Positions 1 through 64,000 of a stretch of 64,000 nucleotides of DNA are shown here, one piece after another. Location: the NCBI GenBank assembly GCA_947258705.1, contig CAMYJA010000004.1:1-64000 (forward strand), in the 5' to 3' direction. Under the pieces are notes generated by a model. The model worked only from the letters and a program-made list of their open reading frames with translations, had not been told where the DNA came from and ran no database searches. Each line of letters opens with the position of its first letter. Positions within the stretch are counted from its first letter, which is position 1. The stretch comes from an uncultured Hyphomicrobiaceae bacterium. GTDB lineage: Bacteria > Pseudomonadota > Alphaproteobacteria > Rhizobiales > CAMYJA01. The position numbers were made by a program, and so were the translations under genes.

Positions 1-31
1 CTGAAAAGTTTGAAACGAGGATGATCGGAGA

Positions 32-1810
32 ATGACATACAGGGCACCGGTGCAGGATATTTTGTTCGCAATGAAGGCTTCTGGCGGATTGGACCAACTT
101 ATCGAAAGTGGCGTTTATGGAGATGTTGATGAAGACCTGATTGGAGCCGTATTGGAGGAGGCTGGCAAATTTGCCTCGGATGTTCTCGCGCCCTTAAATC
201 ATCCGGGCGATCAAACCGGTTCGCATCTTGCCGATGGCAAGGTTGTTTTGCCGGAGGGCTGGAAGGAAGCCTATACGTCCTGGGCGGAAGCCGAGTGGGG
301 CGCCCTACCCTGTTCACCAGACCATGGCGGGCAGGGATTGCCGAGCATGGTTTCAATGGGCGTTTGCGAGATCTGGAACGCTGCGAATACTTCGTTCGGG
401 CTGGCGCCCTTGCTGACCCAGGGTGCGGTGGATGCCATTCATCAACATGGCTCCGAAGAACTCAAAGAGAATTATCTGCCGAACATGGTCGCCGGCAAAT
501 GGACTGGTACGATGAACCTGACGGAGCCGCAGGCGGGTTCGGATTTGAGTGCGATCCGTACGCGTGCCGAGCCCCAGGAAGATGGAACTTACCGTATTTC
601 AGGAACAAAGATTTTCATCACTTATGGCGATCATGAGATGACGGAGAATATTATTCATCTTGTTTTGGCCCGGCTGCCGGATGCACCAGAAGGCACAAAA
701 GGCATTTCGCTGTTTTTGGTGCCAAAATATCTCGTCAATGACGATGGCAGTATCGGTGAGCGCAACGATGTTCACTGCAGCGGCCTGGAACACAAGCTCG
801 GTATTCATGCCAGCCCGACCTGTGTGATGTCATTCGGCGAGAAGGACGGTGCGGTCGGTTATCTGGTCGGCGAGCTTAATCAGGGCCTGAAAATCATGTT
901 CATCATGATGAACGCGGCGCGGTTGGCGGTGGGCGTACAGGGAGTCGCTGTTGCAGAGGCGGCTACGCAGAAGGCAATGGAATATGCCCATGAACGCCGG
1001 CAGGGAAAATCCAAGGATTCGCCGGCAGGTGAAATGACAGAAATCATTGCGCATCCGGATATCCGCAGAACCTTGATGAGCATGAAGGCTCTGACGGCTG
1101 CCGCCCGGGCGATTTGTCTGGCGACTTCAGCAGCGACCGATGTAATGGAACGCGCGAACTCAAAGGAGATGCGTTCAGAAGCTGCAGACCGGACGGCACT
1201 ATTGACGCCAATTGCGAAGGCATTCTCGACGGATATTGGTGTTGAAGTGGCATCAATGGGCATTCAGGTCCATGGCGGCATGGGCTTTATCGAGGAAACG
1301 GGCGCTGCCCAATATTACCGGGATGCACGTATTCTACCCATTTATGAGGGTACGAACGGCATTCAGGCCATGGACCTTGTCTTTCGCAAGCTGCCGCTTG
1401 GCGGTGGTGCGGCGGTCAAGGCCTATATCGGTGAGCTTGGCGAGACTGCGCGTGAGGTTTCCGAGGCAAATGTAGCGGCGTTCGGTGATATGGGGGAGCG
1501 TCTTGGAAAAGCTGTTGAGGCACTTCAGAAATCGACTGTGTGGCTCGGGGAAAATATGGCAGCAAATCAGGACGCCGTACTTGCTTGCGCGACACCCTAT
1601 CTCAAGCTTTTCGGGCTGGCTTCCGGCGGGCATTATCTTGCCCGGGCGGCGCTCGCCGCCAGCCGCAGTGGCGATGCCGGGCTCGACCATCACATCGCGC
1701 TTGCACGGTTCTTTGTCACCCATCATGTGTCGGAAGCAACGGGACTGGCGGACCTTGTCATGGGTGGAGATTTGCTGGTCGATAGAAATTCCCGGCTATT
1801 TGCCATTTAA
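32..1810 (+). CDS. Acyl-CoA dehydrogenase (long C-terminal-extended type)
   Basis: A 592-residue FAD enzyme expected to oxidise acyl-CoA to trans-2-enoyl-CoA. Seen: an N-terminal helical part, the middle-domain signature MNLTEPQAGSDLSAIRTRAE near residue 162, IHGxxG-like QVHGGMGFIEETG near 413, and catalytic-base segment IYEGTNGIQAMDL near 439. The length exceeds the usual 380-400 because of an extra C-terminal helical domain, typical of the subfamily with an acetyl-CoA-dehydrogenase-like C-terminal domain (FadE/AcdA-like). The ATG at 32 is preceded by GAGG about 11 nt upstream. The next gene is an enoyl-CoA hydratase, the following beta-oxidation step, so the two are probably co-transcribed. 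Chain-length preference cannot be read from sequence. Confidence 0.93.
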   Translation: MTYRAPVQDILFAMKASGGLDQLIESGVYGDVDEDLIGAVLEEAGKFASDVLAPLNHPGDQTGSHLADGKVVLPEGWKEAYTSWAEAEWGALPCSPDHGGQGLPSMVSMGVCEIWNAANTSFGLAPLLTQGAVDAIHQHGSEELKENYLPNMVAGKWTGTMNLTEPQAGSDLSAIRTRAEPQEDGTYRISGTKIFITYGDHEMTENIIHLVLARLPDAPEGTKGISLFLVPKYLVNDDGSIGERNDVHCSGLEHKLGIHASPTCVMSFGEKDGAVGYLVGELNQGLKIMFIMMNAARLAVGVQGVAVAEAATQKAMEYAHERRQGKSKDSPAGEMTEIIAHPDIRRTLMSMKALTAAARAICLATSAATDVMERANSKEMRSEAADRTALLTPIAKAFSTDIGVEVASMGIQVHGGMGFIEETGAAQYYRDARILPIYEGTNGIQAMDLVFRKLPLGGGAAVKAYIGELGETAREVSEANVAAFGDMGERLGKAVEALQKSTVWLGENMAANQDAVLACATPYLKLFGLASGGHYLARAALAASRSGDAGLDHHIALARFFVTHHVSEATGLADLVMGGDLLVDRNSRLFAI

Positions 1811-1883
1811 TCAGGGATAAGACAGATTATTGGATTTCAGCTCCTTCCCGGGAACTGGAATATTTTGGGGAGGTTGGATGATC

Positions 1884-2654
1884 ATGGCAGATGAAATCAT
1901 TGTCGAAAATGTGGATGGGGTGCAGATCATCCGAATAAATCGTCCGGAGAAGAAGAATGCGCTGACAACCGAAATGTATGGGGCAATGAGCAGTGCCCTG
2001 CAGATGGGGGATAGTTCGGCCGATGTGGGCGTGCACCTGATTACCGGCTCGGAGGGTATGTTTTCGGCGGGTAATGATTTGAATGAATTCCTAGCCTTTG
2101 CCATGGGCGGTGATAAAAAACTCGAAGCATACGAATTTCTCAAAACGATCGCGCAAATCAAGAAACCACTGATCGCCGCTGTCGATGGCCGTGCGATTGG
2201 CATCGGAACAACCATGCTGTTTCATTGCGATCTTGTCTATGCCAGCCCCCAGGCGGAGTTCAGTACGCCTTTCGTTAATCTGGGGACGGCGCCCGAAGGT
2301 GGTTCTAGTCTGCTGGTTCCGAGAATGATGGGCTATAATCGCGCATTCGAGATGCTGTGCCTGGGCAAGGCGTTTGATGCGGAAAAAGCCCTTGCGGCGG
2401 GGCTGGTCAATGAAATCGTCTCTGCTGAAGAGCTTGTCGATTATGCCACGCAATGCGGGCGTTTACTTGCCACCAAACCGCCCGAAGCCCTCAGGATATC
2501 GCGTCAGATGATCCGCGGCGAAACTCAAGAAACTCTTGATTGCATAGATGAGGAATTAAAAGTGTTTTCCGAGCGGCTGGTTTCAGATGAGGCGCGCGAA
2601 GCCTTCACGGCTTTCTTGCAAAAGCGTCCACCGAAATTTTCCAGCGGACACTAG
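1884..2654 (+). CDS. Enoyl-CoA hydratase/isomerase family protein
   Basis: Crotonase-fold enzyme of about 256 residues, expected to hydrate enoyl-CoA or isomerise its double bond. Motifs: NRPEKKNALT near the N-terminus, the oxyanion-hole segment GMFSAGNDLNEF, and NLGTAPEGGSSLLVPRMMG carrying the conserved glutamate region. The ATG at 1884 (MADEIIVENVDG) lies 10 nt after GGGGAGG at 1867-1873; an ATG at 1878 is also possible. A longer frame back to a TTG at 1830 lacks family similarity. It follows the acyl-CoA dehydrogenase by about 70 nt, consistent with fatty-acid or branched-acid degradation. One of the two usual catalytic glutamates is not obvious, so isomerase activity is possible. Confidence 0.9.
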   Translation: MADEIIVENVDGVQIIRINRPEKKNALTTEMYGAMSSALQMGDSSADVGVHLITGSEGMFSAGNDLNEFLAFAMGGDKKLEAYEFLKTIAQIKKPLIAAVDGRAIGIGTTMLFHCDLVYASPQAEFSTPFVNLGTAPEGGSSLLVPRMMGYNRAFEMLCLGKAFDAEKALAAGLVNEIVSAEELVDYATQCGRLLATKPPEALRISRQMIRGETQETLDCIDEELKVFSERLVSDEAREAFTAFLQKRPPKFSSGH

Positions 2655-2667
2655 AGACAAACCGGTG

Positions 2668-4200
2668 ATGAAAAGAATTCGGCTGAAAGCGGGTTTTGTT
2701 GTTTCTCTAGTACTCTGCTTGTTTTTGAATGCACCGACCGCCCACGGGGGATGGTTTACGAAGATCGTGACGGGGGTTTCAGACGTTACCAGGAGTGGCG
2801 GCAAGAAAGGGGTCGGGGCCGGTTTTGCAGACATTTCTGACGCTGCTCGTCTGGTAAAAAAACTTCCCATGGGAGAAAGGGTTTTTGCGCTCGCCGCGTC
2901 GGTTTCACATGAGGGACACTGGCACCTCATGAATGCTTCTGGTGAGCGTGCGACGGTCTCTGGCACTGACGAGCTTGAACGGGCGCTCGAATGGCTGATG
3001 AAAGAGCGACACCAGCGGGAAACCGGTCGGATTGTTTTTTATATTTCCGATGTCAGCCTTATAAACAATCCGCAATTTCTCGATTTTCTACCGACAGGGG
3101 CCGGCCGGCAAATTGTCGTGGGGGGGAGGGCATATGCAATCGTTCATAAAGACAAAGGCGGGCAAAAGCAGGTCTTTGCCCGCTTGCGCGAAAATCTGGA
3201 TGTGTTGCTGGATGACGTCGGGATGTTGCGTGAGACCTGCTGGCAGGTTGAGCGCCCGTTTACCCCCGGGAATGTAAGGTTTCTTTCCCTGATGGAGGGG
3301 GCTGCGAAATCAGTCCGGCCCAGGCAGGAGAGCGGCACCGGCGCGCCGATGAAGCCGGATTTCGTCGATCCCTATTATCTCGAACAGGCTTTGCAGTCCC
3401 TTGAAGGGCAGAATGTGTTCGTCACAGGCACTGTCAATGGGGATCTGCTCTATTTCAAAGAGGCCGGCGATGGCGGCTCCAGTATTCTGGTAAGCGACAT
3501 CAAGCGTGTAGCGAAGGATCTCGATATAAATCTGGTTGTTCTGAATTCCGACGTCCCGCGCCAGCCCGGCGTGCGCGACTGGCTTTGGAGAACAACGGAG
3601 GTGAGCGGGCTTACGCAGGCATTTCAAGCGAAGACGATGGGCGATTTTCTCAATGTCCTCGGAGGCGCGCGGGACGGTTTTGAACTGGCCAGCGAAAAAT
3701 CCGGCTCGACCCATTTTTCTCTCACGGCTCGGCCGGGGGAGCGTCCCAGGGGATTGTTGGAATCGGGCAAGAATACGGGTGGCGGCGACAGTATCGGATC
3801 TGTAATCACGGAAGTTATGGCTTCGATTAAAGGCGATGTGGTCGTGTCCTCGGTTGAACTCTTTCTGCGCAACTCAAGCCGCCAGAACGAACTGGACCGG
3901 CGGTTTTTTTCGGCTGTCCCGTCGTCCTTGCAATATGGTTATCTCGGACTATTGGCGTTGGGCGTGTTGGGACTGCCGGTGGCAAACCGCTGGTGGCAGA
4001 GGATATGGCCGCCCGAAAAGCGGGAGGAATACCGAACACCAGCAGCGCTATGGAGCGCTATGGCCGTCAGGAGGGTCTTGTTCGTCGCTCTCTTTTTGCC
4101 GATTGCCGGCCTGCCGGCTTTCTGGCTTCAGCTTGGGTATCTGGCCAGGAGAACGGTCTTGCTTCCCTATAAATGGTTTGCGCGTCGCAGCGTGGAATGA
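2668..4200 (+). CDS. Unassigned exported protein with C-terminal membrane anchor
   Basis: I do not recognise the family. The ATG at 2668 gives a clear signal peptide (MKRIRLKAGFVVSLVLCLF, then small residues around THG) and about 510 residues; an upstream ATG at 2587 overlaps the hydratase gene and lacks this signal. The body is mixed alpha/beta and includes a stretch near residues 100-125 reading as a predicted domain (ERALEWLMKERHQRETGRIV). Two hydrophobic segments near the end (about 430-450 and 475-500) suggest a C-terminal anchor in the inner membrane, followed by a short basic tail. It lies between fatty-acid-type enzymes with an 11-nt gap to the upstream stop. No catalytic motif was seen. 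Confidence 0.75.
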   Translation: MKRIRLKAGFVVSLVLCLFLNAPTAHGGWFTKIVTGVSDVTRSGGKKGVGAGFADISDAARLVKKLPMGERVFALAASVSHEGHWHLMNASGERATVSGTDELERALEWLMKERHQRETGRIVFYISDVSLINNPQFLDFLPTGAGRQIVVGGRAYAIVHKDKGGQKQVFARLRENLDVLLDDVGMLRETCWQVERPFTPGNVRFLSLMEGAAKSVRPRQESGTGAPMKPDFVDPYYLEQALQSLEGQNVFVTGTVNGDLLYFKEAGDGGSSILVSDIKRVAKDLDINLVVLNSDVPRQPGVRDWLWRTTEVSGLTQAFQAKTMGDFLNVLGGARDGFELASEKSGSTHFSLTARPGERPRGLLESGKNTGGGDSIGSVITEVMASIKGDVVVSSVELFLRNSSRQNELDRRFFSAVPSSLQYGYLGLLALGVLGLPVANRWWQRIWPPEKREEYRTPAALWSAMAVRRVLFVALFLPIAGLPAFWLQLGYLARRTVLLPYKWFARRSVE

Positions 4201-4259
4201 TTATCTAAACGATCCGGTGGTTTCTGATGAAGCCGGAAAGAAGAGGAGAGTGAAACATT

Positions 4260-5120
4260 ATGTCACTGAGCGGCAAAACGGCATTTATTTCAGGTGGCAG
4301 CCGGGGTATAGGGCTTGCCATTGCAACGCGGCTTGCGGCCGATGGCGCAAATGTGGCTATTGCGGCCAAAACCGCCGAGCCCCATCCAAAATTACCGGGT
4401 ACAATATACGCCTCCGTGGAGGAAATAGAAAAAGCGGGGGGTAAGGGCTTGCCGCTGGTTTGCGATATTCGATATGAGGACCAGGTCGAAGCCGCTGTCA
4501 ACAAGACCGTGGAGACGTTTGGCGGTATCGATATTTGCATCAACAATGCCAGCGCCATTCAATTGACCGGAACGCTGCAAACTGAGATGAAGCGCTTCGA
4601 TCTGATGCATGGAATTAATACGCGTGGCACATTTCTCGTATCGAAATCCTGTATTCCTCATCTCAAGAAATCCGACAATCCGCATATTCTAAACCTGTCC
4701 CCGCCACTGGATTTGAATCCCAAATGGTTTGCCAATCATGTGGCCTATACAATCGCAAAATATGGAATGAGCCTATGCGTTCTCGGCATGTCGGCAGAGT
4801 TTAAAAGCCAGGGTATCGCGGTAAATGCGTTGTGGCCGCGGACAACGATTGCCACGGCGGCGGTGGCCAATCTTCTAGGCGGCGACCGCATGGTACAGGC
4901 CTCGCGTAAACCTGAGATCATGGGCGATGCCGCCCATTGCATTCTTACCAAAGCGGCGAAGGAATTCACTGGTAACTTCTGTATCGACGACACGCTTCTG
5001 GTGGAGAATGGTTTTACCGATTTCGATAAATACAGGGTTGATCCGAGTGTCGACCTGATGCCGGATTTTTTCGTTCCCGAAGATAGTGAGGCCCCCGTGT
5101 CACTAAAGGCGGTTGGTTAA
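4260..5120 (+). CDS. SDR family oxidoreductase, HSDL2-like
   Basis: Classical short-chain dehydrogenase, 286 residues. Seen: the nucleotide-binding motif SGGSRGIGLAIATRLAADGA at residues 11-30, NNASAI near 100, and the catalytic Tyr/Lys pair in YTIAKYGMS near 167. The insertion AKTAEPHPKLPGTIYASVEE is characteristic of the hydroxysteroid dehydrogenase-like 2 branch, whose bacterial members sit in lipid-metabolism neighbourhoods. The usual NSS active-site serine region here reads ILNLSPPLDLNPKW, also typical of HSDL2. AGGAG precedes the ATG (about 4243-4250). The substrate is unknown; a fatty acyl or isoprenoid substrate is inferred from the neighbours only. Confidence 0.9.
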   Translation: MSLSGKTAFISGGSRGIGLAIATRLAADGANVAIAAKTAEPHPKLPGTIYASVEEIEKAGGKGLPLVCDIRYEDQVEAAVNKTVETFGGIDICINNASAIQLTGTLQTEMKRFDLMHGINTRGTFLVSKSCIPHLKKSDNPHILNLSPPLDLNPKWFANHVAYTIAKYGMSLCVLGMSAEFKSQGIAVNALWPRTTIATAAVANLLGGDRMVQASRKPEIMGDAAHCILTKAAKEFTGNFCIDDTLLVENGFTDFDKYRVDPSVDLMPDFFVPEDSEAPVSLKAVG

Positions 5121-5126
5121 GTCTTG

Positions 5127-6056
5127 ATGCCCACACTCCTTTATACACATGAAAGCTCGCTCTCACATGACACAGGTATGGGACACCCCGAGAGGGCGGA
5201 ACGCCTGCGCGCGATCGAGAAGGTTCTGGCCGATGATTATTATGATGAGCTTGAGCGCGTCGAGGCACCCCGCGTTAAGCCGGAGGTTATAGAGCTCGCG
5301 CATCCGCACGAATATCGCATGGCGATTGAAAAAGCAGCGCCCGATGAAGGATATGCGTATCTCGATAGCGATACGCTGATGTCTCCCGGCAGTCTTGATG
5401 CGGCCTATCATGCGGTCGGCGCGGCGATCGATGCGGTCGACAAAATCATGACCGGAGCGGCGCAAAATGCATTTTGCGCCATGCGTCCGCCGGGACATCA
5501 TGCCGAGAGTGTGCGGCCCATGGGATTTTGCATCTTTAACAATATTGCTATTGCAGCTCATTATGCCCGGGATAAACATGGTGCGGAGCGGGTGGCCGTC
5601 GTCGACTTCGACGTTCATCACGGCAACGGAACACAGGAAATATTCTGGAGCCATGAAAATCTGCTGTACGCTTCAAGTCATCAGATGCCGCTCTATCCGG
5701 GCACCGGTGCGATTACCGAGACGGGTGTAGGTAATATTTTCAATGCACCTCTCAGCGGTGGTGCCGGCGGGGAGCAAATGCGCCAGGTCTATGAGGAGAG
5801 GCTTCTGCCCGCGGTCAGTGAATTCAATCCCGATCTTTTACTGATATCGGCAGGATTTGATGCGCATGTGGACGATCCACTTGGCGGCCTTGCTTTTCGC
5901 GAGGAAGATTTTGCCTGGGTAACGCAGCAACTTGTGGAATTGGCGGATGTCAAATGTGATGGCCGTGTTGTATCGCTGCTAGAAGGGGGGTATGACCTGA
6001 ATGCGCTTGCCAAATCTGTTGGCGTGCATGTGAAAGTATTGATGGATGCCGGATAA
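5127..6056 (+). CDS. Histone deacetylase family protein (class II-like amidohydrolase)
   Basis: Zinc-dependent deacetylase fold of about 309 residues, acting on an acetylated small molecule or protein lysine. Catalytic features seen: GMGHPERAERL near the N-terminus, MRPPGHHAE with the His pair near 118-126, the zinc site VDFDVHHGNGTQ near 155-166, ISAGFDAH with the second zinc Asp, and LEGGYDLNAL with the transition-state Tyr. The start is placed at ATG 5127; a TTG three bases upstream is in frame. It ends 37 nt before xseB, and HDAC-xseB-dxs runs are common in alphaproteobacteria (from memory), so the operon context is ordinary. The natural substrate is not indicated. Confidence 0.92.
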   Translation: MPTLLYTHESSLSHDTGMGHPERAERLRAIEKVLADDYYDELERVEAPRVKPEVIELAHPHEYRMAIEKAAPDEGYAYLDSDTLMSPGSLDAAYHAVGAAIDAVDKIMTGAAQNAFCAMRPPGHHAESVRPMGFCIFNNIAIAAHYARDKHGAERVAVVDFDVHHGNGTQEIFWSHENLLYASSHQMPLYPGTGAITETGVGNIFNAPLSGGAGGEQMRQVYEERLLPAVSEFNPDLLLISAGFDAHVDDPLGGLAFREEDFAWVTQQLVELADVKCDGRVVSLLEGGYDLNALAKSVGVHVKVLMDAG

Positions 6057-6093
6057 AAGGCTCTAGAATGCAGCGAGGTGAGATTTCTAGATA

Positions 6094-6345
6094 ATGGCAA
6101 AAGCAGCCAAACATGCGGATGTAAAGGGTTTGAGCTTCGAAGACGCTCTCAAGGAACTCGAGGCAATTGTCGGCCGTCTTGAGCGGGGCGATGTGGCGCT
6201 GGAGGAATCCATTGGCATTTACGAACGGGGAACGGCGCTCAGAGCACATTGCGACGGGCTTCTGAAACAGGCCGAAGCCAAGGTCGAGAAGCTTACCTTT
6301 GATGGCGACGGGCAGATCTCGGGGAGCGAACCCCTGGATGGATAG
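6094..6345 (+). CDS. xseB: Exodeoxyribonuclease VII small subunit
   Basis: An 83-residue coiled-coil-rich subunit that joins XseA to degrade single-stranded DNA. Family signature [19 protein letters not shown] and [19 protein letters not shown] are plain, followed by the usual L...AEAKVEKLT end. The length matches the family (75-90). It lies between the HDAC-like gene and dxs, a common alphaproteobacterial arrangement. xseA is not in the window. Confidence 0.96.
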
Positions 6346-6529
6346 CGCCTTTCTCAATTTGGCCCGGTGGGTTTGAACCATTTGCCGCATTTACAAATCC
6401 TGGCCTCTGGTCTCATATAAACGGATAATTCAAGGGGCGCATGGTCCGTCCCTATCATGCGGGATGCAGCGGGCCGCTAGCGGTCTGGTTTAAAATTTAT
6501 GAGTTGAAACTGGTGAGATAAGTTTTTTG

Positions 6530-8449
6530 ATGAAACGCAAAACTCCAGTATTGGACAAGATCAATTCGCCTGACGATTTGAATGACATTCCCGATGAGGA
6601 ACTTGTCGGATTTGCGGATGAGCTCAGACAGGAGTTGATTGAAACCGTCTCCGTTACGGGCGGACATCTCGGCGCGGGGCTGGGTGTGGTGGAGCTGACC
6701 ATTGCTCTTCACAAGGTCTTCGATGCACCGAGAGACCGTTTGATCTGGGATGTCGGGCATCAGGCCTACCCACATAAAATCCTAACCGGGCGACGCGATC
6801 GAATTACCACATTGCGCAAGGGGGGCGGGCTCTCCGGTTTTACCAAAAGGAGTGAAAGCCAATATGATCCGTTTGGAGCGGGACATTCGTCGACTTCGAT
6901 TTCAGCCGGTCTCGGCATGGCGGTTGCCCGCGATTTATCGGATGGCGAAAATCATGTGATCGCTGTGATCGGTGATGGCGCCATGAGCGCGGGGATGGCC
7001 TATGAGGCGATGAACAATGCCGGTGCGATGGATAAGCGCCTCATTGTCATCTTAAACGACAATGATATGTCGATCGCGCCCCCTACCGGCGCACTTAGCG
7101 CCTATCTCGCCCGGATTACGTCAAGCGGCACCTATCTCAGACTCCGCGACAAGGCAAAAGATATTGTCAGGCATTTGCCCAAGGATTGGGAGCGTCGTGC
7201 GGCCCGGGCAGAGGAATATACGCGTCATTTCTGGCAGGGGGGCGCTTTATTCGAGGAACTCGGATTTTATTATATTGGCCCCATTGACGGGCACAATTTC
7301 GATCATTTGATGCCTGTTCTCAGGAATGCGCGCGACGCAAAGAGTGGTCCTTTTCTCATTCACGTGGTGACGAAAAAGGGCAAGGGTTATGTCCCTGCCG
7401 AAAATTCCGACGATAAATATCATGGCGTCGGCAAGTTTAATGTCGTGACAGGCGCTCAGGAGGAGTCCGTCGCCAATGCACCCTCCTATACCAGGGTGTT
7501 TGGCGAAACGCTGGTGCAGGAGGCGGAGGATGACGACAAGATCGTTGCGGTGACCGCTGCGATGCCCGGTGGCACGGGAATTGATATTTTTGGCAAGGCA
7601 TTTCCCGACCGTACATTCGATGTGGGGATCGCGGAACAACATGCGGTTACATTTGCGGCCGGCCTTGCGACCGAGGGTTATAAACCGTTTGCGGCGATTT
7701 ACTCGACATTCCTGCAGCGGGCCTATGATCAGGTCGTACATGATGTCGCGATACAAAAACTGCCTGTAAGATTCGCTATCGACCGGGCCGGCCTGGTTGG
7801 CGCCGACGGTCCTACTCATGCGGGGGCCTTCGATGTGGCCTATCTCGGCTGTTTGCCCAATTTCATTGTCATGGCCGCGGCGGATGAAGCGGAACTCAGG
7901 CATATGGTGGCGACTTCGGCGGCAATTGACGATCGACCTAGCGCATTCCGTTATCCCCGCGGGGAAGGTATTGGGGTGGACCTTCCCGAGAGAGGGGAGG
8001 CTCTTGAAATCGGCAAAGGCCGCATACTGAGAGAAGGCTCGTCTGTTGCGCTTCTGTCTTACGGCACCCGATTGCAGGAATGCCTTAAAGCGGCTGATCA
8101 ACTTTCCGGTTTCGGGCTTTCAGCAACCGTTGCCGATGCGCGCTTCGCGAAACCTTTAGATGAAGACCTTGTTCGCGATCTCGTGGCGCATCATGAGGTT
8201 CTGCTTACCGTAGAAGAAGGATCTGTGGGCGGTTTTGGCAGCTATGTATTGCAATTTCTGGCCGAGAGCGGTCGACTTGATCGCGGGCTCAAGGTCCGCA
8301 CGCTCGTTTTGCCGGATGTGTTCATCGATCACGACACGCCGCAAAAGATGTATGAAAGGGCCGGCCTTCAATCCGACAATATCGTCGATTGCGTATTTTC
8401 AGCACTCGGTCGCGAGCAACAGCACCGGGAGGCGGGAGACATTGCGTGA
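6530..8449 (+). CDS. dxs: 1-deoxy-D-xylulose-5-phosphate synthase
   Basis: Thiamine-diphosphate enzyme condensing pyruvate and glyceraldehyde-3-phosphate, the first step of the MEP isoprenoid pathway; cytosolic. About 639 residues, normal for the family. Seen: [19 protein letters not shown] near 40, the ThDP-binding [16 protein letters not shown] near 150-166, [18 protein letters not shown] with the catalytic Glu near 370, and the C-terminal transketolase domain ([14 protein letters not shown]). The ATG at 6530 is chosen; a TTG one codon upstream is in frame. A 180-nt gap separates it from xseB, so it may have its own promoter. A tlyA-type rRNA methylase gene often found immediately downstream is absent. 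Confidence 0.97.
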
Positions 8450-8578
8450 TATGATGTTGTGGTTAGCCGAGGCAGGATCTTCAGCGGTTTGATATGCGCT
8501 TGTTTCACACCGATCACGGTGGGGGGGGATGGCCGGTCATGCATATGCGTCAGGTCGTGGAGAATATAACTTCGCCGG

Positions 8579-9856
8579 TTGGCGATAAGTTCGGATACAG
8601 AGGTTTGTTGCCCAGTGCCGCGTTCGGCTGACAGATTTGAGATTTCTCATTTGGGCGCGCAGGGTGACGGTGTCGCAGAGGGACCGGACGGTCCCGTCTA
8701 TATTCCATACAGTCTGGCGGGCGAGACGGTGATTGCGCTCAGGAACGGCGCCAATGCCGAGCTTGTTGAGATCGTGTCATCGAGCGCGGTGCGTCGTGCG
8801 CCAATATGCGCTCACTTCGGCGTGTGTGGCGGGTGTAAATTACAGCACATGGCACCCGAGCACTATCTTTCGTTAAAATCGGAAAATCTGGTGTCGGCTC
8901 TCCTAAAGCGCGGGATTGACCGCCCTCTGGACTCTCTCTGGTCGGCCGGCGCGGGGCATCGCAGGCGTGCCGTTTTTGCTGCTCACAAGACAAGAAAATC
9001 CGCAGTTTTCGGATTTCATCAATATCGCAGCAAGACCATTATCGATCTTGACGAATGCCCGGTGCTCACGCCTCGGATTGTATCTCGTCTCAGCGAATTA
9101 CGGTCGCTTGTGACACCATTTCTCGGCCGAAGAGGCAATGCCAAAATAACGGTTACTGATTGCGCCGATGCTCTTGATGTCGGCATCGAGGGAGGTCTTG
9201 CCGATTTGGGGCCCGATATTCTCGAACGCGTAGCGGGGAATTGCGCTCAGGCTGGGACAGACAGGCTGACTGTCGACGGTGAGCTCATGTTTCAACACCG
9301 GGTGCCGGAAGTGATTATTTCGGGTGTGCGGGTGCCTCTGCCACCGGGTGCTTTTCTGCAGGCGTGCGACAATGCGCAGGACCATATGTGCGGGCTCATT
9401 GAAAAATGGCTGTCCGGTTGTTCATCAGTGGTCGATCTATTTTCCGGCATTGGTACATTTTCATTTTCGATGGCCGGTTTTGCTCGTGTTCATGCGGTGG
9501 AAAGCCATGAGTCGTCCCTGACGGCACTCAAACAAGGATTTTCACACGCCAGCGGTTTGAAACCCATCTCGGTGGAGCGCCGAGATCTCTTTGCTCATCC
9601 TCTGTCGGCGAATGAATTGTCAAAATTCGATGGGGTTATTATTGATCCGCCACGCGCCGGCGCGATTTCGCAATCGCGGGAGATCGCCAAATCGAAAATT
9701 GCGCATGTGGTTGCCGTTTCATGCAATCCAAACACTCTCGCACGCGATTTGCGGGTTCTGATTGAAGGGGGTTATGAAATTTCCGAGCTTCACGGCGTGG
9801 ATCAATTTGTCTATTCGCCACATATCGAGGTTGTTGCCTTGCTCAAACGGAGATGA
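8579..9856 (+). CDS. Class I SAM-dependent RNA methyltransferase (TRAM, Fe-S; RlmD/RumA-like)
   Basis: Predicted uridine-C5 RNA methyltransferase. Order seen: an N-terminal TRAM-like beta-barrel (FEISHLGAQGDGVAEGPDG), the cysteine cluster CAHFGVCGGCKLQHM that holds a 4Fe-4S centre in RumA, the SAM-binding FSGIGTFSFSMAG segment near 289, the DPPRAGA segment near 358, and the catalytic-cysteine motif AVSCNPNTLARD near 380. The start is uncertain: TTG 8579 opens the frame after a stop at 8567, and GTG 8615 gives a start just before the TRAM domain. Target nucleotide (23S rRNA or tRNA) is not decided by sequence. The 3' end overlaps the convergent Sir2 gene by 14 nt. Confidence 0.9.
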   Translation: MAISSDTEVCCPVPRSADRFEISHLGAQGDGVAEGPDGPVYIPYSLAGETVIALRNGANAELVEIVSSSAVRRAPICAHFGVCGGCKLQHMAPEHYLSLKSENLVSALLKRGIDRPLDSLWSAGAGHRRRAVFAAHKTRKSAVFGFHQYRSKTIIDLDECPVLTPRIVSRLSELRSLVTPFLGRRGNAKITVTDCADALDVGIEGGLADLGPDILERVAGNCAQAGTDRLTVDGELMFQHRVPEVIISGVRVPLPPGAFLQACDNAQDHMCGLIEKWLSGCSSVVDLFSGIGTFSFSMAGFARVHAVESHESSLTALKQGFSHASGLKPISVERRDLFAHPLSANELSKFDGVIIDPPRAGAISQSREIAKSKIAHVVAVSCNPNTLARDLRVLIEGGYEISELHGVDQFVYSPHIEVVALLKRR

Positions 9857-10550
9857 GGAGACGTTCGACATATTTGGGTACAATCTCGGTAGCGGGACCG
9901 TGGAAATGTTCGTTGAACGAGGATGTTCCATCAGAGGGTTCGAGATTTAACTCGACTGCATGTGCACCGTTTTGGCGTGCCTGTTCAACAAAACCTGCGG
10001 CGGGATAAACTGTGCCGCTCGTGCCGATTGATATGAAGAGATCACAGTTTTCCAGTGCCGTCACGATCTCTTCCATGTGATAGGGCATTTCTCCAAACCA
10101 CACGACATCGGGGCGCAAGCAGCCCTTTTCTCCGCAAGACGGGCATTGGCTAGATGTCGACAGATCAGTGACCCACTCCACCCGGTTATCGCATTTCTGG
10201 CAAAGTGCCTTGAGCAATTCGCCATGCATGTGGCGCAGGTTTTTTGAACCCGCTTTTTGGTGGAGTGCATCTATATTCTGGGTGACGACCAGAATCCTGC
10301 CCAGGTAATCCCGTTCGAGTTTTGCCAATGCATTATGGGCGGCGTTTGCTTGCGCATGTTTCACGCCTTTTCGGCGCAAATTATAAAAATCGTGAACCTT
10401 CTTCGGATTGCGTGCAAAGCCTTCCGGGGTGGCGACTTCGTTCAAATCATAATTCGTCCAGAGCCCGTCCTTGCCCCGAAATGTTCCAAGGCCGGACTCG
10501 GCGGAAAGGCCCGCGCCGGTCAGGATGACGATGTTTTCGAAATCCGCCAT
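9843..10550 (-). CDS. cobB: Sir2-family NAD-dependent protein deacylase (CobB/SIRT5 class)
   Basis: About 235 residues. NAD-binding GAGLSAESGLGTFRG at the N-terminus, TQNIDALHQKAGS, the catalytic HGE, and two Cys pairs for structural zinc (CQKC and CPSC). FYNLRR places Tyr and Arg in the YxxR arrangement that in SIRT5 and CobB recognises acidic acyl groups, so desuccinylase/demalonylase as well as deacetylase activity is inferred. Start at ATG 10550; a TTG two codons upstream also opens. The gene ends inside the convergent methyltransferase gene (14-nt overlap) and lies 27 nt downstream of aroC on the same strand. Confidence 0.94.
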   Translation of the reverse strand: MADFENIVILTGAGLSAESGLGTFRGKDGLWTNYDLNEVATPEGFARNPKKVHDFYNLRRKGVKHAQANAAHNALAKLERDYLGRILVVTQNIDALHQKAGSKNLRHMHGELLKALCQKCDNRVEWVTDLSTSSQCPSCGEKGCLRPDVVWFGEMPYHMEEIVTALENCDLFISIGTSGTVYPAAGFVEQARQNGAHAVELNLEPSDGTSSFNEHFHGPATEIVPKYVERLLISV

Positions 10551-10576
10551 GATCAAAATAAAAGCCTTGGTCCCTG

Positions 10577-11671
10577 CTATTTTTCGCCCATCTGGCCGCG
10601 ATGTCTGAGATAGTGATCGGCAATTGCCAAAGCCATCATCGCTTCACCCACCGGAACCGCTCGAATGCCAACGCAGGGATCATGACGACCTTTGGTCATG
10701 ATTTCCGTTTCTTTACCGTCCTCATCGATTGTTTTTCGCGGTGTGAGAATCGAAGATGTCGGCTTGACCACGAAGCGCGCGACAATCGGCTGGCCCGACG
10801 AAACACCAGCGAGTACACCGCCCGCATTGTTTGACAAAAATTCGGGATTGCCGTTCTTGTCGATGCGGATTTCATCGGCGTTTTCTTCTCCGGTGAGTTT
10901 GGCGGATGCGAAGCCCGCGCCGATCTCGACACCCTTGACGGCATTGATGCTCATCATGGCCGCGGCGATGTCCTGATCGAGTTTGCCGTAAACGGGGGCG
11001 CCAAGACCGGCGGGTACGCCATCCGCAACCACTTCGATGACGGCGCCGATGGACGATCCGGACTTGCGGATGCCATCAAGGTAGTCAGACCATGGTTGCA
11101 CGCTTGACTTGTCAGGTGAGAAAAAAGGGTTTTGATCGACTTCGTTCCAGTCCCAATTGGCGCGGTCGATCTCGAGATTTCCAATCTGCACCAGCGCACC
11201 GCGTATTTTTATTCCCGGTACGACCTTTCGGGCAATGGCTCCGGCGGCAACGCGCATGGCCGTTTCCCGAGCGGAAGAACGGCCACCGCCACGATAGTCG
11301 CGGATACCGTATTTTTTCTGGTAACTCCAGTCGGCGTGACCGGGGCGGTACTTGCTTTTAATATCGGAATAGTCTTTCGACCGTTGATCGACATTGTCGA
11401 TGATGAGGGAGATCGGATGACCGGTCGTGACCAACTCGCCGGTGTTCTCGTTCTCGAAAGTGCCCGACAGAATGCGCACCTGATCGGGCTCCTGCCGCTG
11501 GGTGGTGAAGCGCGATTGTCCCGGGCGGCGCTTGTCGAGGTAATTTTGTATTTCCTGCAAGGTTATGGGTATCCCCGCCGGGCAGCCGTCGATGACACAG
11601 CCGATCGCCGGACCATGGCTTTCACCCCATGTTGTCAATCGAAAGAGATGGCCGAAGGTGTTGTGCGACAT
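10577..11671 (-). CDS. aroC: Chorismate synthase
   Basis: Converts 5-enolpyruvylshikimate-3-phosphate to chorismate using reduced FMN; cytosolic, last common step of aromatic biosynthesis. About 364 residues from the ATG at 11671, which yields the canonical N-terminus [20 protein letters not shown]; upstream in-frame starts lack similarity. Conserved [20 protein letters not shown] near 123-142 and [17 protein letters not shown] near the end are intact. It is followed by the Sir2 gene. Nothing unusual was seen. Confidence 0.97.
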
Positions 11672-11868
11672 TTTATAATCTGATCCGTTGCTTTTGACGG
11701 TCTGTGAACTCATCACTCATATGAGAGTTTTTACAGAGAATCTACTCAGCTTGCATCGAAAAGCGCATTTTCTCGCGCAAGGCCACTCAGCTTCTCGAGC
11801 TATGATCCATGAGACCCGGGCAAAAGTGGCAGGGGAGGGAGCAGCCCGACCCGAACGTCTGCAGGTGC

Positions 11869-12453
11869 TCAGATCCATTCAATCCTATTGTCTTGAAGAA
11901 GAAGAATTCTGTCGTGAGGCACATCGAATGTCGGCCTCAGAGCCGTTGCTTCGTTGAGGATTTGACCGCGAATGCAGCGCATGACGCCTCCATGGGTGAC
12001 AGCGACAATATTCTTACCGATCTCGTTCAACCAGCTGTTAACGCGCAGCATGGCCTGCTCATAGCTTTCTCCTCCAGGCGCTATGGTTCCCCAGGGATCT
12101 GCAAATCGCTCCTCGATTTCCTTTGATTTTTCTTTGCGCAATTCTTCCCATGAGTGTTTCTGCCAGTCGCCATAATTGACCTCGAGGAGTCGATCGTCCG
12201 TTTTGTAGTTTTTTGTCGGGAGACCAAGTTTTTTCCGGATGATCTCCATCGTTTCACAGGCTCGATCAAGCGGACTTGAAACAAATCCGAAATCATCGGC
12301 ATTGACCAGGATGTCCGCCAAAACCTCGCCATTGCGCCCGGCCTGCTCTCGGCCGAGGGCGTTCAGGCGAGTATTCGTGCGCCCCTGGATTATGCCCCGG
12401 GCATTCCAATCGGTTTGGCCGTGGCGAATGATATAGAGTGTCAGTGAGGACAT
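11869..12453 (-). CDS. Histidine phosphatase family protein (phosphoglycerate mutase-like)
   Basis: A 194-residue RHG-motif phosphatase or mutase. The catalytic RHGQTDWN is at residues 9-16 and the second histidine is in VAVTHGGVMRCI near 155. Size suits small broad-specificity phosphatases (CobC/GpmB-like), and the substrate cannot be assigned. It lies between aroC and fabI on the minus strand; the order fabI, phosphatase, aroC recurs in Hyphomicrobiales (from memory). It ends 198 nt before the aroC start, in a spacer without recognisable features. Confidence 0.9.
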   Translation of the reverse strand: MSSLTLYIIRHGQTDWNARGIIQGRTNTRLNALGREQAGRNGEVLADILVNADDFGFVSSPLDRACETMEIIRKKLGLPTKNYKTDDRLLEVNYGDWQKHSWEELRKEKSKEIEERFADPWGTIAPGGESYEQAMLRVNSWLNEIGKNIVAVTHGGVMRCIRGQILNEATALRPTFDVPHDRILLLQDNRIEWI

Positions 12454-12502
12454 GGATGCGGGATTCCCGCGGAGGTTTTCAGGAGTGCGTTTTACGGGAA
12501 GT

Positions 12503-13315
12503 TCAATCTTTCACTACGGAAATGTCGGGTGCTTCCTCGTTTTTCATTCCAACGATGTGGTAACCGGAATCCACATGATGGACCTCGCCTGTTACACCAC
12601 GGCTGAGGTCGGACAGCAAGTAGAGGCCCGCCCCGCCGACTTCATCCGTCGAAACGGTACGCCGCAATGGCGAATTGTATTCATTCCATTTGAGAATGTA
12701 ACGGAAATCGCTGATACCGGAAGCGGCCAGTGTCTTTATCGGGCCTGCGGAAATAGCGTTTACGCGGATGCCGTTTTTGCCGAGGTCGGCAGCGAGATAG
12801 CGGACACTCGCCTCAAGCGCCGCCTTCGCAACGCCCATCACATTATAATGGGGCATGACTTTTTCCGCCCCGTAATAGGTCAGTGTGAGCATTGAGCCGC
12901 CGTCGGACATGAGTTTTTCTGCACGGTTTGCAAGTGCGGTAAAGGAGTAACAGGAAATGGCGAGGGTCTGGTTGAAGTTTTCGGCCGTTGTGTCGACATA
13001 TCGTCCACCGAGCTGGTCCTTGTCGGAAAATGCAATCGCATGGACGAGAAAATCGAGCTTGCCCCATCGGTTGCGCAAATTTTCAAAAAGGTCATCCATA
13101 CTGGCGTCATCAGTGACATCGCAGGGCAGTATGATTTCCGAACCAATTTCCTCGGCGAGAGGGATGACACGTTTTTTCAGGGCATCCCCCTGATAAGTCA
13201 GAGCAATTTCCGCACCAGCCTGATGGCAGGCCTTGGCGATGCCCCAAGCGATGGAACGATTATTGGCGACGCCCATGATGAGCCCGCGCTTGTTTGCCAT
13301 TAGATTTTGAGCCAC
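12503..13315 (-). CDS. fabI: Enoyl-[acyl-carrier-protein] reductase (NADH) FabI
   Basis: Reduces trans-2-enoyl-ACP in the last step of each fatty-acid elongation cycle; cytosolic. 270 residues of the atypical SDR type: nucleotide loop GVANNRSIAWGIAK, and the Tyr-x6-Lys pair in Y...PHYNVMGVAKAAL near 155-163. The triclosan/NADH-site region (SGISDFRYILKWNEY) is present. The start may be 13315 or the internal ATG at 13300 (MANKRGLIMG). A perfect 12-nt palindrome GAATAATTATTC lies upstream at 13346-13357. It is followed 49 nt downstream by the histidine phosphatase. Confidence 0.96.
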   Translation of the reverse strand: MAQNLMANKRGLIMGVANNRSIAWGIAKACHQAGAEIALTYQGDALKKRVIPLAEEIGSEIILPCDVTDDASMDDLFENLRNRWGKLDFLVHAIAFSDKDQLGGRYVDTTAENFNQTLAISCYSFTALANRAEKLMSDGGSMLTLTYYGAEKVMPHYNVMGVAKAALEASVRYLAADLGKNGIRVNAISAGPIKTLAASGISDFRYILKWNEYNSPLRRTVSTDEVGGAGLYLLSDLSRGVTGEVHHVDSGYHIVGMKNEEAPDISVVKD

Positions 13316-13468
13316 GACCCTTGCTACCCCTGTCCCTCGATCCGGAATAATTATTCTGCCGCATCCTACACATTTGGGGGATCAAATCCAGCGGACAGTC
13401 AAGCAACAAATGTTTATATATGTAACAGGGCAGTAATGCAGTTGTTGATGGCCGGGCTTTATTGGAGA

Positions 13469-13924
13469 CTAGCCGGAGAGGGTCCAGCTTCCATCATTCT
13501 GACGACAGGCGATGCTTTCGATTTCCCGAGTGGTCTCGGCGTGACTCAGGCTGAAAACAAGATGGCGGCAGACGGCGCCATTGGCATCACGAAAGGAAGA
13601 TGTCGGCCTGACCAGTCCTTTCAAGACACCTGTCTGGCGGCGCCATACGAATGTGGATCCATCAGCAACTTCCCGCAATGCGAAGTGGATGGCCTCCAGG
13701 GCGGCGCGGTGATCACCGGGACTGAGTGGCTTGGATGGAGATGATCTTCTTGTTAGGGTGGTGAACGGCCTTATCTGCGGATGCTGGATTTCAGGCCTAT
13801 CGAGCTTCTTATGGGGGGGTGCCACGCTTTCTGCGGAGGCGATGGATGGTACAATCGAAGTCGATACGATCAGAAGAAAAAGAAGTTGGAGTCCACGGCT
13901 CACAACAGAGAAGATTTTACACAT
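13469..13924 (-). CDS. Exported small surface-antigen-like protein (17-kDa antigen / RT0821-type domain)
   Basis: About 151 residues. The N-terminus is a signal peptide (SRGLQLLFLLIVSTS ... IASA). The C-terminal half matches the surface-antigen type seen in small alphaproteobacterial envelope proteins: ALEAIHFALREVADGSTFVW, then CRHLVF and ending IACRQNDGSWTLSG, where the two Cys residues and DGSW are the recognisable pattern. No lipobox cysteine follows the signal peptide, so it is probably periplasmic rather than a lipoprotein. ATG 13924 has GGAG 8 nt upstream; an in-frame TTG lies two codons earlier. It is read towards fabI and divergent from pdxH, an arrangement familiar in this order. 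Confidence 0.72.
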   Translation of the reverse strand: MCKIFSVVSRGLQLLFLLIVSTSIVPSIASAESVAPPHKKLDRPEIQHPQIRPFTTLTRRSSPSKPLSPGDHRAALEAIHFALREVADGSTFVWRRQTGVLKGLVRPTSSFRDANGAVCRHLVFSLSHAETTREIESIACRQNDGSWTLSG

Positions 13925-14086
13925 AAGCAATACTCCAGCACATTACTCAAAACTCAAACTACGCAACAACGCGATATGCTGTTCATGATCGGCGGGTTTG
14001 GTTAATTTGTCGTGAAGACGTGTCTGGCAAATGGAATTTCCATATGTTTTGCACATTTTCGGGGCCGGTGGGAACGAGGATTTGAA

Positions 14087-14728
14087 ATGGATAACGAATT
14101 TGACGGTTCCTATGATGCGACATTACAGGCATCCGATTTCAGTGAAGCGGATGATCCGGCGGCGCTCTTTCGACGCTGGATGGAAGATGCTACCGCAGCC
14201 GAGATCAATGATCCGAACGCCATGGCGCTGGCGACGGTCGATGGCGAGGGGATGCCGAATATTCGGATGGTCCTACTCAAGGATGCGGAGGTTGACGGCT
14301 TTGTTTTCTATACAAATCTTGGAAGCACGAAGGCGCGAGAGCTGACGGATAATCCGAAGGCCGCGCTCTGCTTTCATTGGAAAAGTCTCAGGCGGCAGGT
14401 GAGAGTGCGGGGGCTTATGCAGCCAGTGAGCGATGCTGAAGCGGATGAATATTTTGCTTCACGGCCAAAGGGCAGCCAGATCGGCGCCTGGGCCTCAAAA
14501 CAGTCGCAGGTGCTCGAGGGGAGATTTGCGCTTGAGAAGCGGATTGCCAAATATACGGCAAAGTTCAATGTCGGCCGGGTACCGCGTCCGTCTTTCTGGT
14601 CGGGATTCAGACTGACGCCATTGGAGATTGAATTTTGGCACGATCGGCCCTACCGTCTACATGACCGAATCGTATTTAGCCGCAAATCCGAGGTTGAGGC
14701 CTGGGAGAAAACCCGACTGTATCCGTGA
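14087..14728 (+). CDS. pdxH: Pyridoxamine 5'-phosphate oxidase
   Basis: FMN-dependent oxidation of pyridoxamine- or pyridoxine-5'-phosphate to pyridoxal phosphate, cytosolic. 213 residues from ATG 14087, which has GAACGAGGA 6 nt upstream; an ATG at 14012 opens the frame but adds a non-conserved stretch. Motifs: [20 protein letters not shown] near 45, [17 protein letters not shown] near 75, [30 protein letters not shown], and the terminal W...[10 protein letters not shown]. Complete, with no odd features. Confidence 0.96.
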
Positions 14729-14776
14729 CAGGATAAAAACTCTCGAAATTTGTAATGCGCTTATTGGTAATATTGC

Positions 14777-15535
14777 ATGTCCTATCCAGAGAATGCCGAA
14801 CGAAAAACACTGATCCTGACCGGAGCCAGCCGGGGGATCGGACACGCGACCGTCAAGAGGTTTTCTTCTGCCGGTTGGCGGGTTGTCACCTGCTCGCGGC
14901 ATCCGTTTCCAGAAAACTGTCCCTGGGAGGCCGGACCGGAAGATCACATCCAGGTGGATTTATCAGATCCCGAGTATATTCAAGAAGCGATCAAGGAAAT
15001 GAGGGTGCGGCTAAGGGACCAGGGATCGCGGCTTAACGCACTCGTCAATAATGCGGCGATATCGCCAAAAGGACCCGACAGCTCACGTTTGGGAACGCTG
15101 GATACGCCGTTTGACGACTGGCAGAAGGTTTTCCAGGTGAATTTTTTCGCGCCGGTCATGCTTGCGCGCGGACTGGTCGAAGAACTAAAGACGGCACAGG
15201 GTGCAGTTGTAAATGTCAGTTCCATCGCCGGCAGCAGGGTGCATCCTTTTGCCGGATCGGCCTATGCTACGTCGAAGGCGGCGCTGGAAGCGTTAACGAG
15301 AGAGATGGCTTATGATTTTGGCCAGATTGGCGTGCGCGTGAATGCAATTTCGCCGGGTGAAATCGATACGTCCATTTTATCGCCTGGCACAGAGAAGATT
15401 GTCGACGAGGATATACCCATGCGCCGACTGGGAGAGCCCGAGGAAGTCGCCAAGGCTATTTATTTTCTCTGTTCGGAGCAATCGAGTTATGTCAATGGCG
15501 CTGAGCTTCACATCAATGGCGGGCAGCATGTGTAG
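14777..15535 (+). CDS. SDR family oxidoreductase
   Basis: A 252-residue classical short-chain dehydrogenase. TGASRGIGHATVKRFSSAGW at residues 15-34 binds the cofactor, NNAAIS lies near 90, VNVSSIAG carries the catalytic Ser, YATSKAALEAL the Tyr/Lys pair near 158, and the end GAELHINGGQHV is typical of FabG-like enzymes. It follows pdxH by 48 nt. The substrate cannot be stated; it is not FabG in an acyl-carrier cluster. Confidence 0.9.
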   Translation: MSYPENAERKTLILTGASRGIGHATVKRFSSAGWRVVTCSRHPFPENCPWEAGPEDHIQVDLSDPEYIQEAIKEMRVRLRDQGSRLNALVNNAAISPKGPDSSRLGTLDTPFDDWQKVFQVNFFAPVMLARGLVEELKTAQGAVVNVSSIAGSRVHPFAGSAYATSKAALEALTREMAYDFGQIGVRVNAISPGEIDTSILSPGTEKIVDEDIPMRRLGEPEEVAKAIYFLCSEQSSYVNGAELHINGGQHV

Positions 15536-15564
15536 TTGAACTTTCGAGGCAATGGCGGGGGCCG

Positions 15565-16722
15565 ATGACTTATACGAAATTCAGGTTTGACGCGTTTGGC
15601 GTCTGGCTTCTTGCAATGGTACTCGATGCAGGGACGTCGCATGGCGCGTGGGAGATCAAGGCGGTGCAACTCAATAACGTGCCTGAAGAAATTATCCTGC
15701 GCAAAAAGGGCAGGGGAATCTCTAAAGTAAGGGTCAGATCGAAGAATGGCTGGCTGGTAATATACGAGTGTGACCTGAAACTGTGCTGGGCGCCATCCAG
15801 ACGCGGCATGAAAAAAGCAAAGCCACTCAAGGATGCGCTTCCGGACGGAAAAGTAGCGAGAGGGCGGAACAACATAAGGGCGGCCTGGCTGTCGAAGCCG
15901 ACGAGACGCTATCAACATGGCATACTTGGCGACCGGATTGAGGCCGGAGCGCTCAGTGTTTCCGATGGTTTTGGCGGGAAGCACGAATTTACTCTGCCGA
16001 TCGATGAGGTTTTTGAAGACCGTTACGCACGGATAGTCGACCTTGACGGGGACGGTTTCGACGAGATCGTGGTGGTGCGAAGCTCGATCAAACACGGGGC
16101 CGCCCTCGCCATTTTTCAACTTAGCGGTCAGGGATTGGTTGAGGTGGCTCGAACACCGCCGCTTGGGAGGAGGGGGAGCTGGCTCAATCCGGCAGGATTC
16201 GGCGACTATGACGGCGATGGGAATATCGAGATTGCAATGGTCGTCATGCCGGACTTTTCAGGGCAACTCGAGTTTTGGGAGTATAAGAAGGGCGGGCTTA
16301 CGCGCGAGATGAGTTTGCGCGGTTTTTCCAACCATGTGACGGGTTCACGGGTCATGAATATGAGCGCGAGCGCCAATTTCGACGGCGCCGGAAAGGTCGA
16401 CCTGGCATTACCGGGGATGGGCCGGGATGTCATGCGCGTCATTTCGCTAGATGGCGGCATGGTTGCAGAACCGGTAAAGCTGAAACTTCCGGGCCGAATC
16501 GTTACGGAGATCGTGAGCGTTCGACATAAGGGTCGACCTGTGATCATTGCGGGGCTTGATTCCGGGATGGTGGTACTTATTTCGAATGCCGCCGTTTCGC
16601 AGGGTGATGAAATTCCGAGCTGGGCCAAGAAAAACAATGAAACGTCGCTTCTGAACGACCTCATCAAACGGAACCGGCGCCGCAAAAAAAACGAGAAATT
16701 TGGTCAGGGCAAGGTCCGCTAG
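15565..16722 (+). CDS. Exported FG-GAP/VCBS-repeat-like protein
   Basis: 385 residues, unassigned. The N-terminus has a weak signal peptide (FGVWLLAMVLDAGTSHG). Calcium-binding-like blades are visible: VDLDGDGFDEIVVV near 155 and GDYDGDGNIEIAMVV near 213, plus a more degenerate FDGAGKVDLALPG near 273. This suggests a partial beta-propeller acting outside the cytoplasm. The N-terminal 100 residues are basic and do not resemble FG-GAP. It lies 29 nt after the SDR gene and converges on an aminotransferase gene. Binding partner unknown. Confidence 0.7.
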   Translation: MTYTKFRFDAFGVWLLAMVLDAGTSHGAWEIKAVQLNNVPEEIILRKKGRGISKVRVRSKNGWLVIYECDLKLCWAPSRRGMKKAKPLKDALPDGKVARGRNNIRAAWLSKPTRRYQHGILGDRIEAGALSVSDGFGGKHEFTLPIDEVFEDRYARIVDLDGDGFDEIVVVRSSIKHGAALAIFQLSGQGLVEVARTPPLGRRGSWLNPAGFGDYDGDGNIEIAMVVMPDFSGQLEFWEYKKGGLTREMSLRGFSNHVTGSRVMNMSASANFDGAGKVDLALPGMGRDVMRVISLDGGMVAEPVKLKLPGRIVTEIVSVRHKGRPVIIAGLDSGMVVLISNAAVSQGDEIPSWAKKNNETSLLNDLIKRNRRRKKNEKFGQGKVR

Positions 16723-16723
16723 T

Positions 16724-16750
16724 GAGCGATGGGAACTCACCCCATCGCTC
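16724..16750. terminator. Hairpin between convergent genes
   Basis: Perfect 10-bp inverted repeat GAGCGATGGG / CCCATCGCTC with a 7-nt loop, between the convergent 3' ends of the FG-GAP gene and the aminotransferase gene. There is no T tract on either side, so it is a candidate rather than a classic intrinsic terminator. Confidence 0.55.
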
Positions 16751-16766
16751 AATTGACCATTTATGC

Positions 16767-18143
16767 CTAGCTGAATTCCTGCTTGGCCCAGCTTGCGGTT
16801 TTATCGAGTCCACGTTCCAAGCTGTCGAAAAGCTCGTCGACCTCGTCCTCCGTGATGATGAGCGGTGGGCAAATGGCAAGGGTGTCACCGATGCTCCTGA
16901 CGACAAGCCCTTCTTCCTGACAGAAAGCCGTAGCCTGTGTACCGACCTTGCCTGCAGGCGCAAATCCCGACTTTTCCGCCTTGTTCTGAACCAGTTCAAC
17001 ACCGCCAAGAATGCCGACACCACGGGCTTCGCCGACCAGAGGATGATCCGCCAACGCTTTCAGACGGTTCTGGAATTTAGGCGTGAGGTTTTGAGCGCGT
17101 CCGACGATATTATCCCGCTTATATATTTCAAGCGCCTTGATACCGAGAGTGCAACAGAGAGGATGGCCGCTATAGGTAAAGCCATGACCGAACGTTCCGA
17201 CCTTGGAGCTTTGATCGAGAAAGGCCTGGTACATATCTTCCGATACCGTAATGGCACCGAGCGGGGCGTAGGCGGAGGTAATGGCTTTGGCCACGGTGAT
17301 GGTGTCGGGACGGATATCATAGGTTTGGGAGCCGAACATATTTCCTGTGCGACCAAAACCGCAGATTACTTCGTCAACGATCAGTAGAATGTCATATTTG
17401 TCGAGAACAGCCTGTATTTTTTCAAAATAAGTTTCAGGCGGAACCACGACGCCTCCCGCGCCCATGACTGGTTCAGCGATAAAGGCCGCGATGGTATCGG
17501 GTTCTTCGCGCTGGATCATTTCATCAAGATTATTTGCGAGGCGGCTGGAAAACTCCTCTTCGCTTTCACCGGGCTCGGCACCACGATAATGATGCGGGCA
17601 ATCGGTGTGCAGTACACCGTCGACGGGCAGGTCGAATTCTGCGTGGTTGCCGGGTAGTCCGGTAAGACTGGCCGACATGATTGTGACGCCGTGATAAGCG
17701 CGATTGCGTGAGATAATTTTTTTCTTTTTCGGCATGCCGCGGGCATTGTTGTAATACCACGCCAGCTTGATCTGGGTATCGTTTGCCTCGGATCCCGAAC
17801 ATGTAAAGAATATTTTGGAGGTTGGTGCGGGCGAAATTTCCTTGAGCATATCGGCCAGAATAATTGCCGGTTCGTGGCTTTTGCCCGTGAAGAGATGGGA
17901 GAAAGAAAGTTGCCGCATCTGTTTTTGCGCGGCTTCGATCATCTCTTCATTTCCAAAGCCGAGGGCGGTGCACCACAGGCCCGCCATGCCTTCGAGATAT
18001 TTTTTGCCGTTGCTGTCCCAAACGTAGACACCTTTGCCACGTTCAAAAATTGTTGGTCCGGTTTCCCGAATTTTATTGAGTTCGGTATAGGGGTGGATAA
18101 GCGCTTCAACGTCGCTGGTTTGGATGTTTGAGAGATTTGACAT
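16767..18143 (-). CDS. Class III aminotransferase (omega-amino acid:pyruvate type)
   Basis: PLP-dependent aminotransferase of about 458 residues. The start is set at ATG 18143 (MSNLSNIQTSDVEALIHPYT), since the in-frame extension to 18191 is not family-like. Motifs: FERGKGVYVWDSNGKKYLEG near 35, the phosphate-binding CSGSEAND near 120, VDEVICGFGRTG with the cofactor-stacking Asp near 262, and TVAKAITSAYAPLGA with the Schiff-base Lys near 291. This architecture suits beta-alanine, gamma-aminobutyrate, polyamine or (S)-amine:pyruvate transaminases; the donor is not decidable. The neighbours give no pathway. Confidence 0.92.
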   Translation of the reverse strand: MSNLSNIQTSDVEALIHPYTELNKIRETGPTIFERGKGVYVWDSNGKKYLEGMAGLWCTALGFGNEEMIEAAQKQMRQLSFSHLFTGKSHEPAIILADMLKEISPAPTSKIFFTCSGSEANDTQIKLAWYYNNARGMPKKKKIISRNRAYHGVTIMSASLTGLPGNHAEFDLPVDGVLHTDCPHHYRGAEPGESEEEFSSRLANNLDEMIQREEPDTIAAFIAEPVMGAGGVVVPPETYFEKIQAVLDKYDILLIVDEVICGFGRTGNMFGSQTYDIRPDTITVAKAITSAYAPLGAITVSEDMYQAFLDQSSKVGTFGHGFTYSGHPLCCTLGIKALEIYKRDNIVGRAQNLTPKFQNRLKALADHPLVGEARGVGILGGVELVQNKAEKSGFAPAGKVGTQATAFCQEEGLVVRSIGDTLAICPPLIITEDEVDELFDSLERGLDKTASWAKQEFS

Positions 18144-18379
18144 GCTGCCTACAATCTTTTCCTTATTATTTGGCAAACCAAATTTACACATACTGCGGAT
18201 CTAATGGAGCGTTGATGAGTGAAATTGACGAAAAATGCAAATTCTGAAGATTCAACCGCTCCGAATATGGTAATGTAGTACAGCATTTTGGATCGGGAAG
18301 TCTTCTCCCGGACGTTGAATTAACACTCTGCCTCGAGAGGGAAGCATTCTTGAGGGAAGGAATACCGTGTGGTGACACG

Positions 18380-19327
18380 ATGAGTTCAAAATTCTCGGTT
18401 TGGAGCGGACGAATTTCCGCATTCGCGGTACAGCTCGCCATTGTTGGCGTATTGCTGCATCGCTTTACCGGCATGTCGACACCGGTTGCCATGAACCTGT
18501 TCATGAGTGCATTTGTCTTGGCTGCCCTGGCGGTAGTGATCGGCGTTATTGCCTATGTGGGGATATGGCGGCGGGGCGGAGAAGGATTTGGCCGAGCGAC
18601 ATTCGGTATTCTTATGGGTGGAATTCTGCTCGCCTGGCCGGGAACATATCTGCCGAAGTTCATCACGCTGCCCGTCATCAATGATGTGAGCACGGACACG
18701 AGTTCACCGCCGCGGTTCGTGCATGCTGTGAGCGAGCGACCGCAAGATGCCAATCCGGTTATGTATCCGGGGGGTAAATTTGCGAATGAGCAGCGGTCAT
18801 CCTATCCAGACATCAAGCCGCTGATCGTCAAATATTCAAGGGCTCGGGCTTTCGATACCGCGCGGATGATAATGAAAAAGCGCGAGTGGGCGATTGTCGA
18901 TGAGAAAAGGCCGGGGAAGGGCGTGTCGACTGGCAAGATCGAGGCCGTTCAACGCACTCTGGTTCTCGGATTTCCCGATGACATTGTCGTGCGGATCGGG
19001 GGAGATAAAGGCCGCGCGAAAATCGATGTGCGATCTGCATCGCGTTATGGACGGCATGATTTTGGCAGGAATGCCGAGCGCATAAGAGGATTTCTGAAGG
19101 AATTACATGCCCGGCTCGATGCCGGGGAGGATCTGAACGCCGGTGGCGACGCTAGCTCTCCCGCTCTTCTGTCTCAGTCGGATAAAAAGAAGCGTCTGAA
19201 GAAAAAGGCTGCTCGCAAGAAATATGCCCCGAAGCGTAGAGCCTCTCGATATGTGCGAAAACGGAAAGTGTGGCGGCGTTTGCGTAAGCAGCGTCGATAC
19301 CGTTATAAACCTTTTCCCGTATATTGA
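18380..19327 (+). CDS. DUF1499 membrane protein with basic C-terminal tail
   Basis: About 315 residues from ATG 18380 (an in-frame TTG at 18350 is also possible). Three hydrophobic helices (about residues 15-35, 42-65, 75-95) are followed by a DUF1499 domain (YPDIKPLIVKYSRARAFDTA ... VDVRSASRYGRHDFGRNAERI), with a few-residue Ser/Asp linker. The last 58 codons encode a Lys/Arg-rich tail (KKKRLKKKAARKKYAPKRR). That tail lies entirely antisense to the conserved 3' end of the downstream hydrolase gene on the other strand. The function of DUF1499 proteins is not established; the protein is probably in the inner membrane. The tail may contact nucleic acid or phospholipid (inference). Confidence 0.85.
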   Translation: MSSKFSVWSGRISAFAVQLAIVGVLLHRFTGMSTPVAMNLFMSAFVLAALAVVIGVIAYVGIWRRGGEGFGRATFGILMGGILLAWPGTYLPKFITLPVINDVSTDTSSPPRFVHAVSERPQDANPVMYPGGKFANEQRSSYPDIKPLIVKYSRARAFDTARMIMKKREWAIVDEKRPGKGVSTGKIEAVQRTLVLGFPDDIVVRIGGDKGRAKIDVRSASRYGRHDFGRNAERIRGFLKELHARLDAGEDLNAGGDASSPALLSQSDKKKRLKKKAARKKYAPKRRASRYVRKRKVWRRLRKQRRYRYKPFPVY

Positions 19328-20081
19328 TTATCGTCGAGTGGCCGTTTCGGATCGCGTCCATGATGGCGGCCTCACGCCATTTACGATGCACTAGATAGGA
19401 CCTGACGATACGCCGCGGAGCGGGGATGGTGCCGCCATGTCCGGGCAGGTACATTTCATGCTCATGGTCCAGGAGTTTTTCGAGCGATGCCATATAGGCG
19501 TTCATATTGCCTTCCGGCGGTGCGATCACGCTGGTGTTCCACGCCATTACATGATCTCCGGTAATGAGAATATTCTGCTCTTGAACGTCGAGACAGATAT
19601 GGTCGGGCGCATGGCCGGGCGTATGAAGCGTTTTTAGCGACCACTCATCGGTTTCGATCAGATCACCCTCGCCCAATGCAATGTCGGGTTTGAAATTCCG
19701 ATCGATAAAATCTCCATCGGAGGGGCTGGTGGCGGTGCCGCCACGCGCGGACGCCCCGGCAACCGCGCCATATGTATCGGCGCCGGTGGCTTCTTTAAGC
19801 CGATCCATCCCGGCTGTGTGGTCCATGTGGGTGTGGGTTGCAATGATTTTGCTGATGGTTCCGCCGGAAGCGGCGTTCAATATAGCGTCGAGGTGATCAG
19901 AATCATCCGGGCCAGGATCGATCACGGCTATTTCGTCCCGGCCGATGAGATAGGTGTTGGTGCCTGAATAGGTGAACGGACCAGGATTATTGGCGACGAT
20001 TCGCCGAATGGAGGGTGCGAGCTCTCTCGGTTCTCCATATTCGAAGATCATCTCGCGTTTGAAGGGAACTTTATGGGACAT
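19152..20081 (-). CDS. MBL-fold metallo-hydrolase (LACTB2-like)
   Basis: 309-residue metallo-beta-lactamase-fold hydrolase. The zinc motif THTHMDHTAG is near residue 82, further ligands lie in LHTPGHAPDHI near 170 and PGHGGTI near 215. The C-terminal helical winged part (VYNGIDAAYANAATLSVFAH, then IERLYASGHI) matches LACTB2-like enzymes, so the full reading frame is likely real. That part overlaps 176 nt of the opposite-strand DUF1499 gene. Likely a ribonuclease or glyoxalase-like hydrolase; undetermined. Confidence 0.9.
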   Translation of the reverse strand: MSHKVPFKREMIFEYGEPRELAPSIRRIVANNPGPFTYSGTNTYLIGRDEIAVIDPGPDDSDHLDAILNAASGGTISKIIATHTHMDHTAGMDRLKEATGADTYGAVAGASARGGTATSPSDGDFIDRNFKPDIALGEGDLIETDEWSLKTLHTPGHAPDHICLDVQEQNILITGDHVMAWNTSVIAPPEGNMNAYMASLEKLLDHEHEMYLPGHGGTIPAPRRIVRSYLVHRKWREAAIMDAIRNGHSTIINIREKVYNGIDAAYANAATLSVFAHIERLYASGHISCEQPFSSDASFYPTETEERES

Positions 20082-20249
20082 AGATCGTGAATTCAGTTCA
20101 GTTGAGCGTTGCTGTCCTAGAATGCAAGGCAGGTTATATATACGCGATCACGAATATTTGTGCTTGAGCCGAAAAAATTTATGCGGCATTTCAGCGTGTT
20201 GCGATTATTATCTCTACGATTTTTCATCAGACCAACAGGAGATCTACCC

Positions 20250-20441
20250 ATGCACAGAATTTTAGCAGCGATTACCGTCATCACCGGAATTGTCATGTTC
20301 AGTCTTTCGGCTGTGTCTTACGAGACATTGGACGTGAGCGCTCATTCTGCTCCAGATGTGGTTCTGGCCAAGAAGAAATGCAAACCCGGATATGATTACG
20401 ACAAGAGAACGAAAAAATGCTACCCACGGGGATCGCATTAA
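20250..20441 (+). CDS. Small exported protein, 63 aa
   Basis: MHRILAAITVITGIVMFSLS begins a clear signal peptide, preceded by AGGAG at 20237-20241. The mature part is about 30 residues, Lys/Tyr-rich with two Cys (KKKCKPGYDYDKRTKKCYPR), giving a disulfide-capable, C-x11-C basic peptide. Neither flanking gene suggests an operon: it stands alone, followed by a strong terminator. Family unknown; small Cys-containing peptides of this kind occur as hypothetical proteins in the order. Confidence 0.65.
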   Translation: MHRILAAITVITGIVMFSLSAVSYETLDVSAHSAPDVVLAKKKCKPGYDYDKRTKKCYPRGSH

Positions 20442-20484
20442 TCTGTCTCTATTTTGATATCAAGCCTTATTCAGTAGACGTGAA

Positions 20485-20522
20485 TTTAGCGAGACCCGGG
20501 ATTGGGTCTCGCTAAATTTTTT
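20485..20522 (+). terminator. Intrinsic terminator after the 63-aa gene
   Basis: Perfect 13-bp stem TTTAGCGAGACCC / GGGTCTCGCTAAA (20485-20497 and 20504-20516), 6-nt loop, and a run of T at 20517-20522. Serves the small secreted-protein gene ending at 20441. Confidence 0.9.
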
Positions 20523-20543
20523 GGCAATTGCATCTCGAAATAA

Positions 20544-20620
20544 TGGTCGGAGTGGCAGGATTTGAACCTGCGACCCCGTCGTCCCGAACGACGTGCGCTA
20601 CCAGGCTGCGCTACACTCCG
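20544..20620 (-). tRNA. tRNA-Pro (CGG)
   Basis: Read on the minus strand it folds as a cloverleaf: acceptor CGGAGTG pairs with CACTCCG, the D arm contains GCGCAGCCTGGTAGCGC, the anticodon arm is CGTCG-TTCGGGA-CGACG giving anticodon CGG, and the T arm contains GCAGGTTCAAATCCTGC. The discriminator is A, and CCA is encoded (20544-20546). Confidence 0.97.
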
Positions 20621-20771
20621 AATTCAACGGCTTATAGCGGCGGACGCTTGCCGCTGCAAGGCGATTGATCGGGAAGTTTTCAAAGGGCCGAAATAAGGGG
20701 ATTGCAGGTCCTCTTTCGAGTGGTTATTGTCCGGCTCCGCCGATGGTTGAAAATCATACAAATTCAGGCGA

Positions 20772-20846
20772 TGGGGTGTAGCCAAGTGGTAAGGCAACGG
20801 GTTTTGATCCCGTGATTCGCAGGTTCGATCCCTGCCACCCCAACCA
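20772..20846 (+). tRNA. tRNA-Gln (TTG)
   Basis: Acceptor TGGGGTG pairs with CACCCCA; the anticodon arm ACGGG-TTTTGAT-CCCGT gives anticodon TTG (glutamine). The T arm is GCAGGTTCGATCCCTGC, the discriminator A, with encoded CCA at 20844-20846. Divergent from the tRNA-Pro gene by about 150 nt. Confidence 0.97.
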
Positions 20847-20886
20847 GAAACCATTTTCATTTCATTTTTGATTGTCAGGTTCGCTT

Positions 20887-22287
20887 CTATGAAGCGACAT
20901 TGCCGATAAGCGCGAAATTCCTGAAGCTTTCGGCACTCGACCGGACGAGGTCGGGGCCCGTCGGCTTGTCAAACAGCATCGCGCGAATGGCGCCATTCGA
21001 CGCGCCGGAAATCATATTGTGGGCGACGAAGACAAGCCCTGCATCATGATCCGCGGCGATGCCGATGCCGATGGGAGATTTGCGGATGAGATTGCCGGTG
21101 GCGCAGACGTCGCGCATATATGTGCCCCATCCAATGGCAAGTCCCAGGGTCTCGGCATTTTCGATGACATTTCCCGAGACGGCGGTATCGGCTTCGACGG
21201 CTATGCCGGTGCCGCGTTTGTCCTTGTCGTTTTCGCGGCGCTTGAGATTACGGACGAGATTGCCCTGAACGATCGCAAGGCGACCGCCTTCTTTGAAGTT
21301 CGTGACCGAAATTCCGGTTGCGGCCCCATCGACGATATTATGTGCGATCAAGGCGCCATCGAAGCCGAACTCTGCATAAAGGGCGACTTCGCCAAGACGG
21401 GCACAATGATTGTTTGTCATGATAACATTTGAAACGGCATTGCCGCGGATGGCGGAGTAGGCGCAATCAGTGATGCGGTTGGCGTTGACCGTGACCGCGC
21501 CGGCGCGGAAAACATTGATGCCATTGCCGTTTTGTCCGGAACCACCGCTATTGGCCTTGATGTTGCGGACACGGCAGTTTGAGATCGTACTGCCATCCTC
21601 CGCCGGTTTGGATTGCCATATTTGAATACCGTTATTGCCGCATTCGCTGACCTCGGAATGACTGATATCAAGACCGGTGGAATCGAGGCTGAAAATCCCA
21701 GTGTTTGCGCAGTGGGCGCAAATGATGTCCGAAATCGTGCCGGAGCAGTTGCGCAGGGAAAGACCGTTGAGAGGACTGTTGCGGACCTCGATGTTTTTCA
21801 GAGCGATGCCATTGCATCCCCTGGCCGAAATGAGGCCGTCGGCGCCGCGGTCCGGGCTCAAAGCTTTGCCGTCACCAATGAGAACCAATCCATCGAGGCG
21901 CAGATTATGCGCCTGGTCGGCACTGACAAAAGACGTGCCGCCCATGTAAACGATGCTCGTTTGACCGGGCACACCGCGTATCTCGGTTCCTTCACGGAGG
22001 ATCAGCGATTTTATCCGATATGTGCCTGTGTCCAAAAGCAGCGGCTGTTTCAACTCGGCTGCCTTGTCGACGGCAGTTTGCAGCAGACGGGTTTGATCGC
22101 GCGAAGCCGATGATTTGAGACCAAAACCGGCGCCGCTCATACCGGGCACACCGGAGGATGCGGCTTGAGCCTGGCGCGGGCCTGTCATTGCCGTCGCTGT
22201 CGCACCGGCGGCAACACCTGCACCAAGGGCAAGCGTGGAGCCAAGCATTTGTCGGCGGCTGCTGTCGATTGGATTGTCCTTAGTCAA
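20887..22287 (-). CDS. Tat-exported right-handed beta-helix protein (TIGR03808 type)
   Basis: 466 residues. The N-terminus has a twin-arginine signal (SSRRQMLGSTLALGAGVAAG), so folded export to the periplasm is predicted. The rest is a series of short parallel-beta repeats such as GNGINVFRAGAVTVNANRI, each about 22-24 residues and rich in N, G and A, as in pectate-lyase-like helices. It resembles the family of Tat-translocated repeat proteins seen in Rhizobiales. No lyase catalytic triad is evident. It lies six nt after the pyroglutamyl-peptidase-like gene on the same strand. Substrate (perhaps a polysaccharide) is inference. Confidence 0.85.
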   Translation of the reverse strand: MTKDNPIDSSRRQMLGSTLALGAGVAAGATATAMTGPRQAQAASSGVPGMSGAGFGLKSSASRDQTRLLQTAVDKAAELKQPLLLDTGTYRIKSLILREGTEIRGVPGQTSIVYMGGTSFVSADQAHNLRLDGLVLIGDGKALSPDRGADGLISARGCNGIALKNIEVRNSPLNGLSLRNCSGTISDIICAHCANTGIFSLDSTGLDISHSEVSECGNNGIQIWQSKPAEDGSTISNCRVRNIKANSGGSGQNGNGINVFRAGAVTVNANRITDCAYSAIRGNAVSNVIMTNNHCARLGEVALYAEFGFDGALIAHNIVDGAATGISVTNFKEGGRLAIVQGNLVRNLKRRENDKDKRGTGIAVEADTAVSGNVIENAETLGLAIGWGTYMRDVCATGNLIRKSPIGIGIAADHDAGLVFVAHNMISGASNGAIRAMLFDKPTGPDLVRSSAESFRNFALIGNVAS

Positions 22288-22293
22288 ATTACA

Positions 22294-23043
22294 TTATCCA
22301 GTTAGTTGAGCTGATTTTCTGCGCATGTCGTGGGTAGATATATACGATTTGAGTTCCGATTGCGGCATTCGGTTCGCCAGACGGGCCTTTTGCAGACACT
22401 GATTGATAATTATTAGCCCGGCCTGCATCAGCTCGGGCCAGATTAAACCATTTGATTTGCGGTTGTCGGACAGGCTTTTTCTACCGGTGGATTTTGACTT
22501 GAGATGGGCGGGTATATGGATGAAACCCGTTTGTTCTTTTTGTCCGTCCGACCATGCCTGAGCGAGGGACTTGTAAAAAAGATAATTGCACAGATATGAC
22601 CCGGCGTTCGTGGAAATGTGAGCGCTTATGCCGGCTTTGCGCAGGGCCGCGAGCATGGGATAGCAGGGCAGACTTGTCTGACGCCTGAAAGGACCATGAT
22701 CTGCGATCGGGCCGCGGCATCCAGGAAATCCGGCATTGTCCGGATCGCATGAGGCGAAATTCCGGGCGTAGCGCTCGATGCCGATGGAACGTGATCGGGA
22801 CTGCACACCGAAATGCAGCGTCAGAGCGGGACAATGTTGACGGCGAAGTTCGCAATGCATGGCGTCTACCGCCATCCATTCCGTCGGAAATATGTGTGAC
22901 GTAAAATGGCAATCAGGCCATAAGCTTTGGGCATGATCGGCAAGTTCGATAGCGCAGTCCGCCGATGGATTGTCAGCCATGCCGGGAAAGGGACCGAAGC
23001 CGGTCAGAAGTACGGCTTTTCGATGCCTGAATTGCGCCTTCAT
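22294..23043 (-). CDS. Pyroglutamyl-peptidase I-like (peptidase C15) protein
   Basis: 249 residues. The fold signature TGFGPFPGMADNPS is near the start; a catalytic Glu candidate is in GIERYARN, the nucleophile Cys in NAGSYLCNYLFY and the His in GFIHIPAHL, matching the C15 triad order E, C, H. The family is usually about 215 residues, and here the C-terminus carries some 30 more. It lies 3 nt after meaB and 6 nt before the Tat-exported gene, so it is probably co-transcribed with the mutase genes. Removal of N-terminal pyroglutamate from peptides is the likely activity. Confidence 0.82.
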   Translation of the reverse strand: MKAQFRHRKAVLLTGFGPFPGMADNPSADCAIELADHAQSLWPDCHFTSHIFPTEWMAVDAMHCELRRQHCPALTLHFGVQSRSRSIGIERYARNFASCDPDNAGFPGCRGPIADHGPFRRQTSLPCYPMLAALRKAGISAHISTNAGSYLCNYLFYKSLAQAWSDGQKEQTGFIHIPAHLKSKSTGRKSLSDNRKSNGLIWPELMQAGLIIINQCLQKARLANRMPQSELKSYISTHDMRRKSAQLTG

Positions 23044-23046
23044 GGA

Positions 23047-24048
23047 CTAGAGTCCCAGCATCGAGATGATTTTATCAACCGCGAGTTGGGGCGTGATTTT
23101 TCCATGACGCACTTCGGCTTCGAGCCTGGCAAGCTCGTTCCCCACGGCTTTGCGTGATCGCAGTAAATCCATCAGTTCCTGTTCGACCATTTCATGCATC
23201 CATTTGACGTTCTGTGCCTGACGATGGCCGGTGAACTCTCCGGATTGCGTAAGACTGGAATTGTGGTTCTGGACCTCGGTCCAGAGCGTATTGAGACCGA
23301 TATTCTTGAGTCCCGAAACCGTTATGACCGGCGGCGACCAGTTGGGGCTTGCAGGCTTGAGAATATGGAGGGCGGTTTTATACTCGATCGCGGCCTGTTC
23401 CGCGCGCATGGCATTGTCTCCGTCTGCTTTGTTAACCGCGATCATGTCAGCAAGCTCGAGTACGCCTTTTTTTATCCCCTGCAATTCGTCGCCTGCACCG
23501 GGCAGAGCGAGTACAAGGAAGAAATCAACCATATCGGCGACAGCGGTTTCAGACTGTCCGATGCCCACGGTTTCGACGATGATGATGTCAAAACCGGCGG
23601 CTTCGCACAGGGCCATGGTTTCACGGGTTTTCCGCGTCACACCGCCAAGCGTACCCGATGTTGGCGAAGGGCGAATATAAGCATTTGGATTGACGGCAAG
23701 ACGAGGCATCCGGGTTTTGTCACCAAGGATCGAACCACCGGTGCGTGACGATGTGGGATCGATGGCCAGTACCGCAATTTTATGTCCTGCGTCGGCGAGG
23801 TTGGTACCGAGCTGGTCGATCAGGGTCGATTTTCCAACCCCAGGAACTCCGGTGATGCCGATACGAAGCGCATTGCCAGTCTTTGGCAGCAGACGCTGGA
23901 GGAGTTCCTGGGCCATTTCGCGGTGTTCGGGCTTTGAGCTTTCCATCAATGTGACCGCGCGTGCCAGGCGGGTGACATCGCCGGACAGAACGCCTTGCTC
24001 GTAATCGTCGACGACCGGACTTGTTTGCTTGGATGGTTTTTTCAGCAT
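23047..24048 (-). CDS. meaB: Methylmalonyl-CoA mutase-associated GTPase MeaB
   Basis: 333-residue G3E-type GTPase that loads and protects adenosylcobalamin on methylmalonyl-CoA mutase. Walker A GITGVPGVGKSTLIDQLG near 58-75, Mg-site Asp region LAIDPTSSRTGGSILGDKTR, switch-II ETVGIGQSE, and the NKADGDN specificity motif are intact. It is 21 nt downstream of the mutase large-subunit gene. Nothing unusual. Confidence 0.96.
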   Translation of the reverse strand: MLKKPSKQTSPVVDDYEQGVLSGDVTRLARAVTLMESSKPEHREMAQELLQRLLPKTGNALRIGITGVPGVGKSTLIDQLGTNLADAGHKIAVLAIDPTSSRTGGSILGDKTRMPRLAVNPNAYIRPSPTSGTLGGVTRKTRETMALCEAAGFDIIIVETVGIGQSETAVADMVDFFLVLALPGAGDELQGIKKGVLELADMIAVNKADGDNAMRAEQAAIEYKTALHILKPASPNWSPPVITVSGLKNIGLNTLWTEVQNHNSSLTQSGEFTGHRQAQNVKWMHEMVEQELMDLLRSRKAVGNELARLEAEVRHGKITPQLAVDKIISMLGL

Positions 24049-24069
24049 TTTGCGAAATTTGCCTGTACT

Positions 24070-26235
24070 CTATTCAGCGGCTTCTGCGGGCTCGTAGCCG
24101 AGCTTGGTATTCAATTTTTCAATCAAATCCGATGCGGCTTCGGCAATATTCGTTCCGGGGCCGAAAACCGCCATAGCGCCCGCTTCGATCAGGGCGTCGT
24201 AATCCTGAGGCGGGACAACCCCGCCGACAACGATCATGATGTCGGGGCGGCCCTGTTGCTTGAGTTCGGCCTTGAGCTCGGGTATGAGCGTCAGATGACC
24301 CGCGGCCAAGGATGATGCGCCGATGATGTGCACGTCGTTTTCCACGGCCTGACGGGCTGCTTCCTGCGGTGTCTGGAACAGGGGGCCGATGTCAACGTCA
24401 AAGCCTAGATCGGCAAAGGCGGATGCAATGACTTTTTGGCCGCGGTCGTGGCCGTCCTGGCCCATTTTAGCAACCAGAATTCGCGGGCGGCGGCCATCGT
24501 TCCGTTCGAAGGTCTCGACGGCTCTTTGGATTTTTTCAAGCCCAGTATTCATTGTGCCTACCTCGGATCTGTAAATGCCGGAGATTGATTTTATTTCCGC
24601 AGTATGGCGGCCATAAATTTCCTCGAGGGCGCCGGAAATCTCGCCAACCGTCGCTTTTTCTCGCGCTGCATCGATTGCAAGCGCCAGAAGATTGCCGGTG
24701 TTGTTCCTGGCGCCTTCCGTCAATTGCGTCAAGGCGGCCCGGCAGGCCTCTTCATTGCGTTCAGACCTCAATTTCTCGAGTTTTTCAATTTGCTGCCTGC
24801 GTACGGCGGCGTTGTCGACCTTCAATATATCGATATCAGGCTCGTCGGAGACATGGAACTTATTGACGCCGACAATTGTCTGGCGGCCGGAATCGATGCG
24901 TCCCTGGGTGCGCGCGGCGGCTTCTTCGATGCGCATTTTCGGAATGCCAGCCGATATGGCTTTTGCCATGCCGCCAAGCCCGTTGACCTCTTCGATATGG
25001 CTCCAGGCGCTCCGGGCCAGGTCATAGGTCAGTCGCTCCATGAAATGACTGCCTCCCCATGGATCGATGACCCGGCATGTCCCGGTTTCCTGCTCAATGA
25101 AAAGCTGGGTGTTTCGGGCAATGCGCGCCGAGAAATCCGTCGGCAGGGCCAGGGCCTCGTCAAGTGCATTGGTATGCAGAGACTGGGTCTGTCCCTGGGT
25201 GGCGGCCATGGCTTCGATGCAGGTTCTGGTGACATTGTTGAACACGTCCTGGGCCGTGAGGCTCCAGCCGCTGGTCTGGCAATGGGTGCGCAGGCTCAGG
25301 GATTTCGGATCCCGGGGATTGAACTCCTTCAGAAGCTTAGCCCACAACAGCCGCGCCGCCCGCAATTTCGCGATTTCCATGAAATAGTTCATGCCGATCG
25401 CCCAGAAGAACGAAAGACGCGGTGCGAAACTGTCGATATCCATTCCGGCTTCGATGCCGGCGCGCACATATTCGACGCCGTCGGCGAGGGTGTAGGCGAG
25501 TTCGAGATCGGCCGTGGCACCGGCTTCCTGCATGTGATAGCCGGAAATCGATATGGAGTTGAAGCGCGGCATGTTTTTCGAGGCATAGGCGAAAATGTCG
25601 GAAATGATCCGCATGGAGGGTTCGGGGGGATAAATATAGGTATTGCGGACCATGAATTCTTTCAGAATATCGTTCTGAATGGTGCCGCTCAGTTTTTCCG
25701 GTGCTATGTTTTGCTCCTCTCCTGCGATGATGAAGAGTGCCAAGATCGGCAAAACGGCGCCATTCATGGTCATGGAGACAGAGGTCTGGTCGAGCGGAAT
25801 GCCGGCAAAAAGCGTCCTCATGTCCAGGATCGAGTCGATGGCGACGCCGGCCATGCCAACGTCACCGCGAACGCGGGGATGGTCGGAATCATATCCACGG
25901 TGGGTGGCGAGGTCGAAGGCAATCGAAAGACCTTTTTGGCCCGCCGCCAGATTGCGGCGGTAAAAGGCGTTGGATTCTTCTGCCGTCGAAAACCCTGCAT
26001 ATTGGCGGATTGTCCAGGGGCGCTGGACATACATAGTCGAGTACGGTCCGCGCAAATAAGGCGTGAGCCCGGGCCATGTATTGAGGAAATCAATATTTTC
26101 GGTATCGGCCCCGGTGTAGGCGGATTTCAGCTCGATACCCTCGGGCGTTCGGATAGCGCCAGCGTCGATCGGCGCGTTCGCAACGCCCGGTTCTTTAACG
26201 AGGTTGATCGATGTAAAATCGGGTATCCGGCTCAT
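24070..26235 (-). CDS. scpA: Methylmalonyl-CoA mutase, large (catalytic) subunit
   Basis: About 721 residues; adenosylcobalamin-dependent interconversion of (R)-methylmalonyl-CoA and succinyl-CoA. The N-terminal TIM barrel includes YMRG-like [19 protein letters not shown] and [20 protein letters not shown]; the C-terminal B12-binding domain has the base-off motif [10 protein letters not shown] near 590. The start is ATG 26235 ([12 protein letters not shown]); an in-frame TTG at 26253 would add six residues, with AGGA just upstream. Followed by meaB and preceded 64 nt by the small subunit, forming the propionate-assimilation cluster. Confidence 0.96.
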
Positions 26236-26316
26236 ATCGGTTTTTTCAAACAATTTTCCTAACGGGTGCGAAAACCATTCGGCGCGCTTGGCGTACCTGC
26301 GGCTTCGCTCAATTTA

Positions 26317-28209
26317 TCACGACACGCCCAGTCTATCGTGAGCGTCGCTTAGTGTCTCGAGGATATTTACACCGGCATGAATGAATGCGTCGATGCCCGC
26401 ACTCCGGTAGGCGTCGCGGTTTTCTCCGGCGCGTCCGGCGAGATAGACATAGTCCGCTTTGGCCGATTTGAGCCTTTTGGCCGCTTCTTCCGCCTCATTG
26501 CCGTAAATCGCATCGCTTGAGCAAATGCACGCAAGGGAGGCGCCGCTTTTTTCGAATGCCGCAATCAGCGTGTCGTAATCTTCATAGGCCTGGTTTTCGG
26601 TGGTCGCCATGCCGCCTGCACCGAAGAAATTCGCTGCCCAGTTTGCCCTCATGTTGAAATCCTGAACCGTTCCCAGATTGGCCAGGAAGACAGTCGGTGG
26701 ATGGCCTGTTCTGGCGCGGTAGGCATCGCTTGCATCGCGCAATTTCTCAAAAGGCGCGCTAAGTCTGCGCAGATGCAGAGGCTCGACGGTAATCGCGACA
26801 TCGTCGAGCGGCGGCGGCAGGATATGGGGTTCGGCAGACACCGGTTTTTCATTTAGTTGCGGAAATGAGGATATGCCTGTCAATTCCTGCCTGGCCATTG
26901 CGATGTCGTTCGCCCGTGCCTCATGTGTCGCACGGATCATATTTTGTATCTTGCCGGATTGAAGGGCTTTGAACATGCCGCCATCTTTTTCGATGTCCTG
27001 GAAAAGATGCCATGCCTTTTCCGACAATTCATCGGTCAGGTAATCGACATAATGACTGCCGCCCGCTGGATCGAGGACGGCACCAAACGAGGCTTCTTCG
27101 CGGAGAACCATCTGGCAATTGCGCGCCATGCGCCGTGCGAAACTGTCAGGGGCGCCAATGGCCCATGTGTAGGGCAGCACGGTAATGGCTTGCGCCCCAC
27201 CCATCGCCGCGGCGGCACATGCTGCGGTTGTGCGCAGCATGTTCACCCAGGGATCCCGTCGGGTCATCATGCGTTCCGATGTTTGGGCCGAGAGTTCAAC
27301 CCTGGCCGCCGCCTCCGCGCATCCGCATGCATCGGCGATCTGCCAGACAAGTCTGCGGGCGGCACGGAATTTTGCGGTGGTCTCGAAAAGGTCCGTGTCG
27401 GCGGCGAGAGAGACGGAGAGTTCAGGGATTGTTTGGCCGGGGTGAGCGCCCGCATCGTCGCGGGCCCTGACATAGGCAACGATGGTGGCCATTACACATG
27501 CCAGTTCCTGGGCCGCACCGGCCCCGGCATTATGATAGGGGCGACCATCGGCCAGGAGAATTCTCTGTATGGGAAGACCGCCGTCGCGGGCCGTGGTAAG
27601 TTCCTCAATCTGACGATATGCATTTTCCATGTCGACGTCGAGCGCGCCGAGGCGGGCTAAAGCGCCCAAGGGATCGGCCCCCAGAGAAATCCGCATGTTG
27701 CCGTTCTCGCGACCTCGCCCTTTTGCAAGTCCCGCCAGCATTTCCGGAAGTTTACCGATATTCAATCCGGCATCGAATGAGAGCGCAATCATGTCCAGAT
27801 GGACGCCCTTCAAGGCTGCATTGAGCGCGTTCGATGTGGGATCGAGCCCCGATTGACCGGGGGCGGCCAGCCGCAAGGTGATGGAGGTTGCTCCGCCTTC
27901 AAGATCGCTCAGAATAGCTTTGTTGGCCGTTTCCGGAGCGCGATCAACATGCAGTTGATCGATTTCCCAGGCCGGGTCGGTTTTACCGGCACTCCAACCA
28001 CGGGTGAAAGGCTGAGTTCCCGGCGTCAGGGAGGATTGATCAAAGGCTTCATCGCCGGGCGTGTAAAGAGGGTCAATTCTGATGCCGTCACGGGTTCTGG
28101 CAACGAGCGTATCTTCGAAATCAGCCCCTCTCAACGCTGCCTCGACCAGGGCAAGCCAGTCATTGCGCGTTTTCGGCTCGAATTCAGCGGCGAGTTTCAG
28201 TTCGGACAT
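26317..28209 (-). CDS. mutA: Methylmalonyl-CoA mutase, small (beta) subunit
   Basis: 630 residues, a structural paralogue of the large subunit whose barrel and C-terminal domain are degenerate. FEPKTRNDWLALVEAALRGA is the characteristic N-terminus, and RRDPWVNMLRTTAACAAAAM near 308 the barrel. In the C-terminal domain the cobalamin DxHxxG is missing, as expected for this subunit. It is the promoter-proximal gene of a run: mutA, scpA, meaB, C15 peptidase, Tat protein, with short spacers. No B12 riboswitch-like element is evident upstream between 28210 and 28357. Confidence 0.94.
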   Translation of the reverse strand: MSELKLAAEFEPKTRNDWLALVEAALRGADFEDTLVARTRDGIRIDPLYTPGDEAFDQSSLTPGTQPFTRGWSAGKTDPAWEIDQLHVDRAPETANKAILSDLEGGATSITLRLAAPGQSGLDPTSNALNAALKGVHLDMIALSFDAGLNIGKLPEMLAGLAKGRGRENGNMRISLGADPLGALARLGALDVDMENAYRQIEELTTARDGGLPIQRILLADGRPYHNAGAGAAQELACVMATIVAYVRARDDAGAHPGQTIPELSVSLAADTDLFETTAKFRAARRLVWQIADACGCAEAAARVELSAQTSERMMTRRDPWVNMLRTTAACAAAAMGGAQAITVLPYTWAIGAPDSFARRMARNCQMVLREEASFGAVLDPAGGSHYVDYLTDELSEKAWHLFQDIEKDGGMFKALQSGKIQNMIRATHEARANDIAMARQELTGISSFPQLNEKPVSAEPHILPPPLDDVAITVEPLHLRRLSAPFEKLRDASDAYRARTGHPPTVFLANLGTVQDFNMRANWAANFFGAGGMATTENQAYEDYDTLIAAFEKSGASLACICSSDAIYGNEAEEAAKRLKSAKADYVYLAGRAGENRDAYRSAGIDAFIHAGVNILETLSDAHDRLGVS

Positions 28210-28357
28210 TTTCGATGTTCTCTGCGATGTCGCAGCGTTAAAGCAGACTTGTCAGGTCTCGATATCTCCCTGAAGCGCGGATATTAAACTTTAATATTTG
28301 AATCGATAGTACGACAACCGCATTCACCCAAGCAGCGTTCAGGCCGGTGGGTTGTCA

Positions 28358-28753
28358 CTAAAGAACCATATCTATTCCGGGAATATCCTTGAGTGCATCG
28401 TTTACGGTGTCGGTCCCGGCTTTGTCCCGGGTATATTCGATGAGTTCCTTCGCAACACTCTGCGATTGCGGGATGTCGAGGCCGAGCCCCTGAAGCTGGC
28501 CAACAGTCTCCATGATGCCGCCGCCGCCCATCATTCCGCCGACGGCCGACATAAGCCCGCCACCGGATGACTGGCCGGAATCGGAAGCTTTGGCGATCAG
28601 GTCGTCCGCTCCTGGAAGCGCCGCCATGATGGGGGCTATTTTTTCTTCCGATCCGCTTTTTTTCAGCATGCCCAATATGACGCCGATGGCCTTTTCAGCA
28701 ACATTTGCATCAATTCCAAGATTTTCGACAAGCCGGGTGACAAGATCCTGCAT
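28358..28753 (-). CDS. Small glycine-rich protein, DUF2267/DUF2780-like
   Basis: 131 residues: an N-terminal helical pair (QDLVTRLVENLGIDANVAEK), a Gly/Met-rich linker GGGLMSAVGGMMGGGGIMET, then a second helical part. The glycine linker between helical bundles and the D/E-rich pattern LGIDIPQ-like (GLGLDIPQSQSVAKELIEYT) resemble small bacterial proteins of unknown function. No signal peptide. Single gene, ending 148 nt before the small mutase subunit; function unknown. Confidence 0.65.
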   Translation of the reverse strand: MQDLVTRLVENLGIDANVAEKAIGVILGMLKKSGSEEKIAPIMAALPGADDLIAKASDSGQSSGGGLMSAVGGMMGGGGIMETVGQLQGLGLDIPQSQSVAKELIEYTRDKAGTDTVNDALKDIPGIDMVL

Positions 28754-28942
28754 ATCAACCTTTCCGATTAACGTATTTCATGATCAAATAATTGCCTGTG
28801 TTAAAGCCTATCGTTCCGTTATTGTACAGGGATAAGGGTGGGGATGCGTCCAAAAAAGGGTTTAAGATAAATCCGAGTTCGGGCACGATCCAGCTAACGA
28901 ATCGCACAGAAATGAAATTTCACAATAATTAAGGCTGAAACC

Positions 28943-30469
28943 ATGAGCGAGCCGCAAGACATCTATATCGGGACCAGTACAAAAAAGGAATATCTGGCCT
29001 TAAAGCTTGCCAATCGGCATGGGCTGATTGCCGGCGCGACGGGCACGGGCAAGACGGTATCTCTGCAGATACTGGCTGAAGGCTTTTCGGATCAGGGTGT
29101 ACCGGTGTTTTGCTCAGACGTGAAGGGCGATCTTTCAGGCGTCGCGGCTGCCGGGGTTGAAAAGGATTTTCTTGAAAAACGCGCCAAGACGATCGGTTTC
29201 GAGAATTATGAATATGAGGCATACCCGACCATATTCTGGGACCTGTTCGGCGAACAGGGGCATCCGATACGCACGACCGTTACTGAAATGGGGCCGCTTC
29301 TTCTGTCGCGGATGATGGGTCTCAACGAGACGCAGGAAGGTGTGCTGAATATCGCATTCAGGCTGGCGGACGATGAAGGATTGCTGGTTCTCGATCTCAA
29401 GGATCTGCGCAGTCTGATGTCCGAGGTGGCATCCCGGGCCAAGGAACTTACCGGTGAATATGGCAATGTATCGAAAAGCTCCGTTGGGGCCATTCAGAGG
29501 CGCCTTCTGGTGCTGGAAGAACAGGGTGGCGAGAATTTCTTTGGCGAGCCGGCGCTTGATATTCGCGATTTCATGAGAACGACGCGGGATGGCAGGGGTT
29601 ATATCAATGTGTTGGCGTCGGACAAGCTAATGCAGTCGCCGACGCTCTATGCCACTTTCCTTTTGTGGATGCTTTCGGAGCTTTTTGAGGAATTGCCCGA
29701 GGTCGGCGATCCCGACAAGCCGAAACTCGTGTTCTTCTTCGACGAGGCGCATTTGCTCTTCGACGAGGCGCCCAAGGCGCTTTTGCGGAAGGTCGAACAG
29801 GTGGTGCGGCTGATCCGCTCAAAAGGCGTCGGCGTATATTTTGTCACGCAGAATCCGCTCGATGTGCCCGATACGGTCGGCAGCCAGCTTGGCAACCGTA
29901 TTCAGCATGCGTTGCGTGCATTTACGCCGCGTGAACAACGGGCTGTGAAGGCGGCTGCCGAAACGTTCCGGCCAAATCCCGAACTCGACACCAAGCAGGT
30001 CATCATGGAGCTGGGTGTTGGCGAGGCCCTGGTTTCGACGCTTGAGAAGAAAGGCCAGCCTTCGGTGGTTCAGCGTACGCTTGTTCGTCCGCCTTCCTCG
30101 CGTTTGGGCCCGATCGAACCGGGCGAACGCAAAGAAGTCATCAAAGACAGCCCTTTGGGCGACCAATATGAAAAAGCAGTCGACCGGGAATCGGCTCATG
30201 AGCTTTTGAAAAAACGGGCCGCGGAAGTCGAGGAACGGCGTCAGGCGTCGGCGGGCACTCTTGGAGGCCGCCGCGACACCGAATTCGAGCGTCATGGCGA
30301 GTTTCGGGTGCCAAAGACAAGGCGGGGCGCCAAACCACGCCGCGCTTCTTCGAGGCGGCAGACGGCGACGGAAGCTTTTACGAAATCCCTTCTGCGGTCG
30401 CTTGGTTCGGCGCTCGGTGGCGTGATCGGCGGTGTGTTGGGCGGGAAAAGGCGCAGACGGCGGCGCTAG
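28943..30469 (+). CDS. HerA-like helicase domain protein (DUF853 ATPase)
   Basis: 508 residues. A single P-loop GATGTGKTVSLQILAE near 31-46, a Walker B-like VFFFDEAHLLFDE near 266, and an arginine-containing segment FVTQNPLDVPD place it with the HerA/FtsK-type ATPases of the DUF853 group. The C-terminus has a conserved EEPSSR-like linker (PPSSRLGPIEPGER), then a low-complexity basic tail, GGVIGGVLGGKRRRRRR, suggesting membrane or nucleic-acid binding. A DNA or RNA pumping role is inferred; no partner nuclease gene is adjacent. Ends 53 nt before the cytochrome gene. Confidence 0.88.
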   Translation: MSEPQDIYIGTSTKKEYLALKLANRHGLIAGATGTGKTVSLQILAEGFSDQGVPVFCSDVKGDLSGVAAAGVEKDFLEKRAKTIGFENYEYEAYPTIFWDLFGEQGHPIRTTVTEMGPLLLSRMMGLNETQEGVLNIAFRLADDEGLLVLDLKDLRSLMSEVASRAKELTGEYGNVSKSSVGAIQRRLLVLEEQGGENFFGEPALDIRDFMRTTRDGRGYINVLASDKLMQSPTLYATFLLWMLSELFEELPEVGDPDKPKLVFFFDEAHLLFDEAPKALLRKVEQVVRLIRSKGVGVYFVTQNPLDVPDTVGSQLGNRIQHALRAFTPREQRAVKAAAETFRPNPELDTKQVIMELGVGEALVSTLEKKGQPSVVQRTLVRPPSSRLGPIEPGERKEVIKDSPLGDQYEKAVDRESAHELLKKRAAEVEERRQASAGTLGGRRDTEFERHGEFRVPKTRRGAKPRRASSRRQTATEAFTKSLLRSLGSALGGVIGGVLGGKRRRRRR

Positions 30470-30522
30470 GCCAATAGTGTGTCAAACTAACGAATCGACC
30501 GGTTCAAACAAGGTCTCATCAC

Positions 30523-30858
30523 ATGCTCAAATACGCATTACTGGTTTTGCTTGTCGTTATTGGATTGATGTTTGCGGTCAAGACCGAAGATGAGCTGACC
30601 TCCGGTGACGCGGAGAAGGGCCGTCTATTTGCCGAAAAGAATTGCGGAAAATGTCATGCGATCGGCCCTGAGGGCGACAGTCCGCTCGAATTAGCGCCGA
30701 CATTTCGAAGTTTCGGGCAACGCTGGCCGGTTGAGTACCTGGCGGAGTCGCTTGCAGAGGGCATTGTGACGGGGCATGCGGATATGCCCGAATTCGTGCT
30801 CTCCCCCGATGAAATCGATGATTTCCTCTCATATTTGAACGCGCTTCAGCCGAAGTGA
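30523..30858 (+). CDS. Membrane-anchored class I cytochrome c
   Basis: 111 residues. An N-terminal hydrophobic helix (YALLVLLVVIGLMFAV) acts as uncleaved anchor or signal; the haem motif is CGKCH (near 45), and the Met ligand is in DMPEFVLSP near 87. Short class I cytochrome, periplasmic, electron carrier. Sits between the DUF853 ATPase and galU (convergent). A terminal oxidase or dehydrogenase partner is not in the window. Confidence 0.9.
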   Translation: MLKYALLVLLVVIGLMFAVKTEDELTSGDAEKGRLFAEKNCGKCHAIGPEGDSPLELAPTFRSFGQRWPVEYLAESLAEGIVTGHADMPEFVLSPDEIDDFLSYLNALQPK

Positions 30859-30908
30859 ATTCGTTATACCCGGGTTTTTATCCACTTACCGGATATTCTT
30901 CACAGCAT

Positions 30909-31790
30909 CTAATCGTTCAGGAGTTTTAAAAGGCTCGCCCTGAGGTCTTCGCTTATTGATGGATCGGACAGGCCATAGGCGACGTTTGCCGTTAAAAAGC
31001 CCTGCTTCGATCCGCAGTCATAACTTCGTCCGGAAAATTGCAAAGCGTGAAATTTCTGGTCGGACATCAGTGTGCGCAATGCATCGGTGATCTGCACCTC
31101 GCCGCCTGCCCCCTTCTCCTGGCCTTTAAGAATAGAGAATATTTCAGGCTGGATGATATATCGGCCGGTGATTATCAGATTTGAGGGCGCTTCTCCGGAT
31201 TCCGGTTTTTCCACCATGCCTGTGATCGGCCAGACATTGTTCGTTCCATCTTCAATGCTAACGACACCGTATTGATAGGTGTCTTCCATGGGAACTTCCT
31301 CGACCGCGATGATGTTGCCGCCCTTTTCATCATAGACGTCGATCATCTGCTTTAAGCAGTTTTTGCCGCTCGATTTGATGAGAACGTCAGGAAGAATGAG
31401 AGCAAAAGGCTCATCGCCGACAAGATCGCGCACGCACCAGACCGCATGACCGAGGCCCATCGGCTCCTGCTGACGGGTGAAGCTTGTCTGTCCCGGGCCG
31501 GGCAGAAGCTTTTCGAGGAGTTCGAGCTGCTCGCGCTTGCCACGCCGTTTTAAGGTATTCTCCAACTCGGCCTGCCGGTCGAAATGGTCTTCTATGACAC
31601 CCTTATTGCGGCCCGTCACAAAGATGAAGTGCTCTATACCGGCATCACGCGCTTCGTCGACCACGTGCTGGATGAGCGGGCGGTCGACGACGGTCAGCAT
31701 TTCTTTGGGCATTGCCTTGGTTGCCGGTAGGAATCTCGTGCCCAGGCCAGCCACCGGGAATACGGCCTTGCGAACGGGTTTGTGCGCCAT
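30909..31790 (-). CDS. galU: UTP-glucose-1-phosphate uridylyltransferase
   Basis: 293 residues, makes UDP-glucose for polysaccharides and osmoregulatory glucans. Nucleotide-binding GLGTRFLPATKAMPKEML near 15, the uridine-pocket GLGHAVWCVRDLVGDEPFAL near 108, and the terminal YDCGSKQGFL. Typical length; ATG start with no overlap. Convergent with the cytochrome gene by 50 nt. Confidence 0.96.
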   Translation of the reverse strand: MAHKPVRKAVFPVAGLGTRFLPATKAMPKEMLTVVDRPLIQHVVDEARDAGIEHFIFVTGRNKGVIEDHFDRQAELENTLKRRGKREQLELLEKLLPGPGQTSFTRQQEPMGLGHAVWCVRDLVGDEPFALILPDVLIKSSGKNCLKQMIDVYDEKGGNIIAVEEVPMEDTYQYGVVSIEDGTNNVWPITGMVEKPESGEAPSNLIITGRYIIQPEIFSILKGQEKGAGGEVQITDALRTLMSDQKFHALQFSGRSYDCGSKQGFLTANVAYGLSDPSISEDLRASLLKLLND

Positions 31791-32030
31791 GTGCGAATTT
31801 CTCTTGATGTTTTGGACCTTGACGAAAAAGGATCAGTTTATTCTCAGTGTCCGATATTGAAACCTGACAGTTTTTTCTGCAACGAATTTTCAGAGTTCCA
31901 AATATTGAATAATTTTGTCTTTATATTTTTTTATTTGATAAATTTTTGAACAACTCCTGCGACATAAACAAGATGATCATGTTAAGACAGAATTTGTGTC
32001 TCTGATTTGTGATCCGAGTAAGGAGTAATC

Positions 32031-33542
32031 ATGGTGTCGTTCCGTTTTCTGTCCTGCCTGTTGTTTTTATCCATGGCTTTCTCAGGCATTTTCCCTCAGA
32101 TGACATTGGGACAGAGTTTCAACTGTCAATCGGCGCGGCTTCAGGCGGAAAAAACCATTTGCTCGGGGCGCTGGCTTTCGGAACTGGATGAAAGGCTGGA
32201 AAAGTCTTACCAGCAGCTCAGAAACAGGCTCGGCGCGGGCCAGAAGAGAAAGCTCGCCAGGACACAGAAAAACTGGCTTCGCGCCCGCAATCAATGCAAG
32301 AGAAACCGCCGCTGTCTCAGGTCACAGTATAATGACCGTCTTGCGGATATCAGGGCACAGATCGCGCGGCTGGACGGAAAGGGGCTGCGAGATCATCCCG
32401 GTCCGAGTTTCGATTGTGATTACGCCCGCCGTGCTTCCGAAGTCACCATCTGTACACACCGTAACATCGCCAATCTTGACCGACGCCTGGCCGGAATGTT
32501 CAGCGATGCGCTGCGGATGTCGCGCGGCAATGGCGACCGGCGAAATCTTATGCGCGATCAGGCGCAATGGATCAAGGCACGCAATGCCTGCCGGTATGAC
32601 CGTGCCTGCCTGAGGCGGAGCTATCATAATCGCATTCAGCATCTCGATGCCGTCATCGCCGACCTCAACTCGAGACCGGTGGTGCGGCCTACTTTCGACT
32701 GCCGCGGGGCAAAATTGCGGTCGGAAAAAGCCATTTGCCGGAGCGAACGGTTAGCAAAGCTCGATATTGAAAATGGCAGGCTTTACAAAAAGGCGATCAG
32801 AAGCGCACCATCGCTACTGATGCGCGAGGATCTGCGCGAAAGCGGGCGGGCGTGGCTTAAACAGCGAAACCGCTGCCGTTCGGACAGGGAGTGCCTGACG
32901 AATTCCTATTTCGGCAGGATCATCTATCTTGAAAATCTGCTTTATTATTTCAACTCAACGCCGAAGACCTTGCACAAGGGACCGAGTTTCGATTGCCGTT
33001 CTGTGCGCCTTGCCGCCGAGAAAACCATTTGCAACCGGAAAAACCTGTCCCGTCTCGACCGACAGATGGCAAGCACTTACGAGGCGCTACAAAAGGAAAT
33101 ACCCAGGGCTGCGCGCGCCTCTTTAAGACGCGAGCAGGCGGCGTGGCTGAAAACGAGAAACGGTTGTTCGTCCGACAGGGCATGCCTTCGACAGAAATAC
33201 CGCAAAAGGATTTCCGACCTCGAGTTCCAGCTCGACGAGTTCAACGACCGGGACTGGAACCGCCGGGTTAAGGCAAATCCGAGTTTCAACTGCAAATATG
33301 CGCGTCTGCCGGCAGAGAGCAGTGTCTGTGACAATGCCGTTCTGGCAGCTCTCGACCGGGAAATGGCCGCGGCCTATTATGCGCTCAGGGACAGGACTTC
33401 AAGCGCCAGGAAACGGTCACGCCTGAAAGCCCAGCAAACGGTCTGGCTGGCGCGGCGGAACAAGTGCGGCTACAGGGTGAATTGCCTCAGAGACCGCTAT
33501 GAAAACCGGCTTTATCAATTGGAGACGGCGCTCGATAAATAA
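32031..33542 (+). CDS. Exported protein with five tandem LprI/DUF1311-like repeats
   Basis: 503 residues with a signal peptide (LSCLLFLSMAFSGIFPQM) and AAGGAG upstream of ATG 32031. The mature protein is five copies of a roughly 97-residue Cys-rich unit, starting near residues 28, 123, 220, 317 and 415, each opening (S/T)F(N/D)C...AE..IC and containing L..LD..., a WL..RN.C segment and a second Cys pair, four Cys per unit. Single DUF1311/LprI domains inhibit lysozyme in mycobacteria and occur in many proteobacteria; five in a row is unusual. Periplasmic; basic. The repeats are diverged, so the expansion is old. Its substrate, perhaps a muramidase, is inferred. Confidence 0.82.
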   Translation: MVSFRFLSCLLFLSMAFSGIFPQMTLGQSFNCQSARLQAEKTICSGRWLSELDERLEKSYQQLRNRLGAGQKRKLARTQKNWLRARNQCKRNRRCLRSQYNDRLADIRAQIARLDGKGLRDHPGPSFDCDYARRASEVTICTHRNIANLDRRLAGMFSDALRMSRGNGDRRNLMRDQAQWIKARNACRYDRACLRRSYHNRIQHLDAVIADLNSRPVVRPTFDCRGAKLRSEKAICRSERLAKLDIENGRLYKKAIRSAPSLLMREDLRESGRAWLKQRNRCRSDRECLTNSYFGRIIYLENLLYYFNSTPKTLHKGPSFDCRSVRLAAEKTICNRKNLSRLDRQMASTYEALQKEIPRAARASLRREQAAWLKTRNGCSSDRACLRQKYRKRISDLEFQLDEFNDRDWNRRVKANPSFNCKYARLPAESSVCDNAVLAALDREMAAAYYALRDRTSSARKRSRLKAQQTVWLARRNKCGYRVNCLRDRYENRLYQLETALDK

Positions 33543-33570
33543 ACTTCGAAGCATTGTTGTCAGGGACATA

Positions 33571-33599
33571 AAAAGGGCCACTCATTGAGTGGCCCTTTT
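33571..33599. terminator. Bidirectional terminator
   Basis: Hairpin AAAAGGGCCACTCA / TGAGTGGCCCTTTT with T/A runs on both sides, between the LprI-like gene and the convergent PuuD-like gene. Usable on both strands. Confidence 0.9.
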
Positions 33600-33648
33600 C
33601 ATTTGTTTGCTTATGACAACAGGACGCAATGGCGTCCCGGCTCAATGA

Positions 33649-34257
33649 TCAGTAAAAACCGCCATTCTGGTGGGCAACCATGCAGAAGAGCATCGGGATC
33701 GAAAGCAGCGTGTTGATCCGCGAAAACTGTCCCGCCGTCTTGGCAGCTTCGGCCTTTTCATCCGCTTCAGAGGCAACAATGCCGAGGGCTTTTCGCTGGT
33801 TCGGCCAGATGATGAACCAGACATTGAACCACATGATGATGCCCATCCACATGCCGAGGCCGATGGGGGTGCTGGCGCCGCTGTCAAGGAAGCCTATGCT
33901 CAGAGCACCCATAAGATAGCCGTTCAGCCAGGCCAGGATAAGTCCGGTAACAAGCGTGGACATGGCGCCCCAACGGAACCACCAAAGTGCAGCAGGTGCG
34001 ATGACCTTGCTGATCGCCGGCTTTTGCTCGTCGGGAATGGAGGGCATGCTCGGGGCCTGAACGAAATTGAAATACCAAAGAAGCCCAATCCACATGACGC
34101 CGCTCAAGACGTGCAACCAGCGGAAGAAAAACGCCCACCAGCCCGCGCTTGGCATTATGCCGACGCCCGCCATGATCTGTACAATCAAGTAAATCAATAA
34201 TGTTAAAACAAATCCGCTGATCACAGTCAGTCGGAGATTTGCTAAAATTCCAGCCAT
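33649..34257 (-). CDS. Urate hydroxylase PuuD-like membrane domain protein
   Basis: 202 residues with about five membrane helices. It resembles the N-terminal membrane part of PuuD: FFFRWLHVLSGVMWIGLLWY then NFVQ, MWGAMSTLVTG-like WWFRWGAMSTLVTGLILAWL, and GMWMGIIMWFNVWFIIWPNQ. PuuD proteins often carry a C-terminal cytochrome c domain; this one ends ISIPMLFCMVAHQNGGFY and has none. The start ATG 34257 has AGAGGA 6 nt upstream. A stand-alone cytochrome c gene lies 3 kb away, on the other strand. Purine catabolism genes are not nearby, so urate hydroxylase activity is tentative. Confidence 0.75.
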   Translation of the reverse strand: MAGILANLRLTVISGFVLTLLIYLIVQIMAGVGIMPSAGWWAFFFRWLHVLSGVMWIGLLWYFNFVQAPSMPSIPDEQKPAISKVIAPAALWWFRWGAMSTLVTGLILAWLNGYLMGALSIGFLDSGASTPIGLGMWMGIIMWFNVWFIIWPNQRKALGIVASEADEKAEAAKTAGQFSRINTLLSIPMLFCMVAHQNGGFY

Positions 34258-34530
34258 ATCCAGTCCTCTCAAAATTGTTTGTTATTATCGCAAGATGAGT
34301 TCGGCACTCACGAACATCGTGTTCCAGTTTATAGCTATTTAAAACTGCAAGCAAACCAACGGGAAGAAACCGGCCGTTCGTTACCCGATGACCAGGTATT
34401 GGGCCGAGCCTCTATCCGCATTGAAAATTTATGGAAAGCTATTTGATTCTGATGGGGTTCCGCAAGGCGGAGGCACTCGGAAACGGTATTCGACGAGCTG
34501 GAATTACGTGTAAGGTGGGGGGGGGTGGGG
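34258..34530. promoter_or_regulatory. Upstream region of PuuD-like gene with palindrome
   Basis: Leader of the minus-strand PuuD-like gene. It contains the inverted repeat GAACA-TCG-TGTTC at 34312-34324, about 55 nt before the start codon, and a TATAAA read on the minus strand nearby (34328-34333). This is a plausible operator/promoter, but no complete -35 partner is visible. A run of G at about 34517-34530 marks the right edge. Confidence 0.35.
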
Positions 34531-34594
34531 TGTGACGACCCTGAGCATCACACCCCTGGATCACGCCGGGGAAGATAGGTTTCTATCTCAGGGT
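34531..34594. ncRNA. Candidate structured RNA (three-way junction or pseudoknot)
   Basis: Outer stem ACCCTGA (34538-34544) / TCAGGGT (34588-34594) encloses two arms: CCCC(T)GG-ATCACG-CCGGGG (34553-34571) and GATAG-GTTT-CTATC (34574-34587). A competing stem TGTGA (34531-34535) / TCACA (34548-34552) places ACCCTGA in its loop, which would make a pseudoknot with TCAGGGT. No gene overlaps. Strand unknown: on the minus strand it would lie in the leader of the PuuD-like gene. Confidence 0.4.
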
Positions 34595-34686
34595 GAAACC
34601 AGTTTTAGACCAAAGGCATTGAACTGACAGTGAATAGCCCGTTCATCTGGCGTTCATGTTTTAAAATTCGAATTTCGGGTTAGTTA

Positions 34687-34767
34687 TCGCTCACGGGGGT
34701 CTGTTTTGCCTCACGTGCTGCTCGCCGTTACACGGCGGCACTCCGGCGGGGCGGGCCTAAGGCCCGG
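34687..34767. repeat. Mosaic hairpin repeat module M1, copy A
   Basis: Copy of a dispersed intergenic module. Positions 34701-34767 are identical, over 67 nt, to 49838-49904; about 54 of 55 nt also match 56347-56400. Contains stems CGCCGT-TAC-ACGGCG and GGGCC-TAA-GGCCC (34753-34765). Flanking hairpins to the right include GGGACC-CTT-GGTCCC (34767-34781). Confidence 0.9.
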
Positions 34768-34786
34768 GGACCCTTGGTCCCTTGTC

Positions 34787-34810
34787 GCAGAAAATAGCTA
34801 TATTTTCTGC
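34787..34810. repeat. Long perfect hairpin in mosaic A
   Basis: 10-bp stem GCAGAAAATA / TATTTTCTGC with a 4-nt loop. AT-rich stem unlike the GC-rich others. No T tract beyond the stem. Confidence 0.75.
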
Positions 34811-34941
34811 TCCTGTTTCCGCTCACGTGGCGAGCATAACAATTCCGTATCGCCCATGCAGGGAACTCGTTCCTGGGCATCCAAGCAAGTTTTTTGGGCA
34901 CTCCAGATTTGCAGCGTCGCGCAAAGCGAGGGTTGTCTGGA

Positions 34942-34959
34942 TTCCCGCCTTCGCGGGAA
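34942..34959. repeat. REP-like hairpin TTCCCGC / GCGGGAA
   Basis: 7-bp stem with loop CTTC inside a longer context beginning TCTGGATTCCCGCC. This resembles the widespread proteobacterial intergenic element of the type GGATTCCCGC-loop-GCGGGAA. Single copy in this window. Confidence 0.6.
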
Positions 34960-35015
34960 AGACGAGGAGTGTGTTAGTTTTTGCATACAACTCAATCTCG
35001 TGGTGAGGAGGCGCA

Positions 35016-35027
35016 GCCACTTGTGGC
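35016..35027. repeat. Short hairpin GCCAC-TT-GTGGC in mosaic A
   Basis: 5-bp stem with 2-nt loop, flanked by GCGC on both sides (35011-35014 and 35030-35033) that could extend it through an internal loop. Confidence 0.5.
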
Positions 35028-35080
35028 GAGCGCCGTCTCGAACCATGAGCGACATATCGAATTGTTTGAGTTTGCCGCTT

Positions 35081-35130
35081 CATCCTTCGAGACGACACGG
35101 ACCACAAGCGGTCCGTGTCCCTCAGGATGA
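35081..35130. repeat. Nested palindromic element CATCCTTCGAGACG...CTCAGGATGA
   Basis: Arms CATCCT and AGGATG enclose a 9-bp stem ACACGGACC / GGTCCGTGT with a 6-nt loop (35095-35118). The outer arms with the motif CATCCTTCGAGACG are a familiar intergenic repeat of Hyphomicrobiales genomes, where the central stem varies (from memory). Confidence 0.7.
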
Positions 35131-35213
35131 GGCCGAGAAGTCTTGCGGTCGGACACCCGGACGATGGTCGGATGGGCACCCGGCATCGAGATGCACTTCG
35201 CGGGTGTTTGTTT

Positions 35214-35280
35214 TGTCTCGGGCTTTGTATTCGCTCACGGCCATATCCGCGCCTAAGGCGCGGGGCCTCCGCGGGGGCGG
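35214..35280. repeat. Mosaic hairpin repeat module M2, copy A
   Basis: Matches 49981-50047 at 62 of 67 positions. Core stem CCGCGCC-TAA-GGCGCGG at 35247-35263. It begins with the leader TCTCGGG...TCGCTCACGG, a version of which also precedes module M1. Confidence 0.88.
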
Positions 35281-35337
35281 CACTAAATGCCGGAGCACGC
35301 TTGTGCTCAGTCCGAGCCGACATAGGAATGTCGGCTC
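35278..35337. repeat. Row of three hairpins after M2 copy A
   Basis: CGGCA-CTAAA-TGCCG (35278-35292), GAGCAC-GCTT-GTGCTC (35293-35308) and GAGCCGACAT-AGGA-ATGTCGGCTC split into 10-bp arms (35314-35323 and 35328-35337), almost directly abutting. Stems differ, lengths 5-10 bp. Confidence 0.7.
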
Positions 35338-35469
35338 CTCCGTTGAGATGCATTGTTACGCTTGTCCGTACATCGTTATTGCGCCGACCAGGACGGCTCC
35401 GCCTACCCTGGCGGCGGGCGCTGCCCTCGCTGGTGTTGAGTTGTCCGCCGGGCTGATCTTGAGCGCCGA

Positions 35470-35529
35470 TATAAACTACTGAGGTTTGGTTCGGCTGGCC
35501 CGATATGCTCATGCGGCACGGTTGGAGAT
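35470..35529. repeat. Oligopeptidase tail repeat, copy A (overlaps gene 3' end)
   Basis: 51 of 60 positions match 49905-49964. The right part is the last six codons and stop of the S9 oligopeptidase gene (ISNRAA-stop on the minus strand); the left part is its 3' flank. Confidence 0.85.
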
Positions 35530-37683
35530 TTTCAACGCGAAAGCATAAGACAAGGCCACTTCATTCAATCGATCGAAACGTCCCGAGGCGCCGCCATGGC
35601 CGGCTCCCATATTGGTCCTGAACAGTGTCAGACGATTGTCGGTGCGGGTCGCGCGCAATTTTGCGATCCATTTTGCGGGTTCCCAATAGGTGACCCTGGG
35701 ATCCGTCAGGCCAGCGAGCGCCAGAATATGCGGATAGTCTTTTTTTGCGACATTGTCATAAGGCGAGTATGCGCCAATCCAGTCAAAGGCCTCACGGCTC
35801 TCGATGGGATTGCCCCATTCAGGCCATTCGGGGGGCGTCAGGGGAAGCGTATCGTCAAGCATCGTGTTCAGAACATCTACAAAGGGAACTTCCGCGATGA
35901 TGCCGTTCCAGAGGTCCGGCGCCATATTGGCGATGGCGCCCATGAGCATGCCGCCCGCCGACCCGCCATGGGCCACAATATTGCCCTTACGGGTCATGCC
36001 TTGCGCTATCAGGTGGTTGGCTGCCGAGATGAAGTCATTGAATGTATTTGTTTTTTTCTCGCGTCGCCCTTCCGTGTACCAATGATATCCTTTTTCCTTT
36101 CCGCCTCTGACATGTGCAATGGCATAGATAAAGCCGCGGTCGACAAGACTTAACCGATTGGTCGAGAATGAAGCGGGAATGGATATGCCGTAGGAGCCGT
36201 AACCGTAGAGAAGAACAGGAGCGGAGCCATCGATTGGCGTATTGCGGTGATAGACGAGGGAGACAGGCACGCTTTCGCCATCAGGCGTTGGCGCCATCAT
36301 GCGGCGGGTTACATAGTCGGCCGGATCGTGACCGCTGGGAACTTCCTGCACCTTTCTGAGTTCACGTTCGCGCTTGTCCATATGATAGTCGAAAACCTGG
36401 GTCGGCGTCGTCATGGACGAATAGGTGAAGCGGACGTTCGGGGTGTCATATTCATAGCCAGAGGAGAGGCCCAGGCTATAGGCCTCCTCGTCAAAGGAGA
36501 TTTCATGCTCATCGCCATCGGACAAGCGCCTGACGACGATGCGGGGCAGGCTGTTTTCACGCTCAAGGCGGACGAGGTAATCCGCAAAGGCCGTGATCGA
36601 CAGGATGAGGCGGCCGGGCCGGTGGGGATCGATATCGCGCCAGTTCGCGCGGCCGGGCGCTTCGACCGGCGTTTCGACAATTTTGAAATCCTCTGCGCCA
36701 TCGGTGTTGGTCATTATGAGCAGTCTTTCGCCATTATGCTCGACCGAATATTCATGTCCGGTTTCGCGTGGCTCCACGCATATCGGTTCCGGTTTGGAAG
36801 CTTCGGCGTCGATGAGATAAACTTCCGACGTCTGGTGATCGTGGGCGCCGATCAATATGTATTTACGGCTTTGCGTGGCACCAAGCCCGACGAAAAATCC
36901 GGGATCCTTTTCATCATATACAAGGGCGTCTTCGTCTGCCGTGGAGCCCAATTTGTGCCGATAAACCTGCCGGGGGCGGTGATTTTCGTCGAGGCGCGTG
37001 TAGTAGAGCGTGTGATTGTCCGCGGCCCAGACCGCGCCGGGATTGGCGTTTTCTATCACGTCATCGAGATCCTCGCCTGTCTCAGTATCATGGATCCTGA
37101 TGGTGTAGAATTCCGAGCCGTTCAGGTCGAGTGCATAAGCGATATAGCGGTGGTCGGAACTGTGGGTGGCGCCGGCCAGGCTGAAATAGCTGTGTCCTTC
37201 CGACATGGCGTTGCCATCCAGGAGGATCTGTTCGGCTCCGCCATCGCGCGGGCGCCGGCAAATGCGCGGATATTCACCGCCCGTGACAAAGCTTGTGTAG
37301 TAACTCCATGGACCGTCAGGGGCGGGAACAGATGAATCATCCTCTTTTATGCGGCCTTTCATTTCATCCTTGAGCTCGCCTTGAAGTTTTTCCGTGTCGC
37401 TCATGATAGAACCGAGGAAGGCATTTTCGCTTTCGAGATAGTCGCGGATCCGGGCATCGAGCACCGACGGGTCGCGCATGACTTCCTGCCAGTTGTCGGC
37501 CCGGAGCCAGGCATAGTCGTCGGCAACGGTCTGACCGTGCACTGTTTTTTCAGACTTTATTACCGGCGCAACCGGTGGTGCAACCGGTGGCGTGACCTGT
37601 GGTTCGACCTGTGGTTTAGCCACTGGTTCCACTGGGGTCTCGCCCTGCGGTTCGGTCGCGCTTGTGTCCTTCTTTAACGTCAT
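35509..37683 (-). CDS. ptrB: S9 family serine oligopeptidase (oligopeptidase B-like)
   Basis: About 724 residues. An N-terminal Pro/Val-rich stretch of repeated PVAP/PVEP units (about residues 17-45) precedes the beta-propeller; the catalytic domain has the nucleophile motif GGSAGG near 555, and a His-containing GAGHGGASGR near the end supports a complete triad. The family, oligopeptidase B (S9A), cleaves after basic residues in peptides; there is no obvious signal peptide. Start ATG 37683; a TTG one codon upstream is in frame. The coding repeat in the N-terminus is visible as repeated GGTGGC-like DNA. The gene ends inside a repeat unit shared with another locus. Confidence 0.92.
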   Translation of the reverse strand: MTLKKDTSATEPQGETPVEPVAKPQVEPQVTPPVAPPVAPVIKSEKTVHGQTVADDYAWLRADNWQEVMRDPSVLDARIRDYLESENAFLGSIMSDTEKLQGELKDEMKGRIKEDDSSVPAPDGPWSYYTSFVTGGEYPRICRRPRDGGAEQILLDGNAMSEGHSYFSLAGATHSSDHRYIAYALDLNGSEFYTIRIHDTETGEDLDDVIENANPGAVWAADNHTLYYTRLDENHRPRQVYRHKLGSTADEDALVYDEKDPGFFVGLGATQSRKYILIGAHDHQTSEVYLIDAEASKPEPICVEPRETGHEYSVEHNGERLLIMTNTDGAEDFKIVETPVEAPGRANWRDIDPHRPGRLILSITAFADYLVRLERENSLPRIVVRRLSDGDEHEISFDEEAYSLGLSSGYEYDTPNVRFTYSSMTTPTQVFDYHMDKRERELRKVQEVPSGHDPADYVTRRMMAPTPDGESVPVSLVYHRNTPIDGSAPVLLYGYGSYGISIPASFSTNRLSLVDRGFIYAIAHVRGGKEKGYHWYTEGRREKKTNTFNDFISAANHLIAQGMTRKGNIVAHGGSAGGMLMGAIANMAPDLWNGIIAEVPFVDVLNTMLDDTLPLTPPEWPEWGNPIESREAFDWIGAYSPYDNVAKKDYPHILALAGLTDPRVTYWEPAKWIAKLRATRTDNRLTLFRTNMGAGHGGASGRFDRLNEVALSYAFALKISNRAA

Positions 37684-37715
37684 CAATCTCTCCGGTCAGG
37701 ATTTCATCGTCAGGT

Positions 37716-38156
37716 TTAAGTCTCGTCTTCGTCTCCGCTTTCGGCGCTGCCGGGTTCGAAATTCAGTGCGGCACCGTTTATGCAATAGCGGAGGCCTGTG
37801 GGTTGAGGGCCATCCGGAAAGACGTGGCCGAGATGGGCCTCGCACTTGCTGCAACGCACCTCGGTGCGTGTCTGGAACAGCTTGCGGTCCGTATGTTCGC
37901 TCAGACTGTCTTCGTTTGCCGGCGCATAGAAGCTCGGCCAGCCGGTTCCGGAATTATATTTCGTCCGGGAAGGGAACAGTTCGGCGCCACAGCAGACGCA
38001 TTGATAGGTGCCCTCGCGCTTATTGTCGTTGTATTCATGGCTGAAGGGCGCTTCTGTCCCCGCCTCCCTGGTGATGTGGTATTGTTGGGGGGTGAGTTTA
38101 TCTTTCCATCCGGTATCAGATTTGTCCGTGGGGGCGTTTTTTTTCTGGCTGGTCAT
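37716..38156 (-). CDS. msrB: Peptide-methionine (R)-S-oxide reductase MsrB
   Basis: 146 residues. Zinc CxxC pairs (CVCCGAEL and [10 protein letters not shown]) and the catalytic Cys in [11 protein letters not shown] near 128 are present; GWPSF is a substrate-pocket hallmark. Reduces R-methionine sulfoxide using thioredoxin; cytosolic. It lies 33 nt upstream of the oligopeptidase gene on the same strand. Confidence 0.95.
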
Positions 38157-38413
38157 GACCTGGTTTTTTCCGATGAGGCTGGTTGCTTTTTAATGAGATA
38201 GCTTCTCAGGAGCCCGGTTGCAAATGCCGCCCAGGAGGCATGCTATAGATTGCCGGGTCCATTTTTCCCGGAAAGTACCTATATGGGCTGGCAACGGGAA
38301 ACAAATTTACTTTAGAAAAAGGTACTTTCCGACCGGCGGGGCTTGCTTTCATCGATTGGGCTTTGACGATGAATATGCTGCAAAAGTTCGATGTCAATAA
38401 GACGGGCACGCAT

Positions 38414-39202
38414 ATGCTCAAAACACCGATTGTTCTTTTTAGTATATTTAGCGCGGTTGCCGTCGCCGCAATTCTCGCTCAGGATCCGGCATATGCAGCG
38501 GTCGAAGGCGCGTCGAAAAAGGCTCGACCTCAGCAATCATGTCGTGGGCTATACGTCGCTTGCCATATTCGTACTGGCTTGCGGCGTGGTGATGATCGAG
38601 GAATTTACGCATCTGCGTAAATCCAAACCAGTTATTTTGTGCGCCGGTATTTGGCACTGATCGGAGCGGTCTATGCGGCGAATGAATTGACCCAAGAGGT
38701 CGAGAAGGCGGTTCGCCACAATATCCTCGAATATGCCGAGCTCTTTCTGTTTTTGCTGGTGGCCATGACTTACATCAACGCCATGCAGGAGCGCGGAGTG
38801 GGATACGCTGCTTTTCTTCTTGGGGGTGGTTCTGTGCGTCGGCGGTCTCGGATTTGTAGGTTATCTGGCGATAGTTTCCGAGGCGATGTGCACGCAAATG
38901 GGGCCGACATTTTACAATGTCATGGTCGGTATTTTGTCGGCAATCATCGATAATATTCCGGTGATGTTCGCGGTGCTGACAATGAATCCCGAGATGTCAC
39001 ACGGTCAGTGGCTTCTGTTTACCCTGACGGCCGAGGTGGGGGGGGCTACTGTTCATCGGTTCGGCTGCTGGCATTGTCTTGATGGGGCAGGCCACGCGGT
39101 CATTATACTTTTTTCGGTCACCTCAAATGGCTGCCCGCCATCGCCCTTGGCTATGCCGCCAGTATACTCATGCATATCTGGCTGAATGCATCTTTGTTCT
39201 AG
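38414..39202 (+). pseudogene. nhaD: Decayed NhaD-type Na+/H+ antiporter
   Basis: Pieces of an NhaD-like antiporter in several frames: a signal segment MLKTPIVLFSIFSAVAVAAI, then LDLSNHVVGYTSLAIFVLAC in another frame, then IGAVYAANELTQEVEKAVRH, then WDTLLFFLGVVLCVGGLGF, then NIPVMFAVLTMNPEMSHGQW, then GSAAGIVLMGQA and FFGHLKWLPAIALGYAASIL ending in MHIWLNASLF-stop at 39200. Frame changes are inferred near 38518 (AAAAA), 38653, 39046 (G run) and 39108 (T run). At about 38798 MQERG jumps to WDTLL, removing the middle of the protein, roughly 200 codons judged from memory of NhaD. No functional antiporter can be made. Confidence 0.88.
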
Positions 39203-40054
39203 CTCATCGCTGCGGCTCGGCTGCGCCGATTGGGAGACGGCCATTTGAACGCATCTTTGCCGGCCGGCGCCGATAGCGGGACCGAAACCGGACTATACCG
39301 ATAGCCGATGCAGCATATACACAGGTATTTCGGCGGCGGAAGTATTATTATTGTGATGCGAAATTTTGGCACGGGAGTATTGAATTGTTTTCGACTTAAT
39401 CATATCTCATACTTTTAATATAGTGGTTTGCAGTATTGATGTGCGACAAGGGGAAAGACTTTGATCCGGACCTGCGGCAATTCGACCTTTAAGATTAATT
39501 CGCAATTGTGCAAACTATACATGAAGGTCCTGGTGGTGATGCTATTTAAAGGGTGCGACATGGTTCGGCCGAGCCGGCCGCCGGGACAAGGTTTTGAAAA
39601 AAATGTACGAGGTGTGGCACAGCGCATTGTTGCAAAATATGGTTTTTCTGATAAATGAATTTTCTCATTTTTAGAAATTCTCGGCATCCCTGTAATTGGA
39701 CGGACATTCGCGATTACATCAATTATGTTCGGCACTGATTATTTTTAGAAACGGCTTTTATTTGATTCATTGAAACAGTATTTCTATATTGTACTGTACG
39801 ATGATGTTAGCCGTTTACTATATTTTGTTAAATTCTTGTTCTTTTAACATAAGTTTTTTAGAAATACTTAGGATAAACAGCAAGGGCCTTTTCGTATGCC
39901 GTCCGGAATTTGTACCGGTCGTGTATTGGCAATGAGTTCGTAAATTAAGTACACGATGCGACAATCCTGAAGTAAATAAGGATCGCTGAGGTGACTTAGG
40001 TTTTAAATGCCGTTCCATTCGGGCGGTATTCATAGAATTTGGAAGGAGAAAAAC
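39203..40054. other. 852-bp AT-rich intergenic region before mucR
   Basis: No convincing gene; the strand towards mucR is clearly AT-rich, especially 39660-39890. An open frame of 45 codons at 39521-39658 lacks a ribosome-binding site. A long AT-rich leader is common for mucR genes, which are autoregulated by binding AT-rich DNA (knowledge); several T-A-rich stretches here could be such sites. No terminator for the nhaD remnant is seen. Confidence 0.6.
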
Positions 40055-40468
40055 ATGGATGAAGCCAAGGTGAGCAATGAGCTCGTTGAGCTCTCAGCCG
40101 ATATTGTCTCTGCGTTTGTGTCGAATAACCCGGTACAGGCTGGAGACTTGCCTACTCTTATAGGCGATGTGCATGACGCTTTAATGAAGGCTTCTCAAAA
40201 GAGCCTGACGCCACAGCGGGAGGAGATCAAGCCTGCCGTTCCAATAAAGAAATCGATTACCCCCGATTATATTATATGTCTTGAAGACGGTAAAAAATAC
40301 AAATCGTTGAAACGACATTTGCGTACACTTTACAATCTCTCACCCGAGGAATACCGCGAGAAATGGGGTTTGCCCCACGACTATCCCATGGTCGCTCCGA
40401 ATTATGCCGCGGCCAGGTCAAATCTGGCCAAGAAAATGGGACTTGGTCAGAAACGTAAAAGCAATTGA
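40055..40468 (+). CDS. mucR: MucR/Ros zinc-finger transcriptional regulator
   Basis: 137 residues, H-NS-like repressor family of alphaproteobacteria. C-terminal part: a Cys in [20 protein letters not shown] with His partners (LKRHLRT), followed by [25 protein letters not shown], the family hallmark; the zinc finger has the C...H...H spacing of Ros. Residues 1-45 form the oligomerisation part. GGAAGGAG lies 7 nt before ATG 40055; an upstream in-frame ATG at 40007 adds a non-conserved stretch. It is followed by a strong terminator and is probably autoregulated. Confidence 0.95.
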
Positions 40469-40494
40469 TAATTTATACCTGAAGTATTTTGTTA

Positions 40495-40526
40495 AAAACC
40501 CACTCTCGAGAGTGGGTTTTTTTTCG
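40495..40526 (+). terminator. Intrinsic terminator of mucR
   Basis: AAAACCCACTCTCGAGAGTGGGTTTTTTTT-type hairpin: stem AACCCACTCTC / GAGAGTGGGTT with a T run ending about 40525. Placed 27 nt after the mucR stop. Confidence 0.92.
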
Positions 40527-40637
40527 GCATGCAATAAGGCGCTTTTATAAATCATTAAATATAGAAATAAGTAATACACGTAAATATACTTATGTGTGAT
40601 AATAGTTAGCTCAGTTATCAACTTGGGCTAACTTGTA

Positions 40638-41075
40638 ATGGTAAGAACACATTGTAACTCACAATTAACAGGCTTTCTCAAGCCAAGAATACACCCCTCC
40701 ATCAACTATATAAGATCAAGCGATCATGGGGCGGCATTTCGCAAAATGCTCTGCCACGCGATCGGCGAGATCGTGGTGCGTGTTCTGGGTGGCGGGAGTG
40801 ACGGGCTTTGGGGACATACGCGAGGCGACTCCTCAGTGGCTCGGAACCGGCAAACAGCCATGTATCTTGCTCATGTTGTTTGCGGTTTGAACTTTACCGA
40901 GATCGGGATTGCGTTTGCGCGAGACCGTACGACGGTTTCACATGCCTGCCGCCTGGTTGAGGACCGCAGGGACGATCCTTATGTCGACCGGTGCCTGGAC
41001 AGTCTGGAGCATAGTATTCTTTGCCTTATGGATACCGGTTTTTATTTTGACGGCGCAAATCAGGAGGCGTGCTGA
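40638..41075 (+). CDS. DnaA C-terminal-like helix-turn-helix protein
   Basis: 145 residues. The C-terminal 60 (ARNRQTAMYLAHVVCGLNFT then EIGIAFARDRTTVSHACRLV) matches the DnaA-box-binding domain IV signature, in which RDRTTVSHAC parallels DnaA's HSTVxHA. There is no AAA+ domain. It therefore may bind DnaA-box-like DNA as a regulator. The start may instead be ATG 40746. It directly abuts the DUF6456 gene, and the pair next to mucR recurs in Hyphomicrobiales (from memory). Confidence 0.8.
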   Translation: MVRTHCNSQLTGFLKPRIHPSINYIRSSDHGAAFRKMLCHAIGEIVVRVLGGGSDGLWGHTRGDSSVARNRQTAMYLAHVVCGLNFTEIGIAFARDRTTVSHACRLVEDRRDDPYVDRCLDSLEHSILCLMDTGFYFDGANQEAC

Positions 41076-41951
41076 ATGGAGTCGCCAGAAGATGAGGCGA
41101 TCGACAGACAGGCGTTGCTGCAGGCGCTTGGTTTTCTGTCCAGACCGCACGCATTTATTCAGTACAAAGAATTAAATTCCGCGGGCCGTGCATCGGGGAA
41201 TGCGCATATCGATGTGCTACAGCTTCGGTCCGGCGGCAACGCCAAGGCCATTGGTGTCATACGCAGTCCGACCTTGATGGAAATGCTCAGGCAGGGGTGG
41301 ATTTCATTGAATGCGGACAAATGGCGGCTGACAAGGGCCGGCCGGTTTTATGTCAAGCGAGGCATGGCTCAATCGGATCCGTTTCAGGAGCAGCATCAGG
41401 AGCGCGGGGTGGCGTCGATAAGCGCAGAGGGGCGGACGGAAAACGTTGTCATCAATCATGCGGAAAGCCCCCTGGCCTGGTTACGGAAAAGACGCGGCAA
41501 GAAAGGGCGGCCGTTTTTGTCCAATACGCAATTCGATGCCGGTGAAAAGCTTCGCGCCGATTTTCATTTTGCCCAGATGTCACCTCGCGTGACGGCAAAT
41601 TGGGGCGACCGGGTCAATGCCAGGAAGGGACTCGGGCATCCGTCGCAAGGATCGGACATCGCCGATCATGTCATCGCTGCCAAAAAAAGGGTGGAGCGCG
41701 CTTTGGAGGCCGTGGGGCCGGAGCTGTCAGGCGTGCTTATAGATATTTGCTGTATCATGAAGGGGCTCGAGGCGGTGGAGAAAGACAAGGGCTGGCCTCA
41801 GCGCTCGGGCAAGATAGTCTTGTCGCTCGCGCTCAACAGCCTGGCACGGCATTACGGTTTGCTGGGCGATGACCGGCCCGGCGAGAGGCGGGGAAAAATA
41901 GAGCATTGGGGGGCTGGCGATTTCAAGCCGAACCTCGATACCTGGCAATAA
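41076..41951 (+). CDS. DUF6456 domain-containing protein
   Basis: 291 residues. The N-terminal half looks like a winged-helix DNA-binding part (SPTLMEMLRQGWISLNADKW, then RLTRAGRFYVKRG), and the C-terminal half carries DUF6456: GEKLRADFHFAQMSPRVTAN near 150, then DVAA-like DIADHVIAAKKRVERALEAV, then DICCIMKGLEAVEKDKGWPQ, ending SLALNSLARHYGLLG. It starts on the base after the HTH gene stop, so the two are a unit. Function is unknown; a regulatory role is inferred. Confidence 0.85.
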   Translation: MESPEDEAIDRQALLQALGFLSRPHAFIQYKELNSAGRASGNAHIDVLQLRSGGNAKAIGVIRSPTLMEMLRQGWISLNADKWRLTRAGRFYVKRGMAQSDPFQEQHQERGVASISAEGRTENVVINHAESPLAWLRKRRGKKGRPFLSNTQFDAGEKLRADFHFAQMSPRVTANWGDRVNARKGLGHPSQGSDIADHVIAAKKRVERALEAVGPELSGVLIDICCIMKGLEAVEKDKGWPQRSGKIVLSLALNSLARHYGLLGDDRPGERRGKIEHWGAGDFKPNLDTWQ

Positions 41952-41964
41952 AACGGATTGCGGA

Positions 41965-42396
41965 TCAGGCTCTTTCCATGGTGCTTTCAGCGTCGCTTTG
42001 TATGCGTTTGACCATTGAGGCCAGGCCGTTCGAGCGCTGGGGGGTGAGGTGATCGTTTAACTGGAGTTTATTGAGTATGGCGTTGATGTCCGTACCGGCA
42101 ATCTCGCGGGCCGTTTTGCCGGAGAAGATTTTCAACAAAATGGCGATGAGCCCGCGGACGATCATGGCGTCGCTGTCGCCGGTAAAGTTGAGCACGGGGG
42201 TCTGGTCTTCGCCTTTTTCTCCGATCGAAGTGGACAGCCATACCTGGCTTACACAGCCCCTCACCCTGGTGGTGTCATTGCGAAGTTCGTCAGGATAAGG
42301 CTCCAGCTCTTTCGCAAGATCTATAACGTAGCGGTATTTGTCTTCCCAATCTTCGAGAAATTCGAAGTCGGAAATAATGTTTTCTATTGTTGTCAT
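41965..42396 (-). CDS. sufE: SufE-family Fe-S assembly protein
   Basis: 143 residues from ATG 42396 (MTTIENIISDFEFLEDWEDK). Accepts sulfur from SufS-type cysteine desulfurase for Fe-S cluster assembly. The sulfur-carrying Cys is in TRVRGCVSQVWL near 51, in its usual place. The frame opens further upstream to 42522 but lacks similarity. Convergent with the DUF6456 gene by 13 nt; upstream on the same strand is a DUF5330 gene. Confidence 0.93.
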   Translation of the reverse strand: MTTIENIISDFEFLEDWEDKYRYVIDLAKELEPYPDELRNDTTRVRGCVSQVWLSTSIGEKGEDQTPVLNFTGDSDAMIVRGLIAILLKIFSGKTAREIAGTDINAILNKLQLNDHLTPQRSNGLASMVKRIQSDAESTMERA

Positions 42397-42482
42397 AGGC
42401 GCCAGATGATTGGTTGAAAGGTTTCTCCTTATATATAGGCGGCTTTGACAAAACACCATAGGTGGCGATGAACTATCGCGCT

Positions 42483-42878
42483 CTACCGGGATGCGTATGT
42501 TCTGCGGTTGGGGGTGTGCCATTCGGGGATCAGGTCGCCGATTTGCAGCGTATTGCGGGAGCGGGCGCCATTAGCTGAAGATGCTGCCGGTTTGAACCAT
42601 TCATTGCGGCGTTGCGCATTGGTTCGGGTGGCGCCGTATTGGGCATCGCTGCTGCGGGTGATGATGTCGGCGACAAGGTCGCGGCCGGTTTGGGCTTTTT
42701 GGGCTAAATTACTCCAGGACGGATCGAACTCGGCGCAAATTTCAACATTGGCGCAGACCTGGGAGGCAAAGCCGATGACGGCACTCGTCTTTCTGTGGAG
42801 CTCCTGCTTGCCCGCTTCGTCTGTCGGCAGAAGAAGTATTACCAGGCAAAGCCAGATAATCGTTCGTATAGAAAACAT
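42483..42878 (-). CDS. DUF5330-like small exported protein
   Basis: 131 residues. N-terminal hydrophobic signal (IRTIIWLCLVILLLP), then a helical region with two Cys (SQVCANVEICAEFDPSWSNL), a Gln/Asn-rich tail and NTLQIGDLIPEWHTP. This matches DUF5330, a small Rhizobiales protein usually beside sufE. Periplasmic location predicted; function unknown. A near-palindrome TTTAGT...ACTAAA at about 43002-43022 lies in the upstream gap. Confidence 0.72.
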   Translation of the reverse strand: MFSIRTIIWLCLVILLLPTDEAGKQELHRKTSAVIGFASQVCANVEICAEFDPSWSNLAQKAQTGRDLVADIITRSSDAQYGATRTNAQRRNEWFKPAASSANGARSRNTLQIGDLIPEWHTPNRRTYASR

Positions 42879-43131
42879 AATTCCCTCGCTGTTCGTTTTA
42901 TGTGAGGGATACGATATCGAAGGCGGTCTAAATATTTGAAAGAATCCAGGCTCAAATTCTACTCAAAACAAACTATAAATAACCTCCAATGAGACTATAG
43001 ATTTAGTCCAAATTGAACTAAATTTTACATGCCTGCAAAGATGAGGCGCGATTTGCAACCCATCGTTGAATCGAATGGGCCGGAAGCGATGTATGAGAGA
43101 GCCCTTGTTGAGGCATTTGCCAGTGAACGGC

Positions 43132-44151
43132 CTAACCGCTTTTTACCGGCAGCTTGATATGTTCACCGAGCAAGCGCTGCAAGTCGGGCAGGGCGTGGCG
43201 CCTGACAAGGTTGAGAGCCTTGATGCCGAGAAGCTTTTCAATGAGGGCGATGCCGGCTTCGGTATTGGCGGCGGGGCCGGTGATGAGATCCGGTTTCATG
43301 CCGAAAGCCTTTTCGATGCCAAGGACGGCGTAGGGATCGAGGGCGCTCAGCACCAGCATCGAAAGTTTATTTTCGAGCAGCTTCATGGCGACCGAACCAT
43401 TATAGGGTTCGAGGGGCGAGGCCCCCAGTTCCGCGATCAGAACGTCGGCGTCGGTGTTGGCGATTTTCGACAGGAGATTGAGGGTGGACGCTTCAAATTC
43501 GTCGGGGGGGCAGACGGTCGACGGCAGTCCGGCATCGACGAAGTCGAAAATGTGGTCGGCCCCGGCATCGCGAAAACTCAAAATGTCGCGATATCGGCCG
43601 GCGCCCGCGAACTTACCCGCCGCGACCTTGAGCCCCATGCGTTTCAACTCATGAATTATGATGCGTCCAGAAGTGGTTTTACCGGCCGACATCGACGAGC
43701 CGATGATCAGAATGACGGGCATGTCCAGCTCCTTCGGCTCGGCGGACGAGACGAAGTCCTGCATGGTGGTTTTGCCGTCGCGTACAATGTGTCCCTTATA
43801 TTGCATTTTCATCAAGGCCGGCATCAGGTGCGACTGGGAGGTCATTTTTCCGAACAGTCCGCCCGAGGTGAGCGCATGCAGCCTGCCATCGTCGCCAATG
43901 GCATCCCAGTCGCCAACCGCATCCACGGTCGCCGCCCGCTTGCCAAACGCCCCGATGACGAGATCCCCCTCTAGAACAGGGGCAAGCCGGCCCGAACAGA
44001 GCTCGACCAGATAAGACTGTGTCGACCGGCCGAGGACCTCGCACATAACATAGTCGCCGGTGGCCCATTGGTCGCGGTCCAGTGCGGCGCACTCATAGGG
44101 ATGGGTTTGCAGGTCGGAAATGCGGGTTACGGAGCTGTAAAACGGGTGCAT
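43132..44151 (-). CDS. P-loop NTPase, unassigned (DUF1611-like)
   Basis: About 339 residues. The N-terminal domain is not recognised; the C-terminal part has Walker A GSSMSAGKTTSGRIIIHELK near 150, a second acidic motif FVDAGLPSTVCPPDE near 200, and IAELGASPLEPYNG near 238. It resembles the DUF1611/DgcN type, where a P-loop domain acts on small-molecule amines, but the assignment is weak. ATG 44151 is preceded by AGGAG 6 nt before it; an in-frame ATG at 44157 is closer to the SD. It ends 20 nt before the next gene region and follows the M20 peptidase gene by 8-14 nt. Confidence 0.65.
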   Translation of the reverse strand: MHPFYSSVTRISDLQTHPYECAALDRDQWATGDYVMCEVLGRSTQSYLVELCSGRLAPVLEGDLVIGAFGKRAATVDAVGDWDAIGDDGRLHALTSGGLFGKMTSQSHLMPALMKMQYKGHIVRDGKTTMQDFVSSAEPKELDMPVILIIGSSMSAGKTTSGRIIIHELKRMGLKVAAGKFAGAGRYRDILSFRDAGADHIFDFVDAGLPSTVCPPDEFEASTLNLLSKIANTDADVLIAELGASPLEPYNGSVAMKLLENKLSMLVLSALDPYAVLGIEKAFGMKPDLITGPAANTEAGIALIEKLLGIKALNLVRRHALPDLQRLLGEHIKLPVKSG

Positions 44152-44164
44152 GGGCATCTCCTTT

Positions 44165-45340
44165 TCAACTGGTTGTGAATGGTTCGAGTGGCGGCGCCAG
44201 CAGCAATAAGGCCAGAAGGGCGGTTCGCTCTATGGTTCTGTCCAGATCGATATGTTCATGCTCCGCGTGGGCGCCGTCGCCGACTGCGCCGAGGCCGTCC
44301 AGCGTTGCCGTTAACTGGCTTGTGGTATTTCCGTCCGAGCCACCGCCGGCCATGCCCTCCTGCAATTCAAGGCCGAGTTCCGCGCCAAGGCGCTGCGACA
44401 TCTGCCAAAGGGCATGATTGCGGTTCGTGCGCTCCAGTGCGGGCCGACCGATGCTTCCGGTTATTTCAAGACTTGTACCGGGCGTGTTCGTTTCGAAAGA
44501 GCGGATGCTGTCGCCAATACGTTCGGCATCGGCCTGAGTCCTGGTGCGGACATCGATGATCGCCTTGCTCATCGGCGCGATCACATTGGGACGCATGCCG
44601 CCGTCGATCGTGCCGACATTTACGGTAATGCCTTTTTCCGGATCGTTGAGGGCGAACAGTTTTTGAATGACATGGGAGAGTTCCAGAATGGCGCTGGCGC
44701 CGGCCTCCGGATCGAGGCCCGCATGGGCCGCTTTGCCGTGAACGGTGACATGATACCGTCCAACGCCCTTGCGCTCGGTTTTTAACCGGCCGGCCGGTCC
44801 GAGCGACGGCTCGAGCACGAAGACCCGGTTCATGTGGCGCGCAAGCCGCTTGATGTACCGTGTCGATTCGCGGCTTCCGATTTCTTCGTCGGAATTGAAG
44901 AACACGACCGGGACGACGTCCGGTTCGAGGCCCAGTTCCTTCAGGGTTTTCAAGGCAAAAACGGCCTGCGTTATGCCGGCCTTCATGTCGTAGATGCCGG
45001 GCCCCCGGACGATATTTCCGTCCACCTTGAAAGGCATTTTGTTCAAGGTGCCCAGCGGCCAGACGGTATCGTAATGTCCGAGCATCATCTGCACGGCGCG
45101 ATTATGTCCGCGTTGCGGGGGGCGGGCATATAACATGCCGCCGCTGGTCCGGCCGGGTATCAACGTGCAGGAAAAACCGATGTCTTCAAGGGCCGATGCA
45201 ATATGCGAACGGACGAGCGATTGCGCCTCCGGTTCGGTCGAGGGGGATTCGGCTTTGGTCAAAACTTCCAGAAAACCGACAAGCCCGCTTTCGCATTTTT
45301 TCAGATGGTCAAGGATCGCCCTTGCAGGGAGACCGGTCAT
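44165..45340 (-). CDS. M20-family metallopeptidase (glutamate carboxypeptidase type)
   Basis: 391 residues. Zinc-ligand region HYDTVWPLG near 88 and GPGIYDMKAG near 113, the catalytic Glu in FNSDEEIGS near 148, and the dimerisation insert between about 180 and 300 are seen; VEPSLGPAG and AHAGLDPEAGASAI are the usual domain-boundary landmarks. Acts on N-acylated or C-terminal-acidic peptides or amino-acid conjugates in the cytosol. It is the middle gene of a tight minus-strand trio, with the upstream flavin reductase gene ending 11 nt before its start. Confidence 0.9.
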   Translation of the reverse strand: MTGLPARAILDHLKKCESGLVGFLEVLTKAESPSTEPEAQSLVRSHIASALEDIGFSCTLIPGRTSGGMLYARPPQRGHNRAVQMMLGHYDTVWPLGTLNKMPFKVDGNIVRGPGIYDMKAGITQAVFALKTLKELGLEPDVVPVVFFNSDEEIGSRESTRYIKRLARHMNRVFVLEPSLGPAGRLKTERKGVGRYHVTVHGKAAHAGLDPEAGASAILELSHVIQKLFALNDPEKGITVNVGTIDGGMRPNVIAPMSKAIIDVRTRTQADAERIGDSIRSFETNTPGTSLEITGSIGRPALERTNRNHALWQMSQRLGAELGLELQEGMAGGGSDGNTTSQLTATLDGLGAVGDGAHAEHEHIDLDRTIERTALLALLLLAPPLEPFTTS

Positions 45341-45351
45341 GTGCGCCTCCG

Positions 45352-45954
45352 CTATTTCTTCATGCCTTTCGGGAAGGGAAACGACTTCGTTTCCCTGATC
45401 TCGGCAAAGCGCCCTGGATTGAGATAGCTCAGGAGCGGTGCATTATAGAGCAATTCCTGATCGTCCTGATCGGCCGAGCGGAGAGCCGCCTCATCGACAT
45501 GGGCAGCCTTGATGCGTCCGACAATGAGACTGTTCGTATCGAATTCGTCGATTATCCGGTCCAGTTCACACTCGAAAAAGAGATAGCCGTCGGACACGAG
45601 AACGCCATCAACGGCTTCGGCAGGAAAAGTATCGACGACATCAAGCGCGTGCTTGTGACCATCGTCGCAGCGCGGAGCCGCGGTCAGGGAGGTTTGCACC
45701 CATTGAGACGGTTTTGGGTAGCTGACCGTAAAGACACCCTCTCTCTTGACGTTGTGATAGGTGGCGTGGCGCGGGGTGCAGACAAAACCGAAATGGTTTT
45801 TCCAGCTCAACGGCATGGCCATGTGTTTGGGAGCAAGATCATAAGTGCGGTCAGGCTCCCTGGTTCCGATAATCACCAGGGGAAACACCATGAATACGCG
45901 GTCCCAGATCGGGTAATTCATCTCGAAGGATACGAGACTGGATGGCTTCGACAT
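45352..45954 (-). CDS. Flavin reductase-like (FMN-binding split barrel) protein
   Basis: 200 residues. FMN-binding features: PLSWKNHFGFVC near 52, NVKREGVFTVSYP near 72, and a C-terminal YLNPGRFAE. This is the HpaC-like flavin reductase domain that reduces FMN or FAD with NAD(P)H, here without a monooxygenase partner in view. The start is ATG 45954 with GGAGG 5 nt upstream; the frame opens four codons earlier. First gene of the trio with M20 and P-loop proteins. Confidence 0.85.
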   Translation of the reverse strand: MSKPSSLVSFEMNYPIWDRVFMVFPLVIIGTREPDRTYDLAPKHMAMPLSWKNHFGFVCTPRHATYHNVKREGVFTVSYPKPSQWVQTSLTAAPRCDDGHKHALDVVDTFPAEAVDGVLVSDGYLFFECELDRIIDEFDTNSLIVGRIKAAHVDEAALRSADQDDQELLYNAPLLSYLNPGRFAEIRETKSFPFPKGMKK

Positions 45955-46203
45955 GGCTACCTCCATATTGTCGTTGCCGCCAGTATGGTTTCTGATCGTT
46001 GGGACGTCTTTGATTTAGATCTAATGATACGGCGCTGCCGAAAAATTGCCGGGTGGCGAAAATTTCGGCCGGAGGGCCGGTGAAACAGGTTTAATTCTTA
46101 TACGGATGATTACCTGGGCCGGGGTGTTATCCTTAGCGCTTCTTTAAGTAAAATGTGAGAATTTGGCGCCATATGTTCACTTTTTGGCGGGAATATTGAG
46201 CTC

Positions 46204-48054
46204 ATGACAGTGGGAATTCGGCAGTTCGGTCAAGGCCTGCGCCATGCCCTGGACTTCATTTCTCTGAAAATACCGGACATGGTGCATGATAGTGCGCTTT
46301 CCGACCCGCTTCTCAAGCTGCGGCACCGGAATTTTCAAATTACGCATGTTGCCAGCGCCATACTCGCATGCATCGTTCTCATCGTTTATTTCAACATTCA
46401 CGATGTCAGAAAGCTGCCTTCCTATCTCTTCTATTTCTGTTTCTCATCGCCGCTTATAATAGTGCTTTATCTGTGGCGGACGGGGCGCATCGATATTGCG
46501 CAATTCCTGTCCTCGCTCAACCTTTCCGCGCTGGCCGGCATTGCGGCCTGTTACACCGGGGGCATCAACTCACCGCTGGTTCTGTGGATGCTCATCGTGC
46601 CCCTTGAAGCGGCGCTCTCCAGGCGGCGCCTGATGACCTATATGGCGGTCTTCGTCAGTGGCCTGACATTGGCCCTGCTTTATTATTTGACCGTCAGCGG
46701 AAAGCTGCCGGAACCATTGGCGCCGAACATCAGCATGGAGCTTTTTACGTTTCTGAGTACACTTGCCGCTGTCGCCTATGCCGGGGGGATCGCGGTGACG
46801 GTGCAGAGGATGAACCGGATGTCATCGCGGGCGCTTCGCGTTAGCGACGAGAACTATCGATTTCTCGCGGATAATGCGACCGACCTCATCACCCGGCACG
46901 GGGTGGACGGTTCGGTCCGGTTTGCATCCCAGGCCTGTCACCGGATTATTGGTATCGAGCCCGAAGCCCTTGAACGCGATGGTTTTCTCGAATGGGTGCA
47001 TGAGGAAGACAGGGCGGCATTTCTGCACGCCATTTCCACCTCGGCCCGGAACAAGCTGACCATGTCGGAGGAGATCCGCGTATGCAAGGCCGCTGCGCCG
47101 TGCGGCGAGGGGCCCGGTTGCGAATATATCTGGATCGAAATGCGCTGCAGACCGGTTTCGGATGTGCGCAAGGATTACATAAAACAGTCGGCGGTCAGCG
47201 AGGTTCTCGCGGTGTCCAGGGATATCTCGCTGCGCAAGGCTCAGGAGTTTGAGCTTGAGCGGGCCAAGGAACATGCGGAAAGCGCCAGCCGCGCCAAATC
47301 CCTGTTCGTGGCAAGCATCAGCCACGAACTTCGCACGCCGTTGAATGCGATTGTCGGTTTTTCGGACATCATTGCGAGCGAACTCAGCAAGGCGGATGTG
47401 GATGAGAAACTGATCGAATATATCGGGATCATCGAGGAGGGCGGACATCATTTGAAGAAGATCGTCAATGATATTCTGGATATGTCCAAGATCGAAGCAG
47501 GAAAGTTCGAGATTTCGCCAGAGGCCTGCGATCTCAACGAATTGATCAAATTGAGCTGCGGAACGGTTAAGAGCCTGGCGCAACAGCGCGAAATTTCGAT
47601 CGATCATGGCGCGTGCGAGGGCGGTCTCGAGATCGTCTGCGACCTGCACGCCGTGACACAAATCATGTTCAATCTGCTTTCAAACGCAGTGAAGTTTTCA
47701 CATGAAGGCGGGATTGTGAAAGTCACGACAGAGATGTGTGGCGAAAATGTTCTGATCAAGGTGATCGATCAGGGCGTGGGCATTGCCGCCGAAGACATCG
47801 CGAAACTGGGCAAACCTTTTGTGCAGGTCGACAACGCCTACAGCAGAAAAGCCGAAGGCACGGGGCTCGGGCTCAGCGTGGTCAACGGCCTGATCGCGCT
47901 CCATAACGGCCGCATGAGTATCGACAGCGAAATAGCGGCAGGGACGGTGATCAGCGTTGCATTGCCCATTGACGGACCGGAGGGCGCGGCGATGCGGCGT
48001 GGGACGGACGGGATTGATGATGAAGCGGGGCGGGAAACGGCGCTGGCATCGTGA
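46204..48054 (+). CDS. PAS-domain sensor histidine kinase
   Basis: 616 residues, inner membrane. Six hydrophobic segments in the first 210 residues (for example HVASAILACIVLIVYF, LYLW, and MELFTFLSTLAAVAYAGGIA) without a large periplasmic loop, a PAS domain about 215-345, a HisKA domain with ISHELRTPLNAIVGFSDII (phospho-acceptor His 374), and a HATPase domain with LLSNAVKFSHEGG, VIDQGVGIAAEDI and GTGLGLSVV. No receiver domain and no response regulator gene nearby. It is followed by a peptidoglycan-binding protein gene 115 nt away. Confidence 0.93.
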   Translation: MTVGIRQFGQGLRHALDFISLKIPDMVHDSALSDPLLKLRHRNFQITHVASAILACIVLIVYFNIHDVRKLPSYLFYFCFSSPLIIVLYLWRTGRIDIAQFLSSLNLSALAGIAACYTGGINSPLVLWMLIVPLEAALSRRRLMTYMAVFVSGLTLALLYYLTVSGKLPEPLAPNISMELFTFLSTLAAVAYAGGIAVTVQRMNRMSSRALRVSDENYRFLADNATDLITRHGVDGSVRFASQACHRIIGIEPEALERDGFLEWVHEEDRAAFLHAISTSARNKLTMSEEIRVCKAAAPCGEGPGCEYIWIEMRCRPVSDVRKDYIKQSAVSEVLAVSRDISLRKAQEFELERAKEHAESASRAKSLFVASISHELRTPLNAIVGFSDIIASELSKADVDEKLIEYIGIIEEGGHHLKKIVNDILDMSKIEAGKFEISPEACDLNELIKLSCGTVKSLAQQREISIDHGACEGGLEIVCDLHAVTQIMFNLLSNAVKFSHEGGIVKVTTEMCGENVLIKVIDQGVGIAAEDIAKLGKPFVQVDNAYSRKAEGTGLGLSVVNGLIALHNGRMSIDSEIAAGTVISVALPIDGPEGAAMRRGTDGIDDEAGRETALAS

Positions 48055-48169
48055 AACCGGCCGGGCGGTATGGCGCGGAATAGTGCGCCGGGATTCAGGG
48101 TCTGTTTACGAAGCTGGTGAATAATGCGGTTTCTGAGTTTCAAGTATGGGTAATTGATCGGACTTGTTG

Positions 48170-49009
48170 ATGGCCCCCATTAGTGTAAGCGTGATATTAC
48201 GGGTTTTCGGTGTGCTGTTTTTAGGCATGCTGGTGAATACGCATTTTTTCCAGAACGGCCAGAGGGAAGGCCAGATCGCGCGTCTGGATGCGCAAAAACC
48301 AGAGCAGGGCGTTTCGGAGGCGCTTGTGGAGACGGCTTCGCGGACCCCATCCGATGAGTGGCGGGCACGGCTCAGACGGCAGGGATTGCCGCCGGCATTG
48401 GGCATGACTGACAGCGGCGCGCAGATTGCGGCCAAGGCGCCAGAGCCGCCCAAGGCACGGGCCGATCTGTTGCCGCAGCCGCAAAATCAGGAAAAACCGC
48501 TCGAAAGCGTCAGGCCGGACCATGCGCCGCAAGGGGCTGCGACGGGCGAGACGCCATCGCGCCCGGCTTCAAAACTTACGCGGGCCGTGCAAAGGGAACT
48601 TACATCGCAAGGTTACGAGCCGGGACCCGTGGACGGCGTCGAGGGGCTGATGACACATGCCGCGATTATGGCGTTTCAATACGATAACGGGGTTGCGCCC
48701 ACCGGCCGGCCGACGGAGGCCCTGCTGAAACAGATCATTCTTGGCGGGCCGTCGCACGCTCAACCGGACACCGAAACAGAAAAGGGTGTGGAAAACCGGC
48801 GCCGGGTCATCAAAACCGTACAGTTGAAACTTAGAGAGCTTGGCTATAAAGCAGGAGCGGCAACCGGTGTGATGGACGAAGAGACCCGGGCGGCGATCAG
48901 AGAGTTCGAGAAGTATTCCGGCCTGGTGGCAACCGGCCGGGTTTCCGGACGCCTGATCGGAAAACTGTCCAATGTGCCGCGTCTGCGCGTGGGGGCGGCG
49001 CTGAATTGA
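48170..49009 (+). CDS. Membrane-anchored peptidoglycan-binding domain protein
   Basis: About 279 residues from ATG 48170 (a TTG lies two codons before). A single N-terminal hydrophobic helix (LRVFGVLFLGMLVNTHFF), a Pro/Glu/Arg linker to about 130, then two PG_binding_1 units: VQRELTSQGYEPGPVDGVEG near 143, and VQLKLRELGYKAGAATGVMD near 223. Binds peptidoglycan in the periplasm. Downstream of the kinase and 66 nt before DUF1491. Confidence 0.9.
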   Translation: MAPISVSVILRVFGVLFLGMLVNTHFFQNGQREGQIARLDAQKPEQGVSEALVETASRTPSDEWRARLRRQGLPPALGMTDSGAQIAAKAPEPPKARADLLPQPQNQEKPLESVRPDHAPQGAATGETPSRPASKLTRAVQRELTSQGYEPGPVDGVEGLMTHAAIMAFQYDNGVAPTGRPTEALLKQIILGGPSHAQPDTETEKGVENRRRVIKTVQLKLRELGYKAGAATGVMDEETRAAIREFEKYSGLVATGRVSGRLIGKLSNVPRLRVGAALN

Positions 49010-49075
49010 CGGTTTGACGGTCCCGGTCCGAACGGCAGGCAGCAATTCCCGGTTCGACATTATTGGTGATTTTCA

Positions 49076-49432
49076 ATGCGCCTTAAATCGGAAATGTGGG
49101 TGAAGGCCTATCTGCGTGCGCGGGCAGGCGACAATATCATGGCGGTATTGTCGCGCCGGGGCGATCCGGATGCGGGCGCCATTTTTATTCTCGTTCACCT
49201 TCTGGACGGCATGTGCCAGCTTTATGGACCGGCACCGGCAGGGCTTGCGGTGGTCGACCGGGAAAGACGGTGGGTCAACTGCTTTGCGGACGAGACCGCC
49301 TCGCAAGAAGTCGCCGATGCGTACATTCAGCAGCAAAGCGACATGGATCCCGACCTGTGGCTGATCGAGGTCGAGGACAGCAAGGGGCGGCATTATCTCG
49401 GAGATGCCTTTGAGCCGGCGGCGGACATCTGA
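49076..49432 (+). CDS. DUF1491 family protein
   Basis: 118 residues. MRLKSEMWVKAYLRARAGDN at the start and DPDLWLIEVEDSKGRHYLGD at the end match DUF1491, a small alphaproteobacterial family of unknown function. No signal peptide and no cysteine cluster. It follows the peptidoglycan-binding gene, suggesting, weakly, a cell-envelope or cell-cycle context. Confidence 0.9.
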   Translation: MRLKSEMWVKAYLRARAGDNIMAVLSRRGDPDAGAIFILVHLLDGMCQLYGPAPAGLAVVDRERRWVNCFADETASQEVADAYIQQQSDMDPDLWLIEVEDSKGRHYLGDAFEPAADI

Positions 49433-49613
49433 ATATGGCTCTTTTACCACAGTTGAGCACTAAACCCGCCAGACAAGAAATCAACGGGCACTGATTAATT
49501 CTTTGTTAAGAGGTTCGGGCTTCAAATGGTGCGAGCGGGGTGTAGTGCGTCTTATTGCTTACGATTTGATGGCTGTTCCGGAACGGGTTGCTTCCGGACT
49601 TTGGAGGGCAAAA

Positions 49614-49796
49614 ATGGCGGTGATACTCGATTTCAGTCCGACGCAGAACGCGCAAGACAAACGTCTGGTGCGGGAGACGGCGCAAAAGCTCGGACAGGTT
49701 ATTATTTTTCCAGGCGTGCGTATCGAACGCAAGGCAGATGCAAGCGCATCCAAGATGGGTGCGGGCAAGACCGACGGATTGAAGAGTTCGGATTGA
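49614..49796 (+). CDS. Small 60-aa protein
   Basis: MAVILDFSPTQNAQDKRLVR, then ETAQKLGQVIIFPGVRIERK, then an Asp/Lys/Gly-rich end. GAGGG lies about 8 nt before the ATG at 49614; the frame is open up to 49503 but without a better start. The FPGVRIER pattern resembles short proteins of the order annotated as hypothetical; no domain is known. Not signal-like. Confidence 0.5.
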   Translation: MAVILDFSPTQNAQDKRLVRETAQKLGQVIIFPGVRIERKADASASKMGAGKTDGLKSSD

Positions 49797-49823
49797 GAGC
49801 GAGACGGCCTTGGGGTTTGTTTT

Positions 49824-49904
49824 TCGCTCGCGGGTTTCTGTTTTGCCTCACGTGCTGCTCGCCGTTACACGGCGGCACTCCGGCGGGGCGGGCCTAAGGC
49901 CCGG
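49824..49904. repeat. Mosaic hairpin repeat module M1, copy B
   Basis: 49838-49904 is identical to 34701-34767. Contains CGCCGT-TAC-ACGGCG (49860-49874) and GGGCC-TAA-GGCCC (49890-49902). Confidence 0.92.
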
Positions 49905-49964
49905 TATTAACTACTGAGGTTTTGTTCGGCTGACCCGACATGGTTATGCGGTGAGGTTGGAGAT
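49905..49964. repeat. Oligopeptidase tail repeat, copy B (orphan)
   Basis: Matches 35470-35529 at 51 of 60 positions. On the minus strand it reads ISNLTA-stop, the stop at the same place as in the S9 gene (ISNRAA-stop); the match ends after six codons. There is no gene body attached. Confidence 0.85.
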
Positions 49965-49980
49965 AGCCTAGAGGCGGGAC

Positions 49981-50047
49981 TGCCTCGGGCTCTATTTTCG
50001 CTCACGGCCATATCCGCGCCTAAGGCGCGGGGCCTGCGCGGGGGCGG
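49981..50047. repeat. Mosaic hairpin repeat module M2, copy B
   Basis: 62 of 67 positions match 35214-35280. CCGCGCC-TAA-GGCGCGG at 50014-50030. Confidence 0.88.
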
Positions 50048-50082
50048 CGCATTTTATACGATCAGCTTATCCGTGCTCGCCA

Positions 50083-50200
50083 GACACTAAGTGTCGGCTC
50101 CGTCACCCCTGGCGGCGGGCGCTTTAAAACCGGGCGCGGGGCCGCTTAGTGGCCGCTCCCACACCAAGTGTGCGGGCTGACCTTGAGCCCCGGGGTCAGC
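50083..50200. repeat. Row of hairpins after M2 copy B
   Basis: GACAC-TAA-GTGTC (50083-50095), GGCCGC-TTA-GTGGCC with one G-T wobble (50140-50154), CACAC-CAA-GTGTG (50160-50172), and GCTGACC ... GGTCAGC (50176-50200), the last reaching the stop codon of the DUF1254 gene. The stretches at 50107-50123 and 50173-50188 recur in region A. Confidence 0.75.
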
Positions 50201-50771
50201 GGTCCACTGATTTGCATTTTGCGAATGTCAAATGGGTCAGGGCCTCGTCCGCATAGGACTCGCTGATAATTGGTGCACGCACCATCACAATCCCTTCCGT
50301 ATCATAGGGCTTTACGGGTATGCTCTGTTCGATCGGGGCGTTCGATCCAAAGCCGAGATCGGGAAGGTCGTCATCGGCGAGCGAGATCTTGATGTCCACA
50401 TCCCGTGATTTGAGACCGCTGCCGGACAGGGTGTAGATATTTTCTCCCTTGCGGTTGAAAACCGCGACGGACCAGAGTTCGTTAAGCAGGCGGGCCTTAA
50501 CATTGAGGGGGGTATCCTTGATGTTATAGCGGCAAAACGCATAGCGAATATCTGGCGCCATGAAGGGCAGCGGCTGGGCGTCGGGACTCACGGGCGGCAA
50601 TATGACCATTGTGTTGGGCGTAAGTACCCGGCCGATGCGATCCCATGCCTTGTGTTCGGAGATCAAGGGGAGGGCGAGAATGGTGGTGATGTGGATCAGG
50701 GCGCCAAGAAGCAGGCCGGCTGCAAACCAGTAAAGCGTCCACATGTTCAGGAATTGACGGATCAGCCGCAT
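50196..50771 (-). CDS. DUF1254-domain membrane protein
   Basis: 191 residues. One N-terminal membrane helix (YWFAAGLLLGALIHITTILA), then a domain matching DUF1254: TPNTMVILPPVSPDAQPLPF near 51, then DIRYAFCRYNI and WSVAVFNRKGENIYTLSG. Paired with a DUF1214 gene with a 10-nt overlap, as in many alphaproteobacteria. Cell-envelope protein of unknown function. The 3' end lies inside a hairpin of the mosaic repeats. Confidence 0.88.
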   Translation of the reverse strand: MRLIRQFLNMWTLYWFAAGLLLGALIHITTILALPLISEHKAWDRIGRVLTPNTMVILPPVSPDAQPLPFMAPDIRYAFCRYNIKDTPLNVKARLLNELWSVAVFNRKGENIYTLSGSGLKSRDVDIKISLADDDLPDLGFGSNAPIEQSIPVKPYDTEGIVMVRAPIISESYADEALTHLTFAKCKSVDR

Positions 50772-51364
50772 GAAACCCTCCTGATCGTGGGCAGCCTTCG
50801 GCGTTGCGTGGCGTTGGCCGCGTTCAACTCCGCGTTTGCAGGCGCATGCAGCCGGAACACGAGCGTGACCTTGTCGTTTGGATCGGAGGGCAGCCAGTTG
50901 CCGTCCCTTGGCTCGCTGGACAATCTGATCTTGTATCTGCCCGAGGTGGCGCGCAGAACGGTGGAACTGTTGAAGGTGTATTTTTTGGGTTTGTTGCGTT
51001 GCAATTTACCGGTTCCGTCGAATGCGGTGAGGCTCCACCAATCGCTCAGGAGTTCATTGCTTTCCAGGAGATATTCGCAGGAACCGAGCAGCCGGTAACC
51101 TTCGCTGTCGGTTTTGGCTATGAAATACTGGATGTTTTTGGAAGACAGGGGCAGCCGTCCCGAGCGGGACAGATGCGCGCGCGCATAAGGATCGGCGTCG
51201 GGACGGCCGGCGGTTGTCCAGCTTTTCCATTGGCCGTCACGTTCCGTCGTCAGGCGGAATCCATGTTCGAGCGTCATCCATGCGGACCCGAAGCCGCTGA
51301 TCAAAGCCGTCAGGATAAAGATTGTCAGATTGGTCGCCTTGGTCAGTTTTTGGTCTCTATCCAA
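50762..51364 (-). CDS. DUF1214-domain membrane protein
   Basis: 200 residues with one N-terminal helix (NLTIFILTALISGFGSAWMT). DUF1214 features: GYRLLGSCEYLLESNELLSD, WWSLTAFDGTGKL and RYKIRLSSEPRDGNWLPSD. It overlaps the DUF1254 gene by 10 nt and lies 69 nt downstream of the PBP1A gene on the same strand, so the three are probably one unit. Confidence 0.88.
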   Translation of the reverse strand: MDRDQKLTKATNLTIFILTALISGFGSAWMTLEHGFRLTTERDGQWKSWTTAGRPDADPYARAHLSRSGRLPLSSKNIQYFIAKTDSEGYRLLGSCEYLLESNELLSDWWSLTAFDGTGKLQRNKPKKYTFNSSTVLRATSGRYKIRLSSEPRDGNWLPSDPNDKVTLVFRLHAPANAELNAANATQRRRLPTIRRVSCG

Positions 51365-51433
51365 TTGCTGATATCCGTGATTGTGCCGATCGGTTTCGGG
51401 GGGAGCATATGGGCCGGGCTATCTGCGCGCCCG

Positions 51434-53629
51434 TCAATTGGGCCGGCCGGGCCGGGCCTGAGCGCCTATGGCGGGCGCGGGAGTGTCCGCCCCCGGCCGG
51501 CCGGTGCTGTTTTCAGGCAATATGCCGCTCCTGGATTTAAAGGTTTGAGCGAGCTCTTTCATGATAGACAAGGTTTTTTTAGGCATGATTGTTTTGTCGC
51601 TTTGCTTCTTGATGGCCAAAGTCGGGTTGTTTCGCTTTAACAGCGCCAGACGCTGACGTTCGGCTATTTGATTGGGATGAAGGGGCAGGCCCGGTATCTG
51701 CGGTATGTTCGGGTCGGCATGGGCGAGGGTCATGAAATTTTTCCACGTCATGGCGGGCAGACTGCCGCCGGTCACGCGGTTGGTCGGTCGGAAGTTGTCA
51801 TTGCCGAACCAGACGCCGGTTACGTATTTTCCGGTGTATCCCATGAACCAGGCGTCCTTGTAGCCCGAACTCGTACCGGTTTTTCCCGCAGCCGTGGTAA
51901 AGTCAAGGAAGGCCCTGCGGCCCGTTCCCGCTGTCATGACCTGGCCGAGCATGTAATTGAGGTTCTGCACGACTTCGGGATCGACGAGCTGTTCCGCCGG
52001 CGGCTCGTCACGCGCGCGAGAATATATAACGTCGCCATTGGTGGTGAGCAGCTCCGTTACGCCGTAAGGATAGGCGGATTTTCCGCCATTGGCGAAAACG
52101 GCATAGCCGCCTGTGTGGTAAAGCGGTGGAATGCCGACATCCCCGAGCGCCATGGAGCAGGTCTTTTTGACCCATTTCAGTCCAAATTTCCTGACATTGG
52201 CCAATACTTTTTCGCGCCCGACCGAGAGGGAAAGCTTGACCGCAACCGTGTTGAGAGACTTTGCCAGGGCCGTCGTCATGGTCATACGCCCGCGATAGCC
52301 GCCCGAATAATTTCTCGGCGACCAGCGGCCGCATGAGACAAAGCCGTCCACGACGATCGAATTCGGCCGGTAGCCGTTTTCGAGCGCGGTGAGATAGACA
52401 TAGGGCTTGAAAGAGGAGCCGGGCTGCCGGAAAGCATGTGCGGCACGATTGAACTGGCTTTCACCATAGTCCTTGCCGCCGACCATGGCCTTGACGGCCC
52501 CGTCGGTTTCCATCGCGACCAGAGCCGCCTGATCGACGGAATAGGACCGGCCGGACTGGCGGAACGTGGTCGTGACGGCTTCCTCGGCGGCTTTTTGAAG
52601 CCGGAGATCTATGGTGGTGCGCGCGGTCAGCACATATTTGTTTTTCCCCTCCGCCAGGCGCTGTACTTCCTCGAAAATCCAGTCGAGAAAATAGTCGGGG
52701 CTATCGGGATTGCGGGTGATGACGATTTGGGCGGGATTGAGCCGGGCGCCGTGCACCTGGCCTTCCGTCATGAATCCCGCTTCGACGAGGTTCGACAGAA
52801 CTTCATTGGTCCGGGCGCGGGAGGCGGCCAGGTTCACATGCGGCGCATATTTGCTGGGCGCCTTGAACAGGCCGGCCAGAATGGCCGATTCGGAGAGGGT
52901 CAGGTCGCGAACGGATTTGGCAAAATAATATTTGGACGCGGCTTCGATGCCGAATGTGCCGCCGCCCATATAGGCACGGTCGAGATAGAGCTTGAGGATC
53001 TCTTCCTTGGATAAATGGGTTTCCAGCCATATGGCCAGAAACGCTTCCTTGATCTTGCGGTCGAGGGACCGCTCAGACGTCAGAAAGAGGTTTTTCGCCA
53101 ATTGCTGGGTGACCGAGCTGCCGCCCTGAACGACGCCGCTGGCGCGAAGGTTAGCCAGCAGGGCGCGAAACGTGCCGACGACGTCAATGCCGAAATGGCT
53201 GAAAAAACGCCGGTCCTCGGTCGCCAGGGTGGCCTTGATCAGATGATCCGGCACCTCGTCCAGGGGGACGGCATCGCTGTGCAATATGCCGCGTTTGCCG
53301 ATCTCCTTGCCGTTGATGTCGAGGATAGTGATGCTGTACTGGCCGGTCGCGCGCCAGTTGCCCTTATCGATCTCGAGAAATGCCGGCATGGCGAGCGCAA
53401 GCAGGACAGCCAGTCCGCCGGTGCCGAGGGTCAGGGCCTCGGAAAATATTTCATTGATAATCCGCTTATAACCGCTCAAGCGAAAGCGGGCGAAAAAGCT
53501 GGAAGCGATATTCCAATACTCCTTCAGCTCCTGCCAGCTTTCGAAGAGATAGGAATCAATCCATGAATCAAGCGCCAGCCAATTGAACGACCGGCCGCGT
53601 CCGCCTTTTCTGAAGATCCATTTGCTCAT
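51434..53629 (-). CDS. PBP1A-family bifunctional penicillin-binding protein
   Basis: 731 residues. A membrane segment (about 75-90), a glycosyltransferase domain with EDRRFFSHFGIDVVGTFRAL near 137 and GGSSVTQQLAKNLFL, KEAFLAIWLETHLSKEEILK, and a transpeptidase domain with nucleophile SSFK in RQPGSSFKPYVY, SLN in LAKSLNTVAVKLS and KTGTSSGYKDAWF. Polymerises and cross-links peptidoglycan in the periplasm. The last 60 residues are Pro/Ala/Gly-rich. In Hyphomicrobiales a PBP gene is commonly found next to the GTA cluster (from memory). Confidence 0.95.
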   Translation of the reverse strand: MSKWIFRKGGRGRSFNWLALDSWIDSYLFESWQELKEYWNIASSFFARFRLSGYKRIINEIFSEALTLGTGGLAVLLALAMPAFLEIDKGNWRATGQYSITILDINGKEIGKRGILHSDAVPLDEVPDHLIKATLATEDRRFFSHFGIDVVGTFRALLANLRASGVVQGGSSVTQQLAKNLFLTSERSLDRKIKEAFLAIWLETHLSKEEILKLYLDRAYMGGGTFGIEAASKYYFAKSVRDLTLSESAILAGLFKAPSKYAPHVNLAASRARTNEVLSNLVEAGFMTEGQVHGARLNPAQIVITRNPDSPDYFLDWIFEEVQRLAEGKNKYVLTARTTIDLRLQKAAEEAVTTTFRQSGRSYSVDQAALVAMETDGAVKAMVGGKDYGESQFNRAAHAFRQPGSSFKPYVYLTALENGYRPNSIVVDGFVSCGRWSPRNYSGGYRGRMTMTTALAKSLNTVAVKLSLSVGREKVLANVRKFGLKWVKKTCSMALGDVGIPPLYHTGGYAVFANGGKSAYPYGVTELLTTNGDVIYSRARDEPPAEQLVDPEVVQNLNYMLGQVMTAGTGRRAFLDFTTAAGKTGTSSGYKDAWFMGYTGKYVTGVWFGNDNFRPTNRVTGGSLPAMTWKNFMTLAHADPNIPQIPGLPLHPNQIAERQRLALLKRNNPTLAIKKQSDKTIMPKKTLSIMKELAQTFKSRSGILPENSTGRPGADTPAPAIGAQARPGRPN

Positions 53630-53805
53630 GTGGTTGTTATCGTGCTCATATCACAAACCGATCACACAAACCGGTGCTGAGACCGGCCCGGATATCATAT
53701 TCTTACGTTGCGATTCACGCATGTGGCGATTCGCGCATGTGTTGATTCACGCAGAATACATGAAATTATGACTTTAAGCGTCAATCGTCGAATAAAAACT
53801 GCATC

Positions 53806-54252
53806 ATGATTGATTTTTGGAAAAGCAAGAGCCTCAGTGAAATGACGGCCGAGGAATGGGAGCTTTTATGCGACGGTTGCGGACGCTGTTGCCTGGTGCG
53901 GCTCGAGGACGAGGAGAGCGGGGAGGTGTTCACGACGAAACTGGCGTGCAAGAAACTCGATATCTCCAAGTGCCGCTGCAAATCCTATGAACGGCGCCAT
54001 GAACTGGTTCCGGACTGCATTGCGCTGTCGCCGGACAATATCGGCGAACTTTCCTGGATGCCATTGAGTTGCGCCTATCGCAGGCTGGCCGAAGGGCGGG
54101 GGCTGGCGTGGTGGCACCCGCTTGTATCGGGCAATGCCGATAGCGTGCACGATGCGGGCATATCCGTCAGGGGCTGGGCGGTCTGTGAAGACAGTTTCGA
54201 TTCTAGTAAATATGAGAACTATATCTATGATTACGAAAAACATCACAAGTAA
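53806..54252 (+). CDS. YcgN-family cysteine-cluster protein
   Basis: 148 residues. CDGCGRCCLVRLEDEE near 22 and a later LSCAYRR ... WAVCEDS give the YcgN/UPF0260 Cys pattern (also C with KCRCKS), probably binding a metal. Cytosolic, function unknown. It is directly before the GTA operon and reads towards it. Confidence 0.92.
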   Translation: MIDFWKSKSLSEMTAEEWELLCDGCGRCCLVRLEDEESGEVFTTKLACKKLDISKCRCKSYERRHELVPDCIALSPDNIGELSWMPLSCAYRRLAEGRGLAWWHPLVSGNADSVHDAGISVRGWAVCEDSFDSSKYENYIYDYEKHHK

Positions 54253-54286
54253 TAATAAATAAATACAAAAATAAATAAATTAATAC

Positions 54287-54315
54287 TTGACACCGTAACG
54301 CTAGATCTGTATAAG
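54287..54315 (+). promoter_or_regulatory. Sigma-70-type promoter upstream of GTA cluster
   Basis: TTGACA (54287-54292), 17-nt spacer, then TATAAG (54310-54315): a -35 identical to consensus and a -10 differing at one place. It lies 87 nt before the first GTA gene, within an AT-rich run (54250-54290). Confidence 0.7.
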
Positions 54316-54401
54316 TATGGCATGATCACAATATTGCGGCAGTAAATACAAAACCTTGTATCCCAGCCTTTCAATTCACAATTGCGTTTCCTGATCATTC
54401 G

Positions 54402-55007
54402 ATGGGGCGGAACAGCAAAAAGGTGTGGGTGACCGTCAGGCGCCTTTACGAAAAGCATATAGGAACGGTCGCGGATATCTGCGCTGAGTACGATATTACC
54501 GTGGCGGCACTTTATTACCGCGCCGGCAAAGAGGGCTGGAAAAAACGCGGCAGGCGACGGTGCAACCTAGTAGCCGGACCATCGACGAAGAACATTTCGA
54601 AGAAAACCGCGAAGAAGAGCGCCGACGCCGAGAAAGGCGAGCGGGTGGAAAAGGGTGCGCGGAGTGAGAGCGCTCCCCCCGGTTTGCCGAGCGTTGGCGT
54701 GCGGTTGTACGAGGTGCTTGAATTGAAGCTTGAGGAAATCGAAGGACGCATCGCGCGGGGCGACAGGCTGACACCGGAGGAAAACGAGCGGGAGCAAAGA
54801 GTGATTGGTAACTTGATCAGGAATTTTGACAAGCTGACGGAATTTAATGAGCGACGAAAACGGGGAACGTCAAAACGGGGAGCATCCGGAGGACGCGGCG
54901 CGGGGGGCAGCGGACAGGACACGGATCTTTCAAAACTCAACGCGGTGCAGTTCCGCGAGGAAATTGCACGACGCATTAGGATGTTTGAAGCAACACGAAA
55001 GTCTTGA
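54402..55007 (+). CDS. GTA small terminase subunit-like protein (g1)
   Basis: 201 residues. The N-terminus has an HTH (VRRLYEKHIGTVADICAEYD, then ITVAALYYRAGKEGWKKRG) like small terminases that select DNA; the middle is Lys/Ser/Gly-rich, and the end LSKLNAVQFREEIARRIRMF is reminiscent of GTA TerS C-termini. It is longer than the roughly 100-residue Rhodobacter protein. In a GTA, TerS lacks phage pac specificity, so random host DNA is packaged. The frame overlaps the large-terminase gene. Confidence 0.7.
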   Translation: MGRNSKKVWVTVRRLYEKHIGTVADICAEYDITVAALYYRAGKEGWKKRGRRRCNLVAGPSTKNISKKTAKKSADAEKGERVEKGARSESAPPGLPSVGVRLYEVLELKLEEIEGRIARGDRLTPEENEREQRVIGNLIRNFDKLTEFNERRKRGTSKRGASGGRGAGGSGQDTDLSKLNAVQFREEIARRIRMFEATRKS

Positions 55008-56292
55008 CCATTTTCTGGCTCGGCTCGAGCCGGCCGAGGTCGAACGGATCTGGTACGATTGGCAGGTCTGGGCGCGCGACGACCAACTGCCTCCGCACAC
55101 CGGCGGCAATGGCGGCGGATGGCGGAACTGGCTGGTTTTGGGCGGGCGGGGTGCGGGCAAGACGCGGACAGGCGCGGAATGGGTGCGCTCGCAGGCGCTG
55201 GGCATCGCACCGCTCGCCGATGAGGTGTCTCAGCGCATAGCGCTGGTGGGCGAGACGATTGCCGCGGTGCGCTCGGTAATGATCGAAGGGGTGTCGGGCC
55301 TTCTGGCGGTGCATCCGGATCATGAACGGCCCAAATTCGAGCCGTCCAAGCTGCAACTTGTCTGGCCCAACGGCACGATCGGTCAGATTTTTTCCGCCGA
55401 AAATCCGGCGGGGCTCAGAGGGCCGCAATTTGCCGCTGCATGGTGCGACGAGATCTGCAAATGGCGCCACGGCATCGAGACCTGGGACATGCTGCAGTTC
55501 GGATTGCGGCTCGGCCGCGCGCCGCGCGTGGTGGTGACGACAACGCCGAAACCTATCGCGCTCTTGAAGAGAATAATGATCAGCCCCTCGACGGTGACGA
55601 GCCGGGCATCGACAATTGCCAATGAAGCGAATTTATCATCGGCCTTTCTCGAGGAGGTGACGCGGCGCTACGGCAATTCGCGGCTCGGACGGCAGGAACT
55701 TGACGGCGAGCTTATCGAGGACCGGGAGGATGCGCTTTGGATACGTGACTGGTTCGAGCAGTCGCGGGTGCGGGACGTGCCGCAACTGGCGCGGATCGTG
55801 GTGGCGGTGGACCCGCCGGTCTCAAGCGGATCGCGCGCCGATGCCTGCGGTATCATCGTCGCGGGGCGGGGATTCGACAAGCGGGCCTATGTTCTGGCGG
55901 ACCGGTCGACGCGCGGGCAGTTGCCGCTTGACTGGGCGAAGGAAGTTGTGGCGGCTTACGGTGCTTTTTCAGGCGACTGCATTGTCGCCGAGGTGAACCA
56001 GGGCGGCGAACTGGTCGAGAACCTGCTGCGGCAGGTGAATCCGGGTGTGCCTGTCAAGAAAGTGCATGCGACGCGCGGGAAATGGGTGCGGGCCGAGCCG
56101 ATTTCGGCGCTTTACGGGCGTGGCCTCGTTTCGCATGTGGGCGGGCTTGAAAGGCTCGAGGACCAGCTATGCGATTTTGGCCCCAACGGGCTGTCATCGG
56201 GTCGAAGTCCGGACCGGCTTGACGCACTTGTGTGGGCTCTGACGGAGTTGATGCTGGGCGGATCTACGGATCCGAAAATCAGGCTTGTCTGA
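54985..56292 (+). CDS. GTA large terminase subunit TerL (g2)
   Basis: About 435 residues. Walker A LGGRGAGKTRTGAEW near 44, a Walker B-like AAWCDEICKW near 145, and a C-terminal nuclease part with VVAVDPPVSSGSRADACG and VAEVNQGGELVENLL. Packages DNA into the capsid. The start is uncertain: TTG 54985 or TTG 54964 keep a small overlap with g1, while ATG 54847 would overlap it by 160 nt. Conserved text begins with LARLEPAEVERIWYDWQVWA, just after 54985. A hairpin module separates it from the portal gene. Confidence 0.92.
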   Translation: MKQHESLDHFLARLEPAEVERIWYDWQVWARDDQLPPHTGGNGGGWRNWLVLGGRGAGKTRTGAEWVRSQALGIAPLADEVSQRIALVGETIAAVRSVMIEGVSGLLAVHPDHERPKFEPSKLQLVWPNGTIGQIFSAENPAGLRGPQFAAAWCDEICKWRHGIETWDMLQFGLRLGRAPRVVVTTTPKPIALLKRIMISPSTVTSRASTIANEANLSSAFLEEVTRRYGNSRLGRQELDGELIEDREDALWIRDWFEQSRVRDVPQLARIVVAVDPPVSSGSRADACGIIVAGRGFDKRAYVLADRSTRGQLPLDWAKEVVAAYGAFSGDCIVAEVNQGGELVENLLRQVNPGVPVKKVHATRGKWVRAEPISALYGRGLVSHVGGLERLEDQLCDFGPNGLSSGRSPDRLDALVWALTELMLGGSTDPKIRLV

Positions 56293-56331
56293 TTATGCTT
56301 AGAGGTGTTTTTTTGCCTCGGGTTTTGTTTT

Positions 56332-56430
56332 TCGCTTACGGGTGTTTGTTTTGCCTCACGTGCTGTTCGCCGTTACACGGCGGCACTCCGGCGGGGCGGC
56401 ACTTAGTGCCGAGACGCGCCACTCAGTGGC
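56332..56430. repeat. Mosaic hairpin repeat module M1, copy C, inside GTA operon
   Basis: 56347-56396 is nearly identical (one substitution) to the same part of copies A and B, then the variable hairpin CGGCAC-TTA-GTGCCG at 56397-56411 replaces GGGCC-TAA-GGCCC. It is followed by GCCAC-TCA-GTGGC (56418-56430). The 177-nt spacer between terminase and portal holds nothing else. Confidence 0.9.
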
Positions 56431-56469
56431 AGCGCTGTTGAAGATATCAAATAGAACCGGGATTTTTTA

Positions 56470-57720
56470 ATGCCATCATTTATGGATGCTATTTTGCGCG
56501 CCCTGGGGCGTTCGGCCCTCAATGGCGGAGCGGTCAAAAGCAGCAAGGGCGGGCCCTTGATCGCACTTTCCAATGTCGGCCAGCCGGTCTGGTCGCCGCG
56601 CGACTATGGTGCGTTTGCACGCGAAGGATTCATGCAGAACGCCGTGGTTTACCGATGCGTGCGGATGATCGCGGAGGCGGCCGCCTCGGTGCCCCTGGTT
56701 TTAAACGAAGGGGAGACGCGATTGAGCGAGCATCCTCTCCTGCGGCTCATCGGACAACCCAACGAGCTGCAATGCGGGCCGGATTTCCTCGAGGCGTGGT
56801 ACGGATTTCTGCTGATTGCGGGGAATTCATATATCGAGGCGGTTTCGGTCGGCAGCGACGTGCGGGAGCTGCATGTACTCCGGCCCGACAGGATTAAGGT
56901 CGTGCCCGGTGCGGACGGATGGCCGGAGGCGTTCGAATATTCGGTCAATGGCCGATCGGTGCGGTTCATTCAGGGGCAATCCTCCGGCGTGCGCCCGATA
57001 TTGCACCAGAGCTTTTTTCATCCCCTCAACGATCATTACGGGGCAAGCCCCATAGAGGCGGCGGCATCGGCCATCGACATTCATAATGCGGCGAGCGCCT
57101 GGAACAAGGCGCTTCTCGACAATTCGGCGCGGCCATCGGGCGCGCTTGTCTATGCGTCGGCGGACGGCAATCTGACGGGCGACCAATATGACAGGCTCAG
57201 GACGCAGCTCGAGGAGAATTATCAAGGCGCGGGAAATGCGGGGCGGCCGCTCCTGCTCGAAGGCGGGCTCGACTGGAAGTCGATGGGATTCAGTCCAAAG
57301 GACATGGATTTTATCGAGGCGAAATATGTCGCGGCCCGGGAGATCGCTCTGGCACTCGGCGTGCCGCCCATGCTGCTCGGTATTCCGGGCGACAACACCT
57401 ATTCGAATTATCAGGAGGCCAACCGCAATTTCTGGCGACAGGCGGTTTTGCCGCTTGTTCACAAGACCTGCAAGGCGCTTTCGGGATGGCTGGGCCCGGA
57501 GTTTGGCAGCGGGCTGGTTTTTACTCCCGATGTTGAAAATATCGACGGCTTGTCGTCCGAACGGGAGGCGCTCTGGAAGCGGGTGCGGGAGGCTGATTTT
57601 CTCACGGTTAACGAAAAACGCGCGGCTGTCGGGTTTGGCCCGGTCGCCGGTGGCGATGCCTTGAGGCAGCAGGGAGAAGGATTTCCTGTAATCGCCGGGC
57701 CAAGCGGAGAAGGAGAATAA
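56470..57720 (+). CDS. GTA portal protein (HK97 family, g3)
   Basis: 416 residues. HK97-type portal: YRCVRMIAEAAASVPLVLNE near 58, LLRLIGQPNELQCGPDFLEA, then a central SGALVYASADGNLTGDQYDRL and VPPMLLGIPGDNTYSNYQEA near 300. Forms the DNA gateway of the capsid. The next gene starts 7 nt on, as in the Rhodobacter cluster. Confidence 0.94.
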   Translation: MPSFMDAILRALGRSALNGGAVKSSKGGPLIALSNVGQPVWSPRDYGAFAREGFMQNAVVYRCVRMIAEAAASVPLVLNEGETRLSEHPLLRLIGQPNELQCGPDFLEAWYGFLLIAGNSYIEAVSVGSDVRELHVLRPDRIKVVPGADGWPEAFEYSVNGRSVRFIQGQSSGVRPILHQSFFHPLNDHYGASPIEAAASAIDIHNAASAWNKALLDNSARPSGALVYASADGNLTGDQYDRLRTQLEENYQGAGNAGRPLLLEGGLDWKSMGFSPKDMDFIEAKYVAAREIALALGVPPMLLGIPGDNTYSNYQEANRNFWRQAVLPLVHKTCKALSGWLGPEFGSGLVFTPDVENIDGLSSEREALWKRVREADFLTVNEKRAAVGFGPVAGGDALRQQGEGFPVIAGPSGEGE

Positions 57721-57726
57721 ACCGGA

Positions 57727-58464
57727 ATGGCAGTTCAAATGCAGCAGATGATGAAGGGCAAGGCGGCGGAGACGAAATTCGCACCTCTCGATTTCAAGTC
57801 TGTCAGAAGCGACGGCACATTTGAGGGATATGCCGCATTGTTCGACAAAGAGGACCTGGCCCGGGATGTCGTGCTCAGGGGCGCCTTTCGCGACTGCCTG
57901 CGCAGGCGCAGCGTCAAGGATATCAAACTCCTTTTTCAACACGACCCCAATCAGCCGATCGGCATCTGGGAGACTATTTCGGAGGATCACAGGGGGCTTT
58001 ACGTGAAGGGCCGGCTGATGCTCGACGTCGCGCGGGCACGGGAAGTGCTGGCGCTGATGCTGTCGGGCGCGCTGGACGGATTGTCGATCGGATTCCGCAC
58101 CCTCAAAGGCATCCGCGACAGATCGACCGGCCGGCGGCTTTTGAAGAAGATCGATCTTTGGGAAATTTCGGTCGTGACATTTCCGATGATGCCCGAGGCG
58201 AGAATATCGGCGGTCCACAATGGGGGCGCCGGAGCGGGAGACAGAAAATCATCGGTTTCAGATCTTACGGAAAGGGAATTCGAGCGCTGGCTTACGCGGG
58301 ACGCTGGGTTTACGCGCTCACAGGCCCGAACGGTTATCCGGTCGGGATTCAAGTCGCTCACGCGCAAGCTGGACGCTGCCGGTGAGAGTGGAGATGAGAC
58401 CAGGCTGCTGCGGGCTATGCGGCACGTCTGCGAGCTCATGAACGGTATGGAAACAGGAATATAA
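57727..58464 (+). CDS. GTA prohead protease (HK97 family, g4)
   Basis: 245 residues. Protease core FKSVRSDGTFEGYAALFDKE near 20, the His in LLFQHDPNQPIG near 77 and the Ser in ALDGLSIGFRT near 120 form the HK97-type catalytic set. The C-terminal extension (LTEREFERWLTRDAGFTRSQ, ARTVIRSGFKSL) is as in GTA proteases. Cleaves the capsid delta domain during maturation. Confidence 0.93.
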   Translation: MAVQMQQMMKGKAAETKFAPLDFKSVRSDGTFEGYAALFDKEDLARDVVLRGAFRDCLRRRSVKDIKLLFQHDPNQPIGIWETISEDHRGLYVKGRLMLDVARAREVLALMLSGALDGLSIGFRTLKGIRDRSTGRRLLKKIDLWEISVVTFPMMPEARISAVHNGGAGAGDRKSSVSDLTEREFERWLTRDAGFTRSQARTVIRSGFKSLTRKLDAAGESGDETRLLRAMRHVCELMNGMETGI

Positions 58465-58467
58465 TTT

Positions 58468-59706
58468 ATGGAAAAAATTGAGAACAAGGCTGCGTCCACG
58501 GGTGAAATCGCGGATGCATTTGATGATTTCATGCATGCGTTTGAAGCGTTCAGGCATGAGAATGACGAAAGGCTCCGGCAGGTTGAAAAGCGGAAATCCT
58601 CGGATGTCGTTACCACCGAAAAGCTCGACAGGATCAACGACGCGATCGATGAGCACCGCAGGCTGGTCGATGACCTGGTATTGAAAGCAGCGCGGCCGGG
58701 ACGGGGAACGGGCGGTCCTGCATCCGGCCTGACGCTGAAACACAGGCATGCGTTTGACGGCTATATCCGCAAGGGTGAGGCAGGCGAGCTGCGGGCGCTG
58801 GAGGAAAAAGCGCTGAGTGCGGGCTCGGATCCGGACGGCGGTTATCTCGTGCCGGACGAAACGGAAGCCAGCGTGATCAGCTCGCTCAAGGATATTTCTC
58901 CCATTCGTTCCATTGCGGGCGTCCGGCAGGTAAGCGGTTCGGTGTTCAAGAAGCCGTTCTCCATATCAGGACCGGGCACTGGCTGGGTCGGCGAGACGGA
59001 TGCGCGGCCCGAGACGACGGCGCCGACACTGGCAGAGCTGACATTTCCGACCATGGAGCTTTATGCCATGCCGGCGGCGACACCGACATTGCTCGACGAC
59101 GCCGCGGTCAATATCGACGAATGGATCGCGCAGGAAGTGAGTACCGCCTTTGCCGAACAGGAGGGCGCCGCATTCGTCAATGGCGACGGGATCAACAAGC
59201 CGAGGGGCTTTGTCGATTATCCGAAAGTGGCCAACACTACCTGGAGCTGGGGCAATGTCGGATATATCGCCACCGGGACGGATGGTGCGTTCGATGCGGT
59301 TAATCCGGTCGACGATCTCATCGATCTCGTCTATTCGGTCAAGGCCGGATACAGGTCGAATGCGAACTGGGTCATGAACCGTGCGACCCAGGCGGAAATC
59401 CGGAAAATCAAGGATGCGGACGGAAATTACATCTGGCAGCCGAGCGTGGCACCGGGTAGCGCGCCGACGCTTCTTAACACACCAATCGTGGAAGCTGAGG
59501 ACATGCCGGATATCGCGTCCGATGCCTTCGCGATCGCTTATGGCGATTTCAATCGCGGATATCTGATTGTCGACCGTCTCGGCATCCGGGTGCTTCGCGA
59601 TCCATACAGCTCGAAACCCTATGTGTTGTTCTATACGACCAAACGCGTAGGCGGCGGCGTGCAGGATTTCGACGCCATCAAGTTCATGAAATTCGGTCTT
59701 TCATGA
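58468..59706 (+). CDS. GTA major capsid protein (HK97 family, g5)
   Basis: 412 residues. The N-terminal 90 are a charged coiled-coil delta domain (IADAFDDFMHAFEAFRHEND) removed by g4. The mature core contains PLSFKRHAFDGYIRKG-like LTLKHRHAFDGYIRKG, GSDPDGGYLVPDETEASVIS, and GINKPRGFVDYPKVANTTWS. Immediately downstream of the protease (3-nt gap). Confidence 0.96.
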   Translation: MEKIENKAASTGEIADAFDDFMHAFEAFRHENDERLRQVEKRKSSDVVTTEKLDRINDAIDEHRRLVDDLVLKAARPGRGTGGPASGLTLKHRHAFDGYIRKGEAGELRALEEKALSAGSDPDGGYLVPDETEASVISSLKDISPIRSIAGVRQVSGSVFKKPFSISGPGTGWVGETDARPETTAPTLAELTFPTMELYAMPAATPTLLDDAAVNIDEWIAQEVSTAFAEQEGAAFVNGDGINKPRGFVDYPKVANTTWSWGNVGYIATGTDGAFDAVNPVDDLIDLVYSVKAGYRSNANWVMNRATQAEIRKIKDADGNYIWQPSVAPGSAPTLLNTPIVEAEDMPDIASDAFAIAYGDFNRGYLIVDRLGIRVLRDPYSSKPYVLFYTTKRVGGGVQDFDAIKFMKFGLS

Positions 59707-59735
59707 TCAATCAGCGATCCATGAACTGATCGGGT

Positions 59736-59842
59736 TCGGTTCGCGCGGACAGGTTTCCGGGCCTCTCCTTCCAGAAGCCACACGCCGGAATGCGATCTCT
59801 GGTGGTTTTTCCTCCAGAGGTGGCGCCTGGCGCGCGAACCGA
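59736..59842 (+). ncRNA. Three-way-junction RNA element between capsid and connector genes
   Basis: A perfect 12-bp stem TCGGTTCGCGCG (59736-59747) / CGCGCGAACCGA (59831-59842) encloses hairpin TTCCGG / CCGGAA (59755-59760 and 59785-59790) and hairpin CTCTGG / CCAGAG (59797-59802 and 59814-59819). A T-rich run follows (59843-59858), up to the next start. No codon frame passes through. It could be an attenuator, processing site or decay block in the GTA mRNA (inference). Confidence 0.65.
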
Positions 59843-59859
59843 TTTTTCAATCTTTTTTT

Positions 59860-60465
59860 ATGCGAGTTTTTCGAATGGCGCTTGTTTCCATTGCAGGACC
59901 ATCGTCGGAGCCCGTGCTCCTGAGCGATATCAAGGCCCATCTCCGCGTTACGGACAGTGAAGAGGATACGCTTATCGCGGGATTGATTACGGCGGCGCGC
60001 GTCCATATCGAGCATTTGCTCTCGCGGGCGCTGATCACGCAAAGCTGGTCATATTTTCTCGACACCTGGCCCGCCGACGACACGGTTGTTCTGCCCCTCA
60101 ATCCGGTTCAGAGCATCGGATCGATTCAAATTTACGATGCTGACGACAGCACAACACTATTGTCTCAAGGGGATTATTACCCAGATCTTGCGGCCGATCC
60201 GGCCCGGATAATATGGCTTGGCAAGGCGCTCCGGCCGGCGCCAGGGCGCGTGGCGAACGGCATCGAGGTGCAGTTTTCAGCCGGTTATGGCGATCTGGCG
60301 GATGACGTACCGGAACCGCTGCGCCAGGCGATAAGGCTTTTGGTGACGCATTGGTATGAAAGGCGGGAGCCGGTCGAGGTCGGCGAGCAGCCGGCGCAGG
60401 TGCCGATGATGATCGCCAGCCTGCTCAGCCCTTACCGCAATATGGGTATCGGTGACCGGATATGA
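59860..60465 (+). CDS. GTA head-tail connector protein (gp6-like, g6)
   Basis: About 201 residues; start ATG 59860 or ATG 59875 (MALVSIAGPSSEPVLLSDIK), neither with a good SD. HK97 gp6-type connector: LSDIKAHLRVTDSEEDTLIA near 20, then LITAARVHIEHLLSRALITQ. Adaptor binding beneath the portal. Overlaps the next gene by 4 nt. Confidence 0.9.
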   Translation: MRVFRMALVSIAGPSSEPVLLSDIKAHLRVTDSEEDTLIAGLITAARVHIEHLLSRALITQSWSYFLDTWPADDTVVLPLNPVQSIGSIQIYDADDSTTLLSQGDYYPDLAADPARIIWLGKALRPAPGRVANGIEVQFSAGYGDLADDVPEPLRQAIRLLVTHWYERREPVEVGEQPAQVPMMIASLLSPYRNMGIGDRI

Positions 60466-60779
60466 TCGGCGGGATGAGGGCCAAAATGTCGCTTGAACGC
60501 GTCGTTCGCGTCGGCGATGGCGGCGGTGGCGCGGATGAAAGCTGGGTGACCGTTGCGAGCGTCTGGGCGTCCATACGGGCATTGAGCGGCGATGAGGAAT
60601 TTACGGAGCACAGGGTGTCGGGGCGGGTGACCCATGAGGTTACATTGAGGTACCGCTCGGATGTCGAGCCGGAAATGCGGATGTCCAGGGGCACGCGTAT
60701 TTTCGAGATACGCGGGATTGTGGATCCCGATGACCGGCGACGGCGGCTGATCTGTTTTTGCGAGGAACGCGAGTTGTGA
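60462..60779 (+). CDS. GTA head closure protein (g7)
   Basis: 105 residues. ATG 60462 shares ATGA with the g6 stop. VRVGDGGGGADESWVTVASV, WASIRALSGDEEFTEHRVSG and RGTRIFEIRGIVDPDDRRR match the SPP1-type closure family used by GTAs. Keeps DNA in the filled head. Confidence 0.88.
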   Translation: MIGGMRAKMSLERVVRVGDGGGGADESWVTVASVWASIRALSGDEEFTEHRVSGRVTHEVTLRYRSDVEPEMRMSRGTRIFEIRGIVDPDDRRRRLICFCEEREL

Positions 60780-60967
60780 AGATCCGGATCGAGGTGCGCA
60801 TGGCGGGAGGGGGGAGAGAAAGCGAGCTCTTCTCAAGCGAGGAGGATGGGTTTACGGATGGCGCGCAGTCGGAAATCGGGAGAAGCGGCATGTCCGAAGA
60901 AATTTTGCGCGGCGTTCGCCGCGCGGTCCGATCCTCGATTAGGAATTTGGCAATTAAAACGAGGTAA
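60776..60967 (+). CDS. Small 63-aa frame between g7 and g8
   Basis: GTG 60776 overlaps the g7 stop (GTGA). Product VKIRIEVRMAGGGRESELFS, then Glu/Asp-rich, then a basic helix GMSEEILRGVRRAVRSSIRN and LAIKTR. Nothing comparable lies between these genes in the Rhodobacter GTA (from memory); a shrunken minor tail/connector gene is possible. The next gene begins 24 nt later with AGGAGG. Confidence 0.5.
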   Translation: MKIRIEVRMAGGGRESELFSSEEDGFTDGAQSEIGRSGMSEEILRGVRRAVRSSIRNLAIKTR

Positions 60968-60991
60968 CATTTATTTGTCCAGGAGGAACAT

Positions 60992-61405
60992 ATGGCACTA
61001 AGCGCTAGCTGGGACCTGCAGCAATCCGTGTATAATTTTCTTATCAACGATGCTGTGCTGACGTCGATGCTCGGCGGGCAGTCGATTTATGACGATGCGC
61101 CCCAAAGGGCCTCCTATCCTTACATAACCTTTGGCCGATCATCGGTCCGGGACTGGAGTACGGGAACGGATCTGGGCAAGGAACATGTCATTACACTGCA
61201 TGTCTGGTCGAAGGGCGGGGGAAAGCGTGAAACGCATGAAATCATCGACAAGATTTGCGAGAAGCTGCACGATGAATCACTGCTTCTGACCGATCATGAT
61301 CTGATCAATCTGAGATGTGAGTTTTCGGAAGCCCGCCGGACGCCGGACGGAGAAAAATATCACGGCATCGTCAGATATCGCGCGGTGACCGAACCGAGTT
61401 CGTAA
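60992..61405 (+). CDS. GTA tail terminator protein (DUF3168, g8)
   Basis: 137 residues. DUF3168 pattern: MALSASWDLQQSVYNFLIND, GGQSIYDDAPQRASYPYITF, and HVWSKGGGKRETHEIIDKIC. Ends the tail tube at the head side. AGGAGG 8 nt before the ATG. Confidence 0.92.
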   Translation: MALSASWDLQQSVYNFLINDAVLTSMLGGQSIYDDAPQRASYPYITFGRSSVRDWSTGTDLGKEHVITLHVWSKGGGKRETHEIIDKICEKLHDESLLLTDHDLINLRCEFSEARRTPDGEKYHGIVRYRAVTEPSS

Positions 61406-61432
61406 GAACGGATAAAATTTACGAATTTTGCG

Positions 61433-61456
61433 GCCTTCCTTCGGGGAGGCTTTTTT
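61433..61456 (+). terminator. Intrinsic terminator-like hairpin between GTA g8 and g9
   Basis: 7-bp stem GCCTTCC / GGGAGGC with one T-G pair and UUCG loop (61433-61439 and 61444-61450) followed by six T (61451-61456). In the operon direction, 28 nt after the g8 stop and about 50 nt before the g9 start. Confidence 0.8.
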
Positions 61457-61508
61457 ATTGGACAGACAGGCGATCTCTTCGCCCGTCGCATTTATGGAGA
61501 GCCCAGAT

Positions 61509-61922
61509 ATGGTTGCGCAGAAGGGCAAAGACCTGCTTTTGAAAATCGACAGTGACGGGCTTGGGGCCTTTGTCAGCGTTGCCGGGCTCAGGTCGCGAAC
61601 ATTGGCGTTTAATGCCGAGAGCGTGGACATAACGCATTCGGAGTCGGCAGGGCAATGGCGCGAATTGCTGGCAGGTTCCGGAGTGAAAAATGCGCGACTG
61701 GCGGGAAGCGGGATATTCAAGGACCAGGCTTCGGACGAATTTGTGCGCGCGACATTCTTTAACGGCGACTTGCGCGACTGGCAGGTGATCATTCCGGATT
61801 TTGGAACCGTGGAAGGGCCGTTTCAGATCACGTCGCTTGAATTTACCGGACAGCATGACGGGGAGGTCGCGTTCGAACTGGCGCTCGAATCGGCGGGCGC
61901 GCTCAGCTTCACTGCGGCTTGA
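61509..61922 (+). CDS. GTA major tail protein (TP901-1 family, g9)
   Basis: About 137 residues from ATG 61509 (GGAG 9 nt upstream); in-frame ATG 61494 is an alternative. MVAQKGKDLLLKIDSDGLGA, FNAESVDITHSESAGQWREL and TSLEFTGQHDGEVAFELALE match the major tail protein. Forms the tail tube. Confidence 0.9.
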   Translation: MVAQKGKDLLLKIDSDGLGAFVSVAGLRSRTLAFNAESVDITHSESAGQWRELLAGSGVKNARLAGSGIFKDQASDEFVRATFFNGDLRDWQVIIPDFGTVEGPFQITSLEFTGQHDGEVAFELALESAGALSFTAA

Positions 61923-61939
61923 CGGAAAAGGTGGCGGAT

Positions 61940-62335
61940 ATGGTGAATACGCGACGCGGTGAAATAGAGGCTTTTCTCGACGGGAAATCATACCGGCTTT
62001 GCCTGACATTGGGGGCGTTGGCGGAGCTTGAACAGGCATTCGGCGATGAGGACATGCTGGCGCTGGCGCACAGGTTCGAGGAGGGGAGGTTGAGCGCCAA
62101 TGACGCGATAAGGGTGATCGCGGCCGGTCTGCGAGGGGGCGGTCTGGATTGTTCGGATGAGGATGTCCGGGGGATGACCGCGGAAAACGGGGCTGTCGGT
62201 TATGTCGATATCGTCGCGCGTCTCTTGAATGCGACATTCGGCGTCACGCAGCAAGACGATCCCGTAGGCGGGGAGAAAAAAGGGGGCGGAAATAAAGTGC
62301 CGGGAAAGCCAGCGAAAGCCACGATGACGGCCTGA
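61940..62335 (+). CDS. GTA tail assembly chaperone, upstream frame (g10)
   Basis: 131 residues; start ATG 61940 (MVNTRRGEIEAFLDGKSY), alternatives GTG 61931 and TTG 61919 overlap the g9 stop. Family features: LTLGALAELEQAFGDEDMLA near 20, IRVIAAGLRGGGLDCSDED. Normal translation ends at 62335. A GGGAAAG heptamer near the end, in phase, could shift about part of the ribosomes to the next frame (see g10.1). Confidence 0.85.
   Translation: MVNTRRGEIEAFLDGKSYRLCLTLGALAELEQAFGDEDMLALAHRFEEGRLSANDAIRVIAAGLRGGGLDCSDEDVRGMTAENGAVGYVDIVARLLNATFGVTQQDDPVGGEKKGGGNKVPGKPAKATMTA
62302..62308 (+). promoter_or_regulatory. Predicted programmed -1 frameshift site G-GGA-AAG
   Basis: Heptamer in zero frame reads G GGA AAG, the same slippery sequence as in the lambda G-T tail chaperone gene (knowledge). 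The -1 frame is open from 62296 to 62541 and encodes g10.1. An earlier A-AAA-AAG at 62275-62281 would shift to a stop at 62293. Confidence 0.65.
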
Positions 62336-62541
62336 CGGATGGCGCCTTTCCCTGGGAGGAGGCGATGGCGGCCGGGCTCGGCGTATTGAATCTGGCCCCA
62401 CGCGATTTCTGGTCAATGACCCCGATTGAGCTCGATGCGGCATTGCGCGGCGCTTTTGGCGGAGAATTAACCGGAACGCATCCCGACCGTGCGGCACTTG
62501 ACGGTCTTATTCACGACTATCCAGATATCGAGGGGAGCTAA
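62308..62541 (+). CDS. GTA tail assembly chaperone extension, -1 frame (g10.1, rcc01693-like)
   Basis: 77 codons: GAFPWEEAMAAGLGVLNLAP then DFWSMTPIELDAALRGAFGG, matching the rcc01693-type phage tail assembly chaperone. The frame has no start codon before the conserved FPWEEAM motif (the first ATG, 62365, is inside it), so a fusion to g10 by -1 shift, about 200 residues, is predicted, like lambda gpGT. The stop is immediately followed by the g11 start. Confidence 0.75.
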   Translation, partial: ASESHDDGLTDGAFPWEEAMAAGLGVLNLAPRDFWSMTPIELDAALRGAFGGELTGTHPDRAALDGLIHDYPDIEGS

Positions 62542-63129
62542 ATGACAGATTTTAACCAGGACGGCGATATTGAAGTCCGCGTCAAGGCGGATACGTCGGA
62601 ATTTGAACGGCAGATGCGAAGAGCGGGCGATCTGGGTCAGAAATTCGGACGGCAGATGACGCGTTCTTTTGCGCAAATAGCATTTGAGGGAAAGAAAATA
62701 AGCGATGTTTTGAAGTCGCTTGCGATTCAACTTTCGAAAATGGTCCTGAAGGCTGCGTTCAAGCCGCTGGAACAGGCCATCGGCTCCGGTTTTTCTCAAT
62801 TGTTCGGTTCGATCGCCGGATCGTTCGGGGGCGGCGGGGCAGGAGGCGGCAGGTTAGTGCCTTTTGCTTCGGGAGGCGTGATTAATTCTCCCATAGCTTT
62901 TCCGCTCGGCCGACGTTCCACCGGCATTGCCGGAGAAAGCGGCCCGGAGGCGATCGTACCGCTGGCGCGCGGGGCCGATGGCCGGCTGGGCGTGCGGTCC
63001 CAGGGGGGTGCCGGGACCCAAATAATTTTCAATGTAACCGCGACGGATGCGGAAAGCTTTGCCCGCTCCAAGTCGCAGATTTCGGCAATGCTCTACCGAG
63101 CTGTTTCCAGTGGCCAACGGAATTTGTAA
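62542..63129 (+). CDS. GTA short tape measure protein (g11)
   Basis: 195 residues, as short as in the Rhodobacter GTA, fitting a short tail. MTDFNQDGDIEVRVKADTSE, then FERQMRRAGDLGQKFGRQM helical; hydrophobic stretch in the centre; ends FNVTATDAESFARSKSQISA. The ATG directly abuts the stop of g10.1 (TAA-ATG). Confidence 0.88.
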   Translation: MTDFNQDGDIEVRVKADTSEFERQMRRAGDLGQKFGRQMTRSFAQIAFEGKKISDVLKSLAIQLSKMVLKAAFKPLEQAIGSGFSQLFGSIAGSFGGGGAGGGRLVPFASGGVINSPIAFPLGRRSTGIAGESGPEAIVPLARGADGRLGVRSQGGAGTQIIFNVTATDAESFARSKSQISAMLYRAVSSGQRNL

Positions 63130-63132
63130 GAA

Positions 63133-63771
63133 ATGGCATTTCACGAAATCAGATTTCCGACTTCCATTTCACGAGGGGCACTGGTCAGTCCCGAGCGCAA
63201 GACGGATATCGTCGTGCTCGGTTCGGGGTTTGAGGAGCGCAACAGCCGGTGGGCGGATTCCCGCAGAGCCTTTAATGCGGGATATGGCGTCAAGACGCTC
63301 AAGGAGCTTTATGACGTGGTATCTTTTTTTGAGGAGAGGCGTGGCCGGCTACACGGTTTCCGTTGGAAGGACCCTCTTGATTTCAAATCCTGCGCGCCAG
63401 GCGAGCAGATCTCCGATCAGGATCAGGTAATCGGCGTGGGGGACGGTGTGCAGGCCGATTTCAACCTCCAAAAAACCTATGGGGAGAGTTATTCACCCTG
63501 GTTGAGGGAGATTAAAAAGCCGGTATCGGGATCCGTTCTGGTCGCGCTGGATGGCGTCTCCAAGTCAGAATCCCAGGATTACAACGTGGATTTCAATTCA
63601 GGCATCGTGTCGTTTCTGTCAGGGCAAATTCCGGCCAATGGCGCGTCGGTGACGGCGGGTTTCGAGTTCGATGTACCGGTGCGCTTCGATAGCGACAAGC
63701 TTGAGATCAATCTCGCCAATTTCGAAAGCGGCGCCATTCCCGACATTCCGCTGGTGGAAATATTGTTATGA
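63133..63771 (+). CDS. GTA distal tail protein (DUF2460, g12)
   Basis: 212 residues. FHEIRFPTSISRGALVSPER at the start, and GFEERNSRWADSRRAFNAGY, and FRWKDPLDFKSCAPGEQISD are DUF2460 (TIGR02217) landmarks. Ends with 4-nt overlap (ATGA) with the next gene. Confidence 0.94.
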   Translation: MAFHEIRFPTSISRGALVSPERKTDIVVLGSGFEERNSRWADSRRAFNAGYGVKTLKELYDVVSFFEERRGRLHGFRWKDPLDFKSCAPGEQISDQDQVIGVGDGVQADFNLQKTYGESYSPWLREIKKPVSGSVLVALDGVSKSESQDYNVDFNSGIVSFLSGQIPANGASVTAGFEFDVPVRFDSDKLEINLANFESGAIPDIPLVEILL

Positions 63772-64000
63772 AGGTTTTGCCGCCTGGTATGCAGGAGCAT
63801 CTCGATTCGGGGGGCACCACGCTTTGCTGGTGCTGGAGGCTGACGCGGCCGGACGGGCTGATACTCGGTTTTTCGGATCATGACAGGCCGCTTAGTTTCG
63901 AAGGCACCATATTTGAGGCATTTACCGGTTTTACGGCAAGCGAGATCAAGGATTCGGTGGGGCTGAATGTCGACGATCTCGATGTGGCGGGCGCGCTCAG
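63768..64000 (+). CDS. GTA tail hub protein (DUF2163, g13), cut by window end
   Basis: First 77 codons visible; open at 64000. MKVLPPGMQEHLDSGGTTLC, WCWRLTRPDGLILGFSDHDR, PLSFEGTIFEAFTGFTASEI match DUF2163 (TIGR02218). ATG 63768 overlaps the g12 stop. Remaining GTA genes (NlpC/P60-type g14, megatron g15) should lie beyond. Confidence 0.92.
   Translation, partial: MKVLPPGMQEHLDSGGTTLCWCWRLTRPDGLILGFSDHDRPLSFEGTIFEAFTGFTASEIKDSVGLNVDDLDVAGAL

Follow-up and report, generated by a model that had tools for sequence, protein, structure and literature searches.

Repeats joined to the 3′ ends of genes are described for the ERIC/RU elements: in one of the cases given in PMC2759123, an amidase gene lacks its normal stop and has an RU-1 (ERIC) copy fused to its end, and in another, an RU-2 overlap of 16 nt lengthens an ABC transporter protein by four residues. 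REP elements, according to the account of them in PMC12306157, are often found 1–20 nt past a stop codon, where they can reduce translation. In the window analysed here (the whole 64,000-nt stretch of DNA), we studied a 60-nt piece at 49905–49964 that matches the 3′ end of an oligopeptidase B gene. We consider it likely, at roughly 85%, that this piece belongs to a mosaic repeat, within a block that is non-coding and carries a palindrome, and that the end of the oligopeptidase gene has joined another copy of this block.

The similarity reported in the earlier note is real: 49905–49964 and 35470–35529 share 51 of 60 nucleotides (E 1.1e-12 by BLAST within the window), and the wider pair 49901–49964 and 35466–35529 shares 54 of 64. 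A chance match of the two pieces is ruled out by this value together with an E of 1.3e-8 from the covariance model described below. The oligopeptidase B gene (35509–37686, minus strand) encodes a 725-aa protein with Peptidase_S9_N and Peptidase_S9 domains (Pfam) and with solved relatives, and its protein finds a single match in its own genome. Its last six codons (ISNRAA) and its stop (35509–35529, minus strand) lie inside the block, and the alignment of the 725-aa protein to solved oligopeptidase B stops at residue 720, which is the I of ISNRAA. At the equivalent place in the other piece (49944–49964, minus strand), the same register reads ISNLTA followed by TAA, as previously noticed, whereas the TGA at 35509–35529 is a true gene end. 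The ISNLTA register is not a gene, and the observation that no gene body precedes it also holds, the open frame covering only 7 codons back to the previous stop. The match between the two pieces reaches back to the sixth-last codon of the oligopeptidase gene and no further into the gene body.

The piece at 49.9 kb was taken for an orphan gene end, which it is not, because the block that contains it recurs at 28 places in the genome. A full copy of this block, of about 100 nt, occupies 49890–49989 (plus strand; covariance model E 7.2e-23), with 49905–49964 in its middle. It is defined by an alignment of 21 copies, from which the oligopeptidase copy was left out and on which the covariance model was built. 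The block begins with the palindrome GGGCCTAAGGCCC or a variant of it, followed by a core and then by a distal part past 49964 that is common to most other copies. The palindrome (49890–49902) has 98.8% of its cells paired in the alignment, with two-sided changes at two of its five pairs. The small sample of stems includes GGGCC/GGCCC, GGCGC/GCGCC and GGCAC/GTGCC, in which the letters covary among copies; the loop remains close to TAA or CAA. The block thus carries, like REP/RAYT elements, a palindromic unit with compensating changes, located at its 5′ end. For the whole block, RNAalifold yields only this 5′ palindrome and a weak helix of 7 pairs. No Rfam family reaches its gathering score in 34500–50300, and Rfam thus provides no known RNA family as the identity of the block.

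The copy at the oligopeptidase gene (35466–35529, plus strand) is truncated. It lies at the distal end of a mosaic array, array A, and overlaps the last 21 nt of the gene; the sequence beyond 49964 that is present in other copies is absent there. The covariance model recovers this copy (35451–35550, E 1.3e-8) although it did not contribute to the model. A search of the genome (2.77 Mb in 66 contigs) with 49895–49990 gave 23 matches at E ≤ 1, self included. With the covariance model, similar copies are found dispersed at no fewer than 28 places at E ≤ 1, of which 27 at E ≤ 2.4e-5, the total being a lower bound since 150 of 1228 candidates were scored. The model found no copy in 198 other genomes of the order (199 searched) or in 288 others of the class (289 searched, partly the same genomes), under stricter filters and with few candidates scored per genome; as far as tested, the block family is restricted to its own genome. 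Unlike the ~100-nt block, the neighbouring mosaic block 49981–50050 is more widespread: of 60 other genomes of the order, 9 contain relatives of it (the DNA query was 49800–50050, and nearly all matches fell on 49981–50050). One exact pattern of the block searched in viral contigs gave no match. Mobilisation by a Y1 (RAYT-type) transposase is disfavoured: PF01797 (Y1_Tnp) has no match in the own genome, while the control was positive in 5 of 14.

A minus-strand stop in the ISNLTA/ISNRAA register is present in at least 20 of 26 block copies, whether or not a gene is nearby, and this is a low figure, since at least three of the six stopless copies (L049:4277, L049:4458 and L054) were, as judged by eye, read in the wrong register. 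The stop is therefore a sequence feature of the block. Among the 26 copies, only that of the oligopeptidase has a known gene running into it; a few others are preceded by open stretches of up to 151 codons. The ends of the block vary strongly between mosaic contexts. These data bear on an earlier proposal that the repeat family includes a gene-end module capturing or providing stop codons. The part of it that stands is that the repeats most likely supply the stop of the oligopeptidase gene and that array sequence forms that of one other gene; the idea of a specialised module fails, with only one copy in 26 known to be used in this way and the second gene using a different part of the mosaic.

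Several observations bear on the direction of transfer at the oligopeptidase end. In a tree of 22 copies, the oligopeptidase copy is sister to 49903–49989 (support 0.81), and the two group with a third copy (0.91) and are nested inside the family, with supports that rest on 62 nt and that mosaic exchange may disturb. The endings of oligopeptidase orthologs (95 of 109 loci, 84 distinct endings, after reverse or short-match loci were dropped) mostly read ALK[IV], A/T, G, K/R/L, A/T. On the profile of these endings, the ISNRAA tail scores 3.2 bits, as against a median of 10.2 and a lowest-tenth bound of 4.4 for the orthologs. Only 0.6% of mosaic frames score at least 3.2 bits, or 5.0% when the I is left to the gene. 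Given the many copies of the block, its conserved stop, the single oligopeptidase B, the truncated, nested copy at the gene, the low score of the ISNRAA tail and a second gene whose C-terminus is array sequence (below), the most likely source of the last five or six codons and the stop of the oligopeptidase gene is the repeat array that ends in it.

Array A, which carries a block copy at its distal end, stops within the 3′ end of the oligopeptidase gene. Read on its bottom strand, the block offers a short open frame and then a stop, and in the scenario that we propose the gene, once joined to the array, would read five or six block codons and terminate there. The transfer would have run from block to gene, and the two would have been joined at the distal edge of the array, presumably by insertion or by illegitimate recombination, perhaps at a few matching bases. 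Counting against this direction, ISNRAA still resembles the ending of the oligopeptidase family (the 0.6% of mosaic frames that do as well), which also fits the capture of a gene end by the repeat, and no empty site was seen in the 60 other genomes searched, each of which belongs to another family than this bacterium. Both the poor tail and its resemblance to the oligopeptidase family would follow if the junction had formed at a few matching bases.

The opposite direction, in which the block originated at the oligopeptidase gene, the mosaic capturing the gene's last ~20 bp and the following DNA before these spread through the genome, is the best surviving alternative, but a rather improbable one. 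It draws on the ITNRAA/ISNRAA reading of the block, which is nearer to the ortholog endings than are most mosaic frames (0.1 to 0.6% of them reach its scores). However, the copy at the gene is nested in the family rather than basal, the other copies have a common stretch past the gene junction, and the ISNRAA tail is poorer than those of most orthologs. An assembly error in repetitive DNA, as the source of the array–gene junction, appears less probable again: three contigs (C39, C25 and C11) do start or stop inside arrays and one block copy contains a run of N, but the junction at 35529 lies deep inside contig C4 without any N, the 725-aa frame is intact and its neighbourhood is conserved in relatives.

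The earlier note had also proposed that a second, divergent oligopeptidase gene was lost by recombination between repeats, and had asked for a search of relatives for such a gene at the locus of array B. A search with the oligopeptidase protein gave at least one match in 57 of 61 genomes, consisting of the own genome and 60 others, which come from different families of the order than the own one. As synteny marker we used the minus-strand gene at 50762–51364, one of the gene pair to the right of array B, which had been named DUF1254 and is actually DUF1214 (PF06742, E 3.6e-18, and relatives). Oligopeptidase B and a DUF1214 relative were found, by hand, on one contig in 32 other genomes, and in none of these 32 does an oligopeptidase lie within 5 kb of DUF1214; the relatives thus show no orthologous gene at this place. 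The distance between the two markers is 5.6–38 kb in 30 of the 32 genomes, with the markers far apart in the other two, and 13 kb here (35509–51364). The loss of a second oligopeptidase gene at 49.9 kb, except for its last codons, would explain the 51 of 60 matching nucleotides and the stop at the equivalent place, but it is hardly credible with a single such gene in the genome, none beside DUF1214 in relatives, a block recurring at 28 places, many of its copies gene-free, and a similarity that extends through downstream sequence and repeat context instead of the gene body. The case shows how the conserved stop of a repeat block can make it look like the relic of a gene.

A second gene of the same genome ends in array sequence, in a more drastic event of this kind. 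The distal end of the array L049:2031–2667 lies inside a gene for N-formylglutamate amidohydrolase (PF05013; L049:2626–3402, contig C4 98125–98901, minus strand), whose last residues, PGEGRDPDNPRFA, are array sequence, from a different part of the mosaic than the oligopeptidase block. In 36 other genomes with amidohydrolase matches, none among the matches listed extends beyond residue 248 of 258. Twelve of 24 amidohydrolase loci were read at their ends, the other 12 being dropped as reverse; in one of those dropped (L230), the local alignment reaches residue 258. The landmark HAL is present in 7 of the 12 loci read, which continue for 51–56 residues after it, as against 13 here. By these comparisons, the amidohydrolase has lost its native C-terminus, and 13 residues with a stop, all of mosaic repeat sequence, stand in its place.

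The two arrays of the window were delimited as repeat-coverage islands. Array A (34677–35529, plus strand) has matches elsewhere in the genome, and array B (49799–50187, plus strand) lies between a 60-aa ORF (49614–49796, plus strand), for which no protein family match was found, and an ORF at 50196–50771 (minus strand). In total, 43 islands, each covered at least twice by other repeats, were collected from the window and from loci L049–L067 and L199–L201, and their flanking frames were called by codon-position GC. The islands are intergenic, falling between called genes apart from slight overlaps at a few ends, and many of the flanking genes have Pfam matches. Gene 3′ ends lie at a median distance of 19 nt from an island (n = 45) and gene 5′ ends at 108.5 nt (n = 22; rank test, p = 3.4e-5); 25 of the 45 gene 3′ ends are within 25 nt of an island, versus 2 of the 22 gene 5′ ends. 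The upstream gene, in the direction of the block, faces the array with its 3′ end in 14 of 20 block-bearing islands, with gaps of −9 to 31 nt in 12 of these 14. The two exceptions are array B, 2 nt ahead of which the 60-aa ORF, below the limit of the gene caller, stops, and L059, whose island adjoins the end of a 97-residue ORF of uncertain status. Most arrays start no more than about 30 nt from the stop codon of the gene upstream, and their polarity is constant.

The array starts are alike, consisting of a T-tract and GCCTCACG or CGCTCACGG, and may represent a 3′-UTR element. A terminator near the oligopeptidase end finds no support in 34600–35800, where one terminator-like site was detected, no excess over the mean of 1.4 in shuffled sequences. 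A third short mosaic piece of the window (56311–56417) lies 18 nt behind a gene for the large subunit of terminase (54847–56292; Terminase_6N and Terminase_6C), in a cluster that may correspond to a prophage or a gene transfer agent. If arrays were selected against in promoters, this alone would favour gene 3′ ends, but it would leave the polarity unexplained. Overlaps of at least 20 nt with islands are limited to the oligopeptidase and amidohydrolase genes, both on the distal side. One could imagine, as an unlikely extension, a mosaic family acting as a polar gene-end element, whose arrays would be placed directly behind stop codons in one orientation by a non-Y1 route, and whose distal edges would invade convergent genes, repeatedly giving them new C-termini and stops. 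What may merit study here is the close and polar positioning of the arrays just after stop codons.

Among the systems to which this repeat can be compared, the Rhizobium-specific intergenic mosaic elements come from the same order and are likewise mosaic and intergenic, a likeness drawn from the title of the work in the reference list of PMC2873474. The palindromic elements of Rickettsia, as they are presented in PMC10969869 and PMC2229807, are also alphaproteobacterial palindromic repeats that change gene products by in-frame fusion; they differ in sitting within frames and keeping them open, whereas here the repeat ends the frame. REP elements resemble the present repeat in being palindromic and located within about 20 nt of stop codons; those of E. 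coli measure 14–40 nt in the description of PMC12306157, in contrast to the ~100-nt blocks and arrays of several hundred nt found here, where the Y1 transposase was not found. A further likeness is with ERIC/IRU/RU-1 and YPAL/RU-2 of enterobacteria, which are likewise short dispersed intergenic repeats joined to gene 3′ ends, where they replace the stop or add a few residues (PMC2759123, PMC2229807). Unlike them, and as compared by description rather than by sequence, the block described here is part of multi-block mosaic arrays and has a strand with a conserved stop near its edge. The fusion of repeat and gene 3′ end is a further case of the kind published for ERIC/RU, and the peptidase tail and the truncated amidohydrolase add two cases of a palindromic mosaic repeat rewriting the 3′ end of a gene.

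Follow-up and report, generated by a model that had tools for sequence, protein, structure and literature searches.

The 64,000-nt stretch of DNA analysed here (the window) carries a GTA-type cluster in the order terminase-portal-protease-capsid-connector-tail, including a member of the GTA-gp10 family, PF11836. A GTA (gene transfer agent) is a domesticated virus by which DNA passes from one bacterium to another, and GTA clusters, presumed to be read as a single long transcript, must supply capsid subunits in large numbers and connectors in small numbers. An earlier reading of the window, made from its letters alone, had placed a structured RNA exactly between the capsid gene and the connector gene, and the Pfam assignments bear this placement out, with PF05065 upstream (58468-59706) and PF05135 downstream (59860-60465). 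The features at this boundary are as follows.

58468..59706, + strand: gp5-like major capsid gene (HK97-type); Pfam PF05065, E 3.7e-92
59736..59747, + strand: closing stem, 5' arm; sequence and fold, mean unpaired probability 0.02
59750..59754, + strand: inner 5-bp helix, 5' arm, partner 59825-59829; MFE structure
59755..59790, + strand: hairpin 1; MFE structure
59763..59772, + strand: pyrimidine motif CUCUCCUUCC in hairpin 1, a degenerate form of the CU-rich loop of relatives; unpaired probability
59792..59824, + strand: hairpin 2; MFE structure
59806..59815, + strand: UUUUUCCUCC, tip of hairpin 2, in which CCUCC (59811-59815) is mostly paired; sequence and pairing probabilities
59831..59842, + strand: closing stem, 3' arm; sequence and fold
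59843..59859, + strand: T-rich tail TTTTTCAATCTTTTTTT, from the end of the stem up to the gp6 start; sequence
59860..60465, + strand: gp6-like head-tail connector gene; Pfam PF05135

A branched RNA fold between the capsid and connector genes

On the + strand, TCGGTTCGCGCG (59736-59747) pairs over its full length with CGCGCGAACCGA (59831-59842), giving a perfect 12-bp stem within which the 5-bp helix (59750-59754 with 59825-59829) encloses the two hairpins (59755-59790 and 59792-59824). Directly 3' of the stem come TTTTT (59843-59847) and then TTTTTTT (59853-59859), after which gp6 begins at 59860. The perfect stem, the two hairpins and the T-rich stretch described in the sequence-only reading are all present, and sequence and fold agree: the MFE of 59736-59842 is -59.6 kcal/mol against a shuffle mean of -40.5 (sd 3.6; z -5.29), and none of 200 shuffles folds as low. 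Folds as stable occur in two of 2556 tiled 107-nt segments of the + strand, and these two overlap, at 51401-51533. Perfect 12-bp inverted repeats with arms at most 110 nt apart are found at six places in the 64 kb, compared with 0-4 in each of 20 shuffles of the window. No Shine-Dalgarno sequence precedes the gp6 ATG at 59860, and no clear one precedes the alternative ATG at 59875; the gp6 and gp7 reading frames overlap by 4 nt.

The element was also said to be unfamiliar from GTA clusters, and this still stands, as we found no paper that mentions it and Rfam 15 returned no match. Among 14 relatives searched at E 0.1 there was likewise no Rfam 15 match save a sub-threshold streptococcal sRNA (E 0.066), and assignment to a known RNA family was rejected for the window and these relatives.

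With respect to termination, the window has what is expected of an intrinsic terminator in that a GC-rich hairpin is directly followed by a U-tract. It does not have a simple short hairpin with a small loop, being 107 nt long and branched, and a terminator pattern scan misses the 12-bp stem.

Strong folding recurs at the same gap in related clusters

We assembled 80 loci with related capsids, of which 79, the window included, provided gap lengths; in the genome set, the genus and family of the window are represented by this one genome, and family names, other than those for named loci, were deduced. In 77 of the 79 loci, 50 nt or more separate gp5 from gp6, and the gp4-gp5, gp6-gp7 and gp9-gp10 gaps are near zero. 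The gp7-gp8 gap of the window contains a small reading frame (60758-60967), and the gp3-gp4 gap, short in the window, probably contains one in most relatives.

For spacers of 40-330 nt, the median folding z is -3.94 at gp5-gp6, with values below -2 in 60 of 66 Hyphomicrobiales-type GTA spacers, compared with medians of -0.05 at gp3-gp4, -0.42 at gp7-gp8 and -0.59 at gp8-gp9. The median for ordinary tandem gaps in one Filomicrobium genome is -0.52 (n=101; genes predicted with a simple script). The result was replicated in 34 non-redundant metagenomic gp5-gp6 spacers from IMG/VR, 33 of which have z below -2. Five phage records with related capsids lack the feature (z -0.8 to -2.4, no CCTCCC). 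Strong folding at the gp5-gp6 position is general in these loci and in the IMG/VR spacers. Since related sequences are not independent, p-values given here and below are guides only.

The sequence-only reading had made its case depend on conservation among relatives, and the outcome is divided. Conservation holds for the site, in that strong folding is general and compensatory change is extensive in one family; for the 12-bp stem itself, no spacer among 131 others could be aligned with that of the window (blastn, no match). In those groups of spacers that can be aligned with one another, the hairpins contain compensatory pairs, although these alignments are loose.

The recurrence of structure at this gap bears on whether the element is a palindromic repeat of the scattered REP or RPE kind, one copy of which landed here by chance. 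A GC-rich palindromic stem in a gap has the look of such a repeat, and the spacers of some relatives are expanded with repeat-like hairpins. We nonetheless consider this origin very improbable, and rejected it, as a REP/RPE-like repeat should be present in several copies and the element has a single copy in its own genome; moreover, a chance insertion leaves unexplained why relatives have a structured element of different sequence at the same gap. Three gp5-gp6 spacers (L071, L079 and L084), of 220-325 nt, consist of nested inverted repeats of great length (z -8 to -14) and look like the product of a palindromic element that grew in place.

A second alternative is that the window holds a plain leaky intrinsic terminator 3' of the capsid gene, past which a GTA antitermination complex of the GafZ/GafA type would carry transcription. 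A stable stem with U5 immediately behind it and U7 a little further on is what this predicts, and the cluster has a second terminator-like hairpin between gp8 and gp9, at 61432-61451. In Caulobacter, GafZ lets RNA polymerase through an internal GTA terminator (PMC11150451). That terminator, terGTA of Caulobacter crescentus, follows the first gene, gtaT, and is made up of three direct repeats of 150 bp each (PMC11150451). It resembles the window element in being terminator-like, inside a GTA cluster and expected to limit the expression of later genes, but the window element is single-copy, without the three repeats, and follows the capsid gene. A T-tract after the last hairpin is found in 17 of 65 loci (4 of 65 in a reverse-strand control), and its rarity indicates that termination is not the property these loci share. 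In addition, aligned sequences from the family f20, described below, have no T-run 3' of the outer stem, yet they keep the hairpins and the CU loop. We therefore regard a plain terminator as unlikely, though it is the foremost of the alternatives.

The gp8-gp9 hairpin (61432-61451; GGCCTTCCTTCGGGGAGGCT) comes with TTTTTT and is possibly a second internal terminator of the cluster. For gp9, a start at the ATG near 61492 is more likely than the listed TTG at 61428.

A pyrimidine motif is enriched on the mRNA strand

The gp5-gp6 spacers of relatives carry a pyrimidine motif on the mRNA strand, CCUCCC or CUCCUCCC. In the sense orientation CCTCCC is present in 41 of 66 spacers, compared with 2 of 66 in antisense and 10.1 in shuffles (maximum 16), and its bases have an unpaired probability of 0.77 against 0.43 for all C. 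The same orientation bias is seen in the 34 IMG/VR spacers (19 sense, 3 antisense, 5.8 in shuffles). In a GTA family taken as Sphingomonadaceae, 7 of 14 spacers have the motif (shuffles 2.2, maximum 7); copies on Paracoccus chromids fold strongly and have no CU motif. The idea that 3' gaps contain CU motifs as a rule was rejected, as CCTCCC occurs in 3 of 171 ordinary downstream gaps of the Filomicrobium genome. In the window, CUCUCCUUCC has a mean unpaired probability of 0.72 against 0.48 for all pyrimidines; this degenerate CU motif could be due to chance, as it arises in about 9% of shuffles. The conserved pyrimidine loop goes beyond what the earlier reading had noted, as does its complementarity, in one family, to the gp6 Shine-Dalgarno sequence.

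Loops of this kind are known from the alpha-r14/NfeR1/cuckoo sRNAs, which have variable stems and conserved unpaired CCUCCUCCC loops complementary to the Shine-Dalgarno sequence (PMC10746234, PMC3927594). The spacers of GTA relatives are similar in that stems vary and an unpaired CCUCCUCCC-like loop is conserved, and the element might by this comparison be a trans-acting sRNA, derived from the 3' end of the capsid mRNA, whose anti-Shine-Dalgarno loop silences host messages. In support of this, unpaired CUCCUCCC-like loops are present in many relatives, and Rhodobacter is known for sRNAs derived from 3'-UTRs (PMC8625941). We find such a role improbable. The alpha-r14 RNAs are free-standing and have three or four such hairpins, whereas the GTA motif is found between genes of an operon, in most cases as a single copy; the window has no CCUCCUCCC and, in place of several hairpins with that motif unpaired, has only CUCUCCUUCC and the mostly paired CCUCC. 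The lack of an Rfam 15 match also argues against it, and the bias in the gp6 Shine-Dalgarno sequence of f20, presented below, points to a target in cis. A simple scan found no promoter-like site near 59700.

The gap RNA of one family of genomes is a distinct RNA family

In the family of genomes that we call f20, which on the basis of capsid similarity to Paracoccus is probably Rhodobacteraceae, an element of about 80 nt occupies the gp5-gp6 gap. Its parts are an outer stem of 11 bp, a second stem inside it and a nearly invariant apical sequence, GUCYAGCUGCUCCCCUCCGUCCGAGC. When 16 sequences were aligned by sequence alone, 16 of 23 pairs had compensatory changes, and the covariation score was 0.466 compared with 0.250 in shuffled alignments (0/500) and at most 0.155 when the structure was slid. 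Among 70 sequences, whose membership was chosen with the model described next, 18 of 23 pairs covary; neither this alignment nor that of 16 sequences was fitted to the model, and one further count of compensatory changes rests on an alignment that was.

A covariance model of 79 positions, R1, matches 74 of 149 f20 genomes (once in each of 73 and twice in one) and 33 of 61 genomes in a second sample of the order to which f20 belongs. Class-wide, R1 matches 1 of 289 genomes, and that one belongs to f20. Each of the best 30 matches is flanked by the capsid gene and gp6. In the 41 genomes searched for both, the element is present in 17 of 29 that are capsid-positive and in none of 12 that are capsid-negative. 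Viral contigs contain the 23-nt core, without mismatch, at least 120 times; among the 120 core matches listed, 118 have capsid upstream and gp6 downstream, and the remaining 2 have gp6 downstream with the capsid missing or unplaced.

We found no paper describing this RNA, and it is clearly an RNA family absent from Rfam 15. Because R1 picks out GTA loci in a single family and gave no off-target match in the 289 class-wide genomes, it could help to separate GTAs from prophages. R1 matches neither the window nor the genome from which the window comes; of the R1-like traits, the window has the position and the long closing stem, and the CU loop motif in degenerate form only.

Loop complementarity to the gp6 Shine-Dalgarno sequence

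The gp6 Shine-Dalgarno sequence is CGGAG in 40 of 49 f20 contigs, compared with 42 of 411 other genes on the same contigs, and this pentamer is the exact complement of the conserved f20 loop CUCCG. Because the extra C is of no help to ribosome binding, the bias is naturally read as a sign of pairing with the loop. Where f20 genomes have lost the loop UCCG, CGGAG is lost as well in 3 of 4 (p 0.03, uncorrected for descent), whereas some f20 GTAs (L186, L188, L191 and L193) keep CGGAG without a recognisable element.

Among Hyphomicrobiales, pairing of the CU motif with the Shine-Dalgarno sequences of gp4, gp5, gp6, gp8 and gp9 was not significant, gp6 coming closest (p 0.09), and a word-based repeat of the gp6 comparison gave p 0.7 and 0.5 with no preference for the own locus. 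Given this lack of matching, and the f20 GTAs that keep CGGAG without the element, we take masking of the ribosome site as likely in f20 only, where pairing of the CUCCG loop with CGGAG would lower gp6 translation. It cannot apply in the window, where gp6 has no Shine-Dalgarno sequence. In five Rhizobiaceae-like loci (L038, L041, L043, L060 and L061), the gp6 Shine-Dalgarno GGGAG is exactly complementary to CUCCC in the locus's own spacer; over all Hyphomicrobiales this match is not significant.

Discussion

From the observed structure, the conserved site, the strand-specific enrichment of the motif and the covariation in relatives, we infer that the window contains an intercistronic cis-acting RNA element, at a conserved site in GTA clusters, that would uncouple high capsid output from low connector output; we put the probability of this reading at about 0.6. 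A folded RNA, often with a loop rich in pyrimidines, is retained by relatives at precisely this place, which suggests that it probably raises capsid over connector, and its position between high-copy and low-copy products, together with the stable folds, is why we read it as a barrier. The element would set gp5, which is needed in high copy, apart from the head-tail genes gp6 and gp7 that follow.

In the window it probably acts as such a barrier where the capsid mRNA ends: the branched stem and U-tract may end part of transcription, as a leaky intrinsic terminator, and/or the stem may stop 3'-5' RNA decay and so shield the 3' end of the capsid mRNA. Alongside partial termination, the missing Shine-Dalgarno sequence would make for weak gp6 initiation. 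Which of termination, a decay block or ribosome-site masking acts in the window we can only infer; the U-tract right after the stem and the missing gp6 Shine-Dalgarno sequence would fit partial termination plus weak gp6 initiation. Relatives would retain the barrier in hairpin form, in many cases with a loop rich in C and U, and in f20 the CUCCG loop may act on the gp6 CGGAG.

Elements at comparable positions occur in other systems. In phage T7, T-phi is reportedly a partial terminator directly after the major capsid gene. The window element is likewise directly 3' of the main capsid gene, although phage and polymerase are unrelated, and we know of no conserved loop in T-phi. Nor do we know of a pyrimidine loop in the intercistronic stem-loop of the puf operon. 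Chen, Beatty, Cohen and Belasco 1988 (cited in PMC9690577) name this stem-loop of Rhodobacter capsulatus an "mRNA decay terminator" in their title. Like the GTA element, it is a hairpin between genes of high and low amount in an alphaproteobacterial operon; the two show no sequence homology as far as tested. By analogy, the GTA element may have a decay-terminator role of the puf type.

A broader proposal, which we advance tentatively and hold at somewhat less than even odds, is that alphaproteobacterial GTAs share an undescribed RNA element at the capsid-connector boundary, a hairpin whose pyrimidine (anti-Shine-Dalgarno-like) loop sets the capsid:connector ratio, either by covering the gp6 ribosome site or as the binding site of a dedicated factor. 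In that case the window would have a divergent, terminator-like version. A conserved RNA at this boundary makes control of the ratio testable in tractable GTA producers.

Other features of the clusters

Upstream of the first GTA gene of the window (54402) is a near-consensus sigma-70-like promoter, TTGACA-17 nt-TATAAG (54286-54315), which is possibly the promoter of the cluster. The segment at 51401-51533, where the + strand of the window forms its most stable 107-nt folds, is a GC-rich stretch that is intergenic in appearance. In several relatives, divergent or prophage-like clusters (L085-L087, L092, L095 and L124) have an extra reading frame, beginning MRDL or MQDL, that starts immediately 3' of the capsid gene and ahead of gp6.
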